A stretch of DNA of 64,000 nucleotides from Anaerohalosphaera lusitana. GTDB taxonomy: Bacteria; Planctomycetota; Phycisphaerae; Sedimentisphaerales; Anaerohalosphaeraceae. Shown one piece after another: positions 1-64,000 of this stretch. The DNA is taken from NCBI RefSeq assembly GCF_002007645.1, contig NZ_CP019791.1, positions 1,364,001 through 1,428,000 of the forward strand, read 5' to 3'. The stretch's first letter is position 1, and each line of letters opens with the position of its first letter. Made by a program: the position numbers and the translations under genes. The notes under the pieces were generated by a model. The model worked only from the letters and a program-made list of their open reading frames with translations, was not told the origin of the DNA and did no database searches.

Positions 1-8
1 ATGAGTCT

Positions 9-101
9 ATGACTAATGAGGTGAGACACATTAGCCAGGTACTGTCGGGTGTTATCAAGCAAATTACCAACGGGCATTCAAACATAAGGACACATGTATG
101 A
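9..101 (+). CDS. Small ORF or 3' end of a gene entering from the left
   Basis: A 30-codon reading frame starts with ATG at 9 and ends in TGA at 99-101, overlapping the ATG of the next gene in an ATGA arrangement. The frame is open leftwards to the window edge, so it may be the C-terminus of a larger gene. The peptide (MTNEVRHISQVLSGV...) is not recognised. The ATGA overlap suggests translational coupling with the replication-type gene, as is usual in phage and plasmid early operons. The existence of a real product is uncertain. Confidence 0.35.
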   Translation: MTNEVRHISQVLSGVIKQITNGHSNIRTHV

Positions 102-994
102 ACAAAGTAGATCATATACGAATTCCTGCACAAGTTTTTAAACTGCCATTAAAGGGCTTGTGCGAAACTTGCATTATGGGCCTTGTCTACAGCTTCAAAA
201 AGGACGGATTGCGACTATCGAATGCACAGATGGCACGGCTGCTGAATACAAGTTGCAGGACGGTCGAAAGAGCGGTTTCTAAACTGCGAAAACGTGGTCT
301 TATCGAAAACAAAAATGACGTGCAAGCTGTTCGTTGCCTGGTTGCGGTTACCGACATAGAGTCAATGGAGCTACCGACATCAGGTGCCGACACGAAGTCG
401 GGGGTCCCGACTTTAAGCACCGACGACATGCCGGGAGGTACCGACGTAGTGGTCGGTCAGGCACCGACATCAAGCACCGACACAGCGTCGGGGGTACCGA
501 CGTGCAGAGGGGTAAATACCGACGTACATGTCGACCATAAAGAAGAAAGAATAGAAGAAGAAGAGGAAGAGTGCTCTTCGGGGGTTCGGCCGGTGGAGTT
601 TATGGACTACTGGAATGCCAAGGACAACCTCCCCAGAATCAGGGCTTTCTCAGACCAGAGGCGAAGCAAATTCAAGGCTCGGATGGCGGAAGGATTGTTC
701 GCCGAAAACTGGCAAGAGTTGATAGACATGGTTTCCGGATCATCGTTCCTCACAGGCAAAAACGATCGGAACTGGAGAGCCGATATTGACTGGCTTCTGA
801 AGAACTCGACCAATTACGCCAAGGTACTGGAAGGAAAGTACAACAACCGTAATGCACAGACTAAACCCTCAGACAGCAAAGACAAGAACATTCCATTCAC
901 ACCGGAGCAGGAAGCGGAATTCCTTGCAAAGCATACTCGTAAAATCTCAGAGGCCGAAGCTGACAAGCTGTTTCGGGAGATCGGGCTGACATGA
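98..994 (+). CDS. Phage/plasmid replication-type protein with winged-helix N-terminus
   Basis: A 298-aa protein. Residues about 40-70 (AQMARLLNTSCRTVERAVSK...) form a helix-turn-helix of the kind that starts phage replisome-organiser proteins. A low-complexity middle (about 85-150) is rich in PTS, GV and D, followed by an acidic EEEEEE stretch. The C-terminal part (about 165-250) contains FLTGKNDRNW and WLLKNSTNYAKVLEGKY, a signature of the conserved C-terminal domain of phage replication proteins. The ATG at 98 has AAGGA seven bases upstream. The middle of the gene is made of repeated CCGAC blocks at 351-523, as in lambda O, where the origin iterons lie inside the initiator gene. An ATG at 991 overlaps the stop (ATGA) and opens an 17-aa frame that looks like the cut start of the next operon gene. 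DNA binding and origin recognition are inferred. No helicase or loader gene is visible next to it, so the module appears incomplete. Confidence 0.6.
   Translation: MNKVDHIRIPAQVFKLPLKGLCETCIMGLVYSFKKDGLRLSNAQMARLLNTSCRTVERAVSKLRKRGLIENKNDVQAVRCLVAVTDIESMELPTSGADTKSGVPTLSTDDMPGGTDVVVGQAPTSSTDTASGVPTCRGVNTDVHVDHKEERIEEEEEECSSGVRPVEFMDYWNAKDNLPRIRAFSDQRRSKFKARMAEGLFAENWQELIDMVSGSSFLTGKNDRNWRADIDWLLKNSTNYAKVLEGKYNNRNAQTKPSDSKDKNIPFTPEQEAEFLAKHTRKISEAEADKLFREIGLT
351..523. repeat. Iteron-like CCGAC repeat array inside the replication-type gene
   Basis: CCGAC, mostly as ACCGACNT or ACCGACAC, occurs at 351, 374, 387, 407, 420, 441, 464, 477, 497 and 519. Spacing is 23, 13, 20, 13, 21, 23, 13, 20 and 22 bases. 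The reverse form GTCGG occurs at 397, 452 and 487. Blocks 374-411 and 464-501 are a 90-bp direct repeat with the same internal spacing. The regular spacing fits protein-binding iterons of a replication origin. A purely coding explanation (a Pro-Thr-Ser repeat) is possible but does not explain the inverted copies. Confidence 0.55.
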
Positions 995-1051
995 GCGTAA
1001 TCGAGCAAAGGAAGACAGATGTCTTGATGAATTCTGGCAGTTGAACGAAGG

Positions 1052-1798
1052 CTAAAGCGGCGAACTGCATGAGTCGATGCGTTGTATGATCCGCTGAACG
1101 GTGCTGTGATGCCAATTGGTCTTGTCGCGGCAGTTAATGCCAGCTTCCTGCAGTTCTCGGCAAATAGCACGCAGTGACAGGCCTGATTCTTTCATTGCGA
1201 TGATCTGCTGGATGACCTGCTGTTCTGTTTCGTGTTCGATCAGTCGGCCGGGGTTGAGCGGATCGACTGTGAAACCATATGGCGGGTGTTTGCTCATGCG
1301 TTTGCCGTTGGCCTGGTGGCGAAGCATGGCAGCTTTGGTGCGGGCGGCTATTACCTTGCGTTCGTACTCTGCCAGGGTTTGGAGAATCTTGCGGATCAGC
1401 CAGTCTTCATCGTTGTCCGACCATGTACCCTCACCTGATATGCTGACGATCGATGCGCCTTTCTTTTTGACTGTGCGTTCGATAATGTCGCTGAGGTAAA
1501 CGCTGCGGGCCAAGCGGTCCAGGCGATAGACCACAAGGCAGTGACCACGTTTGAGAGCATCCATTGCAGACCACAGGCCAGGTCGATCTTCGTCTGATCC
1601 TGAGAGGGCTTTGTCGTTGAATTTTGCTACGATTTCAAGGTTGTTGTTGATGCAGTAGTCAGTGCAAAGGTCGAACTGGGTTTCGATGGACTCACACTGA
1701 TCTGCGTTTCGCCTGGGTGAGAATCTGGCATAGAGAATTGCCTTGCGAGTTGATTGGGATGGTTGGCTGATCATGCCTGTAAGTGTATCAGAATGCAT
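1052..1798 (-). CDS. Serine recombinase (resolvase/invertase type)
   Basis: A site-specific recombinase that cuts and rejoins DNA through a serine. The N-terminal catalytic domain shows YARFSP with the candidate serine, then the hallmark YRLDRLARS. A long helix region follows (ILQTLAEYERKVIAARTKAAM), then a short recombinase domain (PPYGFTVDP) and a C-terminal helix-turn-helix-like segment (SLRAICRELQEAGINC). At about 248 aa it is longer than a simple resolvase and far shorter than the usual 500-aa large serine integrases, as in many phage and transposon recombinases. ATG at 1798 or 1774 is the likely start; a further upstream TTG at 1810 is less likely. It faces the replication-type gene, consistent with a degraded mobile element at this end of the window. 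Confidence 0.8.
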   Translation of the reverse strand: MHSDTLTGMISQPSQSTRKAILYARFSPRRNADQCESIETQFDLCTDYCINNNLEIVAKFNDKALSGSDEDRPGLWSAMDALKRGHCLVVYRLDRLARSVYLSDIIERTVKKKGASIVSISGEGTWSDNDEDWLIRKILQTLAEYERKVIAARTKAAMLRHQANGKRMSKHPPYGFTVDPLNPGRLIEHETEQQVIQQIIAMKESGLSLRAICRELQEAGINCRDKTNWHHSTVQRIIQRIDSCSSPL

Positions 1799-1810
1799 CG
1801 AGAGCGGCAA

Positions 1811-2239
1811 TAGCTAAAAGGTAAATTCACGATCTTTTTATGCTTAGCTGTTATGGCCATGTCTTGTGATAACTCAAGTCGGCGGGTTGCTGGCTCACGC
1901 GCGCGAGGCGATGACGGATTGAATTTGGTCTTTCGGTCGGCCGATCAGATCGTTTTGGCGTGGTGGGTTCCCATCACACCAGCTGTTGGCCGCTGTTGTC
2001 GCAGGCGGTAGGGGAGCCAGGGCGATGACACTGCGAAACGGTTGGACGTTCTCGCGCGCGACGCGCGAGGGACAACAAATAAATTTTCGCGGTGGGACTC
2101 CTGCCGACTCAGATCCGAACCACACCCCCGCCCGGCCTGCCGCCGGGACTCCTACTTAGGTCGAAAGCCGCGATACCATTTTTCAAAAAAAGTTTTCAGG
2201 CGGTTTGACCAAATCTTTCGTGCCGTAAAAAATTGCATT
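1811..2239. other. Gene-poor stretch with a GC-rich perfect dyad
   Basis: No supportable gene was found on either strand here. The stretch contains a perfect dyad, CTCGCGCG at 2051-2058 and CGCGCGAG at 2062-2069, with a 3-base loop, and a related ACGCGCGCGAG near 1898. No T-run follows the dyad, so it is not an ordinary terminator. It could be a recombination or protein-binding site of the neighbouring mobile element, but nothing shows which. Confidence 0.3.
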
Positions 2240-2797
2240 GTGGAAACTAAAGAACAATTCAAAAAACGGTTAAAGCGTGAAGGTCGTTGGGATGAATTTA
2301 TCAAACTTCGTGAAGGACTTAAACGAGATGAACTCAGCCCTAAAGAAGCATGGGCAAAGGCTCGTCGAGAATTTGAGCCGGACTTTGGAAACCAAGGTTT
2401 GGATGCAACAGTTGCTGATCTTTCTGATGGCGGGGATTCTGGGCTGGATAGCGGGGACGGTATTAGCAGAGATATTTATCAAAACAGACCGAACGTCACA
2501 GCAAGAGCAGTTGTCCAGTGGGTCTTCGACCATATCGACGTTGCGGATGTCAGACCAGAAGACGCACCCAGCAGCGGAGCGTGGAACTTCCTTCAGCGGG
2601 TGCGGACTTATCCCGAGCTTCTCAAGGAGTTCTATCGAAGTATCTCACAATGGTCCAAAACAAATATTTTGGACAGCACCGCTAACCATTCTATTGGTGA
2701 AGATGCCAAAACCGAGCAACAGGTTCGACTGGAGATGTCGAATCGTTCTGCAACGGAATTTGATGGCCAGATACTTGTACATGCAAAATTTAGCTGA
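2240..2797 (+). CDS. Hypothetical protein, probably mobile-element cargo
   Basis: A 185-aa soluble protein starting at GTG 2240 (VETKEQFKKRLKREGRWDEF). Longer in-frame starts exist upstream but give an atypical Arg-rich leader. The N-terminal 50 residues are highly charged and helical (KLREGLKRDELSPKEAWAKARREF), and a helical segment follows later (LQRVRTYPELLKEFYRSISQW). No enzyme motif, signal peptide or membrane segment is visible. Position beside the recombinase and replication-type gene suggests a phage or plasmid gene. An alternative frame at 2277-2822 overlaps most of it but has no better start, so this frame is preferred with modest certainty. Confidence 0.5.
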   Translation: METKEQFKKRLKREGRWDEFIKLREGLKRDELSPKEAWAKARREFEPDFGNQGLDATVADLSDGGDSGLDSGDGISRDIYQNRPNVTARAVVQWVFDHIDVADVRPEDAPSSGAWNFLQRVRTYPELLKEFYRSISQWSKTNILDSTANHSIGEDAKTEQQVRLEMSNRSATEFDGQILVHAKFS

Positions 2798-2883
2798 TTT
2801 TTTGATTTTTCGTGCGGACTAAACGCTTGTCGGCGCTATATGACATTGAGAAAGATGCTAATCAGTATAACGGGTGACTTCGA

Positions 2884-3471
2884 ATGACATCTGAAAATAA
2901 AAAACTCAATTGGATAAATGGGGATGAAGTGCCCGAATCCTCTTCAGGTGAAAAGGATGCGACATCTTGTTATTTTCGGTTGTTAACACAGAATTACCGG
3001 AAAATATACTCATACATACTTACGCTTGTGCCCAGCCGTTCAGATGCGGACGACATAATGCAGGAAACCGCCACTGTTATGTGGACAAAGTTTTCCGAAT
3101 TTAAGGAGGGAACCAATTTTGCCGGTTGGGGAATACGGATTGCCTATTTCCAAGTGCTTTATTTTTACCGCAAGAATAAAGCAAGGCCAGTCCAATTTCC
3201 CGCAGATATTCTGGAAAAGATGGGGGCTGCAGCTGAAAAAAAGTCTGGTCAGAATGAAGAACTTCTGAAGACACTGCGAGAATGTGTGGAACGTTTGGAT
3301 GAGAGAGACAGAAAACTTTTGCAGATGAGATATGAACAAGGGATGGCTCCAAAGAACCTCGCCGAATTTTTGTCAAAGCCGGTCAAAGGGATTTACCGGA
3401 GTATGTCTCGAATTCACAATACACTCGTTATGTGCATTCGTCGCACACTTGCTGCGGAGGAATCACTTTGA
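2884..3471 (+). CDS. ECF RNA polymerase sigma factor, pair 1
   Basis: A 195-aa sigma-70 family ECF factor of the Rhodopirellula/Verrucomicrobium type. Region 2 spans about residues 28-98 (YRKIYSYIL, DADDIMQETATVMW, FAGWGIRIAYF), and region 4 spans about 120-185 (RECVERLDERDRKLLQMRYEQGMAPKNLAEFL, then IYRSMSRIH). It should direct RNA polymerase to promoters of the downstream secreted-protein genes, held in check by the next gene product. The ATG at 2884 directly follows a GTGACTTCGA leader. Its TGA stop at 3469-3471 is overlapped by the TTG start of the anti-sigma gene. The target promoters are not identifiable by eye. Confidence 0.9.
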   Translation: MTSENKKLNWINGDEVPESSSGEKDATSCYFRLLTQNYRKIYSYILTLVPSRSDADDIMQETATVMWTKFSEFKEGTNFAGWGIRIAYFQVLYFYRKNKARPVQFPADILEKMGAAAEKKSGQNEELLKTLRECVERLDERDRKLLQMRYEQGMAPKNLAEFLSKPVKGIYRSMSRIHNTLVMCIRRTLAAEESL

Positions 3472-5168
3472 GACATGACAACAAATTTTACGTTTATTTA
3501 AGTGAGCTTATACTAGATTCGCTAGAGGGCAATATAAGCTATCAGCGAGGGAATGAGCTGACTGAAATCCTTTCGCGAGATGATGAGTGTTTGGCGTACT
3601 ACTACGATTTTATCAGAGTATATGCGGGTCTGTCTTTGGAGGGTAAAGTTGGGGACTTGTCAGAAGCCGACCGGCCGGAGCTGAATCCATACGTCTGGCA
3701 GGAACTGGCTAAAGTTGAGAAGACTGCGCCTAAGATTGATGTGCCACAGAGTTTCGAGCAGAGTGAATATGACGGTGTTTCTCAGAGCAAAAATAATATA
3801 CCCGAAGCTGATTCTCTACGAGAAGTGTCGCGATGGAGCCTGTATACTGCTGTTGTTTCCAGTGCTGCCCTTCTTCTCATTCTTATTCTGGTCTTGTTGA
3901 CACCAGCAAAACCACCAATTGTAGCTTATCTGGACGGTAGTGTTGATGCGGTCTGGGATCAAAGCGTGGATACCCCTGAATGGGATGGGGCGATAAGGGC
4001 GAAAAAATTGCAACTCAACGAGGGGCTGGCACGAATCACTTTTATGGGCGGTGCAGACATTGTCCTGGAAGGACCAGCGGTCATTGAGCCAGTCTCTCAA
4101 GACAAGCTGATTCTCAGTTCAGGCAAGCTTGCAGCTCATGTCGATCGCCAGGCGGTGGGCTTTTCAGTAGAAACGCCGGCGGGAAAAATACTTGACCTTG
4201 GGACCGAATTTGGAGTTGAAGTAAGTGAATCCGGCGGCACTGCGGTAGGTGTCTTCCAGGGCGAAGTTGCACTGTTCCCTTCCCAAGCTGATAAGATAAA
4301 CATAAATTCTAGTGAAGCCCTGTTAGTGGATAGAACGGGTTTTATTCGCAAGGCTGCATGCAGCGAGATCGACTTTGTACGTAATGAAGAGTTCAACGCG
4401 AGAATTCTGGCCAGCAAGGGGGATTCTTACGGCAGATGGCTTGCTCACTCTTACCAACTGAGACGTGATCCGGATCTGGTAGCACATTATGATTTTCAAC
4501 GCGAAGAATCAAGGCCTGAAAAACTGATTAACCGTGTAACTAGTGCTAGTTCAGTTGCGTTAAATGGGGGGCTTGGCACTTCCGGTTATTCTAAGCCTGA
4601 ATGGGTAGATGGGCGTTGGGCTGGCAAAACGGCTTTAAAGTTTAGCAAGGATGAAAATGATGCCGTGGTTATCCCATCGGATCCCCTGTTGAATATCGCA
4701 GGCCCCATCACGATACTTGTTTGGGTCAAATGCCCTGATATTGCCAAAGGAGGGCACATTATATCATGTCGAAATCCTAAGGATGTCAGTTATCAGTTTG
4801 CCTACTTTGGAAAAGAGCACATTGATAGTTCTCAGCGAAACCGCTTACAGTTAATCAGATACTCGAAAGGTGATCCAGAAGGGGCTTATTCCGACCCGCC
4901 TTTGTTTATTGGAGACCATTGGAGGTGCCTCGCAGTGACGCATGATGGTACGGAGGCAAAGTTCTATATAGATGGAGAACTGTACAGTGAACACGACTTT
5001 GCTTTTTCAGGTCCTTCTGCTGATGCTGAAATGATCGTGGTCGGCAACGTAATTGATGTCCCTTATTCGGAATCAAAGTTCAATGGAATTATTGGCGAAA
5101 TTGCAGTGTTTGATCGTACTTTGCAGGCCTACGAGATTGAGCAGTTTTATCAAATGACAAAGCCCTGA
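3468..5168 (+). CDS. FecR-domain transmembrane anti-sigma protein with LamG sensor domain
   Basis: About 566 aa. The start is taken as TTG at 3468, because GGAGG at 3456-3460 sits seven bases upstream and the codon overlaps the sigma stop (TTGA). The cytoplasmic part (1-123) contains EKTAP at 84-88, a motif shared with the other anti-sigma proteins of the window. One membrane helix lies at about 124-146 (SLYTAVVSSAALLLILILV). The FecR-like beta domain spans about 180-275 (LSSGKLAAHV, GFSVETPAG, LDLGTEFGV, GVFQGEVALF). A concanavalin-like LamG domain fills about 345-560 (WRCLAVTHDGTEAKFYIDGEL, then GIIGEIAVFDR). FecR proteins transmit an outside signal to a sigma factor; the LamG fusion suggests the signal is a carbohydrate. 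That last step is inference. Confidence 0.85.
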   Translation: MRHDNKFYVYLSELILDSLEGNISYQRGNELTEILSRDDECLAYYYDFIRVYAGLSLEGKVGDLSEADRPELNPYVWQELAKVEKTAPKIDVPQSFEQSEYDGVSQSKNNIPEADSLREVSRWSLYTAVVSSAALLLILILVLLTPAKPPIVAYLDGSVDAVWDQSVDTPEWDGAIRAKKLQLNEGLARITFMGGADIVLEGPAVIEPVSQDKLILSSGKLAAHVDRQAVGFSVETPAGKILDLGTEFGVEVSESGGTAVGVFQGEVALFPSQADKININSSEALLVDRTGFIRKAACSEIDFVRNEEFNARILASKGDSYGRWLAHSYQLRRDPDLVAHYDFQREESRPEKLINRVTSASSVALNGGLGTSGYSKPEWVDGRWAGKTALKFSKDENDAVVIPSDPLLNIAGPITILVWVKCPDIAKGGHIISCRNPKDVSYQFAYFGKEHIDSSQRNRLQLIRYSKGDPEGAYSDPPLFIGDHWRCLAVTHDGTEAKFYIDGELYSEHDFAFSGPSADAEMIVVGNVIDVPYSESKFNGIIGEIAVFDRTLQAYEIEQFYQMTKP

Positions 5169-5209
5169 GGATGGGCCTAACGTATTTTTATTTTTTTGTT
5201 TGGAGGTTA

Positions 5210-5869
5210 ATGATGATTGGAAAGAAAATGTTGTTAAGTGCAGTGTTGCTTGTTTGTGCAGCAGGTTTAACCCAGGCGGGAGTTACTTATGTGGATGCGG
5301 ATCTCACTAATACCACTCTTGCGGACGGCACAGCTGTGAATGTGACGACAAGCGGCAGTGCAGCAACGGCAAATGATCAGTGGCATGTAAGGACCGGATT
5401 TGGTAATGGTTCCGATGTTTTTGCTTCTCATGCCGATTCGGACAGCCCTGTTATTGTGACTGCAATCAACGGGCTCGTTGCTGGGGAGACCTATTCTGTG
5501 TCATCTTATTTTTGGGTTGCTGGTGACGGAACCCCAGGAGGCAATCAGGAATGGGATATGTCTGCCGGTTTGAGTGAGTCAGGAATAGTTGGCTTTCGTT
5601 ATGGCGATGCAACACAGATAACAGACAGCTCGTACTTTGATTCCTCTGTAATGCTCAGCGAGGGAGATCGAAGGCTTTTTGAAGCTTCACTCGGTACGGC
5701 GGTTGCCAACAGTGCCGGTCAGATACAGGTTTTTGTGAGTGACCTTCCTGGAAATGATGACAGGACCTGGTATGACGGTGTTGGTGCTTCTGTAGTTCCT
5801 GAACCTGCAACGCTTTCGATTCTTGGTCTGGGCGGTCTTTTGATTGCTCGCCGCAGGCGAAGCGCTTAG
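5210..5869 (+). CDS. Secreted PEP-CTERM protein with TYVDADLTNTTLADGT module
   Basis: 219 aa. The start at ATG 5210 is fixed by GGAGG at 5202-5206. A signal peptide (KKMLLSAVLLVCAAGLTQAG) is followed by one module of about 170 residues beginning TYVDADLTNTTLADGTAVN and ending GNDDRTWYDGV. The protein closes with the sorting signal VVPEPATLSILGLGGLLIA and RRRR, a classic PEP-CTERM tail processed by an exosortase. The same module opens the next two genes, which have dockerin-like tails instead. No known domain was recognised in the module; the pattern of aromatic and Gly/Asp residues suggests a beta-sandwich, possibly carbohydrate-binding. It is the first structural gene after sigma/anti-sigma pair 1. 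Confidence 0.75.
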   Translation: MMIGKKMLLSAVLLVCAAGLTQAGVTYVDADLTNTTLADGTAVNVTTSGSAATANDQWHVRTGFGNGSDVFASHADSDSPVIVTAINGLVAGETYSVSSYFWVAGDGTPGGNQEWDMSAGLSESGIVGFRYGDATQITDSSYFDSSVMLSEGDRRLFEASLGTAVANSAGQIQVFVSDLPGNDDRTWYDGVGASVVPEPATLSILGLGGLLIARRRRSA

Positions 5870-5892
5870 TTTCGGCAAAGGCAATGAATTCA

Positions 5893-5920
5893 TGTCGGGG
5901 CTTATTGCCCCGACATTTTT
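5893..5920 (+). terminator. Intra-operon terminator or attenuator hairpin
   Basis: TGTCGGGGC at 5893-5901 pairs perfectly with GCCCCGACA at 5907-5915, followed by TTTTT. It lies between the PEP-CTERM gene and the next gene, whose ribosome site begins only twelve bases beyond the T-run. It would lower expression of the distal genes relative to the first one. Confidence 0.75.
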
Positions 5921-5943
5921 AGAGTTTTTTCGGGAGCATATTG

Positions 5944-7920
5944 ATGAAGACAAAAGGACTAACGGCAGTGTTCGCGTTTTTGCTGATCCTGGCTGGTATA
6001 AGCAATGCGGCAGCTACATATGTGGATGCGGATCTTACTAATACCACTCTTGCAGACGGCACAGCTTTGAATGTTACAACGTCTCCTGTGAACCCGGAAG
6101 ACGTGACTACAAGCGGCAGTACGGCAGCAGGAAATGATCATTGGCATATCAGAACTGGCTATAGTAACGATTCAGATGTTTTTTCGTCGATTGAGTCATC
6201 GGACAGCCCAACTCTTCGCACCACAATTACCGGTTTGCAGGCCGGGGGACTATATAAGGTATCTGTATTTTACTGGGTGGCTGGTGACGGAACCCCGTTT
6301 GGCAATCAGGAATGGGATATTTCTGCCGGTTTGGATGAAACAGACATAACTGAGTATTTCTGGGACGGCGGAATTGAGGTTACAGACAGTTCATACTTTG
6401 ACTCCAGTGTCTTGCTCAGTGAAGGAGATAGAAGACTTTTCGAGATAAAACTGGGCACCATTATGGCTGACAGTACCGGCGAAATCCAGGTGTTTATAGA
6501 TGACCATCCAGGGAATGACGACCGGACTTGGTACGACGGCGTTTCCTTTGAAGTGAATACCAGTGCATCTATGCCAACGCCTGAATCCGGAGCTGACAAT
6601 GTGAGTGAGGACGTTGTTATTAGCTGGTATAGCGGTTTCGGGGTTGATGTTGCGAGTCATGAAGTCTATTTATCCCTTCCTAATGACCCTAATGTTGGTA
6701 CTGCATATACAGCTTCTATTCAGGATGACGACAGTGGAACGGCTTCATACAATCCCGGCGGTCTCCAGAGAGATGCAGTATACACCTGGCGTGTAGATGA
6801 AGTATTGGCAGATGATACTGTCGTACAAGGAAGCGAGTGGACATTTGAAACTCTTCCATCGGTTCCTCAGATCACCACTCAGCCTGCCGATTACGTCTCT
6901 GTACAACCTGGTGAGGATGCTCAGTTTTACGTTGAGGCAACTAATCCGTTTACTAATGATTCAACAGGTATGACATATCAATGGTATCATGACGGTGATT
7001 TGATTAGCGGCGCAACAAGCTCTACTATGACGCTGCTTGACGTGACTGATTCTGATCATGGCGAATACAATTGCATTGTTACGATTACAGACAACGGCGC
7101 TTCAACACCATCTGATGCAGGCCTGCTAAATATCGAGAGACTTGTGCAATACCACAGCTTCGATAGTTCATTGGCTGATATGGCGGGCGTAAATGACGGT
7201 ATTTATCTTACTGTTGACCCAAATTCGGCCAGTACAGTTAACTATGGAGTTGGATTTGCTAATCAGGCTCTGGCGCTGGATAGTCAGGGTTACGTGGATC
7301 TAGGTGTTGTTGGCTGTCCCAGGGCAGGATTGGGCCTTGAGAACGGAACGGTAGAATGCTGGGTAAAAACAACTTCCGCCGGTACTGTTATGGGTGTATT
7401 TGAAGATGAACCTCAATATTACACGACGGCTTTCCGCTTAGAAGTCACTGCCGATGGATCAGTAAGCTGTCTGGTCAGGGATGCGGATCCGACTTCGACA
7501 GAGGCAGCGGCTGGACAAATAACGGATGGAGAATGGCACCATATTGCAGCTTCATGGCAGACTTCTGATCAGGGTGGCGGCATGACCATCTATATTGATG
7601 GTGCTGTTGCCGGCGCTTCGACTGTAAGCGGGGTGTCCAATGAATTCAATCCATGGACCTACGGTTTGTTTGTTGGTGCGGTAAACTCTCGCGGCAACGT
7701 TGCCAATCCCTTTAATGGCTTGCTTGATGAATTGAAAGTTTACAACTACAGTATGACAGCTGAGCAAATTGCTGAAGTCTACTACCAGTACACGGGTATA
7801 GCGACTTGCGTAAATCCACCTGCAATGGATCTCACTGGCGACTGTGTCGTAGATATTGCCGACATGGCAGAATTTGCCGGATCCTGGCTTGATTGTGGCC
7901 GTGTACCATCATGTAACTAG
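5944..7920 (+). CDS. Secreted multidomain protein: shared module, Fn3-like, Ig-like, LamG, dockerin-like
   Basis: 658 aa from ATG 5944 (GGGAG at 5932-5936). Order of parts: signal peptide (about 1-22); TYVDADLTNTTLADGT module (about 24-205); a fibronectin-like segment with VISWYSGFGVDVASHEVYL and YTWRVDEV (about 215-300); an Ig-like segment with ITTQPADYVSVQPGEDAQFYV and YQWYHDGDLISGATSSTMTL (about 308-395); a LamG domain (about 400-600, with WHHIAASWQ, MTIYIDGAVAG, GLLDELKVYNYSMTAEQI); and a C-terminal dockerin-like EF-hand segment DLTGDCVVDIADMAEFAGSW. It has no recognisable catalytic site, so a binding or scaffold role on glycans is likely. Which cell-surface partner the dockerin-like tail meets is unknown; no cohesin is visible in the window. 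Confidence 0.75.
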   Translation: MKTKGLTAVFAFLLILAGISNAAATYVDADLTNTTLADGTALNVTTSPVNPEDVTTSGSTAAGNDHWHIRTGYSNDSDVFSSIESSDSPTLRTTITGLQAGGLYKVSVFYWVAGDGTPFGNQEWDISAGLDETDITEYFWDGGIEVTDSSYFDSSVLLSEGDRRLFEIKLGTIMADSTGEIQVFIDDHPGNDDRTWYDGVSFEVNTSASMPTPESGADNVSEDVVISWYSGFGVDVASHEVYLSLPNDPNVGTAYTASIQDDDSGTASYNPGGLQRDAVYTWRVDEVLADDTVVQGSEWTFETLPSVPQITTQPADYVSVQPGEDAQFYVEATNPFTNDSTGMTYQWYHDGDLISGATSSTMTLLDVTDSDHGEYNCIVTITDNGASTPSDAGLLNIERLVQYHSFDSSLADMAGVNDGIYLTVDPNSASTVNYGVGFANQALALDSQGYVDLGVVGCPRAGLGLENGTVECWVKTTSAGTVMGVFEDEPQYYTTAFRLEVTADGSVSCLVRDADPTSTEAAAGQITDGEWHHIAASWQTSDQGGGMTIYIDGAVAGASTVSGVSNEFNPWTYGLFVGAVNSRGNVANPFNGLLDELKVYNYSMTAEQIAEVYYQYTGIATCVNPPAMDLTGDCVVDIADMAEFAGSWLDCGRVPSCN

Positions 7921-7940
7921 ATATATTATCTAAGCTTTAA

Positions 7941-7970
7941 CAATGAGCCTCGTTGCGGCGAGGCTCATTG
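7941..7970 (+). terminator. Stem-loop terminator
   Basis: CAATGAGCCTCG at 7941-7952 pairs with CGAGGCTCATTG at 7959-7970, followed by the T-rich TATTTATT. It sits in the 127-base gap before the BNR-4 gene and probably ends most transcripts from the upstream gene. Confidence 0.6.
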
Positions 7971-8047
7971 TATTTATTCAGTGTGCGTTTTTCGGCGTAC
8001 GCCCTGTTGTCGATGTGTGATTTTTTTGTATTTCGGAGATATGTGAA

Positions 8048-10090
8048 ATGAGAACCAGCGTCTTAGTCATGCTATTTTTTGCTTTTGTGTTAGCGGGAGA
8101 GGGTTACAGTGCACCTTTGACTTATGTGGATGCTGCAATATCAAATACAACTCTTGCGGATGGCACAGCGTTGAACGTGACGACGTCTCCTTTAAATCCC
8201 GAAGACGTGACGACAAGCGGCAGTAGTGCAACAGCAAATGATCACTGGCATGTCAGAACTGGCTACGCCAACAATTCAGATTTATTTGCTTCCAGCGCTG
8301 GATCGGCCAGTCCGTTGCTGCGTACGACAATATCGGGGCTTGCTGCCAACGAACATTATACGATATATGCGAACTATTGGGTGGCGGGCGACGGGACGCC
8401 AAATGGTAATAATGAATGGGATATCGCTGCTGGTCTGAGTGTGGATGGAATGACGGAGTATTTGTGGAATCAGGGGACTCAGATAACGGACAGCTCATAC
8501 TTTGACTCTGCTGTAATGCTCAGTGAGGACAACAGGAGACTATTTGAGATAAAACTGGGCACTGTCAGTGCTGACAGCTCTGGTCAAGTCCAGGTTTTTA
8601 TTGATGACTTTCCAGGAAATGACGACAGGACCTGGTATGATGGCGTTTCATATGGGGTGCCTGAGGGCGAGTGTTTGAATCCGCCAGTTGCAGATATTGA
8701 CGGCAACTGTAAAGTTGACTCAGCCGATCTGCAGGCATTTGCTCAGCAATGGATGTCTTCCCGTTCTGGCGCAGAGGCCCAAGCTGGTTCGCTTTACAGG
8801 AATGTTTCTGACAACGGTGCATGGTGCTGGTTCGCTGATCCAAGAGGCATGTATCGTAACGGCATAATGTATGTTAGTTTTGTAACTTCTCATGGCGATA
8901 TTCAAATTGTGACTTATGACAGCTCAACGGGAGATAAGGACGAGACTACACTTCGTTCAGGGCTCCAGGTTGACGACCATGCCAATCCGGCACTTAATTT
9001 TTTGCCGGATGGGCGTTTGATGGTGTTCTATTCAAAACACAGCGGTCCAAACATGTTCTTGCGCGTTTCGGTGAACCCGGAAGATATAACTCAATGGGGG
9101 CCAGAGCGATCGTTGGATCTCAATCAAACAAGCTGGGGTTACTGTTACCCTAATCCGGTTCAACTTTCTTCCGAAAATGACAGACTTTATCTATTCTGGA
9201 GAGGTGATTCTTGGAATCCGACTATGTCATGGTCAGATGATGGTGGTCAGAGCTGGGTCCAGGGGCGGAATGTCATACTGAACCCAAACCAAAGGCCTTA
9301 TGTTAAGATAGACTCTGACGGCACTGAAAGAATACATATTGCATTTACAGACGGTCATCCAAGAAACATATCCACCAATAGTATTTATTATATGTGTTAT
9401 TACAACGGCAACTTTCATCAAGCTGACAGTACGTTGATTGCTAATATGTCTTCTTTGCCAGTAGCTCCGCGAGATACTGAAGTGGTCTACGACGGCAGGG
9501 TCAATAATGTAAGGTCCTGGATTTGGGATGTCACCTCGGATGAAAATGGGTACCCGGTCATAGTATATGCAACCCTGCCGGCCGAAAACGATCATCGTTA
9601 TCGCTACGCACGCTGGAACGGCAGTGAATGGATCGATAATGAGATAGTTGCTGCAGGGCCCTGGTTTCCTCAAACACCTGAAGGGCAGAGCGAGCCGGAG
9701 CCCCATTATTCAGGCGGCGTGATTCTCGACCATAAAAATCCTTCGATTGTGTACCTTAGCAGGCAGATCAATGGCATTTTTGAGATAGAAAAATGGTCAA
9801 CAGATGACCAGGGGCGTACCTGGACAACTAAAGCCATAACTGCGAATTCCGAAAAAAATAACGTGCGGCCCTACGTGCTGCGCAACCGTCCCGAAAACCA
9901 ATCAGGGCTATGCTGGATGTATGGTGACTATGTTTATTATACGAATTACAACACTTTGATTAAGACAGATATAGTTGATGTTCCAGGCGATTTCAATAAC
10001 AGCGGCAGGGTTGATCTAGCTGATTTTTCAGAGTTGGCTTTGAATTGGCTCGATTGCGGGCTATATCCAGTTTCCTTTTGCAGCGAATAG
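8048..10090 (+). CDS. Secreted shared-module / BNR-4 propeller protein, candidate polysaccharide lyase
   Basis: 680 aa. Signal peptide (MRTSVLVMLFFAFVLAGEGYS), then the same module as the two preceding genes (about 23-205), then a dockerin-like stretch ADIDGNCKVDSADLQAFAQQW (about 215-235). A BNR-4 type beta-propeller of about 390 residues follows (GAWCWFADPRG, QVDDHANPALNFLPDGRLMVFYSKHSG, SWSDDGGQSW, IHIAFTDGHPRN, IYYMCYYNG). A second dockerin-like motif, DFNNSGRVDLADFSELALNW, closes the protein. BNR-4 proteins include ulvan lyases of PL24 and PL25, where conserved His residues in DDH-like and H-S-G-like positions are important; comparable residues are present. A sialidase-like or non-catalytic role cannot be excluded. 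The shared module, internal dockerin-like motif and terminal dockerin-like motif in one chain are unusual. Confidence 0.7.
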   Translation: MRTSVLVMLFFAFVLAGEGYSAPLTYVDAAISNTTLADGTALNVTTSPLNPEDVTTSGSSATANDHWHVRTGYANNSDLFASSAGSASPLLRTTISGLAANEHYTIYANYWVAGDGTPNGNNEWDIAAGLSVDGMTEYLWNQGTQITDSSYFDSAVMLSEDNRRLFEIKLGTVSADSSGQVQVFIDDFPGNDDRTWYDGVSYGVPEGECLNPPVADIDGNCKVDSADLQAFAQQWMSSRSGAEAQAGSLYRNVSDNGAWCWFADPRGMYRNGIMYVSFVTSHGDIQIVTYDSSTGDKDETTLRSGLQVDDHANPALNFLPDGRLMVFYSKHSGPNMFLRVSVNPEDITQWGPERSLDLNQTSWGYCYPNPVQLSSENDRLYLFWRGDSWNPTMSWSDDGGQSWVQGRNVILNPNQRPYVKIDSDGTERIHIAFTDGHPRNISTNSIYYMCYYNGNFHQADSTLIANMSSLPVAPRDTEVVYDGRVNNVRSWIWDVTSDENGYPVIVYATLPAENDHRYRYARWNGSEWIDNEIVAAGPWFPQTPEGQSEPEPHYSGGVILDHKNPSIVYLSRQINGIFEIEKWSTDDQGRTWTTKAITANSEKNNVRPYVLRNRPENQSGLCWMYGDYVYYTNYNTLIKTDIVDVPGDFNNSGRVDLADFSELALNWLDCGLYPVSFCSE

Positions 10091-10316
10091 TTTTTCACAG
10101 GATTAATCTTTAACTGGAAGATATTGCAAAAGTCATACTTGTTTAAGATAGATGTTTTTGGGGACAGCGCCGATAAGCTCTGGTCTGACTTGAAATGTTC
10201 GTTTGAGAGCGTGGGATGACATGCATTGAAGATTGTGCAGACTCAGAATACCCGGCGTGCATTTTTAGGTGCAATTGGCATAATCGGGCAGATCAAGCGT
10301 GCGAGGGATAATTCTC

Positions 10317-10514
10317 ATGAGCAGTGAAAAGCCATTCAATGATCTTGTGCCAAAGGATTTTGCGGCCAATCTGGCTTTTCGTCGCGAGAGGATTTGGCTG
10401 GGATGGAGCGATGAGAAGGCGGCACAGGAAAGATCCGCAAACGTGAGCCCTATTATTTGTTTGCTTTTAAGTCAGGATTCTCATCGAAACTGCATAGGGC
10501 TCTGTCCCGTTTGA
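10317..10514 (+). pseudogene. Truncated ORF, resembles the start of a phage terminase large subunit
   Basis: ATG 10317 with GAGGG at 10303-10307 opens SEKPFNDLVPKDFAANLAFRRERIWLGWSDEKAA, after which the sequence loses coherence and runs into the reverse-strand AraC remnant. The opening resembles N-termini of phage terminase large subunits (short leader, then N-L-x-F-R-R-E-x-x-x-L), but this is a weak, memory-based match. The frame most likely represents a broken gene joined to other DNA before or with IS110 insertion. The 226 bases before it (10091-10316) hold no supportable gene. Confidence 0.3.
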
Positions 10515-11047
10515 TTTTTGTAATATCTCGCAAAGTGTTCCCTGTCAGTGGACTCCAGTTCGGCGGCAATCTGTGATATGGATTGCGTACTATTTCGCAG
10601 CTTCTTTTGAATGAGTTCGATCCTCAGCCTTTCAATTTCGTCTTTAATTGTTTTGTTCAGGGCGGCTTTAAATCGCTTTTCCAGCTCTCTTCTCGAAAGG
10701 CATGTGGCATTGAGCACATGGGGTATCTGGGAGCCCGGTATAAGTTCTCTCTGTGTGCCGTTGATTGGATTTAGAAGTTGTTCATGCTGCATATACATGG
10801 GTCGCGAACATGCTGACTGAATTCCAGCTGTTCTCACATCAAACGCACGGCCAACGCCGTCCATACTGATCGCTATGCTGTTCTTGGTCAACACATCCGT
10901 AAGCGCCTCAGAGGTTAACTGTTTGGCCTGCTCGGTATTGAATATATCCGGTCGACTGTGGTCGCTTCTTGCGCGATCCTTGCAGCGATCGTTGTGTCCT
11001 ATATGTATTTCCGTGGTTAAACTGATTCGCCGGAAGGGAGTGAACAC
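10481..11047 (-). pseudogene. AraC/XylS regulator remnant
   Basis: The last 85-90 residues are a clear AraC-type DNA-binding domain (CLSRRELEKRFKAALNKTIKDEI, then SISQIAAELESTDREHFARYYKNQTGQSPMQFR). The preceding 100 residues match no ligand-binding domain that I recognise and the frame begins shortly before the IS110 left end, so the N-terminal half appears lost or frameshifted. At 188 aa it is short for a sensor-regulator of this class. It is unlikely to work as a normal sugar-responsive regulator. It points away from the sigma/anti-sigma pair that follows. Confidence 0.55.
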
Positions 11048-11068
11048 AGCGGTAAAGAAACTATGAAA

Positions 11069-11169
11069 GCCAGATACTCGGGGACGAATATGTTATACTC
11101 GTCCCCGTTAGGTGCTCGTCGCAGTGACGGCACAAAATTTATTCACGTAAATTTTAAGGAGTATCTGGC
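11069..11169 (+). other. Nested stem-loop leader of the IS110 transposase
   Basis: An outer 9-bp stem pairs GCCAGATAC (11069-11077) with GTATCTGGC (11161-11169). Inside it, CGGGGACGA (11079-11087) pairs with TCGTCCCCG (11099-11107). The 3' arm of the outer stem lies between the AAGGAG ribosome site (11156-11161) and the ATG at 11170, so when transcription enters from outside the structure could block transposase translation. It may instead be part of a guide (bridge) RNA of the left end. Confidence 0.55.
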
Positions 11170-12213
11170 ATGGAAACTATTTTAGCAATCGACCTGGGCA
11201 AGAACAAGAGCGTATTCTGCCAAATGGACCGAGCCTCTTTGAAAACTAAATACCGCACCGTCCGCACCCGGCCCGAACTGTTCCACGACATCTTCGCAGA
11301 GCTCAACGCAAACAGCTCGATCGTCCTGTTCGAGTCGGGCAATCAGGCCGGCTGGCTGGCCGACATGCTCCGAGCGATGCAGCTTCCCTTCAAGGTCGCA
11401 GCCTGGAAATGGACCAACAATCCCGTCAAGAGCGACAAGAAAGACGCCAAACGCCTGGCGGTCATGTACCACCACGGCTTCTTCCCGGAGGTCCACGTTC
11501 CCGTCAAGAAGGTCCGCCAGAAACGCTCGCTGATCAACTACCGTCAAAAACTCGTCACCCGCATGACACAGATCAAAAACAGCATCCGCGCGATTATGTG
11601 CAGCATGGCCATCGACCTGCCCGCGGGCAGAAACTGCTGGACCAAAAAACATCTTGAAACAATATCACAGCATGCCTCGCCGCTGAAACAGATTGATGAC
11701 CCCTGCCAGCTCTGGCGAGGCCAGCTCCACGCTGAACTGCAGCAGTATAAGATCGTTCAGCAGCAGCTCGACCGCGTTACCGCCAAGCTTGATGCACTCG
11801 GCAAGAAAGATCCCGCAACCATTTTAATTAGCAATGCCCCAGGCATAGGCCCGCGCACCGCAGAAGCAGTTAGTGCGGTGATTGACGATCCTCACCGATT
11901 CAAAAATGCCCGCCACGTCTCCAGCTACGTCGGCTTCACACCCCGGCGGTATCAATCCGGCGAAATGGACCGCACCGGACGGATCAGCAAACACGGCAAT
12001 CCTCTACTGCGAATGCTGCTGGTCCAGGCCAGTTGGGCATCACTGCAGTATGCCTGGGCCAGAGAGATATACGACCGCGTCTGCCGGGGCAGCGCCAAGC
12101 GTCGAAAGATAGCAATAATAGCGGTGGCCCGCCATATGCTGATACGGTGCTGGGCCATGCTTCGAGACAACAAACCATGGCGGCATGATCGCTGCAAAGT
12201 GGCACGAGTGTAA
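11170..12213 (+). CDS. IS110-family DEDD transposase
   Basis: 347 aa. The N-terminal RuvC-like DEDD domain shows D8 (ILAIDLGKNKS), E55 (VLFESGNQ), and D89 and D92 (KSDKKDAKRLA). A central coiled segment (about 120-205) leads to the C-terminal Transposase_20 domain (SNAPGIGPRTAEAVSAVIDD, about 215-300) with SYVGFTPRRYQSGEMDRTGRISKHGN and the serine-bearing terminal region expected for this family. Full length and all key residues suggest it is intact. Preceded by AAGGAG eight bases before the ATG. Its product would recombine DNA guided by an RNA from the element's flank. Confidence 0.93.
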   Translation: METILAIDLGKNKSVFCQMDRASLKTKYRTVRTRPELFHDIFAELNANSSIVLFESGNQAGWLADMLRAMQLPFKVAAWKWTNNPVKSDKKDAKRLAVMYHHGFFPEVHVPVKKVRQKRSLINYRQKLVTRMTQIKNSIRAIMCSMAIDLPAGRNCWTKKHLETISQHASPLKQIDDPCQLWRGQLHAELQQYKIVQQQLDRVTAKLDALGKKDPATILISNAPGIGPRTAEAVSAVIDDPHRFKNARHVSSYVGFTPRRYQSGEMDRTGRISKHGNPLLRMLLVQASWASLQYAWAREIYDRVCRGSAKRRKIAIIAVARHMLIRCWAMLRDNKPWRHDRCKVARV

Positions 12214-12535
12214 CAATGAGCTTCATTTTTATTTTTCACCCCGGCTGGGGATGAGGGCAAAAAACAAAAATGAATTAACGATAATATAAAAAGCTGCAAT
12301 ATGATCGAGATCGAATAACGTCGAGCCTGACTGACCCTTTGGGCGTTTCACAAGCCCGCAATTAAGAATAGGCCGACCACCGCAAAAGTTAAATAGGACT
12401 GCGAGTTAAATCATAAAAAACGATCGCAGCAACCTGAATAGGAGTATGAGACGACCGATCATAAAACAGCCAAAGGAAACTCTGCGCAGTATGAAAATAC
12501 AAATACCTTAAAAACAAAAAAAACACCCTTGACAA
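12214..12535 (+). ncRNA. Candidate guide (bridge/seek) RNA region in the IS110 right arm
   Basis: This 320-base arm has no ORF. It begins with a long imperfect stem, TTCATTTTTATTTT (12222-12235) against AAAAAACAAAAATGAA (12259-12274), enclosing a CCCCGGCTGGGG hairpin. GC-rich short pairings continue to 12400. IS1111-group elements, which also carry subterminal inverted repeats as here, express the guide RNA from the right arm. The boundaries and target/donor loops cannot be set by eye. The first stem could simply be the transposase terminator. Confidence 0.35.
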
Positions 12536-12756
12536 ATCTGGCTTCATAGGAAGGGTCTGTAATTAGAGGAGAAGGTTAGAAGGATATGGTCAGTCAGCAT
12601 ACCGCTCGTGGATTGCTGATAAATAAATATTGTTGTCCTGTAAAGTTGCTGGAACCTGTAATGCATAATTACCTAATTTTTCTTTTTTTGAGGTGACAAA
12701 GACGGATTTTTGCAATTAGCAGGTTGAGGACGTGAAAAATTAGGGAAAAGGTACAC

Positions 12757-13302
12757 GTGGAAAATCGTTTCGACAAGTCTCACGATGTGAACAAGTTATT
12801 TATGGGGTATGTATTGTCATCCCAAAAAGACATCTATGTGTACATACTAAGCCTTGTGATTTGTAAGGAGGATGCTGACGACATTCTTCAAGACACTCTG
12901 GCTTTGATGTGGAGTAAATTTGATGAGTTTGAGCCGGGAACCAATTTTGTTGGATGGGGAAAAACGATCGCCCGGTATAAAGTCATGGATTTTCTGCGGA
13001 AAAATAAAAGGTCGAGGCTTCATTATGACTCAGATGTGCTCAAGATTATTGAGGCAAAAGTGCCCGAATCCGACGTTTTCTCAGATCGGAAGGATGCGAT
13101 GCAAAATTGTCTTAAAAAGCTTCCAGACAAAGATATAGATGTCTTAAAGATGAGATATAGCCACGGTATGACTTTCAAACAAATGGCACTGAAATTCGGA
13201 ATTTCTAAGCAAAGTGCTTATCGAAAGGTAAGTCGAATTCACGCTCTTCTTGTTAAGTGTATTAACCAGGTTCTTTCTTCAGGTCCATCGTATGGAAGCT
13301 AA
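12757..13302 (+). CDS. ECF RNA polymerase sigma factor, pair 2
   Basis: 181 aa, GTG start at 12757 after GGGAAAAGG. Region 2: KDIYVYILSLV, DADDILQDTLALMW, NFVGWGKTIARYKVMDFLRK (about 24-90). Region 4: LKKLPDKDIDVLKMRYSHGMTFKQMALKFGISKQSAYRKVSRIH (about 112-165). Same type as the other three sigma factors of the window. Its stop at 13300-13302 lies eleven bases inside the anti-sigma gene, whose ATG is at 13292, so the two are coupled. The IS110 element ends about 200 bases upstream; whether the native promoter survived is not clear. Confidence 0.88.
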   Translation: MENRFDKSHDVNKLFMGYVLSSQKDIYVYILSLVICKEDADDILQDTLALMWSKFDEFEPGTNFVGWGKTIARYKVMDFLRKNKRSRLHYDSDVLKIIEAKVPESDVFSDRKDAMQNCLKKLPDKDIDVLKMRYSHGMTFKQMALKFGISKQSAYRKVSRIHALLVKCINQVLSSGPSYGS

Positions 13303-14947
13303 AGATAAAATGCTGTTTGAGATCAGTGCTCTGGCTTTAAAAGCATCTGATAATTCGGTAACAAGTGCAGAGTTTGATCGATTGCAATATCTGTTAAAGA
13401 CAGATCCCCTTGCTGTCAAATATTATCTGGACTTCATGTACACATTTGCTTCGATGGACGAAATAAAAGGTATCGCTCCCGATAAAAACCAGCAAGAGTG
13501 TAACAAATTGTTGTTGGAATTAGCTGAGTACGAGAATACCGCTGAAGAAGTTGAAATTCCTGCAGAAAAGCCTTCGCGTGAGTTGATTCAAAAAGTTGTT
13601 TATCCTGCACCCGAAAAACGACAATTCAGTAAGTTCCAGATTATTACACTAGTGATGAGTGCGGCTGCGATGCTTTTTGTTTTTCTGTTTCCCCGGGTTG
13701 CCCCTGAGAAGGTGGACGTTATTGAAGTGGCTACCCTTGTCGATCAGATGAACGCCGAATGGACTAAGTCCGATTTTAATAAAGGTGATAGTCTCTGGAC
13801 AAATAAGGGCCCCTTGAAATTAAAGAAGGGGCTGGCAAAAATAGCATTCAACAGCGGTGTTGAGACGGTTCTCGAGGGGCCGGCAGAAATTGAGTTCAAG
13901 GGCGAGCAGAAAATAGCACTTCTCAGCGGCAAGATTTTTGCGACGGTTCCGTCTTCGGCAGTAGGCTTTACTGTACAGACCCCCGGTGCGCATATTGTCG
14001 ATTATGGCACAGAGTTCGGTGTGATGATCGACTCGGCAGGTAATACCGAAGCACACGTGTACAAAGGTCAGGTGGAGCTGCGACCAGGTGCTGATCCTCT
14101 GGTTTTTGAGAATGCCACGAGGCTGACTGCCGGGCTCGCTGCTCAGTACGATCCACTATCTGACACAACGACAGCAATCCCTGTAAGGTCTTACACATTT
14201 GCCCGTCAGGTTGTTTCTTCCAGCAATTTTGTGTGGCGAGGCGAGCCGGTCGATCTAGCGGATATCATCGGACACGGAAATGGATTCGGCACTGGGAAAA
14301 TTGAAGTTGGCGTTGATCCGATCACTGGCAAGCTGATAAACGAATTCGAAATGGTTGGCAATTCTGGAAAAGGTGGCTATGCGGATGTTGCCGAAAGCAA
14401 AATGATTGATGGCGTATTCATTCCGAATGCATCCTGGGGGCCTGTTAAAGTTTCATCTATGGGCCACCTGTTCAATGATGCTCCGGCAACTACTGGCCGC
14501 TACTGGGGAGCAATTTTTAACGGAGCTGTGCATGGGGTAGACGATTCATCTCGTCATAATCTGGTGCTGAATGGGGTTGACTACGGTCGAGTTGAAAGTC
14601 CGTCTGCATTCAGTCTGCATGCAAATCTTGGCATTACTTTCGATCTTGATGCTATCCGCGAGAATGTGCCCGGGACCGAGCTGAAATCGCTTACTGCAGA
14701 ATGCGGTATTTCCAGCACTGTCTCTGATGTCTTCGGTTATGAGTCACAGGCTGACTTTTTCGTTCTTATAGACGGTCAGGCCAGGTACACAAGAAAGGGA
14801 GCAACTCCTGAACAGGGCGGCGAAAAAATTGAGATAGATATTCGCCCTAACGACCGTTTTTTGACGTTCGTTGTGACCGATGCTGGTGAAATACCCCGGG
14901 ACTGGGCGATTTTTGTAAAGCCGTTTTTACACTTCAACATAAATTGA
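13292..14947 (+). CDS. FecR-domain transmembrane anti-sigma protein with NPCBM-like C-terminus
   Basis: 551 aa from ATG 13292, chosen because it removes a spurious leader and keeps the overlap with the sigma gene. Cytoplasmic part 1-113 with YENTAEEVEIP and the juxtamembrane block RELIQKVVYP at 96-105, nearly identical to the block in the fourth anti-sigma protein. One membrane helix at about 114-134. FecR-like domain at about 175-275 (LLSGKIFATVPSSAVGFTVQTPG, VDYGTEFGVMID, HVYKGQVEL). A linker VDLADIIGHGNGFGTGK precedes a C-terminal NPCBM-like domain (about 430-550: SLHANLGITFDLDAIRENVPG, FFVLIDGQARYTRKG, FLTFVVTDAG). NPCBM domains bind or are linked to carbohydrates. The organisation is shared with the third anti-sigma protein. 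Confidence 0.83.
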   Translation: MEAKDKMLFEISALALKASDNSVTSAEFDRLQYLLKTDPLAVKYYLDFMYTFASMDEIKGIAPDKNQQECNKLLLELAEYENTAEEVEIPAEKPSRELIQKVVYPAPEKRQFSKFQIITLVMSAAAMLFVFLFPRVAPEKVDVIEVATLVDQMNAEWTKSDFNKGDSLWTNKGPLKLKKGLAKIAFNSGVETVLEGPAEIEFKGEQKIALLSGKIFATVPSSAVGFTVQTPGAHIVDYGTEFGVMIDSAGNTEAHVYKGQVELRPGADPLVFENATRLTAGLAAQYDPLSDTTTAIPVRSYTFARQVVSSSNFVWRGEPVDLADIIGHGNGFGTGKIEVGVDPITGKLINEFEMVGNSGKGGYADVAESKMIDGVFIPNASWGPVKVSSMGHLFNDAPATTGRYWGAIFNGAVHGVDDSSRHNLVLNGVDYGRVESPSAFSLHANLGITFDLDAIRENVPGTELKSLTAECGISSTVSDVFGYESQADFFVLIDGQARYTRKGATPEQGGEKIEIDIRPNDRFLTFVVTDAGEIPRDWAIFVKPFLHFNIN

Positions 14948-15033
14948 ATCAATTTGACGAATGTAACTTATGAAATTGCTGCGGTAGAATAGCCGCAAGC
15001 TTAATGCTTTTGGTATTTTTTAAGAAAGGGTGA

Positions 15034-16602
15034 ATGATGAAAAAGTTACTATTATTTGTGATTGCATGTGCAATTGTACCGGGTCTGGCGGCAGCGGATG
15101 TCATCAGCATACCAGATGCTCTGGACCAGACGGGGACGTATGGCGTTGCCAACGATTTTGAGGGCGATTTAGAAATCTCGGGCACTTATTATCTTGTTGG
15201 GACGATGACTGTTACCAATACAGGTGCCTATGCTTACAGTTACAACACGCCCGCTATCGGCGGTGTCCAGTTTGGTCAGGCCTGGAACTCTGCAAATTGG
15301 GCTATCGTTGGCGGCGGTAAAACTGTTTCAGATGTTCCCATACCCGAGGCGACTCCCACTCTGCTGGTTCTCAAGGTCAATACCACTCAAGGTACTTCTG
15401 ATCTGTTTATTAATCCTGACCTGGACGGCTTGGAACCTACGGATCCAGCGGATCCGAATCATATTACCAGGGCCGTCGGTGGTGTTGCTACCGGTGTCGG
15501 CTTTGCAGGCGATGCTACTTCCGGAACTAACGACCTGGTCGTGGACTACGAGGGATTTGAAGTTTACTATAATGGTGAAACGCCTTTTGGTATGTCTGTC
15601 ACTCAGCAGCCGCAAGATGCGCTGGCCTTTTCCGATGAGCCTGTCTCGTTCAGTGTAGAGGTTGCAAGCAGCTCAACAGTGAGCTACCAATGGAAGATAG
15701 ACGACGGCGATGGCGATACCAGCAATGATCTCGATGTGGAAGGTGCTACGGATGCAACGCTGAGCTTTGCGACCGCGGCCGGCAACTGGGGTACTTATTA
15801 CTGTGAAGTCACCAGCGATGGCGGTTTTACCTTATTGAGTGATTCGGCTACTCTGGCGATTAAGGAAGAAGTTTGTCATTGGGCCTTTGAAGGTGACCTG
15901 ACTGATGGCACAGGCAATGGCTATGATGGTACAGCCTACTACGAAGCTGACACAGTAATTGATCCAAACTATGTAACTGGTATCGATGGTCAGGCACTGG
16001 ATGCTGATACGATCCTCGTGGAACATGATCTAAGCGAACAGCAAAGCTGGCAGGAATTCACAGTGAACTTATGGGTCAAGTCTGATACGGATACGCAGAC
16101 TAGTTACGCTGGAATTTTCAACAACGGCAAAGCTGCTGGTGACGATTTCCAGATTGGCTGTGGTACTACTGTTTATCGTTTTAATGGTTCCGTAGCGGTC
16201 AACGATATGGCTCCGTTGAGCACGACCGAATGGACCATGCTTACGGTGACTTGTGATGCCGCAGGCACTAAGGTATATGCCGATGGTTCGTACGTTGGAG
16301 AAAACGGTTCAAGGCGGGTTGATTTCGGCAGGTTTGCTGTTGGTGCAAACCGTGGTGACGGTCTCTTCTTCGATGGTGCTATAGACGATCTTCGGATATT
16401 CAACTATGCAAAAACTGCGGAAGAAGTGGCTACGGATTACTATGCAATAACCGGCGAGGCTGTTTGTACTGACAGACCAGCCTGGGATGTTGCCGGTCCG
16501 AATGGTGAACCTGATTGCGTGGTCGACCTCCTTGATCTCGCATCGTTTGCAACAGAATGGATGGACTGCGGTCTGACACCTGCCGAAGCATGTTCTCTGT
16601 AA
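15034..16602 (+). CDS. Secreted Ig-like / LamG / dockerin-like protein
   Basis: 522 aa. ATG at 15034 or 15037 after AAAGGG (15025-15030). Signal peptide MMKKLLLFVIACAIVPGLAAA, then a beta-rich N-terminal domain of about 165 residues (a concanavalin-like fold is possible), an Ig-like domain (about 190-280: VTQQPQDALAFSDEPVSFSVEV, YQWKIDDGDGDTSND, GTYYCEVTSDGG), a LamG domain (about 284-470: CHWAFEGDLTDGTGNGYDG, FAVGANRGDGLFFDGAIDDLRIFNYAKTAEEV), and a dockerin-like end (DCVVDLLDLASFATEWMDCG). The LamG-dockerin portion is closely related to that of 34592-36598 in another operon. No catalytic motif seen; a glycan-binding or surface-anchoring role is inferred. First structural gene after sigma/anti-sigma pair 2. 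Confidence 0.75.
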   Translation: MMKKLLLFVIACAIVPGLAAADVISIPDALDQTGTYGVANDFEGDLEISGTYYLVGTMTVTNTGAYAYSYNTPAIGGVQFGQAWNSANWAIVGGGKTVSDVPIPEATPTLLVLKVNTTQGTSDLFINPDLDGLEPTDPADPNHITRAVGGVATGVGFAGDATSGTNDLVVDYEGFEVYYNGETPFGMSVTQQPQDALAFSDEPVSFSVEVASSSTVSYQWKIDDGDGDTSNDLDVEGATDATLSFATAAGNWGTYYCEVTSDGGFTLLSDSATLAIKEEVCHWAFEGDLTDGTGNGYDGTAYYEADTVIDPNYVTGIDGQALDADTILVEHDLSEQQSWQEFTVNLWVKSDTDTQTSYAGIFNNGKAAGDDFQIGCGTTVYRFNGSVAVNDMAPLSTTEWTMLTVTCDAAGTKVYADGSYVGENGSRRVDFGRFAVGANRGDGLFFDGAIDDLRIFNYAKTAEEVATDYYAITGEAVCTDRPAWDVAGPNGEPDCVVDLLDLASFATEWMDCGLTPAEACSL

Positions 16603-16818
16603 TTAGAGTTTTTGAAGTCACAGGTGAGGGCCCGGTTCTGGCCGGGCCTTTCACTTCTTTAATTGGTTAAAGTAATTGTTTGGGTGCAAGCAGTTTCATT
16701 TCGCAGTTACAGATTGTGTGCTGTACGATGTGCGAATGCCTTGAATTGTGTGCGAAATAGGATTAAATATGTTCACCTGCAAACTATTTGTCAAAACGTT
16801 TGTACTTGTTCTGGTTTT
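16594..16818 (+). repeat. Duplicated leader region, copy 1 (terminator, promoter region, start of signal peptide)
   Basis: Nearly identical to 20600-20824 with a constant offset of 4006. It spans the end of the upstream gene, the terminator, the whole intergenic region and the first codons of the next gene (F-V-K-T-F-V-L-V-L). It includes two TGTGCGAA direct repeats 20 bases apart at 16729 and 16749. The two genes after these copies encode unrelated catalytic domains. Confidence 0.85.
16629..16651 (+). terminator. Terminator hairpin
   Basis: GGCCCGG (16629-16635) and CCGGGCC (16642-16648) form a GC-rich stem followed by TTTCAC. An identical copy lies 4006 bases downstream at 20635-20657. Confidence 0.65.
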
Positions 16819-19800
16819 TGTTAGCTTTGGTGCCTATGCATCAGCTGCGCAGACGACGCTGCAGGGTACGGACGGACAATTTATAGTGACCTTTGATTCT
16901 TCGGATAACTCTTGCCGCTTGCTTTCCATAAAAAATGCGGCCAGCCAGCGCGAATACATTGTCCCCCAAAACAGACTCTGGAGTCTGACCCTGAAACACA
17001 CCTCGGGCGAGACGGTTACGATCGACAGCGCTGAATGCGATGCACGGATTGGTATATCCGAATCGCGCACAAAAGGGGAGATCCTTTGGGAATTGGGGCA
17101 GACCCTCGAGCGGGAAATGTCGGAACAACTGCTAGAAGACGGCGATGCGGTTGGAAGGGAAGACATGGAGGTCATTTGCCGCGCAGAGGTGGACCAAGAG
17201 GGTTGCTACCTCGATCTCGAAGTTGACAATACTTCGCAAAATTGGTCGCTACATGATGTCGTTTTCCCCTATGTCAATCTCGGACAGCTCGGCGAAAGCC
17301 TTGATGATGATTACATACTTACACCCGAAACCAGTGGGCGAGTCACCCCGAAACCGCTGCTTTCAGGTTTGCAACTCCGACATTGGGGGAAAACGGTGGA
17401 TTATCTGCCTTACCCCTCGGCAGGCGCTCCTTTTCAGGCTTTTGCCTACTGGGACAAGACTGGTGGCATCTATCTCTCTCCCGAAGATCCTCACGGAAGC
17501 ACGAAGTTTCTTGGCGCATCTAGTGCTGCGGGCGGCGATTCGGTCGAAATAAAAGTCAAATGGGCGGTTCCGGATGCGACAATCCCAGGCAACGACTTCA
17601 AGCAACCCGGGGGGTTCCGCATGCAGTTTTTCGAGGGGGACTGGTTCGACGCGGCCCAAATCTACAAAGAATGGGTATTTTCCGACACCGTCTGGAATCC
17701 GGATTTAGAAGCGCGCAGCAGCTGGCTAGACAACAATCACCTCTGGCTCAATGCCCGCGGTACACCGGACGAGATCGTGGACCCGATAAAGGAGTTTGCG
17801 GATTTTATGGATATGCCCCTGGCCGTGCATTGGTATATGTGGCATCAGATACTCTGGGATCAGAAGTACCCCGATTATTTCCCCGCCGAGCCCGGTTTCG
17901 CCGCGGCAATTGACGAATTGCAGGCTAGAAATATTAAGATTGTACCGTATATCAACGGCAGGGTTTGGGACACCGGTTTGAATGATTTCGAGAGTGAAGC
18001 CCTGCCGGCCGCAGCAAAGACGGTTGATCAGAACTTCGTGTCGGCTACTTTCGGAACCCCTTCCCTCTTCGCTGTAATGTGCCCGACAACTCCCACTTGG
18101 CAGAACAAGATGAATGAGATTATTCTGAGGCTGGCCGGACCGGAGTTCGGTGTCGACGGGGTCTATCTAGATATGCTGGCAGCGGCACCGCCCGCACAGT
18201 GTTTCGACCCCTCCCACAGCCATCCGCTGGGCGGCGGTTCCTGGTGGATAGAAGAGGGCTATCGCCCGATGTTGCAGATGATTAGAGAAGAATTAAGTTC
18301 GCGCAATCTGGAAAATACCATCCTCGCGACCGAATCCCTCTCGGAACCGTATGTGGGCCTTATGGGTGGATATCTCACGTGGGACCTCACCTATCAGAAT
18401 ATGGTTCCGTTTTTCCATGCCGTCTACGGAGGCAGCGCCCATATGTTCGGAAGAAGATATGGCGGCACTGATCAGACCGCCCACCGCATTAAGATAGCCC
18501 AGGCGCTGGTATTCGGCGAACAGCTGGGGTGGTGCTTTCCGAATTTCATTGAGCAGGATGCGGCGACTTATATGAAGAAAGCCGCCCATATACGCCAAGA
18601 GTTATCATTCTTTGTAGGCAGAGGTCAGATGCTGAGGCCGCCCGAAATTACCGGCGACATCCCACTACTGACCGCCGACTGGAGCTGGCTCAACCAGGAC
18701 TGGCCGATTACGGCCAGCGCCATTCAAAGAGGTGCCTGGAGCAATGAACAAGGCGATGCCGCCTTCATATTCGCGAACGCGTCCGATAGAGAGATAGATT
18801 TCCTGTGGCACTGCGATCTGGCAGAGTATGGTTTGGACAAAGGCGGGGTTTCCGTGTCAAAATTGGGCTCGGACAGAATAGTCGAGTTCTCCGGCGATAA
18901 ATTCAGTGAAAACATCCGTATCTCCCCGCGGGAAATACGGGTGTATATCTCCAGGAAAGCAGATGCAATTCATGCTTACTGGCCTTTAGATGAAACAACT
19001 GGCACGACCGCACAGGATGTTGCTTACAATGCCAACGGAACACTTAACGGGGGACTGGATTTCGCAAATGACAGCGTAACCGGCAAATATGATTCAGCCC
19101 TCAACTTCGATGGTGTTGATGATTACATCGCATTAGGTACTGATCCCGCACTGTCTGGTACTTTTGGATTTTCTATTTCTGCCTGGATAAAGACCACCGC
19201 ATCTGGTGTTATTATTCAGCAGAGAGATGGCAGTGTAGGCGGGTATAATGGTCAATATATAGTCAGAGTTAACTCTGACGGGACTGCTGGTTTTGTGGTT
19301 TATAACGATGGCTATCAATTAAACTTTGCCAGTACACAAAAGGTTAATGACGGCAATTGGCATCACATTGTGGCCGTTCGCCAAGGCAACGATGGTTATA
19401 TTTATGTTGATGCGGGTGCACCGGCAACAGACAGCGGACCAGTAAAATCTCTGAATGCAAATCTCGCAGTCTCGATAGGTGTGGATATAAGGGATTCTGT
19501 CGGCTATTTCGATGGTGTTATCGATGATGTTAAAATTTACAATTATCCTATTACAGCGCAACGAATTACTGACATTTACACTGGGGATATACGGTCGGAC
19601 CTTTTGAGTCCCAAAGACGGCAGCGCAGGTGTTACGAAAAGAATTTTGGAATGGCTGCATGTGCCCAATGCTGATAGTTATGATGTATATCTGGGAACGA
19701 GCTATACCGCTGTTGCTAACGCTACGCCTGGTTCAGCGGAATACCAGGGCAATACCAATTCAACTATTTACGATGCATCGTTTATACTGGATGGATCTAC

Positions 19801-20608
19801 GGAATATTTCTGGAGAATCGATCCGGTAAACGCAGGCGGAGCACTATCTGGCAATGTCTGGGACTTTACCACCGACTCAACAGTCGAGCCATATAGAGAG
19901 GTCTGTCACTGGACTTTTGACGGCACTCTCGCTGATGCGACTGGTAACGGCTATGACGGTACAGCCTCCAAGAGTCCAGTTTATGTCGCTGGTGTCAGCG
20001 GCCAAGCGCTCAATGCTGATGAAATTACAGTGGAACACGTTCTTGCTCAGCAAGAGACCTGGCAGGAGTTCACGGTTACAGTGTGGGCTAAGTCCGACAC
20101 ACATACTCAGATGCCTTATGCTGCGGTATTTAATAACAACAGTGACGGAAACGATTTCCAGATTGATTGCGGCGAAGATACTTATCGTTATTATGCTTAC
20201 GGGCTTGTTGACATGGCTGCGATTAGCATGAATGACTGGACGATGCTCACAGCGGCATGTGATGCCGATAGCGTTAAACTGTATACCAATGGTGAACTGG
20301 TTGCCCAGAGCAGTAATCGCGGGGTTGACTTCGGCAGGTTTGCAGTTGGCGTTAATCGTGGCGGAACTAACTTCTTTGATGGTGCTATAGACGATCTTCG
20401 GATATTCAACTATGCAAGAAGCGCAGAGGAAATTGCCACAGATTACTACGCCATAACTGGTGAAGCCATCTGTCTTGAAAGACCAAGTATGGACATTGCC
20501 GGTCCTAATGGTAAACCTGATTGCAAAGTTGACTTGCACGATTTTGCGTCCTTTGCAGCAGAATGGATGGATTGCGGCCTGAGTCCGCAAGAAGTATATG
20601 CTCTGTAA
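16769..20608 (+). CDS. Secreted DUF6259-type glycoside hydrolase-like enzyme with LamG-Fn3-LamG-dockerin tail
   Basis: About 1279 aa from ATG 16769 (AGGA before it). Signal peptide CKLFVKTFVLVLVFVSFGAYASA. Residues about 30-720 form a beta-sandwich plus TIM-barrel-like region of the DUF6259 kind: MPLAVHWYMWHQILWDQKYPDYFP, ARNIKIVPYINGRVWD, FGVDGVYLDMLAAAPPAQCFDPSHSH and ILATESLSEPYVG. D in YLDM and E in ATESL are candidate catalytic acids, by analogy with retaining hydrolases. The tail (about 733-1279) holds LamG, Fn3-like, a second LamG and a dockerin-like motif (DCKVDLHDFASFAAEWMDCG). That tail is almost identical to the next gene's. Substrate unknown; a secreted glycan-cleaving role is inferred from the neighbours. 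Confidence 0.7.
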   Translation: MFTCKLFVKTFVLVLVFVSFGAYASAAQTTLQGTDGQFIVTFDSSDNSCRLLSIKNAASQREYIVPQNRLWSLTLKHTSGETVTIDSAECDARIGISESRTKGEILWELGQTLEREMSEQLLEDGDAVGREDMEVICRAEVDQEGCYLDLEVDNTSQNWSLHDVVFPYVNLGQLGESLDDDYILTPETSGRVTPKPLLSGLQLRHWGKTVDYLPYPSAGAPFQAFAYWDKTGGIYLSPEDPHGSTKFLGASSAAGGDSVEIKVKWAVPDATIPGNDFKQPGGFRMQFFEGDWFDAAQIYKEWVFSDTVWNPDLEARSSWLDNNHLWLNARGTPDEIVDPIKEFADFMDMPLAVHWYMWHQILWDQKYPDYFPAEPGFAAAIDELQARNIKIVPYINGRVWDTGLNDFESEALPAAAKTVDQNFVSATFGTPSLFAVMCPTTPTWQNKMNEIILRLAGPEFGVDGVYLDMLAAAPPAQCFDPSHSHPLGGGSWWIEEGYRPMLQMIREELSSRNLENTILATESLSEPYVGLMGGYLTWDLTYQNMVPFFHAVYGGSAHMFGRRYGGTDQTAHRIKIAQALVFGEQLGWCFPNFIEQDAATYMKKAAHIRQELSFFVGRGQMLRPPEITGDIPLLTADWSWLNQDWPITASAIQRGAWSNEQGDAAFIFANASDREIDFLWHCDLAEYGLDKGGVSVSKLGSDRIVEFSGDKFSENIRISPREIRVYISRKADAIHAYWPLDETTGTTAQDVAYNANGTLNGGLDFANDSVTGKYDSALNFDGVDDYIALGTDPALSGTFGFSISAWIKTTASGVIIQQRDGSVGGYNGQYIVRVNSDGTAGFVVYNDGYQLNFASTQKVNDGNWHHIVAVRQGNDGYIYVDAGAPATDSGPVKSLNANLAVSIGVDIRDSVGYFDGVIDDVKIYNYPITAQRITDIYTGDIRSDLLSPKDGSAGVTKRILEWLHVPNADSYDVYLGTSYTAVANATPGSAEYQGNTNSTIYDASFILDGSTEYFWRIDPVNAGGALSGNVWDFTTDSTVEPYREVCHWTFDGTLADATGNGYDGTASKSPVYVAGVSGQALNADEITVEHVLAQQETWQEFTVTVWAKSDTHTQMPYAAVFNNNSDGNDFQIDCGEDTYRYYAYGLVDMAAISMNDWTMLTAACDADSVKLYTNGELVAQSSNRGVDFGRFAVGVNRGGTNFFDGAIDDLRIFNYARSAEEIATDYYAITGEAICLERPSMDIAGPNGKPDCKVDLHDFASFAAEWMDCGLSPQEVYAL
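18967..20596 (+). repeat. 1.63-kb C-terminal cassette, copy 1 (LamG-Fn3-LamG-dockerin)
   Basis: Aligns with 22103-23732 at a constant offset of 3136 with no gaps. The few differences I saw are scattered single bases, clustered slightly at the left edge (gaaacaactgg versus gaaatgactgg). Homology begins sharply at AATTCATGC and ends just before the stop. The similarity is at DNA level, including silent positions, indicating recent duplication or gene conversion. Confidence 0.92.
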
Positions 20609-20824
20609 TTAGAATTTTTGAAGTCACAGGTGAGGGCCCGGTTCTGGCCGGGCCTTTCACTTCTTTAATTGGTTAAAGTAATTGTTTGGGTGCAAGCAGT
20701 TTCATTTCGCAGTTACAGATTGTGTGCTGTACGATGTGCGAATGCCTTGAATTGTGTGCGAAATAGGAGTAAATATGTTTAACTGCAAAGTATTTGTCAA
20801 AACGTTTGTACTTGTTCTGTTTAT
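20600..20824 (+). repeat. Duplicated leader region, copy 2
   Basis: Copy of 16594-16818 (offset 4006). It contains the same terminator hairpin at 20635-20657 and TGTGCGAA repeats at 20735 and 20755, and ends a few codons into the signal peptide of the metalloprotease gene, where the two sequences diverge. Confidence 0.85.
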
Positions 20825-23744
20825 GGCTTTCGGGGGTTACGCAACAGGTGCGGCTCCTGAAACACTGACCCAGCAAGTTAATCACAACGGCGGGACATTG
20901 ACACTGAGAATGACAAAGGAAACAGTGAGGGGGCCGCAATTTAATGTGAAAGTCCAAAATGCCTCTGGTGCATACGGCGATTACACCGCCGGCGAAGTTC
21001 GAACTTATATGGGAACCGTTGATGAAGATCCTTCAGCTCTGGTAGCTGGTGTATTGAGCGACAACGGTCAGCTGAAAACGAAGATATATTTTGATCGCGG
21101 CCATACATTGTTTACAGAGGGTGCTGCGGTAACAGGTCATCGAGGAAGCGGGATACCAGCTTACTCTTTGCCCACTATGGCGACATTGGGTGCCGGCCGT
21201 GTAGGTGGTGATATGTACCGTTTCAATATCGGCATTGACGTGGCTTACTGGTTTTATAACAGACACAACGATGTGGGGAAATGTTTGGAGATGGTGGAAT
21301 TCGCTGCTTGCCAACTGAAGGCAATGTATACGCAAAATGCCCTCCTTATGCCGGCTCTCAGCCTGGTGGTAATTCGAACTTCTGCAGAGGCATGCCCTTA
21401 CGAGGGAGTATTTGGTAATACCCAGCTGGGAGTGATGAAAAATCAATGGAATAATGATCATTACGCCAACCTAGAAGGATACGAAGCCGCAGCTCTTGGT
21501 GTAGGGCAACTCGGTGGTGGCGTAGCTTGGGTTGGGCAGCTCTATCCATCTGATGCCCGATATTGTTTTAACGGTATTTCGGGCGACGGCAACTTCGATA
21601 TTTTGGCGAGGCATGAATTAGGACACCTCTGGGGGGGGCTTGATAATCAGGCCGGCCGGCCTGAAGGTTCAACTATTATGTGCGGCAATTATTATGGCCG
21701 ATTCTCAGGACCCGTACTAGAGAGAATTATTAATAATCGCAATAAGTACCAGAATGCTCATGTTAATATCGGGAAATATACAAATATTCAAATTCCTCCG
21801 TATGCTGCGCTCGACGTTATGGCTGAAGGAATCAGAGAGGGTAATAGCTGGCGTTTTGATGTGATGGCAAACGACCATGATGCTAATGCTGAGGCCATGT
21901 CTATATATAACTACGACAGCAGTTCAAACCTTGGCGGTACTGTAACTTTGTCCCAGGGTACAGGACCTGACGGGCGAGATGAACTGCTTTATTTTGCGCC
22001 CATTGGTAAAACCGGCACAGACAGTTTTCATTACACTATAGAGGATTCGTCGGGCAGTCGTGCTACTGGTGTTGTGGTAGCGAAAATAGTGGCTGGCGAA
22101 AAAATTCATGCTTACTGGCCTTTAGATGAAATGACTGGCACGACTGCTCAGGATATTGCTTACAATGCCAACGGAACACTTAACGGGGGACTGGATTTCG
22201 CAAATGACAGCGTAACCGGCAAATATGATTCAGCCCTCAACTTCGATGGTGTTGATGATTACATCGCATTAGGTACTGATCCCGCACTGTCTGGTACTTT
22301 TGGATTTTCTATTTCTGCCTGGGTAAAGACCACCGCATCTGGTGTTATTATTCAGCAGAGAGATGGCAGTGTAGGCGGGTATAATGGTCAATATATAGTC
22401 AGAGTCAACTCTGACGGGACTGCTGGTTTTGTGGTTTATAACGATGGCTATCAATTAAACTTTGCCAGTACACAAAAGGTTAATGACGGCAATTGGCATC
22501 ACATTGTGGCCGTTCGCCAAGGCAACGATGGTTATATTTATGTTGATGCGGGTGCACCGGCAACAGACAGCGGACCAGTAAAATCTCTGAATGCAAATCT
22601 CGCAGTCTCGATAGGTGTGGATATAAGGGATTCTGTCGGCTATTTCGATGGTGTTATCGATGATGTTAAAATTTACAATTATCCTATTACAGCGCAACGA
22701 ATTACTGACATTTACACTGGGGATATACGGTCGGACCTTTTGAGTCCCAAAGACGGCAGCGCAGGTGTTACGAAAAGAATTTTGGAATGGCTGCATGTGC
22801 CCAATGCTGATAGTTATGATGTATATCTGGGAACGAGCTATACCGCTGTTGCTAACGCTACGCCTGGTTCAGCGGAATACCAGGGCAATACCAATTCAAC
22901 TATTTACGATGCATCGTTTATACTGGATGGATCTACGGAATATTTCTGGAGAATCGATCCGGTAAACGCAGGCGGAGCACTACCTGGCAATGTCTGGGAC
23001 TTTACCACCGACTCAACAGTCGAGCCATATAGAGAGGTCTGTCACTGGACTTTTGACGGCACTCTCGCTGATGCGACTGGTAACGGCTATGACGGTACAG
23101 CCTCCAAGAGTCCAGTTTATGTCGCTGGTGTCAGCGGCCAAGCGCTCAATGCTGATGAAATTACAGTGGAACACGTTCTTGCTCAGCAAGAGACCTGGCA
23201 GGAGTTCACGGTTACAGTGTGGGCTAAGTCCGACACACATACTCAGATGCCTTATGCTGCGGTATTTAATAACAACAGTGACGGAAACGATTTCCAGATT
23301 GATTGCGGCGAAGATACTTATCGTTATTATGCTTACGGGCTTGTTGACATGGCTGCGATTAGCATGAATGACTGGACGATGCTCACAGCGGCATGTGATG
23401 CCGATAGCGTTAAACTGTATACCAATGGTGAACTGGTTGCCCAGAGCAGTAATCGCGGGGTTGACTTCGGCAGGTTTGCAGTTGGCGTTAATCGTGGCGG
23501 AACTAACTTCTTTGATGGTGCTATAGACGATCTTCGGATATTCAACTATGCAAGAAGCGCAGAGGAAATTGCCACAGATTACTACGCCATAACTGGTGAA
23601 GCCATCTGTCTTGAAAGACCAAGTATGGACATTGCCGGTCCTAATGGTAAACCTGACTGCAAAGTTGACTTGCACGATTTTGCGTCCTTTGCAGCAGAAT
23701 GGATGGATTGCGGCCTGAGTCCGCAAGAAGTATGTCCACAATAA
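20775..23744 (+). CDS. Secreted metzincin-like zinc metalloprotease with LamG-Fn3-LamG-dockerin tail
   Basis: About 989 aa from ATG 20775. Signal peptide, a pro-region-like part (about 25-130), then a catalytic domain with HELGHLWGGLD (about residues 283-293). This gives the metzincin pattern HExxHxxxxxD, with a likely Met-turn in STIMCGN about 20 residues later. A cadherin-like domain follows (DVMANDHDANAEAMSIYNYD, GTDSFHYTIEDSSG; about 350-440), then the LamG, Fn3-like, LamG and dockerin-like cassette shared with the previous gene. The third zinc ligand is Asp rather than His/Asp-Gly order of classical families, so the family is not certain. It may trim glycoproteins or mature secreted partners. 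Its place among glycan enzymes, with a shared tail, suggests a common surface location. Confidence 0.75.
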   Translation: MFNCKVFVKTFVLVLFMAFGGYATGAAPETLTQQVNHNGGTLTLRMTKETVRGPQFNVKVQNASGAYGDYTAGEVRTYMGTVDEDPSALVAGVLSDNGQLKTKIYFDRGHTLFTEGAAVTGHRGSGIPAYSLPTMATLGAGRVGGDMYRFNIGIDVAYWFYNRHNDVGKCLEMVEFAACQLKAMYTQNALLMPALSLVVIRTSAEACPYEGVFGNTQLGVMKNQWNNDHYANLEGYEAAALGVGQLGGGVAWVGQLYPSDARYCFNGISGDGNFDILARHELGHLWGGLDNQAGRPEGSTIMCGNYYGRFSGPVLERIINNRNKYQNAHVNIGKYTNIQIPPYAALDVMAEGIREGNSWRFDVMANDHDANAEAMSIYNYDSSSNLGGTVTLSQGTGPDGRDELLYFAPIGKTGTDSFHYTIEDSSGSRATGVVVAKIVAGEKIHAYWPLDEMTGTTAQDIAYNANGTLNGGLDFANDSVTGKYDSALNFDGVDDYIALGTDPALSGTFGFSISAWVKTTASGVIIQQRDGSVGGYNGQYIVRVNSDGTAGFVVYNDGYQLNFASTQKVNDGNWHHIVAVRQGNDGYIYVDAGAPATDSGPVKSLNANLAVSIGVDIRDSVGYFDGVIDDVKIYNYPITAQRITDIYTGDIRSDLLSPKDGSAGVTKRILEWLHVPNADSYDVYLGTSYTAVANATPGSAEYQGNTNSTIYDASFILDGSTEYFWRIDPVNAGGALPGNVWDFTTDSTVEPYREVCHWTFDGTLADATGNGYDGTASKSPVYVAGVSGQALNADEITVEHVLAQQETWQEFTVTVWAKSDTHTQMPYAAVFNNNSDGNDFQIDCGEDTYRYYAYGLVDMAAISMNDWTMLTAACDADSVKLYTNGELVAQSSNRGVDFGRFAVGVNRGGTNFFDGAIDDLRIFNYARSAEEIATDYYAITGEAICLERPSMDIAGPNGKPDCKVDLHDFASFAAEWMDCGLSPQEVCPQ
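22103..23732 (+). repeat. 1.63-kb C-terminal cassette, copy 2
   Basis: Second copy of the cassette at 18967-20596, differing at only a handful of positions. Differences include one that changes Ser to Pro at the Fn3-like segment (ctatct/ctacct) and the divergent last codons (TATGCTCTG versus TGTCCACAA). Confidence 0.92.
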
Positions 23745-23759
23745 TTGACAATCTTCACC

Positions 23760-23796
23760 GCTGAGATGAGGGTCGGAATCTTGGCCCTTATCTCAG
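23760..23796 (+). terminator. Imperfect terminator stem-loop
   Basis: GCTGAGATGAGGGTC pairs with GGCCCTTATCTCAGC around an 8-base loop, directly after the metalloprotease stop codon. The following sequence is only moderately T-rich, so strength is uncertain. Confidence 0.5.
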
Positions 23797-23895
23797 CTGA
23801 TATTTGTTGGTTGCTGACGAATTTAGACGTGTCTTCAAGCAACAGAGGCGGGGACTGGCGAAAGCCGGTCTATAAAAAAAACAAAGGGGATTGAA

Positions 23896-24651
23896 ATGAG
23901 AAAAAAAGGATTTACGTTAATCGAACTGCTTGTAGTGATAGCAATTATAGCACTGCTCATGGCTATCATGCTGCCTGCTTTGGGTATGGTTAAGGAAAAA
24001 GCCCGGACCGTACTTTGCGCCAGCAATCAAAAGCAGACAGGTCTAATTTTGTTCACGTATGCCACGGATAATGAGCAAGAAATACCCGAGCCTGTTATGT
24101 GGGAAAGAGTTTCACAGGGGAGCGGGTGGACAACTTGGGGAGATCGAATGTTCTACGAATTTAACTACATGGATATGACAGAGCAATTGTATTGTCCTTC
24201 TACAAAGGTCCCTCCAGAATGTACAAAGAAGTGGGATCCAGATCTTACTCCAGAAGATTTTTGGAATGCAGGTCACTTCGAATGGAGTGGCTTGAGGACT
24301 TTTGGATTACGTGTTCCGGTTTTTGACCAAGCTACAGACACTCCCATCCGCTTAAATCAGATAAAGCGGCCTTCAAATCATTATCTTCTTACTGACTGTA
24401 GCCATGAAATAGAGGGGGGGCAGATGATAGCAAGCGAAAAATATCAGTATTACCTTTTCGATTATTATCATTCATTCTTTATGCTGCACTCTGCCGGAGC
24501 AAATGTGCTTATGGCTGATGGCTCTGTATCGCGTAAGCGGGAAACAGAGATTGCCAGTGACATAAAACGCGGGGTCATAGGCCCATTCCTAAATGACCCT
24601 TTTATTTATCCCAGTGGCGAAACCAAACGCCTTGAAGATGTTTTGAACTAG
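23896..24651 (+). CDS. Prepilin-type protein with H-x-DG C-terminal signature (DUF1559-like)
   Basis: 251 aa. The N-terminus RKKGFTLIELLVVIAIIALLMAIMLPAL is a canonical type IV prepilin / type II pseudopilin cleavage and helix signal (G|FTLIE). The C-terminal part has HSAGANVLMADGSVSRKRE, the H-x9-DG motif typical of the large planctomycetal pseudopilin family. After cleavage by the prepilin peptidase it would assemble in or near the cytoplasmic membrane. No pilus assembly genes are next to it; instead it sits within a glycan gene block, like two similar genes at 43115 and 53598. Preceded by a GGGGATTGAA leader. A role in surface fibres for polysaccharide capture is a hypothesis. Confidence 0.85.
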   Translation: MRKKGFTLIELLVVIAIIALLMAIMLPALGMVKEKARTVLCASNQKQTGLILFTYATDNEQEIPEPVMWERVSQGSGWTTWGDRMFYEFNYMDMTEQLYCPSTKVPPECTKKWDPDLTPEDFWNAGHFEWSGLRTFGLRVPVFDQATDTPIRLNQIKRPSNHYLLTDCSHEIEGGQMIASEKYQYYLFDYYHSFFMLHSAGANVLMADGSVSRKRETEIASDIKRGVIGPFLNDPFIYPSGETKRLEDVLN

Positions 24652-24710
24652 ATTGCAGGGGAACTGTCAACCCCCTCATTATGTTAAATATAGAAGCAAG
24701 GATGCGTATC

Positions 24711-27700
24711 ATGAAAATTTGTAGTGTAAAGATTATTTTTTCACTTCTAGTAATTTGCTGTGTAAATCAGGTTTTGTGTGCCGCTTCTACATGGCAGGAG
24801 ACTCGCGACATTATATACAAGCCGAATACTGGAAAACAATCTACCACTCTAAAGCCCAATGATTCAATCTCTTTTTCTGTTCCAAAGTCCAACTCCGACA
24901 CTGCCGTTCGCCGGTTTCTTCGGGTTGTGGGCGGGGTTAAAATGCCGCCTCCTTTTCATGGACGCGGCGAAGGCAAATTTCGTGGTGCAGAGGTCCTTAT
25001 TGACGACTGTCTGAACTCCGAAGTTACTAAAAATGAGTCGTATTCACTTTACTTTCAGGGCGATAACGACAAATTCGAACGCCAAGCCTATTACAGAATT
25101 ACCAACGGAACACTTAAGCGCGGCAAGCTGACTGTCACTTTGCCTGTCATAAAAAAGAATGATCTGCAGAAAAGCCCTGAAGGCGATTTCGGCATAACGA
25201 TCGAGCTGTTCAATAAAAAGCCAGGGCGCGCCCCGAATGACATCTACGATGAACCGGACAGGATTCTGCACATACCTGTGCCTGAGGGATCTTCTGATTA
25301 TCAGCAGGTGAAGAAAACATTTGAATTGCCTGAAAATCTTTCCTGCGCCCTGCTTATAGTGGGCGGGACTGATTTCAGCGGCGAGTGCTGGGTTGAATCG
25401 CCAGTACTTGAGCAAGATGGGGAAAGAGTGTGCTCAATTCCCTTTACTAAACTTGCTGACAGAAAGGACAAAACCAATTACTGGGTTGGGGTCAATCTTG
25501 CTACGCGCAGCTGGCCCATGTGGAAACTGGAATCTGACGGAAAGACCGTATTCGAAGATCGCCGCTTTGACCGAGGATCAAATGTTGCCGACTTCTTTAT
25601 CCCGCTTCCTGGTGATCTGACCGGTGAGGCGACTTTCGAGCTGACTCTACTGAAGGAATCGCATCGTGCCTCGTTTCCATATGAATTGCGGCAGGTGGAA
25701 TTGATAGAGGAAACCGCTAGGGATTATGAAGTAATATCTGTTCCGAAGTTCGTGCGAAAACAGGGACCTTTCGGTATTCTGATAGAGACTAATAAGCCCG
25801 ATATAGAGCTTAGTATCAAAAGTGACGGCGATGTGAAGCCCGGCAGTCAGGAAGTCCGCTTTGAGCAGCCGGGTCTTCATGTGGTGGAATTCCGTGCAGG
25901 AAAGGCAGGGGTGCCGATACAGTTTGAGTTTCACGATGGTCAGAGAGTTGAGAAGGCGGAGGTTGCTCAAGTTATAGCGAAGCCTTCTGAAGAGATCTAC
26001 CTGTCAAGTGGTGATGAAATTTACCTGGACAAGGACTACGAACTTTACGACCATTTTTTCAAGTGGTATTTTGCCAATCGAATTGGGAACTGGTACCAGT
26101 TCCGCCCTTCATATCAGTGGAGCGGTTTTCGAATAGTGGATCCTTCATGGGTAAGGAATTACGTCCGTCTGCTGGAAGGTTTGAAAATGCCTTTCGCCTG
26201 GCAGGTGGAAGGGCGTAACTTGGCGAGCAGTCGGCTGAATCCCTCACTGAAGACTTTAATGTCACCAATGTTCCGAGGTAAACAGGCCCATGAAAACGAT
26301 GGAGGTTACTATTATTGGCGACATTTCAGGTATAAGGGCCTGTCCTCCGATATAGCGGCTCGAAATCGGCCCTATGGTGGGATATTTGCAAAGCACAGGC
26401 CCATTTATACAGATCATAGCACGTTTGTTCACTATGATCCCGAAGGGGTCAAGGATATGGCAGACGGGGCCTTCCAGTTCGTCAATAATGTACGGTATTC
26501 AAAGGGCGAAAGTACTCGCCATACCGGTCCTTCGACGCTTTTCAGATATTTGTATCAGTCTGGATACGAATGGCTGGGAGCCGAACAAATGTACGGACCA
26601 GAGGAAGTGATTCTTTCTTCTTTGAGAGGAGCATCGCGAGCCTATAGCCGTCCTGATTATGGAACCTTACATGCGATGCAGTGGGGATCTCGCGATTTTA
26701 CTAACCCCAAGCATGCTTTACGTTTTTACATGTCGCTGGCAGTAGCTTACATGCATGGATCCTCGCAAATGAACACGGAAGAGGCGCTTTGGGTCGATGA
26801 ATATATGAACGACAGGTATTCAAAATCCGGCAAAGCGCACATTTTCGCTCAGCACCAGATGCTGGATTTTATCGAAACGCATACCCGCAGAGGCAGTCTG
26901 AATAGTCCAATCGCTGTCGTACAGGGACGAAATGATGCCTGGAAATGTTTTGGACGCCACAGCCTCTGGTCCCAAAGAGGCCAAAAATGGAAGTTTAACA
27001 AAGCCGCACAAAGCTGGGATCTTCTTAAAGTTTTTTATCCGGAAAACACTTTGAATGTGTGCGGCCCTAATGGATGGTTCACTTCCACTCCTTATGGGAC
27101 GGTTGATATACTTCCCATCGAAGCCCCGTTGGACGTGATGAAAGAATACAAGACCATGATTTTTCTCGGGTGGAACACCTTTGATGAACATGAGTTTATG
27201 CGAATTCGCGATTTTGTTTTTGATGGGGGCACCTTGCTCCTGAGCGGGGCGCACCTTAACGTTGAACTGCAGCCTGATGCTCCAGTCAAATTCCCCGAGC
27301 AGGACGCTGTCATCCGCGAGCTCCTGGGGGAGAATTATCGCGATATAAGCGAAAAGACAACCCGCGAATTTGGTCTTGGTCAAGTAATATATTTCCCCGA
27401 AAAAGCTTATCCAGCCGAGAGCTCATTGCGGAAATCCTATGAGCAGACCATGCATGAACTGGCCAAGGCAGGTATTTCTGATGAAAAAGGAAAAGGCTGG
27501 GTTGAAAAGTCGCCTGGTATTGGATTTACAGTCTGGGACAGCGAGGTTCGTCGGACAATATATCTTCTTAACACGGACTGGAAAAGTGATCAGAAGACGA
27601 AAACGGCAAAAGTCACAATCAACGGTAAAAAGTTTCCTGTTGCCGTGCGGCAGTACCATGTTGAGGTAATACATTGTTTTGAAGATATTGCTGTAAAGGC

Positions 27701-27878
27701 TCTCTCGAATACCACAGATATTTTAGAGACAACAAAGAAAGACGATCAGTGGGTTATAAAGGTTCAAAATACTGAACCTGATAAAGTCCAGTTTATGGAC
27801 AGTTCAACAGGAGAAGTACGAACAATAGACCTGGATGAAGCTGGCATTCACAATTTCGAGATTTCGGAAGATGAATAA
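24711..27878 (+). CDS. Large secreted protein of unknown family, glycoside-hydrolase-like layout
   Basis: About 1055 aa from ATG 24711 (an upstream ATG at 24702 is possible). Signal peptide MKICSVKIIFSLLVICCVNQVLCA. The N-terminal half is beta-rich without a clear family match. Residues about 440-780 are rich in aromatic residues (YDHFFKWYFANRIGNWYQFRPSYQW, GGYYYWRHFRY, THTRRGSLNSPIAVVQGRNDAWKCFGRHSLWS). A later segment (about 800-900: YGTVDILPIEAPLDVMKEYKTMIFLGWNTFDEHEFMRIRDFVFDGGTLLLSGAH) looks like the glutamine-amidotransferase-like domain that follows the barrel in GH42-type enzymes. I do not recognise the family or a catalytic pair. Secretion and neighbours suggest a glycan-acting enzyme. 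No dockerin-like tail is present, unlike the preceding genes. Confidence 0.6.
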   Translation: MKICSVKIIFSLLVICCVNQVLCAASTWQETRDIIYKPNTGKQSTTLKPNDSISFSVPKSNSDTAVRRFLRVVGGVKMPPPFHGRGEGKFRGAEVLIDDCLNSEVTKNESYSLYFQGDNDKFERQAYYRITNGTLKRGKLTVTLPVIKKNDLQKSPEGDFGITIELFNKKPGRAPNDIYDEPDRILHIPVPEGSSDYQQVKKTFELPENLSCALLIVGGTDFSGECWVESPVLEQDGERVCSIPFTKLADRKDKTNYWVGVNLATRSWPMWKLESDGKTVFEDRRFDRGSNVADFFIPLPGDLTGEATFELTLLKESHRASFPYELRQVELIEETARDYEVISVPKFVRKQGPFGILIETNKPDIELSIKSDGDVKPGSQEVRFEQPGLHVVEFRAGKAGVPIQFEFHDGQRVEKAEVAQVIAKPSEEIYLSSGDEIYLDKDYELYDHFFKWYFANRIGNWYQFRPSYQWSGFRIVDPSWVRNYVRLLEGLKMPFAWQVEGRNLASSRLNPSLKTLMSPMFRGKQAHENDGGYYYWRHFRYKGLSSDIAARNRPYGGIFAKHRPIYTDHSTFVHYDPEGVKDMADGAFQFVNNVRYSKGESTRHTGPSTLFRYLYQSGYEWLGAEQMYGPEEVILSSLRGASRAYSRPDYGTLHAMQWGSRDFTNPKHALRFYMSLAVAYMHGSSQMNTEEALWVDEYMNDRYSKSGKAHIFAQHQMLDFIETHTRRGSLNSPIAVVQGRNDAWKCFGRHSLWSQRGQKWKFNKAAQSWDLLKVFYPENTLNVCGPNGWFTSTPYGTVDILPIEAPLDVMKEYKTMIFLGWNTFDEHEFMRIRDFVFDGGTLLLSGAHLNVELQPDAPVKFPEQDAVIRELLGENYRDISEKTTREFGLGQVIYFPEKAYPAESSLRKSYEQTMHELAKAGISDEKGKGWVEKSPGIGFTVWDSEVRRTIYLLNTDWKSDQKTKTAKVTINGKKFPVAVRQYHVEVIHCFEDIAVKALSNTTDILETTKKDDQWVIKVQNTEPDKVQFMDSSTGEVRTIDLDEAGIHNFEISEDE

Positions 27879-28051
27879 CTGCCCGCTTGGGGATCACGGA
27901 TTCAAGGCTATCTCGAATTCTTTGGTAGTGAAGCACAGCTGCTTTTCGAGGGCTAGAAATGCGCTAGTCATTGAGCAAAGCGGAGGTGCTTTGCAGGTAT
28001 ACATGTGCAAAAAGTAAAACAATGTTCTTAGCAAATAGAGGAAGTATTGTT

Positions 28052-29359
28052 ATGACAGAGCGGAATCGTTTCAACAGAAGGCAATTCCTAAAGACAACAG
28101 CGGGGGTGATCGGGGCGTTCACTATCGTACCGCGGCACGTACTTGGGGGCAACGGTCATGTGGCTCCGAGTGAGATGCTCAATCACGCGATTATCGGCTG
28201 CGGCGGTATCAGCAGTGCTCATCTGGGTTATATAGCTGAGGATCCGAGGCGCAAGCTGGTTGCGTTGTGTGATGTCGACTCGAATCGGCTCGCAGGCAAA
28301 CTGGCGGGCGTCGACAAGGGCGTGAAGGGTTATGAGGATTTCCGGGATGTACTCGCTCGGCCCGACGTTGACGTTGTGCACGTTGCGACTCCGCCTCACT
28401 GGCACGGTTTGATGAGTGTTGCGGCTGCCGAGGCGGGCAAGGATATCTGGTGCGAAAAGCCGATGACGCGGACGATCTATGAGGGTCAGAAGGTCGTCGA
28501 GGCTGTTCAGCGGAACAACCGCATATTCAGGATCAATACGTGGTTCCGGTTCAAGGGCGGTTTTGCAGGCGGATACCACACTTATGACGGCAGCGGCGCA
28601 GAAGTACGGCCTACACGCAAGCTGGTCAAGAGCGGTCTGCTGGGTTGGCCCTTGAAGGTGACGATCGGCAGGGCGAGCGGTCTGAACTGGAAGCAGGATG
28701 TCTGGGTCGGTAAGACGGGTCTGGTGCCGCAGTCTGTGCCGGACAATCTCAACTATGATATGTGGCTCGGGCCGGCTCCGCGCAAGTATTATCATCCGCA
28801 TCGTACGCACGGTTCGTTCCGCGGTTACTGGGATTACGACGGCGGCGGACTGGGTGATATGGGCCAGCACTACCTGGATCCTGTGCAGTTCATACTGGGC
28901 AAGGACAATACGAGTCCGCAGGAAGTTATCGTCGAGACACAGCAGCAGCATACGGACGCTGTTCTGCCGTGGCGGCGGGTGACATACAAGTATGCCGACG
29001 GCTGTGAGGTCATACTGGACGGCGACAACCGTGATGAGAATGCGGCCTTTATCGAGGGGCCGGGCGGTAAGCTGTATAAGAATTTCAAGTCGGACATTCC
29101 GAATATCAAGCAGAAAGTGGCTGAGATGCCTGACCTTGAGCCGGTCGTTACGGACTTTACCGAGGCGGTTCTAAATCGCAAGAAGTTCGCACTGAACGAG
29201 GTCAACGGGCACCGTTCGTGTACGATGGTGAACATGGCGAAGATCGCGGTAAGACTTGGCAGAAACCTGAAGTTCGATCCGGACAAGCAGATGTTCATCG
29301 GTGATGACGAGGCGAACCGTATGATGCGTCAGCCGATGCGTGCTCCGTGGGTGATATAG
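28052..29359 (+). CDS. Tat-exported Gfo/Idh/MocA family oxidoreductase
   Basis: 435 aa from ATG 28052 (GAGGAAG upstream). The N-terminus NRRQFLKTTAGVIGAF is a twin-arginine signal, so the enzyme folds with its cofactor before export. The nucleotide-binding fold shows HAIIGCGGISSAHLG, and the family signature HVATPPHWHGLMSVAAAEAGKDIWCEKPMTRT follows, with the EKP lysine. The C-terminal domain has GDMGQHYLDPVQFILG. Such enzymes oxidise or reduce sugar hydroxyls with NAD(P), and some generate 3-keto-glycosides. The next gene is a 3-keto-disaccharide hydrolase-type protein, which supports an oxidation-then-cleavage route. Codon choice here and in the next gene appears more GC-rich than in the flanking genes. 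Confidence 0.88.
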   Translation: MTERNRFNRRQFLKTTAGVIGAFTIVPRHVLGGNGHVAPSEMLNHAIIGCGGISSAHLGYIAEDPRRKLVALCDVDSNRLAGKLAGVDKGVKGYEDFRDVLARPDVDVVHVATPPHWHGLMSVAAAEAGKDIWCEKPMTRTIYEGQKVVEAVQRNNRIFRINTWFRFKGGFAGGYHTYDGSGAEVRPTRKLVKSGLLGWPLKVTIGRASGLNWKQDVWVGKTGLVPQSVPDNLNYDMWLGPAPRKYYHPHRTHGSFRGYWDYDGGGLGDMGQHYLDPVQFILGKDNTSPQEVIVETQQQHTDAVLPWRRVTYKYADGCEVILDGDNRDENAAFIEGPGGKLYKNFKSDIPNIKQKVAEMPDLEPVVTDFTEAVLNRKKFALNEVNGHRSCTMVNMAKIAVRLGRNLKFDPDKQMFIGDDEANRMMRQPMRAPWVI

Positions 29360-29426
29360 GATGCATCTTAGCGACTGGCTTATTTAAATTTGAGAATTAC
29401 GACTGGATATAAAGGAAGGTAAGAAT

Positions 29427-31016
29427 ATGAGAACTCTGAAGATGTTATTTGGGATGATGGTTGTGCTCAGCGCGATCGCGGTCGGTCAGGCGGCTAATCC
29501 TGCAGTTGACAGGATCACTGAGCAGATGCCTGCGAACAGCTCTGCGATGAAGGACAGCCTGGCTGTGCAGCTTGTTGGTATGACTCCGGAATCGGTTGAG
29601 TATCTTGCGGGCAAGCTGACGCCTTACGATAAGGGTCGGCCCGAGGCGGAATACGGCATAAGCGCGATGACCGATTTTATACAGGATCAGAAGAAAGATG
29701 CCATTCGCGAAGACTATGCAATGCTGCTGGCTGATATGATCGATGATGTGCCGGACAAGCTGGGCAAGGCGTTTTTGATCGAGCAGCTTCAGCTCGTAGG
29801 CGATGAGGAAGTTGTCGATACGGTGGCGGGATATCTCAATGACAGTTTTCTGTGTGATTTTGCGACGAGGACGTTGCTGACTATAGGCGGCGATTCTGTT
29901 GAGGCAAAACTGCTGGCTGCTTTTGACACGGCGTATCCGGAGAACAAGCTTCACCTGATGCAGGGACTCGGCGAGATGCAGAGCATGGCGGGGGCGGACA
30001 AGATACAGCCTTATGCTGCGAGCAATAACTGGAAGATGCGCAAGGCGGCACTGCAGGCGCTGGCGAATATCGGCAAGACTTCTTCGCGTGGTGTTTTGAA
30101 GAATGCGGTCAATGTCGATGATGCGTACAAGAAGGCGGACAATGCTTCGCTGTATTTGCTGTTCGCGCGTCGTCAGGCTGAGCAGGGCAAGTATGACGCT
30201 TGTGCGAGAATCTGCAACGAAGTAGCGGGTATGTTCGGTGACGAGAGCCATCTCAGTTTCGCGGCGGCAGACAGTATGGCCACGGCAATCGGACTTGATA
30301 ATGTCGATAAGATCAAGAACGTCAATCTTCGCGAAAAGACAGAGAAGCAGATCAGAGCGAGTCTCGGAGCGGATTTTGTCAAATCTGAGCACCTGGCACA
30401 AGAAAAAGATCATGTAATTAAGGATCTTTCCGAGGAAGAGAAGCAGCAGGGATTCGAACTGCTGTTCAATGGTGAGGATATGACCGGCTGGGTCGGCAAT
30501 AAGGACAGTTATGGTGTCAAGGACGGTATTCTGTTCTGCCGTAAGGGTACGGGCAGGAATATTTATACCGAGGATACTTATGACGACTTTGTGATGCGGT
30601 TCGATTTCAGGCTGCAGCCCGGTACGAACAATGGGCTGGGTATCAGGTCGCCTGCGACAGGTGACGCAGCGTATGTTGGCATGGAACTTCAGATACTGGA
30701 TAATACCGCTGAGAAGTACAGCAATCTCAAGCCTTACCAATATCACGGCTCAGTCTATGGCGTCATACCGGCCAAACGCGGTTATCTGAACCCGGTCGGC
30801 GAGTGGAACCGGCAGGAAGTTATCGCGGACGGGCACAATATCAAGGTGGTCCTTAACGGAGAGACGATCCTCGACGGTAATATCAAGAAAGCCTCAGAGG
30901 GCGGCACGATCGACGGCAAAGACCATCCGGGTTTGCTGAACGAGTCCGGCCATATCGGATTCCTCGGCCATGGTGACTTCGTAGAGTTCAAGAATATCCG
31001 CATCAAGGAACTGTAA
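29427..31016 (+). CDS. Secreted HEAT-like protein with DUF1080 (3-keto-disaccharide hydrolase) domain
   Basis: 529 aa. Signal peptide MRTLKMLFGMMVVLSAIAVGQAA. Residues about 30-320 are alpha-helical, with HEAT-like repeats (PDKLGKAFLIEQLQLVGDEEVVDTVAGYL, WKMRKAALQALANIGKTSSRGVL). The C-terminal 190 residues are a DUF1080 concanavalin-like domain (GFELLFNGEDMTGWVGNKDSYGVKDGIL, FVMRFDFRLQPGTNNGLGIRSP, GEWNRQEVIADGHNIKVVLNGE, HIGFLGHGDFVEFKNIRI). Members of this domain family cleave 3-keto-glycosides. It lies 67 bases after the Gfo/Idh gene, so the two are likely co-transcribed. The HEAT-like part may bring it to a partner or surface. Confidence 0.85.
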   Translation: MRTLKMLFGMMVVLSAIAVGQAANPAVDRITEQMPANSSAMKDSLAVQLVGMTPESVEYLAGKLTPYDKGRPEAEYGISAMTDFIQDQKKDAIREDYAMLLADMIDDVPDKLGKAFLIEQLQLVGDEEVVDTVAGYLNDSFLCDFATRTLLTIGGDSVEAKLLAAFDTAYPENKLHLMQGLGEMQSMAGADKIQPYAASNNWKMRKAALQALANIGKTSSRGVLKNAVNVDDAYKKADNASLYLLFARRQAEQGKYDACARICNEVAGMFGDESHLSFAAADSMATAIGLDNVDKIKNVNLREKTEKQIRASLGADFVKSEHLAQEKDHVIKDLSEEEKQQGFELLFNGEDMTGWVGNKDSYGVKDGILFCRKGTGRNIYTEDTYDDFVMRFDFRLQPGTNNGLGIRSPATGDAAYVGMELQILDNTAEKYSNLKPYQYHGSVYGVIPAKRGYLNPVGEWNRQEVIADGHNIKVVLNGETILDGNIKKASEGGTIDGKDHPGLLNESGHIGFLGHGDFVEFKNIRIKEL

Positions 31017-31488
31017 TTCATTGCTGGTTCTGGCTTCAGCTAGAGAAATAGAGCTAAATAGAATAGTAGCTGCTTCGATACCAACAGAAGTATAAAGTTG
31101 GGCTCAAACTTGCCTTGATAAGCTTCGTCAGAAAGTTCTTTTTGCCAGACTAAAAAGCGATAAGCGTTCAGCTTTTGCAAGCGGTTAGATTGTATGCTGC
31201 GCTGCAAGGATAGTGTTGAAGCGGAGTCAGCCTTTCTTATCTATTGGTATTGCTCTTTTTTGGAACGACTCATTCAATAGCCATCACTGGAGGAGCAAAA
31301 ATTGCGATCTGCTTCGCAAAAGGCGGACCAGAACTACAGCTTAACGTGATGAAGGGTATTAAAATGAGACAAGAGTATCAATTAGAATATTTTTTTTCGT
31401 AAAATTAACAAATTTACACTCCAACTTTTGGAATTGACAGCATGTACACCCGTCATCATTGATTGCAGCTGTTTATCGGGAGAAGCGA
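31017..31488. other. Gene-free stretch before sigma gene 3
   Basis: No supportable ORF or RNA gene was seen in these 470 bases. The last 110 bases are AT-rich and include TTGACA at 31435-31440, a possible -35 element for the sigma operon, but no convincing -10 at the normal distance. Confidence 0.3.
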
Positions 31489-32043
31489 TTGGATAAGATG
31501 TACAACGAAAATTCATCTAATTCAAACAGAAATGCGGAGGTCTTTCTACGTCTTCTGATGGCTAACAGGCGTGCGATCTACTCATTTGTTCTTTCATTGG
31601 TGGGCAGTTGGTCAGATGCTGATGACGTGATGCAGGACACAGTTACGGTCATGTGGCGTAAGTATGCTGATTTTGAAGAAGGAACCAATTTTAGGGCCTG
31701 GGCAATGCAGATAGCGCGTTTTAAGGTTTTTGAACATCAGAGAAGTAAGAAGGAACGGACCGGATTTGATGTAGAGATACTCAAGGATCTTTCCTCTCAG
31801 TCTTTGCGAAATAGTGAAGATCTGGACCACCGCATTGAAATTCTGCAAGAATGCCTGGACAAACTTGCAAAGAAGGATCGCAGATTGCTCAAGCTGAGGT
31901 ACGAGCAGGATTTCTCCATCAAGGAAGTCGCAAAGCAGACCCGCAGACCTTTTTATGGATTATATAAGGCTATGGCGCGGATACATACTTCACTGCTGTT
32001 ATGCGTCAGGCGCGGGTTGAGGCTTGAGGGAGTTGAGGTGTAA
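31489..32043 (+). CDS. ECF RNA polymerase sigma factor, pair 3
   Basis: About 184 aa. TTG at 31489 lies six bases after GGGAG (31478-31482); ATG at 31498 is the alternative. Region 2: RAIYSFVLSLV, DADDVMQDTVTVMWRKYADF, NFRAWAMQIARFKVFEHQRSKK. Region 4: LQECLDKLAKKDRRLLKLRYEQDFSIKEVAKQTRRPFYGLYKAMARIH. The stop TAA at 32041-32043 shares its last A with the anti-sigma ATG (TAATG), so the pair is translationally coupled. Expected to drive the following LamG, sulfatase and GH89 genes. Confidence 0.9.
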   Translation: MDKMYNENSSNSNRNAEVFLRLLMANRRAIYSFVLSLVGSWSDADDVMQDTVTVMWRKYADFEEGTNFRAWAMQIARFKVFEHQRSKKERTGFDVEILKDLSSQSLRNSEDLDHRIEILQECLDKLAKKDRRLLKLRYEQDFSIKEVAKQTRRPFYGLYKAMARIHTSLLLCVRRGLRLEGVEV

Positions 32044-33701
32044 TGGAACGGAAAGACTTATATTGTCTCGTAGAGTTAGTGATGCTGAAGCTCGATGATA
32101 ATCTCAACGAAGCAGGTTGTCGCGAGCTCAATAAGATGCTGCGCGAGCCGCAGGCCAGGCAGGCTTATCTTGAAGTCATGGATATTTGCGGAGTTCTTAA
32201 GCAAGATACTCGGGCCGATTCACATTTGAAGGATGACGCCGGGATTGATTTTGAACCCGCTGTTGACGGCTGGTGGGAGGCTCTTGCCAGGTACGAACGC
32301 ACGGCTCCAATCGTCGAAACGCAATCATGTGAGCAGAAGAAAGCGCCCCAGCCTCCGGCAACATGCGTTTCAAATACTGAACGTACCATATCTAAACTGG
32401 CGATCTGGGTTGCCGGCGTATCTACGGCTGTTTTGATTGCATTAATGGCCCTCGTTTTCTTCGGTCCGGCTACGGACGAAAATGGCGAAATACTGGCAAC
32501 TGTGCACAACCACTCGGGGCGGGCTTATGATACGAATGGCGACTCTTTGAGACTGGGCCAACAGTTGACGAAGGAATGGGTCAATCTCGAAGAGGGGTAC
32601 CTAAATCTGGAAATGCAGTGCGGCGCTTCGGTTCTGGTGCAGGCTCCAGCGAGTTTTGAGCTTGAAGAGCCGAGCCAGCTCTTTTTGCACACCGGTCGGC
32701 TCAGTTCGATCGTGTCGAAAAAGGCGACAGGTTTTACAGTGCGAACGCGTAATGCCACGGTTGTAGATTACGGCACGGAATTTGGCGTCATTGCCTACGA
32801 AGACGGGGAGGCTGAGGCACATGTGTTTAAGGGAGAGGTTTCGCTCAGGGTAGGCTCTGATCCCCATGATTTTGAGAGATATATGAACCTTAAAGGAGGT
32901 CAGGCCGGTAAAACGGTTTCAGGCGGCAGGTCCCTGAAGAGTGTGAGGGCCCAGCCGAACCTTTTTGTTCGCAGTTTGCCGTTGGAGACGAGATTTGCTT
33001 TACCGGGCAGAAAGATCGATCTTGCGGACATTGTAGGTGGCGGCAACGGATTTGGAACCGGCCAGCAGGATATAGTTATTGACCCAGGCACGGGCGGACT
33101 GACTGGACAGTACAAATTTAAAAATAGAGAGCCATCCGTAGATTACAGTCCGGTGCCAGAGCTTTCGCTTGTTGATGGTGTTTTCGTGCCGGATGGGGGG
33201 ACGGGTCCGGTCTTGGTCAGTCAGCAGGAGCATATTTTCGAAAACGCTCCGGACACCGGCGGCACTTACTTCCAGAATATTTCGAATGGCTTTGAGCTTG
33301 GAACCGAGGGCTACTATCAGAGGCGTGATATTGTCGCAGGCGTTAAATACGGAACGGAAAGTGAACCGGCGATCTCAATGCACTCAAATGCAGGTATAAC
33401 GTTTGATCTGGACGCGATAAGACGTTCAGTGCCTGGTAAAAAACTAAGTCGATTCACCTCGCTTTATGGTATAGCTGGTTTGCCTCATGAGACAAAAGGA
33501 GCCCGTGCGGCTTTTTATGTTCTTGTTGATGGAGAGCAAAAGTTCAAGGCCGAAGGCAAGCATGAGGACCTGGCTAAAGGTAATATTTCGGTAGCATTAG
33601 AGGATGATGATCAGTTCCTGACACTCATTACCTGCGATGCAGACGGAAACAAAGGTAACGACTGGTGTGTTTTTGCTTTGCCGGCAATTGAATTGGAATG
33701 A
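32043..33701 (+). CDS. FecR-domain transmembrane anti-sigma protein with NPCBM-like C-terminus
   Basis: 552 aa. Cytoplasmic part 1-118 with ERTAP at 85-89. One membrane helix at about 119-141 (LAIWVAGVSTAVLIALMALVFF). FecR-like domain at about 190-275 (LFLHTGRLSSIVSKKATGFTVRTRN, VDYGTEFGVIAYEDG, AHVFKGEVSLRVG). Then VDLADI-type linker (IDLADIVGGGNGFGTGQ), as in the second anti-sigma protein. The C-terminal NPCBM-like domain (about 440-552: SMHSNAGITFDLDAIRRSVPG, AFYVLVDGEQKFKAEG, FLTLITCDADGNKGNDW) sits outside the membrane. It probably senses a glycan and controls the sigma factor; the ligand is unknown. ATG overlaps the sigma stop in TAATG. Confidence 0.85.
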   Translation: MERKDLYCLVELVMLKLDDNLNEAGCRELNKMLREPQARQAYLEVMDICGVLKQDTRADSHLKDDAGIDFEPAVDGWWEALARYERTAPIVETQSCEQKKAPQPPATCVSNTERTISKLAIWVAGVSTAVLIALMALVFFGPATDENGEILATVHNHSGRAYDTNGDSLRLGQQLTKEWVNLEEGYLNLEMQCGASVLVQAPASFELEEPSQLFLHTGRLSSIVSKKATGFTVRTRNATVVDYGTEFGVIAYEDGEAEAHVFKGEVSLRVGSDPHDFERYMNLKGGQAGKTVSGGRSLKSVRAQPNLFVRSLPLETRFALPGRKIDLADIVGGGNGFGTGQQDIVIDPGTGGLTGQYKFKNREPSVDYSPVPELSLVDGVFVPDGGTGPVLVSQQEHIFENAPDTGGTYFQNISNGFELGTEGYYQRRDIVAGVKYGTESEPAISMHSNAGITFDLDAIRRSVPGKKLSRFTSLYGIAGLPHETKGARAAFYVLVDGEQKFKAEGKHEDLAKGNISVALEDDDQFLTLITCDADGNKGNDWCVFALPAIELE

Positions 33702-33796
33702 TCGGTCAGATATGGGCCCGATATTGAAAAGTTAATTGTATGGGCGTTGAGCCCGAAATTGTTTTTTTATTTTTGTTCCTTTTGGAGGGCATAACG

Positions 33797-34564
33797 ATGA
33801 AAAAGTTTGTTGTTTCAATGGCAGTGGTTATTGTTGCATGTGCAGGCGCACAGGCAGGTATTGTTGAGCATCTCACATTCGATATTGACGGCACGGCGGC
33901 GACCGGCACTGATGCCGTTCTGGTAGGCGATGCCGCAGTCACGACCGGCGGCATGGGCATCAGCGGCGAAGCTCTGCAGCTCGACGGTGACGGCGACTTC
34001 GCAACCACGCCGGGCTTTAAGGGTATCGCCGGCGCGGATGCTCGTACGGTTTCGCTCTGGGTTAAGACCGCCGTCAATCAGGCTGACGGTACTTTCTTCC
34101 TCGGCTGGGGTGATACTGGATTCGGCAGCCGTGTACGCTACGATCTGGGGCTGCAGAAGGGTACAAGCGATCAGCTTCGCAACGAGCTAAACGCCGGCGC
34201 GATCACCAGCAACACAGGTACGACCATCACCGACGATGCATGGCACCACATCAGCTTGACTTTTGATGGTACCACCACAACGTTCTATGTTGACGGCCAG
34301 ACTTACGGTACATCTACGACGTCAGTCAACACTACTACTACCGAGGACCTTGTAATAGGTACTGGTATTCGTCCGGCGACAGAGTTTAACGAGAATGCTC
34401 GCTGGACGAATGGCTTGATCGACGATGTTCAGATCTATGATGAAGCATTGACGGGCGACCAGGTCGCCACATTGTATGCGAATCCGGGTACGGTTGTTCC
34501 CGAGCCCGCAACCCTCGCAATCCTTGGAATTGGCGCACTGGCACTTGGACGTCGCAGAAAGTAA
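33797..34564 (+). CDS. Secreted LamG PEP-CTERM protein
   Basis: 255 aa from ATG 33797, with GGAGGG at 33784-33789. Signal peptide KKFVVSMAVVIVACAGAQAG, a single LamG domain (about 22-225: VEHLTFDIDGTAATGTDAVL, RTVSLWVKTAVNQADGTFFLGWGDTGFGSR, WHHISLTFDGTTTTFYVDGQ, GLIDDVQIYDEALTGDQVA), and the PEP-CTERM tail VVPEPATLAILGIGALALGRRRK. Its LamG domain is very close to the first LamG domains of the next two genes, which carry dockerin-like tails. Same position in its operon as the PEP-CTERM gene at 5210. Confidence 0.85.
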   Translation: MKKFVVSMAVVIVACAGAQAGIVEHLTFDIDGTAATGTDAVLVGDAAVTTGGMGISGEALQLDGDGDFATTPGFKGIAGADARTVSLWVKTAVNQADGTFFLGWGDTGFGSRVRYDLGLQKGTSDQLRNELNAGAITSNTGTTITDDAWHHISLTFDGTTTTFYVDGQTYGTSTTSVNTTTTEDLVIGTGIRPATEFNENARWTNGLIDDVQIYDEALTGDQVATLYANPGTVVPEPATLAILGIGALALGRRRK

Positions 34565-34591
34565 CTGAAATTTTTCAGGAAAGGGAATTTT

Positions 34592-36598
34592 ATGAAAAGA
34601 ATGACCATTTTTCTATGCATGGTTGTCATTGTCTGCCTTGCAGGTGTATCACAGGCCAAGCTTGTGGAATATCTGACATTCGATGCAGACGGCAGTGCGA
34701 TTGTGGGAGCCGACGCTGTTTTGAACGGTGATGCAGCAATAAGCACCGGAACGCAGGGCATCGTCGGCGAGGCCTTACAGCTTGACGGTGACGGCGATTT
34801 CGCAACCACACCTGGCTTTAAGGGTATTGGCGGCGCAAATCCGCGAACTGTTTCTCTGTGGGTCAAGACCAGTGTAAATCAGGCTGACGGTACTTTTTTC
34901 CTCGGCTGGGGTGATACCGGTTTTGGAAGTCGGGTTCGTTATGATCTTGGTCTTCAGTCGGGAACTTCCGATCAGCTTAGAAATGAGCTCAATGCGGGAG
35001 CAATCACCAGTGATACGGGTACGACCATAACTGACGATGCATGGCATCACATTGCCTTGACGTTCGATGGCACAACTACCACGTTTTACGTTGACGGCCA
35101 GGCTTACGGCACGTCCACCACATCAGTCAACACTACTACTACCGAGGATCTTGCGATTGGCACCGGTGTTCGTGAATCCGTTGAATGGGGAACGATGACT
35201 CGCTGGACTCAAGGCCTTATCGACGAGGTGCAGATATACGATGAGGCGCTCACTGCCACGGATATCTCGTACATGTACAGTAATCCGGGCGATGTTGCAT
35301 ATCCTATGGTTGCCTTGCAGAATCCTTCTAACGGTGAAGAACGTGTCAGCGTAACACCGGTGCTCGAGTGGTCCGTTCTTGGCGGCAGTTCGAGCCAGGA
35401 GACAATCACGGTGCGGCCGACAGATCCAAATGCAGCGGCTATAGTCACCGATGAGCCTGCAAGTTCGCCATATACTCTGCCAGTGACGCTGGATTACGGA
35501 ACCGAGTACGAGTGGAAGGTTGACGCTGTCATAGATGGTGTTGCGACGGCGGGTGAGTTTTCCACGTTTACCACCTTACCGGCAATTCCTGTCATAGATC
35601 AGCAGCCTCAGAGTGTGCTGGTATTTGGGGACGACCCCGTTTCACTGACTGTGGAAGTGACCAGTCCGTCTGCAGTATCTTATCAGTGGATGATAGATGA
35701 CGGAGATGGTGATACGGAAAACGATGTTGAAGTTCCCGGCGCTACTGATGCTGCCTTGAGCTTTGCTGCCGCAGCCGGCAATGAGGGTACATACTATTGC
35801 CTGGTAACCAATGATGGCGGTACAGTGTCAAGTGAGTCGGCAACGATTGCAGTCAAAAAGCTTGTCTGCAACTGGACCTTTGATGGGACGCTGGCTGATG
35901 CGACAGGAAATGGCTATGACGGAACTGTCCAGCAGCGTGATCCTAATACTACACAGGTAGCTAACTATGTTGCCGGCATCGATGGACAGGCGCTCGATGC
36001 TGATTCGATCATTGTTGAGCATGTCCTGCCCCAGCAGGAGACCTGGCAGGAGTACACAGTGACAGTCTGGGCCAAGTCGGATACTGAGACGCAGACATCA
36101 TATGCCGGTGTTTTCAACAACGGCAAAGCTGCTGCTGACGACTTCCAGATCGGCTGTGGCTCTACAGTTTATCGTTATAATGGTTCCGTAGCGTTTAATA
36201 ATATTGCTCCTTTGAGCACGACCGCATGGACCATGCTTACGGTGACTTGTGATGCCGCAGGCACCAAGGTATATGCCGATGGCTCATACGTTGGAGAAAA
36301 CAGTTCAAGACGAGTTGATTTTAGCAGATTTGCTGTTGGTGCCAACCGCGGTGACGGGCTCTTCTTTGATGGTGCTATAGATGACCTCAGGGTCTTTAAT
36401 TATGCACGAACTGCTGAAGAGGTTGCTGAAGATTACTACGCCATAACTGGTGAAGCCATATGTCTCACAAATCCTGACATGGACATCACCGGTCCAAACG
36501 GCGAACCTGACTGTGTAGTTGACCTCCACGATTTTGCGTCCTTCGCAGCAGGATGGATGGAATGCGGGCTGTGGCCTTTGGAAGCATGTCCGCAGTAG
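34592..36598 (+). CDS. Secreted LamG / Fn3-like / Ig-like / LamG / dockerin-like protein
   Basis: 668 aa. Signal peptide MKRMTIFLCMVVIVCLAGVSQA, LamG-1 (about 24-232; very close to the preceding protein), Fn3-like segment (about 240-325: VSVTPVLEWSVLGGSSSQETI, YEWKVDAVIDGV), Ig-like (about 330-420: IDQQPQSVLVFGDDPVSLTVEV, GTYYCLVTNDGG), LamG-2 (about 424-615) and a dockerin-like end (DCVVDLHDFASFAAGWMECG). LamG-2 and the tail closely match those of 15034-16602 in the second operon. No catalytic motif was seen. The modular layout suggests a glycan-binding or linking protein at the surface. A terminator hairpin follows. Confidence 0.75.
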   Translation: MKRMTIFLCMVVIVCLAGVSQAKLVEYLTFDADGSAIVGADAVLNGDAAISTGTQGIVGEALQLDGDGDFATTPGFKGIGGANPRTVSLWVKTSVNQADGTFFLGWGDTGFGSRVRYDLGLQSGTSDQLRNELNAGAITSDTGTTITDDAWHHIALTFDGTTTTFYVDGQAYGTSTTSVNTTTTEDLAIGTGVRESVEWGTMTRWTQGLIDEVQIYDEALTATDISYMYSNPGDVAYPMVALQNPSNGEERVSVTPVLEWSVLGGSSSQETITVRPTDPNAAAIVTDEPASSPYTLPVTLDYGTEYEWKVDAVIDGVATAGEFSTFTTLPAIPVIDQQPQSVLVFGDDPVSLTVEVTSPSAVSYQWMIDDGDGDTENDVEVPGATDAALSFAAAAGNEGTYYCLVTNDGGTVSSESATIAVKKLVCNWTFDGTLADATGNGYDGTVQQRDPNTTQVANYVAGIDGQALDADSIIVEHVLPQQETWQEYTVTVWAKSDTETQTSYAGVFNNGKAAADDFQIGCGSTVYRYNGSVAFNNIAPLSTTAWTMLTVTCDAAGTKVYADGSYVGENSSRRVDFSRFAVGANRGDGLFFDGAIDDLRVFNYARTAEEVAEDYYAITGEAICLTNPDMDITGPNGEPDCVVDLHDFASFAAGWMECGLWPLEACPQ

Positions 36599-36617
36599 TT
36601 TAGTTTACCCGAACAGT

Positions 36618-36651
36618 GTGGGAGTTCGGTTAATCCGAGCTCCCACTTTTT
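36618..36651 (+). terminator. Terminator hairpin
   Basis: GTGGGAGTTCGG (36618-36629) pairs with CCGAGCTCCCAC (36634-36645), followed by TTTTT. It sits between the second and third LamG genes of the block. Confidence 0.75.
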
Positions 36652-36689
36652 ATGAATACGGGTGCTTTTTTGATTGTGAAAGGTGAACC

Positions 36690-39245
36690 ATGAAGAAGAT
36701 TGTGATGTGTACGGCAATCGCCGCATGGTGTTTCATGGGGGTTGCAAACGCGAACCTTGTGCAGCATTTGACTTTTGATGTGGACGGCAGTGCGACCGTC
36801 GGTTATGACGCTTCCCTGCGTGATGGCGCCTATATAACCTCAGGCGGGCAGGGCAGATTCGGCGAAGCGCTGGCCCTGGACGGTTCCGGTGATATGGCCG
36901 TGATTGACGGCTATAAAGGTATTGGCGGTGCCGATCCGCGGACGGTTTCTCTATGGGTCAAAACCGCGGTCAACCAGTCCAACGGTACCTTTTTTATGGG
37001 TTGGGGCGACGCTGGATATGGAACCCGCGTGAGGTACGACTTCGGGCTTCAGGCCGGCACAACCGACCAGATCAGAAACGAACTTAACGCCGGTTATTCA
37101 TTGAGTTCTCGCGGAACCACGATAACTGACGATCAGTGGCATCATGTGGCACTTACCTGGGACGGCACAACGGCAACCTTCTACCTCGATGGGCAACTGT
37201 ACGGTACGGACCAGCCCGGAACCGTAAATACGACGCTAACCGAGGATGTGGTTATCGGCACAGGTATTCGGCAGGCATTCGCAGGATACACGGACAACAG
37301 ATGGACAGACGGTCTTATAGATGATGTCAGAATTTATGACACTGCTCTGCCTGCAACGGAGATTCAAAAGCTTTACCTGGGCAATGTACCGATGGTGGTT
37401 AATCCAACTCCTGCCGATGCGACCGATCATTTCGATCCGCTCGCAACGTTGAGCTGGGAGGTTTACAATGCTGAGAACGCTTCGTTAGAACTGAACATAG
37501 GTACGGATGTCGCCTGCAGCGATGTCGTCAGCGGGCTCGGCATAGGCTCGGCAACGAGCTACGATCTTTCGAATCTGCCCCTCGCATACGGCACGACCTA
37601 CTTCTGGCGTGTTGATGTTATTGATGGTGAGGAAGTTTACCAGGGACAGGTGTGGTCGTTTACAACCGGCGGCGTTGCGAGTGATCCTGACCCCGCCGAT
37701 GGGGGCAAGGCCGATAATGAGGCTCAGCCGTTCACATGGCAGGGCGATTCGCTGGTCTGCTCATATGACGTCTATTTTGGTACACTGAACGCTATGTCCT
37801 TCGTGGGTAATTATGAGACGGCATCGGTCAGCTATTCGCAACTTGCAGCCTCTCTGGGCGAGGTGCTGATACCTGCCGGCGAGTACCAATGGCGGGTCGA
37901 TACAATTGATTGTGCAGGTGAGCTGATGGTGACCGGGCAGGTCTGGACCGTTACAATGCCCGAGCCCGATGCAGTTATGATTGATGATTTCCGCGGCTAT
38001 GCTGATCAGGCCGCACTGGACGCGGTCTGGGCCGATGGAGACACTAACGGCAGCGGCACGGTCGCAGTTTACGATAAACTGACGGACGTGCTTTTCGTTG
38101 AGTTTGATGCGATAGGATCAGAGCCTTGCAAAGTATCGCGGACTTTTACTACAGCTCAGGACTGGGCCGGAACGGGCCGAGATACATTTTCATTTGAGTT
38201 CAGGGGCGTTGATGGTAACGGTCCCGATGATGTTTACATCGAGTTTTCGGATGGAACGAATACGGCACGCTTCACAAAGTCCGGGGCAGCAGTCAACGCG
38301 GAATGGAGCACGTGGTACATTCCTCTGGCGAAAATAAGCGATGCGGGGGTGGATACGTCAGGCATCACTGAGATTGCGGTTGGTACGATCCCGGCCGTCG
38401 GTTCGGCAGGCAACGGTGTGCTCGTAATTGATGAGTTCATGCTCTCGTTGCCGGGATGTATTGATGAGTTGAGGCCCGCGATGGACCTTACCGGCGACTG
38501 TGTGGTCGATATTGCTGATCTCGCAGAATTTGCCGACGACTGGATGATGAGCGATTTCGTTGTTACTGCGCAAACACGTCCCGCAGCGGTATGTGAATAT
38601 GATTTTGAAAATAGCCTGGCCGACAGTTCCGGCAACGGTTTTGACGGAGCAGTTGTGCCTTCAGGTGCAGCGGTAGTTTACGCCTCCGGGGGGATAGATA
38701 ATGACTCATGTGTATCGCTTGACGGCACATACCAGATCGAGCTGCCTGCTTCGGTTTTTAGCGGCATATCGAACGAGTTGACAATTTGCTGCTGGATGAA
38801 GGGCGGTGAAGGCCTTGAAGAATTTGAGTTCACCGGCGGCAGTTCAGCTAAACACGCAGTATGGGAAGATGCAGTCGCAGCGATCGAGCCGGGCCAGAGC
38901 GATTGGAAACATTATGCGGTTGTGATGGATTCGGCTGGTGAGGCTCGCTTTTATGTGGACGGCAAGCTGATCGCGATCGAGCAGGGTTTTGACAGCGGCA
39001 TACAGGGAACCAATTCAGGAACATCCGTCCTGCGGTACATGCCCTTTGCTGATGAGACTGACAGAATATACGTGGACGATCTGCAGGTATATGGGCAGGC
39101 CCTGACACAGCAACAGGTAGTAGACATTGCCTTCGGACCTGCGGGCCATGTTGTTCAGCCGATAAGCCCAATTTATACCGATGCCGACATCGATGCTACC
39201 GGCAGGGTCGATCTGGCTGATTTTGCTGAACTGCAAGATGAATAG
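36690..39245 (+). CDS. Secreted LamG multidomain protein with internal dockerin-like motif
   Basis: 851 aa. Signal peptide MKKIVMCTAIAAWCFMGVANA, LamG-1 (about 22-232), two Fn3-like segments (about 235-430: TSYDLSNLPLAYGTTYFWRVDV, YQWRVDTIDCAG), a beta-sandwich with FEFRGVDGNGPDDVYIEFSDGTNTARFTK and IGVGTIP-like text (about 430-590). A dockerin-like motif DLTGDCVVDIADLAEFADDWM follows (about 597-617), then LamG-2 (about 630-820), and finally a second, shortened dockerin-like end (DIDATGRVDLADFAELQDE) that stops before the usual W-x-D-C-G. The missing last residues may weaken anchoring. Same gene-block position as the other non-catalytic LamG proteins. Confidence 0.73.
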   Translation: MKKIVMCTAIAAWCFMGVANANLVQHLTFDVDGSATVGYDASLRDGAYITSGGQGRFGEALALDGSGDMAVIDGYKGIGGADPRTVSLWVKTAVNQSNGTFFMGWGDAGYGTRVRYDFGLQAGTTDQIRNELNAGYSLSSRGTTITDDQWHHVALTWDGTTATFYLDGQLYGTDQPGTVNTTLTEDVVIGTGIRQAFAGYTDNRWTDGLIDDVRIYDTALPATEIQKLYLGNVPMVVNPTPADATDHFDPLATLSWEVYNAENASLELNIGTDVACSDVVSGLGIGSATSYDLSNLPLAYGTTYFWRVDVIDGEEVYQGQVWSFTTGGVASDPDPADGGKADNEAQPFTWQGDSLVCSYDVYFGTLNAMSFVGNYETASVSYSQLAASLGEVLIPAGEYQWRVDTIDCAGELMVTGQVWTVTMPEPDAVMIDDFRGYADQAALDAVWADGDTNGSGTVAVYDKLTDVLFVEFDAIGSEPCKVSRTFTTAQDWAGTGRDTFSFEFRGVDGNGPDDVYIEFSDGTNTARFTKSGAAVNAEWSTWYIPLAKISDAGVDTSGITEIAVGTIPAVGSAGNGVLVIDEFMLSLPGCIDELRPAMDLTGDCVVDIADLAEFADDWMMSDFVVTAQTRPAAVCEYDFENSLADSSGNGFDGAVVPSGAAVVYASGGIDNDSCVSLDGTYQIELPASVFSGISNELTICCWMKGGEGLEEFEFTGGSSAKHAVWEDAVAAIEPGQSDWKHYAVVMDSAGEARFYVDGKLIAIEQGFDSGIQGTNSGTSVLRYMPFADETDRIYVDDLQVYGQALTQQQVVDIAFGPAGHVVQPISPIYTDADIDATGRVDLADFAELQDE

Positions 39246-39286
39246 TTGCAACGGAATACATTAACACATTATTTCAGGGATTTGTT

Positions 39287-40696
39287 ATGAATAGACGTGA
39301 GTTTTTGAAGACCGCAGCTTTTACGGCTGGTTCTGTAGCGGCTGGTGCGGCTGCAGGCAAAGCGGGTGAAGTGGCACTTTCCAATAAAGTCATGAACATG
39401 CGTACAGGCCGAAAAAGGCCAAACGTAATTTATATACTGGCCGACGACCTGGGCTATGCGGATCTGGGCAGTTTCGGACAAGAAAAGATCAACACGCCGA
39501 CGCTGGATCGCATGGCTGCCGAAGGCATGCGTATGACCCAGCATTATTCCGGCAGCACTGTATGTGCGCCTGCACGCTGCAGTCTCATGACCGGTCAGCA
39601 TACCGGCCACTGCTATATTCGCGGCAATGCAACGGTCGCACTCCGCCCGCAAGATTTCACAGTCGCCGAGATGTTCAAGCAGCATGGTTACGCTACCTCA
39701 TGCATCGGCAAGTGGGGACTGGGCGATCTGGGTACTACAGGTCACCCCAACGAAAAGGGATTCGATCACTTCTTCGGCTATCTGAGCCAGTTGAGGGCAC
39801 ACCATTATTACACTGATTATCTATGGCGGAACACCGAGAAGGTGCCGCTCAATGGTAAGACTTACAGCCATGACCTGATGACGCAGGAAGCTCTGAACTT
39901 TGTTGATGACAACAAGGACAATCCATTCTTCATGTATCTGGCTTTTACCATTCCGCACGCAGAGCTGCTCGTGCCTGAAGATTCGTTGGAAGAGTACCGT
40001 GAGCTAGGCTGGCCTGAGACTCCCTGGCCCGGCGGCCATTACGGCGCTCAGGAAACGCCCCGTGCAGCTTACGCAGCGATGGTCACCAGAATGGATCGGG
40101 ACATAAAAAGGCTCTTCGACCGGCTCAAAGAGCATGGTATCGACGAAGATACGTTAGTGATATTCACCAGCGACAACGGCCCCCATGCCGAGGGCGGCAA
40201 CGACTGGGCGTTTTTCGACAGCAACGGCCCGTTCCGCGGTATCAAGCGGGACCTGTACGAAGGTGGTATCCGCGAGCCGATGGTTGTCAGATGGCCGGGC
40301 AAGATCAAACCGGGTTCAAAAAGCGATCATATATCCGCCTTCTGGGATTTTATGCCCACCTGTGCGGACTTGCTGGGTGTTGAGCCCCCGTCGAGCACTG
40401 ACGGAAAATCGTTCCTGCCGGCCCTGCTGGGCAAAACACAGGAACAGCATGAGTATCTCTATTGGGAGTTCCACGAAGGCGGCGGAAAGCAGGCTGTTCG
40501 AAAAGGCAAGTGGAAAGGAATTCGTTTCAACCTTAAGAACGAGCCCAATCCGCCTGTGAACTTGTATAATCTGGACACTGATCCCGGAGAGACCACCAAT
40601 GTCGCAAGTGTTTATCCGGGCATTGCAGCGGAACTCAAGCAGCTGATGTTGGAGGCGCATGAAAGATCTCCCATTTTCAAATTTTATGGAGAATAA
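39287..40696 (+). CDS. Tat-exported S1 family sulfatase
   Basis: 469 aa. Tat signal NRREFLKTAAFTAGSVAAGAA. The formylglycine site is STVCAPARCSLMTG (CxPxR, Cys to be oxidised). Metal-binding text RPNVIYILADDLGYADLG lies near the N-terminus, IGKWGLGDLG follows, and VIFTSDNGPHAEGG and YLAFTIPHAEL lie later. It should remove sulfate esters from a polysaccharide or oligosaccharide in the periplasm. Substrate position is not predictable from sequence here. It lies 41 bases after the LamG gene and before GH89, in the third operon. No sulfatase-maturating enzyme gene is visible in the window. Confidence 0.92.
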   Translation: MNRREFLKTAAFTAGSVAAGAAAGKAGEVALSNKVMNMRTGRKRPNVIYILADDLGYADLGSFGQEKINTPTLDRMAAEGMRMTQHYSGSTVCAPARCSLMTGQHTGHCYIRGNATVALRPQDFTVAEMFKQHGYATSCIGKWGLGDLGTTGHPNEKGFDHFFGYLSQLRAHHYYTDYLWRNTEKVPLNGKTYSHDLMTQEALNFVDDNKDNPFFMYLAFTIPHAELLVPEDSLEEYRELGWPETPWPGGHYGAQETPRAAYAAMVTRMDRDIKRLFDRLKEHGIDEDTLVIFTSDNGPHAEGGNDWAFFDSNGPFRGIKRDLYEGGIREPMVVRWPGKIKPGSKSDHISAFWDFMPTCADLLGVEPPSSTDGKSFLPALLGKTQEQHEYLYWEFHEGGGKQAVRKGKWKGIRFNLKNEPNPPVNLYNLDTDPGETTNVASVYPGIAAELKQLMLEAHERSPIFKFYGE

Positions 40697-40806
40697 TCAT
40701 TCGTCACAAGACACAAGCAATGTTCGTATGCACTGCCGGCGTAGAGGTTTTAAAAAAGTTGGATAATACTGCCTAATTGCAGATTGGGAATAATTCAGGA
40801 AAAAAT

Positions 40807-43041
40807 ATGAAAATCAATATCAAAATAATTAATCTTGCTTTAGTGTTGCCGATGTTTGCAATTACAGCTCCTGCTTCAGCGGACCCTCTGGATGCTGCGC
40901 AGGGCGTAATCTTGCGTAACACGCCTGACCATGCAGATCAATTTATACTCGAGCAGATACCGGAAGTTGACGGCCGTGATGTTTTCGAGATCGACATCGA
41001 CCACTCTAAAGACAAGATCATCCTTAAGGGATCTTCAGCCGTTGCGATCTCCAGTGCATATAACTGGTACCTCCGTTATGTGGCTAACTGTAACATTTCC
41101 TGGTGTGGTACACAGCTGGATCTGCCCGCAAAACTCCCACAGTCAGATGAGACGATCCGCAAGGAAAGTCCATACAAGCATGGCTATTATCTGAACTACT
41201 GCACGCTAAATTATACTATGTCCTTCTGGGACTGGAGTCGCTGGGAAAAGGAGCTTGACTACATGGCTATGCAGGGCATTGATTTGGCCCTTGCACCGGT
41301 TGGCGTTGAAGCAGTCTGGCAGGAGACACTTAAAAACTACAATTTCACCGATGAAGAGATCAAGGAATTCATATGCGGCCCGTCATTTTTCGCATGGTGG
41401 CTAATGGGCAATCTAGAGGGGTGGGGCGGGCCTCTACCCCAGGACTGGATCAATGAGCATGTTGTTCTGCAGAAAAAAATTCTCGCTCGGATGCGCGAAC
41501 TGGAGATCGAACCGGTTATGCCTGCTTTCTACGGTATGGTTCCCAATAAGCTGAGGGAAAAATATCCCTCGGCCGACATCCGTAGTCAAGGCGGCTGGGC
41601 AGGCGGTTTTAAGCGTCCCGCCTTCATTTCGCCAACTGACCCGCTCTTCGCTAAAATGGCCAGCACCTTCTATTCTGAGCAGAAAGAATTATTCGGCACA
41701 TGCAAGTACTTCTCAGGTGACCCCTTCCACGAAGGCGGCTCCACTGCGGGAATTGACCTAAATCAGGCAGGCTCAAATATAATGAATGCCATGCACACTG
41801 TTTCCTCAGATGCTGTCTGGGTTTTGCAGGGTTGGCATAACAATCCTCGTGATGCGCTCATGGCAAATGTTCCCAAGGAAAAAACTCTCATTCTCGACCT
41901 TGACTGCGATAACCGGCCGCAGTGGGCCCACCGCAATGGTTGGAAGGGCAAACCCTGGTCGTGGTGCATGATTCATAACTTTGGCGGCAATACGGGTATG
42001 TTCGGGCGAATGGAAGTCGTTGCAACCGAACCTGTAAAGGCATTGAACGCGGCAAACGGCGGGAATCTCGTTGCCATCGGGGCAATACCTGAGGGTATCG
42101 AAACAAACCCGGTAATTTACGAGTTGCTCTGGGATATGCGATGGCGGTCACAGACGCCTGATATGGTCGACTGGACCAACAAATATGCCCACCGCCGTTA
42201 TGGCAAAGACTTGCCTGAAACTGCCCGCGCATGGCAGGCTCTCCGCACCTCTATCTATGGCAAACCAATGACCAAGCCATCTCAGCAGGGCACCAGCGAA
42301 TCTATCATATGCGCCCGTCCTGCAAAACAGATTAACAAGGTGTCCAGTTGGGGAACTTCTAAAATCTACTTCGACCCACAGGAAGTCTTCGCTGCGTGGG
42401 AAGATATGCTTGCTGCCGCCGATCAGCTCGGGGATGTTGACACTTACCGGTACGATCTTGCCACGATAACTCGCCAGGTGCTGGCCAATTTTGCCCAGCC
42501 GGTACATAAGCGGATGATAGTCGCCTTCGAGGCAGGTAATCAAGAGCAATTCAAGCGATGGTCCGATAGATTTCTCAAACTGCTGGACGATCAGGACCGC
42601 ATCTGCTCAACCCGTTCTGAGTTTATGCTCGGCCCCTGGATCGCTGAAGCCCGGACATGGGGCCGAACACCTCAACAGAAAGACTTGCACGAATTCAACG
42701 CTCGCACTCTTATCACAACCTGGTCCTATAGAAACTCAAATCTCCATGAGTATGCACACCGCGAATGGTCCGGTCTGATTTCGGATTTTTACAAGCCCCG
42801 CTGGCAGATGTTCATAAAAGAACTTGCTTCACAGTTGGAAGGCAATCCTGCCCGCAAGATTAATTATTATGCTGAGTTTGAAAAAGGCTGGACTCAGCAG
42901 ACAAAATCTTATCCTGAAACACCTCAGACTGACACAGTTACCGTTGCACGCGAAATCCATAGCAGGTACGAGCAATTCATAAAGTCTGTCTACAATTTCA
43001 GCTCCCCGAGCGATAAAACTAACAGCTCACTGGCCCCTTAA
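40807..43041 (+). CDS. GH89 alpha-N-acetylglucosaminidase
   Basis: About 744 aa from ATG 40807 (CAGGA before it). Signal peptide ending near PASA. The N-terminal domain (about 20-110) precedes the barrel (YKHGYYLNYCTLNYTMSFWDWSRWEKELDYMAMQGIDLALAPVG, AWWLMGNLEGWGGPLPQDW, YFSGDPFHEGGSTAG). WCMIHNFGGNTGMFGRMEVV and AIPEGIETNPVIYELLWDMRW correspond to human NAGLU segments. The Glu of HEGG and the Glu of PEGIE align with its two catalytic glutamates. The enzyme releases terminal alpha-linked N-acetylglucosamine. No dockerin-like tail. Such a substrate is not part of ulvan, so this block probably serves another glycan, for example a host-type or algal glycoconjugate. Confidence 0.93.
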   Translation: MKINIKIINLALVLPMFAITAPASADPLDAAQGVILRNTPDHADQFILEQIPEVDGRDVFEIDIDHSKDKIILKGSSAVAISSAYNWYLRYVANCNISWCGTQLDLPAKLPQSDETIRKESPYKHGYYLNYCTLNYTMSFWDWSRWEKELDYMAMQGIDLALAPVGVEAVWQETLKNYNFTDEEIKEFICGPSFFAWWLMGNLEGWGGPLPQDWINEHVVLQKKILARMRELEIEPVMPAFYGMVPNKLREKYPSADIRSQGGWAGGFKRPAFISPTDPLFAKMASTFYSEQKELFGTCKYFSGDPFHEGGSTAGIDLNQAGSNIMNAMHTVSSDAVWVLQGWHNNPRDALMANVPKEKTLILDLDCDNRPQWAHRNGWKGKPWSWCMIHNFGGNTGMFGRMEVVATEPVKALNAANGGNLVAIGAIPEGIETNPVIYELLWDMRWRSQTPDMVDWTNKYAHRRYGKDLPETARAWQALRTSIYGKPMTKPSQQGTSESIICARPAKQINKVSSWGTSKIYFDPQEVFAAWEDMLAAADQLGDVDTYRYDLATITRQVLANFAQPVHKRMIVAFEAGNQEQFKRWSDRFLKLLDDQDRICSTRSEFMLGPWIAEARTWGRTPQQKDLHEFNARTLITTWSYRNSNLHEYAHREWSGLISDFYKPRWQMFIKELASQLEGNPARKINYYAEFEKGWTQQTKSYPETPQTDTVTVAREIHSRYEQFIKSVYNFSSPSDKTNSSLAP

Positions 43042-43114
43042 CGAATCTGCCCCTGATATCGCTGGAGATTGCGTTCTAGATCGTTATGAGACAAGAATAA
43101 AGAAAGGCAAATCA

Positions 43115-43888
43115 ATGAATAGAAAAGCATTCACACTTATTGAACTTCTGGTTGTAATATCAATTATTGCACTGCTGCTTGCGATCATGATGCCGGCGTT
43201 GTCGATGGTCAAAGAGAAAGCAAGAGGCGTAGTTGGTATGTCTCGGGTTAAGCAGTGGGGGCTATGCTATCAGCTGTTCAGTAACGATCACGATGGCAGC
43301 TTCCCGGAATTCAAAACTGAAACTACAAATACCACATTCATGTATGACCTTAAGGACTACTATTCCGACATAGACGAGATGCGTTTCTGTCCTTCTGCCA
43401 AGAAAATCTCACAATCTAACCCAACGGGTATGCAGCAGGGAAGTTTTTTCGGAAGCACGCTCGAGGCCTGGAAGGTCAATGTCCAGGAAGCCATTTGGAT
43501 GGAGGATGATGACATCGGAGCGGGAAGCTATGGTGAAAACTCTTACATCAGAAAGCTGGAGGGCAGCTCTAAAACCTGGGGCCGTGCAAACATGCCGCGG
43601 GCGAATACGGTTCCTGTGCTCATGGATGCACGTTGGAACAATGCCTGGCCGGACAACAATCAGCCGCTTCGCCGTTCCGCAACAACGGACCAGGAGTTTT
43701 ATGATGCCGGCAATTGGAGCAGTATTTCCTGCTTTGTTATGAGAAGGCATGGCGACGGCATCAACATGACCATGGCTGACGGTAGCGCTCAGAAAGTCGA
43801 TGCCGAAGAACTCTGGCAGTTGAGATGGAATCGCCAGTTTGAACGCGAGGGAGAGAAGGATCTCAGTTTTATGAAGTGGAACAGGTAA
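43115..43888 (+). CDS. Prepilin-type protein with H-x-DG signature (DUF1559-like)
   Basis: 257 aa. NRKAFTLIELLVVISIIALLLAIMMPALSMVKEKARG is the prepilin cleavage and helix signal (A|FTLIE in place of G|FTLIE). The C-terminal motif RRHGDGINMTMADGSAQKV fits H-x9-DG. AAGAAAGG lies before the ATG. It ends the third operon, directly after the GH89 gene. See the similar gene at 23896 for function; the Ala before the cleavage site is accepted by some prepilin peptidases but less common. Confidence 0.83.
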   Translation: MNRKAFTLIELLVVISIIALLLAIMMPALSMVKEKARGVVGMSRVKQWGLCYQLFSNDHDGSFPEFKTETTNTTFMYDLKDYYSDIDEMRFCPSAKKISQSNPTGMQQGSFFGSTLEAWKVNVQEAIWMEDDDIGAGSYGENSYIRKLEGSSKTWGRANMPRANTVPVLMDARWNNAWPDNNQPLRRSATTDQEFYDAGNWSSISCFVMRRHGDGINMTMADGSAQKVDAEELWQLRWNRQFEREGEKDLSFMKWNR

Positions 43889-43944
43889 ATATGAAACCAA
43901 GTCAGCTAAGGGATTTGCCCGAAAGAATCCTTAACTGAACAGTA

Positions 43945-44104
43945 GAAGCCGTTTCAAAATTCAGATTTGCCTATCGGCGGCCCTTTCTTAGCCTGGCTGC
44001 GTTTAGCAAAATCGGCCATAGTTACGACTATTACTAATTTTACTCGCCTTGCCAGTACAAAAAATTGCTCACCGGCAAGCCACGAGCAGTTTCGAAACAG
44101 CTTC
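43945..44104. mobile_element. 160-bp MITE with IS630-type ends
   Basis: GAAGCCGTTTCAAAA at the left end and TTTCGAAACAGCTTC at the right end are inverted repeats, each flanked by TA (43943-43944 and 44105-44106), as expected for IS630/Tc1 insertion. The left end shares GCCGTTTCAAAA with the IS630 element at 60983. It has no ORF. A second internal pairing (TTGCCTATCGG with CACCGGCAAG) adds structure. Confidence 0.7.
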
Positions 44105-44128
44105 TAGACAGTGAGGAAGGGCTCGTGC

Positions 44129-44206
44129 GTGAGATTTGCGGTAGTTATGCTTCTCGTTTGCTGCATGGAAGATGTCCTGGCCGCTGAGATTGTTTTTATA
44201 TTATAA
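44129..44206 (+). pseudogene. Short leader-peptide-like ORF, possible cut start of a secreted protein
   Basis: GTG 44129, with GAGGAAGG upstream, encodes a 25-residue hydrophobic peptide (VRFAVVMLLVCCMEDVLAAEIV) that reads like a signal peptide ending at VLAA, then stops. It lies just after the MITE. It may be the remaining start of a destroyed gene. The rest of 44207-44530 holds nothing I can support. Confidence 0.25.
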
Positions 44207-44530
44207 TAAAAATAAAGTGCCCAAGTAGCTCGTCGATAGGTCAGCATGACAACCCAAGCAAAACCTTTGCTCATTGATTAACAACATCTTAATCGCTGTG
44301 GTTTTGACATTTCACGTTAAACCACATCAATGTTGCTATGAATTTGTCTGTAAGCAACTTTGCAATAGTTCAATCAGAAGCTGTTATAAAAATTATAACC
44401 AGCAGGGCCACCTCAAAGAAAAAACATTAAACTTTTCGCGTCCTCTAGAAAGGTTACTTAAGAAATTTCGGGTATTAATAAATGATGGCAGAAAGGCAGT
44501 TTATCTGTCATCAGTTAAATTGAAAATCGA

Positions 44531-47131
44531 CTATTCTGCCGTCAAAATCACAACTGAACTCTGCAGGTTTGTAGTCATCGGCACACGCAGACCTTTTTCC
44601 ATCAGTTCAGCTCCAGTTATGATTCGCCCGTCGTCCGGACAAAGCCCAGCCTTGCCCTCGGGCAGATTCACCTCTTCCACGCGATACTTCGCCGCCGCAT
44701 CCAACCCCTTCGGCCGGACCACGACAGACTCACCGCTCTCGTCATCAGCCGTCTGGAACGCAAAGACCACCGCCTTAGCCTTATTCCGCGAAACATAATT
44801 CAACGCCGCCCTCGGCTCGTCATACGGCGACATCAGCCGGTACAGATCGCCTTCCTGAACTATCGGCCGGATACGCTCTTTGTAAAGCGGTATCGCTACC
44901 TCAGCCGCGGCCTTCTCAGCGTCCGTCATTTTTGCCGGGTCAACGTCCATTCCAAGCCTGCCACTCATAGCAACTGCGAACGCAAACTGGAAATCACTGT
45001 TGCCCCAGTGCGTTACGTGTGCCGAGATCGTTTTTGCCGGGAAAAAGTGCGAATATCCCCACTGTATTTTCACCCGCCTATGAGCATTAGTGTTATCGCT
45101 CGGCCAGAACTCATCAAAATACCGCAGTACGCCGTAGTCTACCCGACCGCCGCCGCCCGAACAAACCATCATCTGTACATCCGGGTGACGCTCAGCGACA
45201 CGCTCCATCACCCTGTAAAGCCCATGAATGTAGTCTATCCACAGATGCGATTGCTTCTCCGAACCCAGATACTCCGACCATGGGTTATGAAACGCGCTGT
45301 TGCAGTCCCATTTAACGTATTTAATCTTCGGGTGCTTTGAAAGCAGATCATCCGCCCACTTAAACGCAAACTCCTGCACTTCCGGGTTTGTCATATCCAG
45401 CACATACTGGCCACGCTGTCGATACTTCTCCCGATCAGGCTCAGCCAGTATCCAGTCCGGATGCTCATCCAGAATGTAAGCACCAGGATTGGCCATCTCC
45501 ATTTCGATCCATATGCCGAAGTCGAAATCATTTTCCTTACATGCCTCGATCAACGGCTCAAGTCCGTTAGGCAGCATCTTCGGCGTGATTCGCCAATCGC
45601 CCAGAATCCTCGCCTTTTCCGGACTGCCGAACCAGCCGTCATCCAGCAGGAAAATTTCCATTCCCATTCCGCCGGCCCGGTCGATCAGATCGACAATCCG
45701 CTTTTCGTTCACGTCAAAACCAGTCGCTTCCCAGTTGTTCAGCACGGTTTTGTGAACCTTCTCGCCGCCGCGAATGCCATGCTCCAGGGCCCACCTGTGA
45801 AAACGTCTGCTAACCTCACCCTTGCCCTTGTCGCTGATGGTGTAAATCAATGCCGGCGTCTTAAAAGACTCACCTTTCGCCAGCTCATACTCAGAGGCAA
45901 AGGGATTCATCCCCGCAAGTGCCATAAGCCTGTCGTCTGCAACTTCAAACGCAAACCTGTAATTGCCTGACCACGCAAGCGAAGCTCCCAACACCTTGCC
46001 CGTATTCTCCTTTGCAGGTTCTTCAAGCGAGATCATGAAATGCGGCGCTGTCGCCATCGAACTTGTGATACCCAGTTTAGAGTCCACGATCTTGACGCCG
46101 GGCGTGAGTTTCTCCTCGTAAAGGTCCATTTCCCCCGCCCATTTGCCGTGAAAATGCGTCAGCCAATACTCACGCGCCTGCATGGGCATAGCAGCGGACG
46201 CAAAACGCGACAGGACAACCGGCCCATTTTCCTGGTTTCGAACTTCCATCCACTGCTCGATTATGTCTTGCTTCGTGTAGGTTTTGAAACACAGATCTAC
46301 ATAGAATTCGTAATTCGGATCCTTCAGTTTGACCTTTGTCAGTTTTACGCCCGGCTCGACTGTCTTCTTCTCATGCGACTTATAAACCAGCTGCGTCCAG
46401 ACGTGTCCGTCTGCATGTTTCACCTGCAACGCAGGTTCCTGCCAGTACTGTCTTTCGGAATCACTAAAAATTGTCGGCAAAACCATCTGACTGCCCAGCC
46501 CGCTTTTGAAAACGTCCCCAAGCTCCAGCTTTGGCCCATAATACCCCTTCAACAGCCTGCCCTTTGGCGAAACCTGCAGCACCATGAGCGTATTCTCGCC
46601 GGCAATCTCGATAAGTTCCGCATCCGGCACCAACACAGGTGAGCCTTCTTTCATGACAATCACCGCCTCCGCCCAATTTGCATGATCGTGACTTATACCG
46701 TCGCCACCATCTTTGACGACGAGAAACAGCTTATCAACGCCACTGACATCTACATCGACCTCCCTGGCTTCATCGCCCCCGTGCATTACATCGCTGTCAA
46801 AAAGTATTTCATCGTCTCCCTTGATAATAAACTGCACGCTGCCTCGCTTGCCGCCCTCATCGTCGACGCCCACAAACGCCCGAAACCTCTCGCCCCTGCC
46901 GGCCAGCAACACAACCGCCTTGCCGGATGCATGCGTGCCGAGCCCATGCTCAAAAGACTTGCCTCCAATCCGCAAAGTATTGCCGTCACTGGACTTATTC
47001 ACCTGCGGATCACCCCAGCCGGTGGTAATGAAATTGGTCCCCAGCGAAGACAGCTTAAACTCCTCTGCGACACAACTACCGGTTATTAGTGACATTGTAA
47101 AAACAATAGCCATAACTCTTTTAGTCGACAT
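44531..47131 (-). CDS. Secreted GH36 alpha-galactosidase with N-terminal NPCBM domain
   Basis: About 866 aa; ATG 47131 chosen (GTG 47137 possible). Signal peptide, then NPCBM domain (about 25-165: GGKSFEHGLGTHASGKAVVLLAGRGERFRAFVGVDDEGG). A beta-sandwich precedes the (beta/alpha)8 barrel, with FLLDDGWFG, GIWIEMEMANPG, YVKWDCNSAF (candidate nucleophile Asp of KWD) and EFWPSDNTNA (candidate acid/base Asp of SDN). These are the GH36 hallmarks. It cleaves terminal alpha-galactose, on galacto-oligosaccharides or algal galactans. It is the only large minus-strand gene of the glycan region and stands alone, between a MITE and a relic zone, with no obvious regulator beside it. Confidence 0.93.
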   Translation of the reverse strand: MSTKRVMAIVFTMSLITGSCVAEEFKLSSLGTNFITTGWGDPQVNKSSDGNTLRIGGKSFEHGLGTHASGKAVVLLAGRGERFRAFVGVDDEGGKRGSVQFIIKGDDEILFDSDVMHGGDEAREVDVDVSGVDKLFLVVKDGGDGISHDHANWAEAVIVMKEGSPVLVPDAELIEIAGENTLMVLQVSPKGRLLKGYYGPKLELGDVFKSGLGSQMVLPTIFSDSERQYWQEPALQVKHADGHVWTQLVYKSHEKKTVEPGVKLTKVKLKDPNYEFYVDLCFKTYTKQDIIEQWMEVRNQENGPVVLSRFASAAMPMQAREYWLTHFHGKWAGEMDLYEEKLTPGVKIVDSKLGITSSMATAPHFMISLEEPAKENTGKVLGASLAWSGNYRFAFEVADDRLMALAGMNPFASEYELAKGESFKTPALIYTISDKGKGEVSRRFHRWALEHGIRGGEKVHKTVLNNWEATGFDVNEKRIVDLIDRAGGMGMEIFLLDDGWFGSPEKARILGDWRITPKMLPNGLEPLIEACKENDFDFGIWIEMEMANPGAYILDEHPDWILAEPDREKYRQRGQYVLDMTNPEVQEFAFKWADDLLSKHPKIKYVKWDCNSAFHNPWSEYLGSEKQSHLWIDYIHGLYRVMERVAERHPDVQMMVCSGGGGRVDYGVLRYFDEFWPSDNTNAHRRVKIQWGYSHFFPAKTISAHVTHWGNSDFQFAFAVAMSGRLGMDVDPAKMTDAEKAAAEVAIPLYKERIRPIVQEGDLYRLMSPYDEPRAALNYVSRNKAKAVVFAFQTADDESGESVVVRPKGLDAAAKYRVEEVNLPEGKAGLCPDDGRIITGAELMEKGLRVPMTTNLQSSVVILTAE

Positions 47132-47270
47132 GTGCACTTGCCTTTATAAAACTCGATATCAAATGGATTTAAAATGAATATTCCGAACCCCTTGCTCGTT
47201 TGCTCTTTATACCAAATCGGAATCTGATTATCAAAACAAAACTAATCACTGCTTGGATGAATAGTTCTGA

Positions 47271-47423
47271 TCTCTCAGTGACCTGTCCGCAAATCTGAGT
47301 ATCGATTGGCAAATCCGTGAGAACGTTTGGGCACAGCTCCGCATGAAGGTAAAACATGTGCTAAGAAAGTACGGCTACCCGCCGGATATGCAGGCAAAGG
47401 CAACAGAACTGGTGCTGGCTTAA
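47271..47423 (+). pseudogene. hsdR: 3' relic of a type I restriction gene (hsdR)
   Basis: After an in-frame TGA at 47268-47270, a 50-codon open stretch reads [18 protein letters not shown], then [28 protein letters not shown] and TAA at 47421-47423. This matches the C-terminus of HsdR subunits (typical text: [14 protein letters not shown]). Nothing else of the gene remains upstream. The rest of the 600 bases between the GH36 gene and the tRNA fragment shows no gene. Confidence 0.7.
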
Positions 47424-47738
47424 ACCGAAACTCTGTGCCAGGACTGGGCAGCTTAAGAATTTTTGCATTACTTTTTGAGCTAAACCTGCGAGCTGAGGAC
47501 TTGTCGGTTTTGGGTTGCTGGTTTGTTATAAACCCTTGTCATTACTATATCTGGATATTTGGTGGGCACATCTGTGCGGACTTGGATACTTTTTATAACC
47601 GAACCTATAACTTTGCTGCTTGACGGCCGGTACCCGCTGTCCTATGATGTCATGAAATATAACTGTAAGCGTAATGGCACGAAAAACTTAGGGCTGTAAG
47701 TGCTTTAATAGTAAAGGTTTGTGAACGGCTAGATGCCG

Positions 47739-47780
47739 TTGAAAATCCGTGTGTCGGCGGTTCAAATCCGCCCCTGACCA
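47739..47780 (+). other. 3' half of a tRNA-Phe gene (integration-site remnant)
   Basis: The sequence begins at the anticodon loop TTGAAAA (anticodon GAA at 47741-47743). It continues with the 3' anticodon strand TCCGT, a five-base variable loop GTGTC, the T-arm GGCGG-TTCAAAT-CCGCC (47756-47772), the acceptor strand CCTGACC and discriminator A (47780). The matching acceptor 5' strand GGTCAGG and D-arm are absent upstream, and the upstream TGCCG cannot pair with TCCGT. So this is a half gene. It carries no encoded CCA. Confidence 0.75.
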
Positions 47781-47794
47781 TTTGGATAAAGTTA

Positions 47795-47830
47795 GGCCAG
47801 TCACGCACTTATGCGAGGCTGGCCTTTTTT
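47795..47830 (+). terminator. Terminator between tRNA fragment and integrase relic
   Basis: GGCCAG (47795-47800) pairs with CTGGCC (47819-47824), with a nested CGCA/TGCG stem, followed by TTTTTT. It may originally have ended both the tRNA and the converging integrase gene. Confidence 0.7.
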
Positions 47831-47872
47831 GTTTTGCCCTCGAAAACTGCCTCTGCGTCACTATTGCGTCAG

Positions 47873-47986
47873 TCACCTTTTCGCGTCTTCGAGGATCTTG
47901 TCCATTACTTTGCTTGCCGCGTCCATGTCTTCGTTGCGGACCATTACGTAGTATTTCCTGGTTGTAGTGATGCTTTGTTTCGCCTT
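47873..47986 (-). pseudogene. 3' relic of a tyrosine-recombinase integrase gene
   Basis: The reverse strand reads KAKQSITTTRKYYVMVRNEDMD, then AASKVMDKILEDAKR and TGA. This is the C-terminal end of a phage-type integrase, where the catalytic Tyr follows S-I-T-T-T-x-K-Y-Y. An in-frame stop lies directly upstream, so only the tail survives. Two close TGCGTCA sequences (47854 and 47865) follow the stop codon. It pairs with the tRNA-Phe half as the trace of an excised or decayed integrative element. Confidence 0.65.
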
Positions 47987-48050
47987 TTACCCCGTTGGCG
48001 TATCAGTTTAGAAGTAGACTTAATAAGTAAAGGGCCACAGCAGTATCTGC

Positions 48051-48974
48051 TTAGAGACCCTGGTGCTGATCCTTTACGGATTTACGATATTGGCTGGGTG
48101 TCATGCCGAGGCTTTCCTTGAATACCTTGCCCATCCGGTCCGTGCTTGAGAATCCCACAGCCAGTGCAATGTGCTTGATGGGCAGCGTTGTGTTCGCCAG
48201 CAGGTGCTTTGCGCGTTCCAGGCGGCATCTTTTTATCTCGGTCCCGATGGAGCAGCCCAGGCTTTCTTTGAACTTCCTTTCCAGCGTCCGGCGAGTGATC
48301 GGCAGCATTTCGATCAGGTCGTCGACTCGTATATCTCTATAGCTGTGATTCCAGATAGTCTGCAATGCCTTGAACACGACGGGATCATCGATTGAATGGA
48401 CGTGATCGCGAGGCACAGCTGTATCTCGTGCGACTTTGGCTATGTCGATATCGTCCATCGCAAGCGTGAGAACCTCCATAGCATAGGCGCTGAGCACGTT
48501 CGAATTCTCGGCCGGATGATCCTTGACATGCTTGAGGATCTTTTCGAATGCTGCGGCAATAAGCTCAGGATGCTGAACCGAGATCACTCCCCGGTTTGGA
48601 TCCAAAAGGCCTTTCTTCATCAGTCTATACAAACGTTCGCCGTTCCAACTTAGCCAGTATTCTTTCCAGCCGCTGCTTGGATCGGGGCGATACCGATGCC
48701 ACAGATCAGGGTACAGAAAAATTACATCCCCGGCTTTAACCTGTGTCTGTTCATTTTTAGCTGACTCGAAAACCCCATGCCCCTCTGCAATCAACAGAAT
48801 CTGATACTCTGCAAGTGTACGGCCCGTTTCCCAGCGGAAACTGTATAAGCTTGGGTGTCCTTGAGGCGGATAGCTATCTTCGGCAGCGATTGAAGCGGCG
48901 CCTGCGCCTGTCAGGTATAAATCCCATCGCATGTTGTTTTCGGATATGGGCAGATAAGAAAAAAAGTTTTCCAT
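48051..48974 (-). CDS. AraC family regulator, probable rhamnose-locus activator
   Basis: About 307 aa from ATG 48974 (GTG 48989 adds five residues). The N-terminal cupin-type sensor domain (about 25-140: GRTLAEYQILLIAEGHGVFES, VKAGDVIFLYPDLWHRYRPDP, WKEYWLSWNGE) would bind a sugar. The C-terminal AraC domain has two helix-turn-helices (IRVDDLIEMLPITRRTLERKFKESLG, and LPIKHIALAVGFSSTDRMGKVFKESLGMTPSQYRKS). It is transcribed away from the aldolase/rhaA operon, and direct repeats at 49112-49142 lie in the gap, which is the usual arrangement for an AraC activator controlling a sugar operon. The rhamnose ligand is inferred from neighbours. Confidence 0.88.
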   Translation of the reverse strand: MENFFSYLPISENNMRWDLYLTGAGAASIAAEDSYPPQGHPSLYSFRWETGRTLAEYQILLIAEGHGVFESAKNEQTQVKAGDVIFLYPDLWHRYRPDPSSGWKEYWLSWNGERLYRLMKKGLLDPNRGVISVQHPELIAAAFEKILKHVKDHPAENSNVLSAYAMEVLTLAMDDIDIAKVARDTAVPRDHVHSIDDPVVFKALQTIWNHSYRDIRVDDLIEMLPITRRTLERKFKESLGCSIGTEIKRCRLERAKHLLANTTLPIKHIALAVGFSSTDRMGKVFKESLGMTPSQYRKSVKDQHQGL

Positions 48975-49111
48975 ACAACCGTGAAGCACAAAGGTTCAAA
49001 AATCATTTTCAATGTATACAGTTGTTTGGGCTGTCTTAAACAACTGCTTTTCAGTAATTGGGATTGCAAAAGCTCATTCTACGCTGTTTGCTATCTAAAA
49101 TCAAGGCCCTG

Positions 49112-49142
49112 TGACGCAAAATGATGATAGGTTGACGCAAAA
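49112..49142 (+). promoter_or_regulatory. AraC-type operator: two TGACGCAAAA repeats
   Basis: TGACGCAAAA at 49112-49121 and again at 49133-49142, exactly 21 bases apart (two helical turns), in the same orientation. The spot is between the divergent AraC gene and the aldolase gene. The same motif and spacing recur at 63934-63964. Confidence 0.6.
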
Positions 49143-49220
49143 AGGGCTTTTTTATTGCTTCGCCAATAAGTATATTGGTTAAGGTACCTTTTGGCAAACT
49201 GACCATTACTGGAGCTGGCC

Positions 49221-50285
49221 TTGGATATTCTTAACACTATTACTGATCTGTCGCACGAATTTGGGATTGCCGATTATGTGTTGGGAGGCGGCGGGAACAC
49301 TTCATGCAAAAATAGCAGCACGCTTTGGGTCAAGCCGTCCGGTACCACATTGGCCGATTTAGAGCCGGAGACATTTGTCGCGCTGAGTCGAAATCAGCTC
49401 GCCGATTTGTACAAAATAAACCCTCCCGCCGAAGCATCCGCCAGGGAAGCACTGGTTAAAGACAGGATGCAGAATGCTGTGCTTACAGATGCAGGTCGTA
49501 GGGCCTCGGTTGAAGCACCTCTGCACGACTCATTAAGTGCACGATACGTGGTGCATACGCATCCCTGCCTTGTAAACGGAATGACCTGTGCAATGGAGGG
49601 AAAAGCGGTCTGCAGGGAACTGTTCCCGACTGCGCTTTGGCTCGATTATATCGATCCCGGTTATACACTCTGTATGGAGGTCAGGAACGAGATACAGAAT
49701 TACAAGGATCAAAATGGTCGCGAACCCTCGCTCATCTTTTTGAAGAACCACGGCGTATTTGTCGCGGCAGATGAACCTGATGAGATTCGCAAGCTTTATG
49801 CCGAGGTGATGTCAATGTTGAAGGCCTCGTACGATAACGCAGGTGTTTCGCTTGAGTTGGATGTCGGAGCTAAGCCTGAAGTCGACCGCATTAAAGCTGC
49901 AGAATCCATCATTCGCGATGCGATAGGAATGGATGATATATCGATTGCTTCTGGCGGGAGGTTCAAACCTGCTTCAGGACCTATCTCTCCGGATCATATT
50001 GTATATGCAAAGTCTTACCCATATATAGGCACCCCGACTCATAAGGGGATTGATGACTTCAAATCTAAACATGGATATATTCCGCAGGTTATCGCCTTCG
50101 GTGATGCGGTCTTTGGTGTTTCAGAAGAAGCAAAAGGTGCGTCACTGGCATTGCAGTTGGCCCAGGATGCAGCTTTAGTAGAACAACTGGCTGAGGCTTT
50201 CGGAGGCATCGACTATATGAGTGAGAAAGCAAGAGAATTTATCGAGAACTGGGAAGTTGAATCCTATCGCAAAAAACAGATGTGA
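49221..50285 (+). CDS. Class II aldolase, probable L-rhamnulose-1-phosphate aldolase
   Basis: 354 aa. Start TTG 49221, GGAG at 49211-49214. Class II aldolase/adducin domain: VLGGGGNTSCKNSSTLWVKPSGTTL (phosphate and substrate loop), EAPLHDSL (Glu/His), YVVHTHPCLVNGM (zinc ligands), and LIFLKNHGVFVAAD (zinc ligand His). The sequence resembles the aldolase half of bifunctional rhamnulose-1-phosphate aldolase/alcohol dehydrogenases but lacks the dehydrogenase. It would split rhamnulose-1-phosphate into dihydroxyacetone phosphate and lactaldehyde. It heads the rhamnose operon, with 66 bases to the transporter. A fuculose-phosphate substrate cannot be excluded. Confidence 0.85.
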   Translation: MDILNTITDLSHEFGIADYVLGGGGNTSCKNSSTLWVKPSGTTLADLEPETFVALSRNQLADLYKINPPAEASAREALVKDRMQNAVLTDAGRRASVEAPLHDSLSARYVVHTHPCLVNGMTCAMEGKAVCRELFPTALWLDYIDPGYTLCMEVRNEIQNYKDQNGREPSLIFLKNHGVFVAADEPDEIRKLYAEVMSMLKASYDNAGVSLELDVGAKPEVDRIKAAESIIRDAIGMDDISIASGGRFKPASGPISPDHIVYAKSYPYIGTPTHKGIDDFKSKHGYIPQVIAFGDAVFGVSEEAKGASLALQLAQDAALVEQLAEAFGGIDYMSEKAREFIENWEVESYRKKQM

Positions 50286-50351
50286 AGCTGATTGCAGCAT
50301 GCGATTGCGGAGCTAAAAACTGTAACGACGGCCTTTTTGGAGATACTCTAA

Positions 50352-51824
50352 ATGGCAGAACCCCAAGGAGCACAACAATCTTCTGGGAATCATGAAACTC
50401 CGTCTGTGCCGAAACACGAAGCACAACAGCAGTCTTCGGATGAATTTGAACGTCAGCCGGTACCTGAGCATGCATTGCTTAAATTCAAGAGTTTTATCGG
50501 CATGTATGCGGGTGAGCATTGCGCCGGTACGGAACTCATGATCGGGCCGCTGTTTGTCGCTGCGGGGGTGAGCGTTTTTGATCTTATAACAGGCCTGCTG
50601 CTCGGTAATGCACTGGCTGTTCTTAGCTGGATGCTGATGTGTGCTCCCATCGCGACACGCGCACGGTTGACCCTGTACTATCAACTTGAAAGGATTTGCG
50701 GTCGTCACCTGGTGACGCTCTATAATCTGGCGAACGGTATAATGTTCTGCTTTCTTGCTGGGGCGATGATCACTGTTTCGGCAACTGCTGTGGGGGTATG
50801 GTTCGATTTTCCAATGCCAGGCTTGACGGATCTGTATCCGAACAGCATTGGGTGGGTGCTTGCCGTTGCGGCAGTCGGCGGAGTGATCGCTATTGTGGCG
50901 GCCTGTGGATATCAGGTGGTTGCGAAATTTGCAAATATCGCGGCTCCATGGATGGTGTTGGTTTTCCTTGCATTTGGATTGATCGGTCTGAGACAATTCA
51001 TGAATGTCAGCGAAGCCGAGGTCCGCAATGTCGGTGATCTATGGGCCCTTGCGAATAATCACATCTGGAAGGGGGGCGATCCGCTGCCTGGCCAGGTAAA
51101 ATTCACGTTCTGGCACGTCACTTTCTTCGCATGGTTCTGCAACATGGCCATGCACATCGGCATGAGCGATCTGTCAGTATTTCGGTACGCGAAAAAGTCA
51201 TGGTTTGCTGTAGCCTCGGCTGCTGGAATGTATGTTGGTCACTTTATGGCATGGATTAGCGCATCGATCCTGTTTGCCTATCAGCTCCATCTAAACCCGG
51301 GTGATACCAATGTACTGCCCGGTCCGATGGCTTACAAGGCGGCTGGATTGGCGGGCCTGGTCTGTGTGATAATCGCCGGCTGGACCACAGCGAACCCGAC
51401 TATATACAGGGCGGGACTTGCTTTCCAGGCAATCGTTCACAAATGGTCTCGATTCACGGTCACACTGGTAACCGGGGCCTTAGCAACTGTTGCGGGAATG
51501 TTTCCGGCGGTTGCCATGAAACTGCTAGGTTTTGTCGCTCTCTATGGCATGCTGTTGATGCCGATGGGTGCGGTGATCTTCGTCGACTTCTGGTTCATGA
51601 AAAAGCTCGGACTTCAAAGTAACTATGCACAAATAAGCAAATCGCCATTCAATCTGGCTGCTGGGCTGGCTTGGTTTGTAACATTGGCGGTGTGCTGGTG
51701 GCTGGTGCAGACGGGGCGCATTCAAATCTATTTTGTTTCGCTGCCTGGCTGGTTTTTTGCTGCAGTTGTCTATGTGCTGATTAGTTATCTGATTCAAAAA
51801 AGAAATTGTGCACTGTCTTCATAA
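50352..51824 (+). CDS. NCS1-type permease, candidate rhamnose transporter
   Basis: 490 aa with a hydrophilic 40-residue N-terminus followed by about 12 membrane helices. The core shows HCAGTELMIGPLFVAAGVSVFDLITGLLLGNALAVLSWMLM and similar purine-cytosine permease text. Sequence families of this type carry nucleobases or vitamins; a sugar substrate is inferred only from its place between a rhamnulose-phosphate aldolase and rhaA. No other sugar transporter is in the window. The protein has no periplasmic binding partner gene nearby. Confidence 0.75.
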   Translation: MAEPQGAQQSSGNHETPSVPKHEAQQQSSDEFERQPVPEHALLKFKSFIGMYAGEHCAGTELMIGPLFVAAGVSVFDLITGLLLGNALAVLSWMLMCAPIATRARLTLYYQLERICGRHLVTLYNLANGIMFCFLAGAMITVSATAVGVWFDFPMPGLTDLYPNSIGWVLAVAAVGGVIAIVAACGYQVVAKFANIAAPWMVLVFLAFGLIGLRQFMNVSEAEVRNVGDLWALANNHIWKGGDPLPGQVKFTFWHVTFFAWFCNMAMHIGMSDLSVFRYAKKSWFAVASAAGMYVGHFMAWISASILFAYQLHLNPGDTNVLPGPMAYKAAGLAGLVCVIIAGWTTANPTIYRAGLAFQAIVHKWSRFTVTLVTGALATVAGMFPAVAMKLLGFVALYGMLLMPMGAVIFVDFWFMKKLGLQSNYAQISKSPFNLAAGLAWFVTLAVCWWLVQTGRIQIYFVSLPGWFFAAVVYVLISYLIQKRNCALSS

Positions 51825-51835
51825 GAGGATTAGAT

Positions 51836-52015
51836 ATGCTTAAGAAAATAGCTCAAATTGTTTCGTGGATATGCCTGGCGGTACTGATACTGCCTTCTGC
51901 TTTGTATCTAACAGGCAGCATCTCGTCTCTGCAGAGTGTCAAGCTCGCTATGATCGTTGCGACAGTTGTCTGGTTTATCAGTGCACCGTTGTACATGTGG
52001 AAGGAAAACGGGTAA
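51836..52015 (+). CDS. Small two-helix membrane protein
   Basis: 59 aa from ATG 51836, with GAGG upstream. Two predicted membrane helices (IVSWICLAVLILPSALYLTG and VKLAMIVATVVWFISAPLYMW). The start lies twelve bases after the transporter stop, in the same operon. It may be an accessory subunit or stabiliser of the permease. I do not recognise the family. Confidence 0.6.
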   Translation: MLKKIAQIVSWICLAVLILPSALYLTGSISSLQSVKLAMIVATVVWFISAPLYMWKENG

Positions 52016-52201
52016 TGGAATGAATACAGAAGCAGTGGGAAACCTTGATGTCCGTATGGAATTAGATCGGAGCAACTAAGGCAGACATATAATTTAGTAT
52101 TAATATAACTATTTTTTACTAGTTTCAAAAGGCGTTCAAGTGAACCGCCGATCAGTTTCGAACATGTAAGATAGAAGTGGATTTTAAACTGGAATTAGTC
52201 A

Positions 52202-53470
52202 ATGAATCAAACTCAAATCGAAAAAGCCTATAAACTCGCTAAAGAGCGGTATGCTGCCGTTGGCGTTGATACCGAAGCTGTTCTCAAGAAATTGCAAACC
52301 ATTCCGGTATCCATAAATTGCTGGCAGGGCGATGATGTCGGAGGTTTTGAGCAAGTTGGCGGTTCGGAATTGTCAGGTGGTATCCAGACTACCGGTAATT
52401 ATCCCGGCAAAGCACGAACGATTTCAGAACTAAGATCTGATATCGAAAAAGCACTTTCACTGATCCCAGGCCAGCATCGTTTAAATCTGCACGCGAGTTA
52501 TCTGGACAATGGCGGCACGTTTGTTGACCGCAACGAGATAGATCCGGGGTATTTTCAAAGCTGGATCGACTGGGCGAAGGACAGGCTTCACGGCATAGAT
52601 TTTAACCCCACATTTTTCTCACACGACAAAGCTGCCGACGGTTTCACCCTCAGTCATCCGGACAAAAGCATTCGTGACTTCTGGATCGAGCACGCCATCG
52701 CTTGCCGCAGGATCGCTTCCGAAATGGGAAAACAGCTCGGAACGCCGACCGTTACCAATTTCTGGGTCCCGGACGCTTACAAGGATATCCCGGCCGACCG
52801 TGTTGCTCCTCGCGAACGTCTGGCAGATTCACTGGATGAAATATTTGCCGAAGAGATCGACCCAAGTTTGAATCTTGATGCAGTCGAATCTAAACTTTTT
52901 GGCATTGGTGGGGAAAGCTATACCGTGGGGTCGCACGAGTTCTACATGGGCTACGCTATTTCGCGGCAGAAACTTTTATGTCTTGATGCCGGTCACTACC
53001 ATCCCACGGAAAAGATCAGCGAAAAAATCAGCTCAGTTATGATGTTCTGTCCGGAACTGCTGCTGCATGTAAGCAGGCCCGTCCGTTGGGACAGTGACCA
53101 CGTCGTATGTTTTGATGATGAACTCCAGCAGATTGCCAAAGAGCTTATTCGCAGTGATAATCTGGACAAGATTCATATCGGGCTTGATTTCTTCGATGCC
53201 AGTATCAACCGCGTGGCTGCCTGGGTGATCGGCACCCGTAATCTGCTAAAAGCACTGCTGTTTGCACTTCTAGAGCCAATTGAACAACTTCGCCGAGCTG
53301 AGTTGAATATGGATTACACTCAACGGTTAGCCTACTTTGAAGAATTGAAGTCCATGCCCTGGAATGCCGTTTGGGATTACTACTGTTTGAAGCAGGAAAT
53401 ACCAGTAGGGCTGGACTGGTTTGATGAGGTTAAGCAGTATGAAAAAGAAGTCATGAGTAAACGAGTGTGA
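52202..53470 (+). CDS. rhaA: L-rhamnose isomerase
   Basis: 422 aa, normal for RhaA. It converts L-rhamnose to L-rhamnulose. Typical text: [149 protein letters not shown]. These contain the metal-binding Glu, Asp and His residues of the family. A hairpin (GGCGTTCAAGTGAACCGCC) lies in the gap before it. No rhamnulokinase gene (rhaB) is visible in the window, so phosphorylation must be encoded elsewhere or the order is interrupted. Confidence 0.96.
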
Positions 53471-53597
53471 ATTACGGTTTAACTATGAAATGTCTTGGCA
53501 TATGCAGTTATCCAATAGCTTCTAAATATAGTAAGCAAAAGGTTAGAATGTGCGATTAAAGGTTATTGTAATTTTTATCAACAATGGGAGAGAGAAA

Positions 53598-54431
53598 ATG
53601 AAGAATAAAGAAGGATTTACGCTGATTGAATTATTAGTGGTTATCGCGATTATTGCATTGCTGATGTCAATAATGATGCCTGCGTTGAGTATGGTCAAGG
53701 AGCGTGCCCGGCGTGTTACTTGCGGATCCAATCTAAAGCAGGTTGGTATCAGCCTGTTTACTTATGCACAAGACAACGACAACAAAGTTCCTGAGAACTA
53801 CATGGAAATTGCCCCCCGATATACTGGATTCTACGCTTATGCCGCATACTGGATAAATCCCAATGCAACTAATGAATCCCACAAAATAACTGACGGTCCT
53901 GTAAACGTTGCTGTTTTGTTTGATGCTGGTTATCTCAAGGACCCCGAAATATTCTATTGTCCTTCAGCCAGAGGTGTCAGCGATTTGCTTTCTTACGATC
54001 ATTATGTAGGTGACCTCAGTTGGCCGTTTGTACACGATCCGGACGCTTATCACGCTAATTTTGTGAGAATCAGTTACAATTATTTATCTCAAGGTCGCGG
54101 CAGAGAGGTCATTGAATGTGGGAGCAGCAAACGCGATGTTCGGGTTCATATACTTGATAATCAAGTCTCAAATATGACTTCGAGCACAAGTATGCTCGCT
54201 GACGTTATCAGTAGCCAGAGTGGTGCTTTGCATCGTGCAGGTGTCAATAAGCCCGCAGGTATCAATGTGCTGCACGGTGACGGTCATGTTCTTTTCTGCA
54301 ACGAAAAAGAAGCCATCAACAATGATGATTTCTGGGGTGTAGATAACCACGACGAACTCCCAAACCAGAACGGTTACAATCTTCGAGGCATACTGGGGCT
54401 TTTTAAGGGAACAGCCCAGATAATGGACTAG
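53598..54431 (+). CDS. Prepilin-type protein with H-x-DG signature (DUF1559-like)
   Basis: 278 aa from ATG 53598 (GGGAGAGA upstream); an upstream ATG at 53550 is less likely. N-terminus KNKEGFTLIELLVVIAIIALLMSIMMPALSMVKERARR is a classic prepilin signal. Motif HRAGVNKPAGINVLHGDGHVLFC gives an H-x-DG-like C-terminal feature. Third such gene in the window, this one between rhaA and the sulfatase/rhamnosidase group. Confidence 0.83.
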   Translation: MKNKEGFTLIELLVVIAIIALLMSIMMPALSMVKERARRVTCGSNLKQVGISLFTYAQDNDNKVPENYMEIAPRYTGFYAYAAYWINPNATNESHKITDGPVNVAVLFDAGYLKDPEIFYCPSARGVSDLLSYDHYVGDLSWPFVHDPDAYHANFVRISYNYLSQGRGREVIECGSSKRDVRVHILDNQVSNMTSSTSMLADVISSQSGALHRAGVNKPAGINVLHGDGHVLFCNEKEAINNDDFWGVDNHDELPNQNGYNLRGILGLFKGTAQIMD

Positions 54432-54523
54432 GTTCAAAGAATATGACTTGAGTATGATGAGTAAAAAATTGTCATATAGAAGTGTCAAACATTGAAAGTG
54501 AATTAAGGTGGCATGAGGTTCGA

Positions 54524-55987
54524 ATGAATAAAAGACAGTCATTGATAAAAATTAGCTTAATACTTACAGGATTGACACTTATCTGGGGATGTTCTAACGA
54601 TAAGGCCAAACCTTTAGCTTCGAATGATTGGGTGGATTCACCAGAGCGTCCCAACATCATTTTTCTTCTTACAGATGATCAACGAAATGATACGCTGGGA
54701 TGTGCCGGACACCCGATTGTGCAAACGCCCAATATTGACAGTCTGGCTTCTGAGGGTGTTCGTTTTGAAAACTGTTTTGTTACGACTTCGATCTGCGCTG
54801 CCAGCCGTGCGTCTATATTTACCAGCCTTCACGAGCGCACTCACGGGTATACCTTTGGGAAACCGGCTGTTGCAGAGGCTTACACTCTTAGCAGTTATCC
54901 TGCTTTGCTTCGACAAGCGGGTTATCGATCCGGATTTATTGGTAAATTCGGGTGTAGTATGAAAGGCAGTGGGGAGATGTTTGACTATTTCGAAACGGTC
55001 CCAGGGCCCGGCTACCTCGATCAGCCCGACGGGAGCAAGCTGGAAAGTACAGAAGTCATGAGCAACTTAGCACAAAAGTTCATCAAAGACAATGATGATC
55101 GTCCGTTTTGTCTATCTGTAAGTTTCCATGCGTCACACGCGAGAGACCGCAACAAAACTCCCGGCAAAGGGCACTATCCATACCCGGAATGGACAAGTGA
55201 GTTGTATGACGATGTTAGTGTGCCCTCTCCTGGTCTGTCAGATCCAATTTACTTTGAAATACTACCCGAATTTTTACAAACTTCGATGAATCGTAAACGT
55301 TTTTATTGGCGATGGGATACACCTGAAAAATATCAGACTAATATGCGTTCATATTTTCGCATGATTAGCGGGATAGACAAAGTTGTTGGCCAACTGAGAC
55401 ACTTGCTTAAAGAACTTAATATCGAAGACGATACGATTATTATATATAGCGCTGATAATGGCTACTATATGGGATATCGGGGTTTTGCCGGTAAATGGAC
55501 TCATTTTGAACAGTCTCTGCGCGTTCCTTTGGTAATTTACGACCCTCGCATGCCAGATAAATTCACTGGACAGTCTGTGGATCCTATGGTGCTGAATCTC
55601 GATTTTGCACCAACTATTCTTGAGTTAGGGAGGGTTGAAGTGCCGGAACATTATCAAGGACGCAGCCTGCTGTCGGCTATGAGCGGAGCCTCTTCAATTG
55701 ACCTGGAGAAGCGTGATTCCATATTTTGTGAGCATCTTATGGATCATAAAGACATTCCAAAATGGGAAGGAGTTCGAACGAAGCAGTATAAGTATGCCCG
55801 CTATTTTGAACAGAATCCGGCTTATGAATGTTTATATGATTTAAACGTGGACCCGACAGAACTGCATAATCTGGTTTTGCATCCAGACTATCAAACCATC
55901 CTGAAGCAAATGCGTTCAAAGACTGATGATTTTGTTAAGCAATATGAGATTAAAGGCGTGGTTCCGCAAAATGTTAAACCAGAATAA
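54524..55987 (+). CDS. S1 family sulfatase, lipoprotein
   Basis: 487 aa from ATG 54524 (GAGGTTCGA before it). Lipoprotein signal ending TLIWGC. Formylglycine site TSICAASRASIFTS (CxAxR). Metal-binding text RPNIIFLLTDDQRNDTLG; later IIYSADNGYYMGYRGFAGKW. Removes sulfate from a glycan in the periplasm. It stands in front of the rhamnosidase gene, about 60 bases apart. It contains no dockerin-like or LamG part. Sulfation pattern not predictable. Confidence 0.9.
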   Translation: MNKRQSLIKISLILTGLTLIWGCSNDKAKPLASNDWVDSPERPNIIFLLTDDQRNDTLGCAGHPIVQTPNIDSLASEGVRFENCFVTTSICAASRASIFTSLHERTHGYTFGKPAVAEAYTLSSYPALLRQAGYRSGFIGKFGCSMKGSGEMFDYFETVPGPGYLDQPDGSKLESTEVMSNLAQKFIKDNDDRPFCLSVSFHASHARDRNKTPGKGHYPYPEWTSELYDDVSVPSPGLSDPIYFEILPEFLQTSMNRKRFYWRWDTPEKYQTNMRSYFRMISGIDKVVGQLRHLLKELNIEDDTIIIYSADNGYYMGYRGFAGKWTHFEQSLRVPLVIYDPRMPDKFTGQSVDPMVLNLDFAPTILELGRVEVPEHYQGRSLLSAMSGASSIDLEKRDSIFCEHLMDHKDIPKWEGVRTKQYKYARYFEQNPAYECLYDLNVDPTELHNLVLHPDYQTILKQMRSKTDDFVKQYEIKGVVPQNVKPE

Positions 55988-56050
55988 GATAGCGTTTTAT
56001 AATAACATCTGTTCTCATTATATTCTTATGTGCCCGATCGGAAAAAATTT

Positions 56051-58849
56051 ATGAAATTCAATTTTTACCAAGGTTTCTTTATTAGTCTTCTGGTTGCCGT
56101 ACCTCTAATTGTTTGTTCTGGTTGCCAAACGTTTGCTGAAATGCCTTCTAGCGGATCAAGTGCTGAAAATCTTAGATGTGAATACAAAGTCAATCCCTTG
56201 GGAATCGACGTTGCTGAACCTCGCCTGAGTTGGACAATGAAATCATCAGGGAGAGGTCAGAAGCAAACTGCTTATCAGGTGATCGTGTCAACAAGTCTTA
56301 AGGCTCTCGAATCCAACCAGGCTGATCAATGGGACAGTCAAAAAGTCAACTCAAGCAATTCCATTCAAGTCGCTTATCGGGGGAAACCACTTAGTTCCGC
56401 TACTCGATATTATTGGAAGGTCAGGGTTTGGGATAAGGACGGTAACGCGGGCGACTGGAGCAGTGCTTCCTGGTTTGAGACTGCGTTGTTGGATGCAGAA
56501 GACTGGGACGCCACGTGGATCAATGACGGCAAAAGTAACCCGGCAGCAGATGAAGATTTTTATAAATTCGATCCGGCTCCCATTTTTCGGAAAGAATTTG
56601 TTTTGAATAAAGAAGTTGAACTGGCCAGGCTATATATCACCGGACTTGGCTATTACGAGGCTAGTCTCAATGGAAAGCGTATTGGTGATCATTATCTTGA
56701 TCCAGGTTGGACAGACTATTCTGAACGAGTTTATTACAGTACGTACGATGTTACCGAGCAGTTGCAAAGTGAAGCCAACTGCCTTGGAGTCATGCTTGGC
56801 AACGGCTGGTACAATCCTTTGCCGTTACGAATGTGGGGCAGCAGAAATCTTCGAGACCATTTGACTGTAGGCCGACCAAGGTTTATTACGCAACTTTGCA
56901 TTCTGTATGATGACGGCACCGAGCAGACTATATGCAGCGACAAAGACTGGAAGGTCGCTCAAGGTCCCATTCTTCGAAACAGCATCTATCTTGGCGAGAT
57001 ATATGATGCCCGTAAAGAAATTTCGGGTTGGAATAAGCCGGGATTTGATGATACTGGCTGGGCGAATGCTTCACCAGCAACGGAACCAGTGGGCTCGCTT
57101 CAGGCCCAGCCTGTAGAGCCGATCAAAGTAACGAGGACCATCAAACCAGTAAAAATTACCGAACCCGAAAAAGGCGTATACATTGTTGATATGGGTCAAA
57201 ACTTTGCAGGATTGGCATCCTTCAGATTCGACCTTAAAAGAGGTACCAAGGTAAACTTAAGATATGGTGAACTGCTCTATGAAGATGGCACCTTAAATCC
57301 TATGACCAGTGTTTGTGGTCAAATTAAAGGAAAACGAAACGACTCTCTCGAATCTCATCCCGGCATTGCATGGCAAAGCGATGTTTATATTGCCCGTGGG
57401 GATGGACCGGAAGTTTATACTCCAAGATTCACTTTTCATGCATTTCGCTACATTGAAGTCACTGGGTGCCCTGAAAAGCCGTCGCCTGATATGATAACTG
57501 GTTTGCGGCTTGGCTCAGATGTCAGCTCTGTTGGCGAATTTTCTTGCTCTAATGAGATGTTTAACGCCATCCAGGAAATGTGCGAATGGACATTTCTGAG
57601 CAATATCTTTAGTGTTCAATCTGATTGTCCTCATCGCGAACGGTTTGGCTATGGCGGCGACTTAGTCAATACCAACGAAGCCTTTATTTATAACTATGAC
57701 ATGTCCAACTTCTACACTAAGGCAGTTGAAGACTGGGATGACAGTAAATTGTCTAGTGGAATGCTTACTGACACGGCTCCTTCGGTTGGCATACAGTACT
57801 GCGGGGTCGGCTGGGCGATGGTTCATCCGCATACGCAACTAAAATTGTATCAATACTACGGGGACAGAAGAATTGTTGAACAACAATACCAGACTTCGAA
57901 ACAATGGCTCGATCTTGTAACACAAAATAATCCCGAGCATATTATTAAACATGGCCTTAGCGATCATGAATCTTTAACCAGAACTCCCTCTGCTCCAATG
58001 GTTACACCTTTGTACTATCAAAGTGTAAGAATGCTTTCGAGAATGGCTGAGATTCTAGGTTATCAAGAAGATTCGAAGCATTATTTGACCTTATCCGAAC
58101 AGATAAAAAATGCTTATAATGAGAAATTCTTTGATATCGAAACCGGCGAGTGTGCTCCAGGAACACAGGGTAGTCAGTCTTTTGCATTGTACTCGAGCAT
58201 ACTGCCTCAAAAGTATCGCGCGAAAGCACTGGAGTATCTTTTGGAAGATATCACTGAGCATGACGACCACCTTACCACTGGGATCTTTGGCACACGATAT
58301 ATGCTTGAGCTGCTTTCTCAGCATGGTCTAGAGCAGACCGCATATGACATTGTAAATCAAAAAACATTTCCCGGCTGGGGATATATGCTCGAAAATGACG
58401 CAACGACACTGTGGGAGCATTGGGCTTATAGCGACAATACATATTCCCACAACCACCCCATGTTTGGCTCAGTTTCACAATGGTTTTATGGTTGGTTAGG
58501 TGGTATTCAACCAGAGCCGGATGCAGTCGGCTTTGATCGAATTGTGATAAGACCTCACATGCCTCTTGGTTTACAATGGGTTAATTGCAGTTATAATTCT
58601 ATACGCGGTCAGATTATAAGTAACTGGCGAAAAAGTGATAAAACAATTACTATGCACGTAGAGATTCCCTCTAATACCGTCGCTAAAGTTTATTTGCCTT
58701 GCGGCACACCCGAGAACATCACAGAGAACAGTGTTCCTGTTGACCTATCCAATGGGATCGATTTCGAGCGTAGTGAAAAAAATGTTACAATATATACGAT
58801 CGAATCCGGCCAATATCATTTTGAGATGCCGTACAAAGAGTCAGACTAA
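56051..58849 (+). CDS. GH78 alpha-L-rhamnosidase, lipoprotein
   Basis: About 932 aa from ATG 56051 (GTG 56030 gives a longer leader). Lipobox IVCSGC. Domain order: Fn3-like N-terminal part (about 35-130), rhamnosidase N domain (about 150-340), beta-sandwich (about 340-490), (alpha/alpha)6 barrel with SDCPHRERFGYGGDL, and TLWEHWAYSDNTYSHNHPMFGSVSQWFYGWLGGIQP (general base Glu of WEHW in the family), then the C-terminal beta domain. It releases terminal alpha-L-rhamnose. With the two flanking sulfatases and the rhaA locus it forms a desulfation and rhamnose-release set. The usual D-E-R motif reads HRERFG here, as in other GH78 members. Confidence 0.93.
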   Translation: MKFNFYQGFFISLLVAVPLIVCSGCQTFAEMPSSGSSAENLRCEYKVNPLGIDVAEPRLSWTMKSSGRGQKQTAYQVIVSTSLKALESNQADQWDSQKVNSSNSIQVAYRGKPLSSATRYYWKVRVWDKDGNAGDWSSASWFETALLDAEDWDATWINDGKSNPAADEDFYKFDPAPIFRKEFVLNKEVELARLYITGLGYYEASLNGKRIGDHYLDPGWTDYSERVYYSTYDVTEQLQSEANCLGVMLGNGWYNPLPLRMWGSRNLRDHLTVGRPRFITQLCILYDDGTEQTICSDKDWKVAQGPILRNSIYLGEIYDARKEISGWNKPGFDDTGWANASPATEPVGSLQAQPVEPIKVTRTIKPVKITEPEKGVYIVDMGQNFAGLASFRFDLKRGTKVNLRYGELLYEDGTLNPMTSVCGQIKGKRNDSLESHPGIAWQSDVYIARGDGPEVYTPRFTFHAFRYIEVTGCPEKPSPDMITGLRLGSDVSSVGEFSCSNEMFNAIQEMCEWTFLSNIFSVQSDCPHRERFGYGGDLVNTNEAFIYNYDMSNFYTKAVEDWDDSKLSSGMLTDTAPSVGIQYCGVGWAMVHPHTQLKLYQYYGDRRIVEQQYQTSKQWLDLVTQNNPEHIIKHGLSDHESLTRTPSAPMVTPLYYQSVRMLSRMAEILGYQEDSKHYLTLSEQIKNAYNEKFFDIETGECAPGTQGSQSFALYSSILPQKYRAKALEYLLEDITEHDDHLTTGIFGTRYMLELLSQHGLEQTAYDIVNQKTFPGWGYMLENDATTLWEHWAYSDNTYSHNHPMFGSVSQWFYGWLGGIQPEPDAVGFDRIVIRPHMPLGLQWVNCSYNSIRGQIISNWRKSDKTITMHVEIPSNTVAKVYLPCGTPENITENSVPVDLSNGIDFERSEKNVTIYTIESGQYHFEMPYKESD

Positions 58850-58901
58850 TGAAGAAACCGATTATCTTTACTCGATGGAATATCGCATGAAAAGGAAATC
58901 T

Positions 58902-60272
58902 ATGATACTGCGGAATATCTTCAGTAATATTTTTCTTGCAAGTGCAGTCCTTATAATCATGGTATCCGGATGCACCGCTCAAAATCAATCCCCCAATATT
59001 GTCCTGATTATCTCTGATGATCAGGCTTGGACTGATTATGGTTTTATGGGGCACCCTGTAATTCAGACGCCTAATTTGGATCGTTTGTCAGAAGAAGGGG
59101 TGCTGTTTCCCCGTGGTTATGTGCCAACCCCGCTGTGCCGCCCGTCTCTGATGACTATGGCCACTGGTCTCTACCCCCACCAGCACGGGGTCACGGGAAA
59201 TGATCCTTCCCCCAAACGATATACAGGAGATGCTGCCAGAGAAGCCAATCTCAAGCTTGAAAACTTCATCGACAACTATGTGACGATCCCTGAAGCACTG
59301 GCCGAGCGGGGCTACCTGAGCTTTCAGAGCGGCAAGTGGTGGGAAGGTGATTACCAGAACGGCGGTTTCACACACGGTATGACCACCCAAGGCCGCCACG
59401 GCGGGCCGGGGCTGAAGATCGGCCGCCAGGGAATGGATCCGCTGTATGAGTTTGTGGACTACGCAGTTGAACAAGAAAAACCGTTCTTTGTCTGGTATGC
59501 GCCGTTTCTGCCGCATACGCCGCACAATCCGCCCCAGCGGCTGCTCGACAAATATACCACCGAAGGGCGGGATCCGGCACTGGCCAAGTATTACGCCATG
59601 TGCGACTGGTTCGATGAAACCTGCGGGCAGGTGGTTGACTATATTGAACAAAAGAAGATTCGTGAAAATACTGTATTTGTGTATGTATGTGATAATGGTT
59701 GGATCCAACGAACTGCTGATACCGAGGTGCCGCACGGATACAGGCAAAGGTTTGCCCCCCGTTCAAAGCAGACCACCTACGAAGGCGGCATCCGCACGCC
59801 TATTTTCTTCAATTGTCCCGACCACTTTAGCGCCTCCAAACGCAGCGAAATGGTCAGTAGTATTGATTTGTATCCGACGATACTGGCAATTGCCGGTTCT
59901 GAAACACCTGACGATCGTCCTGGATTGAACCTGCTGCCGGCCGTTGAAGGAGGAAAAGCGATCAAACGGGATACTATATTTGGCGAAGGTTTTTCCCATG
60001 ATATTGCAGATTTGGATAACCCGGAAAAATCGCTGCTGACTCGCTGGTGTATTGAGGGGCGCTGGAAGCTTATTCTCAGTTACGACGGCGAGAATGAAAG
60101 GTATAAGGCTGTCCACAAATACCCAGGACCGGTGCAGTTGTTTGATGTGATAAGTGACCCCCATGAAACCCAGAATCTCGCCGACGAGTACCCGGAGGTG
60201 GTCGCACGGCTCAAAGCCAAAATTAAGGCCTGGTGGCCGGTAAAGGAAGCTACGCTGATCTCAAAAGACTAG
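58902..60272 (+). CDS. S1 family sulfatase with CRPSL active-site motif, lipoprotein
   Basis: About 456 aa; ATG 58902 preferred because AAGGA lies five bases upstream, with ATG 58875 and 58887 as alternatives. Lipoprotein signal IMVSGC. Sulfatase text SPNIVLIISDDQAWTDYGFMGHPVIQTPNLDRL. The formylglycine position reads TPLCRPSLMTMATGLYPHQHG, so the Arg of CxPxR is Leu. FVYVCDNGWIQ and SKQTTYEGGIRTPIFF are as in other sulfatases. Same operon as the rhamnosidase (52 bases apart). Whether the variant site is still oxidised is open. Confidence 0.88.
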   Translation: MILRNIFSNIFLASAVLIIMVSGCTAQNQSPNIVLIISDDQAWTDYGFMGHPVIQTPNLDRLSEEGVLFPRGYVPTPLCRPSLMTMATGLYPHQHGVTGNDPSPKRYTGDAAREANLKLENFIDNYVTIPEALAERGYLSFQSGKWWEGDYQNGGFTHGMTTQGRHGGPGLKIGRQGMDPLYEFVDYAVEQEKPFFVWYAPFLPHTPHNPPQRLLDKYTTEGRDPALAKYYAMCDWFDETCGQVVDYIEQKKIRENTVFVYVCDNGWIQRTADTEVPHGYRQRFAPRSKQTTYEGGIRTPIFFNCPDHFSASKRSEMVSSIDLYPTILAIAGSETPDDRPGLNLLPAVEGGKAIKRDTIFGEGFSHDIADLDNPEKSLLTRWCIEGRWKLILSYDGENERYKAVHKYPGPVQLFDVISDPHETQNLADEYPEVVARLKAKIKAWWPVKEATLISKD

Positions 60273-60447
60273 CCGAGAAACAGTAAACTGAAAGCGCGCC
60301 AAGCTGACAGCTATGATAAGCAGATGTGGGTATTCTTAGTTTGGATTTTTTGCCGTTATCTCGAATTTATTTGTAAGACATTCTAAAAAAATAGTCATTT
60401 CTTAGTGATTGAGACAACTAACTTTTTGACAGATTAGGAGCAAGTTT

Positions 60448-61002
60448 ATGAGTGATGTTAGGGAAGAGAGCTCTCAGCCTGACAATTACCATCGACTTTT
60501 ATATCAAAATCAGTCTCGGATTTATGCATATGTGCTGACTATGGTTGGCAATTACTCTGATGCGGATGATGTTATGCAAGAAACCATCAGTTTTATGTGG
60601 AAGCGTTTTGAAGATTTTGAGCTAGGATCAGATTTTGTCGCATGGGGAATCAGAATTGCTCGCTACAAGATTTTAGAGCATCGAAGGCGGCAAAAAAAAC
60701 ATGACATTGTTCAATATAGCGATGGTTCTTTTGAGAAACTATCCTCACTTGCGGTTAACAAAAATGATAATCTCAGCAATCAAAATGTAAAGCTGAAAGA
60801 ATGCCTCAAGAAATTGAAACATTTTAAAAAACGATATTTTACCGTTATTGCATTAAAGTTTTTCGAAAATTGCAATACCAATGATATCGCTAAACGAATT
60901 GGGGTGTCTGTCCCTAATGTATATACAATTATGTCACGAGCATATGGTTATTTATTGGCTTGCATGAAGAAGTCCATGTCTAGTGCCGTTTCAAAAATAT
61001 AA
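60448..61002 (+). CDS. ECF RNA polymerase sigma factor, pair 4 (C-terminus altered by IS630)
   Basis: 184 aa. Region 2: SRIYAYVLTMVGNYSDADDVMQETISFMWKRFEDFE, DFVAWGIRIARYKILEHRRRQKK. Region 4: LKECLKKLKHFKKRYFTVIALKFFENCNTNDIAKRIGVSVPNVYTIMSRAYG. The last codons (S-A-V-S-K-I) and the stop are supplied by the IS630 left end that begins at 60983. Without the IS, the frame reads S-M-S-S-L-E-S-L and stops at TAA 62173-62175, overlapping the anti-sigma ATG. Regions 2 and 4 are intact, so the factor may still work. Confidence 0.87.
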   Translation: MSDVREESSQPDNYHRLLYQNQSRIYAYVLTMVGNYSDADDVMQETISFMWKRFEDFELGSDFVAWGIRIARYKILEHRRRQKKHDIVQYSDGSFEKLSSLAVNKNDNLSNQNVKLKECLKKLKHFKKRYFTVIALKFFENCNTNDIAKRIGVSVPNVYTIMSRAYGYLLACMKKSMSSAVSKI

Positions 61003-62156
61003 TTTTAACTTTTCCATGATTTAAGACTTGCGCCATGCATAATCTGGTATTATATAGAATGACACGAAGAAATAATTTCACGCTTACAAGCAGAGAAAGG
61101 GATTTCTTATGTGTCTGTACGCCAGAGACCTCAGTACCAGTGAAGGCCAGCAAATTCAGCGGATACTCCGCAGCAGCAAAAGCCGAATCAAGATTCGTCG
61201 CGGCCAAGTCATTCTTGCCTCTAACCAGGGCTATAAAGTTCCTGCTATCGCCGAGCTGGTTCACTATTCGCCGCACCATGTCAGGGCCATCATCAAAGAC
61301 TTTAACCAACGCGGCCTTAAGGCGTTGGAGCCCAAGCCCCGGCCGGGAAGACCGCCGGAGTTTACCGAGGACGACAAGGCCATTATTGCCGAGACTGCAA
61401 AATGTCCGCCCGATCTTCTGGACTGCCCTTTTAAGCGGTGGTCCCTGGAAAAACTGCGTGAATATCTTGTCCAGGAAAAGATCGTTCCTACGATCAGCAT
61501 TGAAACACTCAGGACCATCCTGCGTGAAAAGAAGGTCAAGCTCCGGCGGACAAAGACGTGGAAAGAGTGCAACGACCCCAATCTCAAGTCTAAAAAAAAC
61601 TAATTCGCAGATATGTGAACCAGCCGGCCTCAAACGGGCCGACCATATCATTCGACGAGTTCGGACCGCTGGAGATTCGTCCTCAGCCAGGCCGGAATTA
61701 CTGTCATACCGACCATCCCAAGAGGCTGCCTGCGACCTATACCCGCAAACACGGCGTTCAGCACTGGCTGGCGTTTTACGATGTCCATCAGAAAAAGCTC
61801 TGGGGATATGTTCGGCCACGCAAGCGGCATCAGGAGTTCTTGGAAGTTTTGAAACTGACCAGGAAAAAGTATCCTGCGAACCAGCGGATCCATCTGATAC
61901 TGGACAATTTCTCGCCGCACCGCAAGGACAAGGTTCTGCGGTACTGTCGCGAGAACAATATTCATCTGATCTGGACGCCGACCAACGCATCATGGCTAAA
62001 TCCTATCGAATGTCAGTTTACCCATGTTAAGGAATTCGTCATACGCGGAACTAATTATCAAAACCACAATGAGCTTAAAATCGCTCTGAATAGATACGTA
62101 GCATATCGCAATAAAAAAAATCAGCAAAAGTTAAACTTAGATAATTGAAACGGCAC
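60983..62156 (+). mobile_element. IS630-family insertion sequence
   Basis: 1174 bases with perfect 12-bp terminal inverted repeats GTGCCGTTTCAA and TTGAAACGGCAC, flanked by TA at 60981-60982 and 62157-62158, the usual IS630 target. It encodes one transposase in two overlapping frames. The insertion lies between sigma and anti-sigma genes. Confidence 0.92.
61109..62148 (+). CDS. IS630-family transposase, made by -1 frameshift
   Basis: Two frames: 61109-61603 (164 aa) has the helix-turn-helix part (SKSRIKIRRGQVILASNQGYKV, GRPPEFTEDDKAII). 61615-62148 has the DDE part: ISFDEFGPLE (D1), HLILDNFSPHR (D2), TNASWLNPIECQFTHVKEF (E). The two overlap around eight A at 61592-61599 (TCTAAAAAAAACTAA). 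Slipping back one base joins SKKKLIRRYVNQPASNGP to the DDE domain, as in family members where the two parts are continuous. Frameshift at A-runs is known in IS families. A simple null mutation is the alternative. Confidence 0.85.
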
Positions 62157-62174
62157 TAGTTTAGAAAGTCTATA

Positions 62175-63845
62175 ATGGATCAGGCTTTAAAAAATGAACT
62201 TGAAGAATTGCTGACTCTTTCTCTGGAGAAAAATACCTCTCAAGAGCAAGTCGATAGATTGAATGCAATTCTTGATGAGGATCCAGAGGCATTAAATCAT
62301 TGCCTGGACTTTTATTCAATGGTGGCTTACCTTAATCAAAGCCGAGAGATATGCGATGTATTTCTTAATGAGTTAAATAGTGAGTGTGATACGCAGATAC
62401 GTTTTTTGAAAGAGATGGCAGAGTTTGAAAAAACGGCTCCAATAATTGAGATTTCTGAAGAAAAGCCGAAAAGGGAATTGATCCAGAAAGTGGTTTATCC
62501 ACAACGTGAAAAGCGGAAGTTGTCAAAGTTTCAGCTTTTTACGCTTATGGTTAGTTTCGCTGCTATGTTCTTTATTGCACTTTTTATTGGGTTTGTCCCG
62601 CCCAGGAGGCCAGGGGTTGATGTGGCCGCACTGATTGATCAAATCGACGCCGTATGGGATGAAAACATGCAAATTCCCGGCACAGACGGCCGTATGCTTC
62701 AGGACACCTACTCCTTAACTAGCGGCTATGCCACATTCTGTTTGGACAATCAGGCTCAAATAACGGTCGAAGCACCTGCTGAATTCTCATTGATCAGTAC
62801 CGATGATGTTAAGCTTATCCGCGGCCGAATTTATTCTGTTGTCCCGCCGCAGGCTCAAGGATTTACGGTCAAAACCAACAATTCCAAGATCGTTGATCTG
62901 GGTACAGAGTTCGGCGTTGAAGTAGATAGTTATAACAATACCCAAGTTCATGTGATTAAAGGCAGAACGATACTTTTTGCTGGTTTACCAAATTCCAATA
63001 AAAAACAATTTGAACTTAGCGAAGGCAAGGCTAAGAAAGTTTACAATGACGGCTATGTTAAAGATATCGAAGTAATCGAAGATGAGTTTGTTCGAAAGAT
63101 TGACTCCGACTCAAAGATGATCTTTAAAGGTGAACCTGTAACCGGCAAGCAAGGTTTTGTCGCTTACCACGATTTTGGTGCTATTAGCGGGCAGGAGTCT
63201 AAGGGCAACATTACGACTCACCATAGTGGAAGTGGTGAGTTAGGTTATGATTATAATGATTCCCCCAGGGCCTTGATTACTTATGCTGACGGCTCGGAAA
63301 CGGGAGTACTTTTTAGCATTAATCGTGCAAACGCGATCGACTCGCGTGATGAAGGTCAAGTCCGTCCACCGGCGACTGGTACGCCGGCTTATTCCCTGTT
63401 CAATGTGCCAGGACTGAATCTAAACAATGGTAATATTGGTGTAGGTAACACGGATAGCCGCCCGGAAAACTATGAAATTATGACATTGACCCTGAGAGGT
63501 CTCGATCCTGGAATGCTTTATGACCTTGCTTTCTATGGCGATCGAAGTGAGACACGTAATACTGGTCTGGATCGTTTCACACTTGGCGGTGCCGATACGG
63601 CTGTCAACATAAGCTCAACAGGTGTGATCGACAGATTTACCACTGAGATGGAAACTTCAAAAAATGCTGACCGTGGGCATGTGATCCGGTGGATGAATAT
63701 CGATCCTGGTGCCGACGGAATCATCACAGTGAAGGTGGATGCGGGCTTCTACGGCGAGGAGAATAATATCGTTTATCTTACGGCAATGCGGCTGGAAGCA
63801 TTAGCTCCAGGTGAAGCCAATTATAACAGTTTAATCAATGAATGA
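62175..63845 (+). CDS. FecR-domain transmembrane anti-sigma protein with unassigned C-terminal domain
   Basis: 556 aa. Cytoplasmic part 1-118 with EKTAP at 85-89 and juxtamembrane block RELIQKVVYP at 100-109. One membrane helix at about 119-140. FecR-like domain about 190-270 (LIRGRIYSVVPPQAQGFTVKTNN, VDLGTEFGVEVDS, VHVIKGRTILF). The C-terminal 230 residues form a beta-rich domain with LTLRGLDPGMLYDLAFYGDRSE and a DPGADGIITVKVDAG segment, ending NIVYLTAMRLEAL. This layout is typical of small extracellular beta-sandwich domains found in planctomycetal secreted proteins. The preceding sigma gene is separated from it by an IS630 insertion. Stop at 63843-63845. Confidence 0.82.
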   Translation: MDQALKNELEELLTLSLEKNTSQEQVDRLNAILDEDPEALNHCLDFYSMVAYLNQSREICDVFLNELNSECDTQIRFLKEMAEFEKTAPIIEISEEKPKRELIQKVVYPQREKRKLSKFQLFTLMVSFAAMFFIALFIGFVPPRRPGVDVAALIDQIDAVWDENMQIPGTDGRMLQDTYSLTSGYATFCLDNQAQITVEAPAEFSLISTDDVKLIRGRIYSVVPPQAQGFTVKTNNSKIVDLGTEFGVEVDSYNNTQVHVIKGRTILFAGLPNSNKKQFELSEGKAKKVYNDGYVKDIEVIEDEFVRKIDSDSKMIFKGEPVTGKQGFVAYHDFGAISGQESKGNITTHHSGSGELGYDYNDSPRALITYADGSETGVLFSINRANAIDSRDEGQVRPPATGTPAYSLFNVPGLNLNNGNIGVGNTDSRPENYEIMTLTLRGLDPGMLYDLAFYGDRSETRNTGLDRFTLGGADTAVNISSTGVIDRFTTEMETSKNADRGHVIRWMNIDPGADGIITVKVDAGFYGEENNIVYLTAMRLEALAPGEANYNSLINE

Positions 63846-63933
63846 TGTGTTCCAACAGCATAAAGAGTTGGTGTGTTCGAGATTATCAAACTTGATTGTA
63901 AAAGGGCATAGTTTAAAGCGAAAATCAAAACTG

Positions 63934-63964
63934 TGACGCAAAAGGACGGGTCTTTGTCGCAAAA
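63934..63964 (+). promoter_or_regulatory. AraC-type operator, second copy of the rhamnose-locus motif
   Basis: TGACGCAAAA at 63934-63943 and TGTCGCAAAA at 63955-63964, again exactly 21 bases apart in the same orientation. Matches 49112-49142. It lies downstream of the fourth anti-sigma gene and probably belongs to a gene beyond the window. No gene is visible in 63846-64000. Confidence 0.55.
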
Positions 63965-64000
63965 TGAGGTTGATTGATATTTCAGGTTTATTTATATTTA

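Follow-up and report, generated by a model that had tools for sequence, protein, structure and literature searches.

Near-identical ends around unrelated catalytic cores in two neighbouring genes for predicted secreted enzymes of Anaerohalosphaera lusitana

Tip exchange in polymorphic toxins uses homologous recombination to join different active parts to a conserved part. In methanogens, shuffling and fusion gave one of the paralogues mtrA-1 and mtrA-2 a different domain, and gene conversion homogenises the domain that the two share (PMC4632066). The multi-domain enzymes of Caldicellulosiruptor are described as products of domain shuffling (PMC7151638). Here, we describe two adjacent genes of A. 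lusitana, B and C, that have near-identical ends and non-homologous cores joined at domain limits. This architecture fits module shuffling of secreted enzymes.

Genes B and C lie between the related genes A and D in the window, i.e., the whole stretch of 64,000 nucleotides that was analysed (Table 1). The window also encodes sulfatases, an alpha-N-acetylglucosaminidase, a rhamnosidase, a GH36 enzyme, FecR-type regulators, a sigma factor and DUF1559-type pseudopilins, a gene content that would suit a planctomycete locus directed at sulfated glycans. Among the sugar-metabolism genes of the locus, one frame of 490 aa (50352-51824) has zero Pfam matches. A resolvase-type recombinase is encoded near the start of the window (1052-1810, minus strand). 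An IS630-like element with ends CTAGTGCCGTTTC (60980-62162; HTH and DDE_3 across two frames) overlaps an ECF sigma-factor frame at the latter's end. The copy of this element at genome positions 2704480-2705662, which is 99% identical, sits inside the signal peptide of a metzincin paralogue, which it probably breaks. Separately, the 2.6 kb at 24784-27387 have a 94%-identical copy at genome positions 2697473-2700076; that copy is fused upstream to Fn3-like sequence, shortened, and followed by a transposase-like frame.

Table 1. Features of the locus, in window coordinates
Feature	Coordinates	Strand	Content
Gene A	15034..16602	+	Ig-like and LamG protein, one-motif dockerin-like end
Gene B	16769..20608	+	signal peptide, DUF6259 core, LamG, Fn3-like, LamG, dockerin-like tail; 1279 aa
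DUF6259 core of B	16850..18964	+	complete to usual C-terminus; GC3 0.61; only copy in genome
Gene C	20775..23744	+	signal peptide, metzincin (HELGHLWGGLD), Big_9, then tail as in B; 989 aa
Gene D	34592..36598	+	LamG, Ig, LamG, dockerin-like; last LamG clusters with LamGs of A, B and C
Shared 5' block, copy 1	16595..16813	+	gene A stop and terminator, promoter region, ribosome-binding site, signal-peptide start of B
Shared 5' block, copy 2	20601..20819	+	gene B stop and terminator, promoter region, signal-peptide start of C
Shared 3' block, copy 1	18967..20597	+	LamG1, Fn3-like, LamG2, dockerin-like motif
Shared 3' block, copy 2	22103..23733	+	LamG1, Fn3-like, LamG2, dockerin-like motif

What do genes B and C share? 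A preliminary description of this DNA reported a gapless common tail of about 1.6 kb (offset 3136) and a common leader of 225 bases (offset 4006), placed around a DUF6259-type enzyme in one gene and a metzincin-like protease in the other. The tail is borne out, at 1,631 bp with 9 mismatches and zero gaps. Self-comparison of the window also finds the leader to be truly shared (219 bp, 5 mismatches), but it consists mainly of the boundary between two transcription units: only some 45 nt encode signal peptide, and the rest is mostly intergenic terminator and promoter sequence. At the A-B boundary, the stop codon of A is followed by a terminator hairpin (16626-16651), a spacer, the motif AGGA and the ATG of gene B. 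The same arrangement is repeated before the ATG of gene C, with a matching hairpin at 20632-20657. Identity is 100% over 16609-16762, drops within the signal peptide from 16763 and is gone past 16813, beyond which the two signal peptides differ by about a third, including a 3-nt indel. Downstream of C, the sequence is unlike that after B and has its own terminator. Within the tail, sequence reading below the Pfam cut-offs places an Fn3-like stretch between the two LamG domains and a single EF-hand-like dockerin motif at the end.

The preliminary description also suggested a genome-wide look for genes with this tail, which identifies B and C as the sole near-identical copies. A third was absent from the whole genome; the next long matches, in genes A and D, are 68% identical over about 700 bp (in A, to the second half of the B/C tail), and matches better than 68% elsewhere in the genome are stretches of 31-96 bp only. 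The leader has exactly two copies, with no third in a whole-genome search. Neither block thus has a further near-identical copy in this single-contig genome, and the blocks are therefore not a dispersed element. Judged by the length and identity of the blocks, chance is excluded as the source of the sharing. The likeliest role of the tail is probably glycan binding or attachment, in which case B and C, both predicted to be secreted enzymes, would be supplied with the same binding or attachment part.

The two cores are of the kinds first proposed. That of B matches DUF6259 (PF19773) with an E-value of 3.4e-78 and 263 bits (cut-off 28.7), over profile positions 2-300 of 300, and all residues that are invariant among DUF6259 homologues are present. 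A profile search of solved structures found no convincing PDB relative of DUF6259, a single-sequence model of the core (pLDDT 36) is too poor for use, and a literature search found no papers naming the domain; we predict that the enzyme is probably a glycosidase. The zinc motif of C, HELGHLWGGLD, fits HExxHxxxxxH/D and is followed downstream by a STIMCGN segment. Its residues H257, E258, H261 and D267 are invariant in 12 paralogues. Taken alone, C scores weakly against a curated reprolysin HMM (19.9 bits vs a cut-off of 27), and PF13688 is matched by all 12 of the metzincin paralogues (best E-value 1.8e-9). The core of C is thus predicted to be a reprolysin-like metzincin and a probable protein-cutting enzyme. 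A core search finds 12 copies in the genome, the other 11 at 40%-55% identity to C, and the reading frames, almost all of which carry C-terminal modules, range from 455 to 1,425 aa. Two more diverged metzincin-like proteins (genome 279436-282921 and 330513-335168) make the family larger than the 12 from the core search. A scan of named genomes with the whole protein C returned generic LamG proteins only. The reading frames of B and C are unbroken, and both genes look intact.

Which of the two genes is the composite? It is likely B, in which a DUF6259 enzyme would have been put into the casing of a metzincin gene. First, the metzincin core is multi-copy and comes with C-terminal modules, and the nearest LamG relatives of the tail are in metzincin genes. 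In a tree of 76 LamG domains, the first LamG of B and C falls next to the second LamG of each of two other metzincin genes (326919 and 279910), and their second LamG falls next to the LamGs of A and D in their own locus. Second, GC3 matches between core and tail in C (0.43 and 0.41) and steps from 0.61 to 0.41 in B, although the range within the window is 0.40-0.67, such that this step is suggestive. Third, DUF6259 is single-copy in this genome and absent from every same-family genome in the sample, which included none of the same genus; it is present in other families of the order and phylum. Fourth, its homologues generally stop 5-6 residues past the position of ISPREIRVYIS in B, about where the tail of B starts. 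Longer homologues have mostly N-terminal extra parts. Two homologues (L126 and L131) have unrelated C-terminal extensions other than the tail of B, suggesting that fusions of another kind are open to the DUF6259 enzyme.

As a further sign that the tail goes with the metzincin core, several metzincin paralogues join Big_9 to LamG by a linker that equals that of C in length and position. The idea that these paralogues have the very same core-tail joint as C is weakened by the tree, in which the first LamG of the paralogues falls in a different subgroup and the first LamG of C matches their second. As read from the tree, the tail of C is itself rearranged too, because its first LamG is of the type that stands second in other metzincin genes.

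The differences between the two copies are unevenly spread. There are none in the 154 bp of the intergenic stretch (16609-16762) and four in the 1,578 bp of the tail interior; by contrast, the edges have five in the first 53 bp of the tail and four in the 51 bp of the signal-peptide stretch (16763-16813). For edges versus interior, this amounts to 9/104 versus 4/1,732 (Fisher p 2.5e-9). For the tail alone, an any-window permutation gives p 0.0005, or 0.007 with a doublet counted as one event. Some of the edge differences are synonymous (ACC/ACT, GCA/GCT, TTC/TTT). This excess points to later gene conversion that failed beside the heterologous cores, because differences, synonymous ones included, pile up beside non-homologous sequence, and one recent event does not readily give that. 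Selection on the joints could account for part of the edge differences. The preliminary description had offered either modular assembly by exchange of cores between fixed ends or ongoing gene conversion at both ends, and both halves appear to apply. Conversion is supported by the excess at the edges. Assembly also stands, with a direction that can be read; repeated exchange of cores is not shown by the evidence, since one composite gene accounts for all that the locus displays.

The origin that we favour, with moderate confidence, is that B is a composite of C, formed by tandem copying, core replacement and then conversion between B and C. A second, tandem metzincin gene, complete with promoter, signal peptide and tail, would have arisen in the region of A and C; recombination between their similar 3' ends is the probable route. 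Indeed, the last codons of B match C up to GAA GTA and then match A (CTG TAA and the terminator of A). The switch is in register, which is the pattern that such recombination would leave if it had produced a copy of C and its upstream boundary. In the upstream copy, a complete DUF6259 enzyme, normally tailless, may then have replaced the metzincin between the signal peptide and the LamG-Fn3-LamG-dockerin tail. Later gene conversion between B and C would have held the tail and intergenic block near-identical, without reaching the final few tens of bases next to the non-homologous cores.

Local likeness of tails is not confined to this pair. The best match of a LamG domain is in another gene within 25 kb for 24 of 76 domains (expected 3.0; maximum 11 in 5,000 draws), and for 19 of 72 when B and C are left out. 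Such likeness among neighbours fits local duplication and local conversion alike, and the test does not separate the two. Three adjacent genes at 33740-39245 form another local family, with closely related first LamGs (68%-85% identical). In an all-against-all comparison of the LamG-bearing regions of the genome, a second near-identical tail (678 bp, 98%) is common to a metzincin gene (2286222-2290499) and a GH18-LamG gene (2263450-2267235) that lie about 26 kb apart in opposite orientation. It consists of a dockerin motif, a GH115_C-like domain and a second dockerin motif, and 8 of its 13 differences fall within 55 bp.

Could conversion alone account for the locus? B and C would then be long-standing neighbours with related signal peptides and LamG tails of their own, and their ends would have been levelled recently, with no core swap. 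This is rather unlikely. The edge differences do adjoin both cores, LamG tails are abundant (100 LamG matches in the genome) and locally similar, and the inverted orientation of the 678-bp tail rules out simple tandem duplication there. However, the terminator-promoter block of B and C is doubled too, which needs duplication of the boundary upstream of B, and DUF6259 homologues lack this tail, such that B must in any scenario have acquired its own at some time. The converse proposal, that tandem duplication and core replacement happened as one recent event with no later conversion and that the edges have changed faster through selection on the joints, is improbable. It has to contend with the synonymous differences at the edges and with the distal signal peptide, which is about one-third different with its indel, even though the tail interior and intergenic block differ by just about 0.2%.

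The remaining explanations question the locus itself or the way in which its ends have moved. A 1.6-kb repeat at 99.4% identity is able to confuse a short-read assembly, such that one tail or leader might have been doubled or misjoined. We consider this very improbable: the assembly comprises one contig of 4,250,973 bp with 99.96% completeness, 9 positions distinguish the two tails, and their 3' flanks are unlike. Furthermore, because the repeats alternate as leader-core-tail-leader-core-tail, the worst that a misjoin of short reads could do is to exchange the positions of the two cores; it could not create the sharing. Carriage of the ends by a mobile element or a site-specific cassette system is hardly credible at all. 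Transposases and a resolvase-type recombinase are present in the window, but neither block occurs elsewhere in the genome, there is no transposase or recombinase gene between A and C, and the blocks are direct repeats whose limits coincide with domain limits.

What does a composite origin of B mean? At this locus, the direction in which a multi-module secreted enzyme was assembled can be read, the limits of the modules are clean, and the shared parts show signs of recent levelling. The 100 LamG matches and the dozen or more related metzincins suggest that new exported enzymes are built by refitting existing casings, and the tails seem to evolve together within a neighbourhood instead of separately in each gene. 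A further proposal, which we hold to be quite doubtful, is that the LamG-dockerin tail is a locus-specific attachment tag and that gene conversion keeps the secreted proteins of one polysaccharide locus on the same tail. If so, different enzymes and a protease would be gathered on one target or surface partner.

How does this locus compare with the systems described above? Unlike polymorphic toxins, B and C come with no toxin, immunity gene or orphan tip, and both constant ends are kept. Like the multi-module carbohydrate-active enzymes of Caldicellulosiruptor (PMC7151638), they are secreted enzymes with different catalytic modules and common binding modules; they differ from these in that a protease is one of the two partners, that the sharing extends to the promoter block and signal peptide, and that later conversion is supported by evidence. 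The likeness to mtrA-1 and mtrA-2 lies in shuffling and fusion in one paralogue and conversion of the shared part. In the mtrA pair, however, the MtrA domain is common to both and the difference is a membrane anchor, whereas B and C have their ends in common and differ in their catalytic cores. Rather than a new system, B and C are a clear and recent example of a known process, module shuffling together with concerted evolution.
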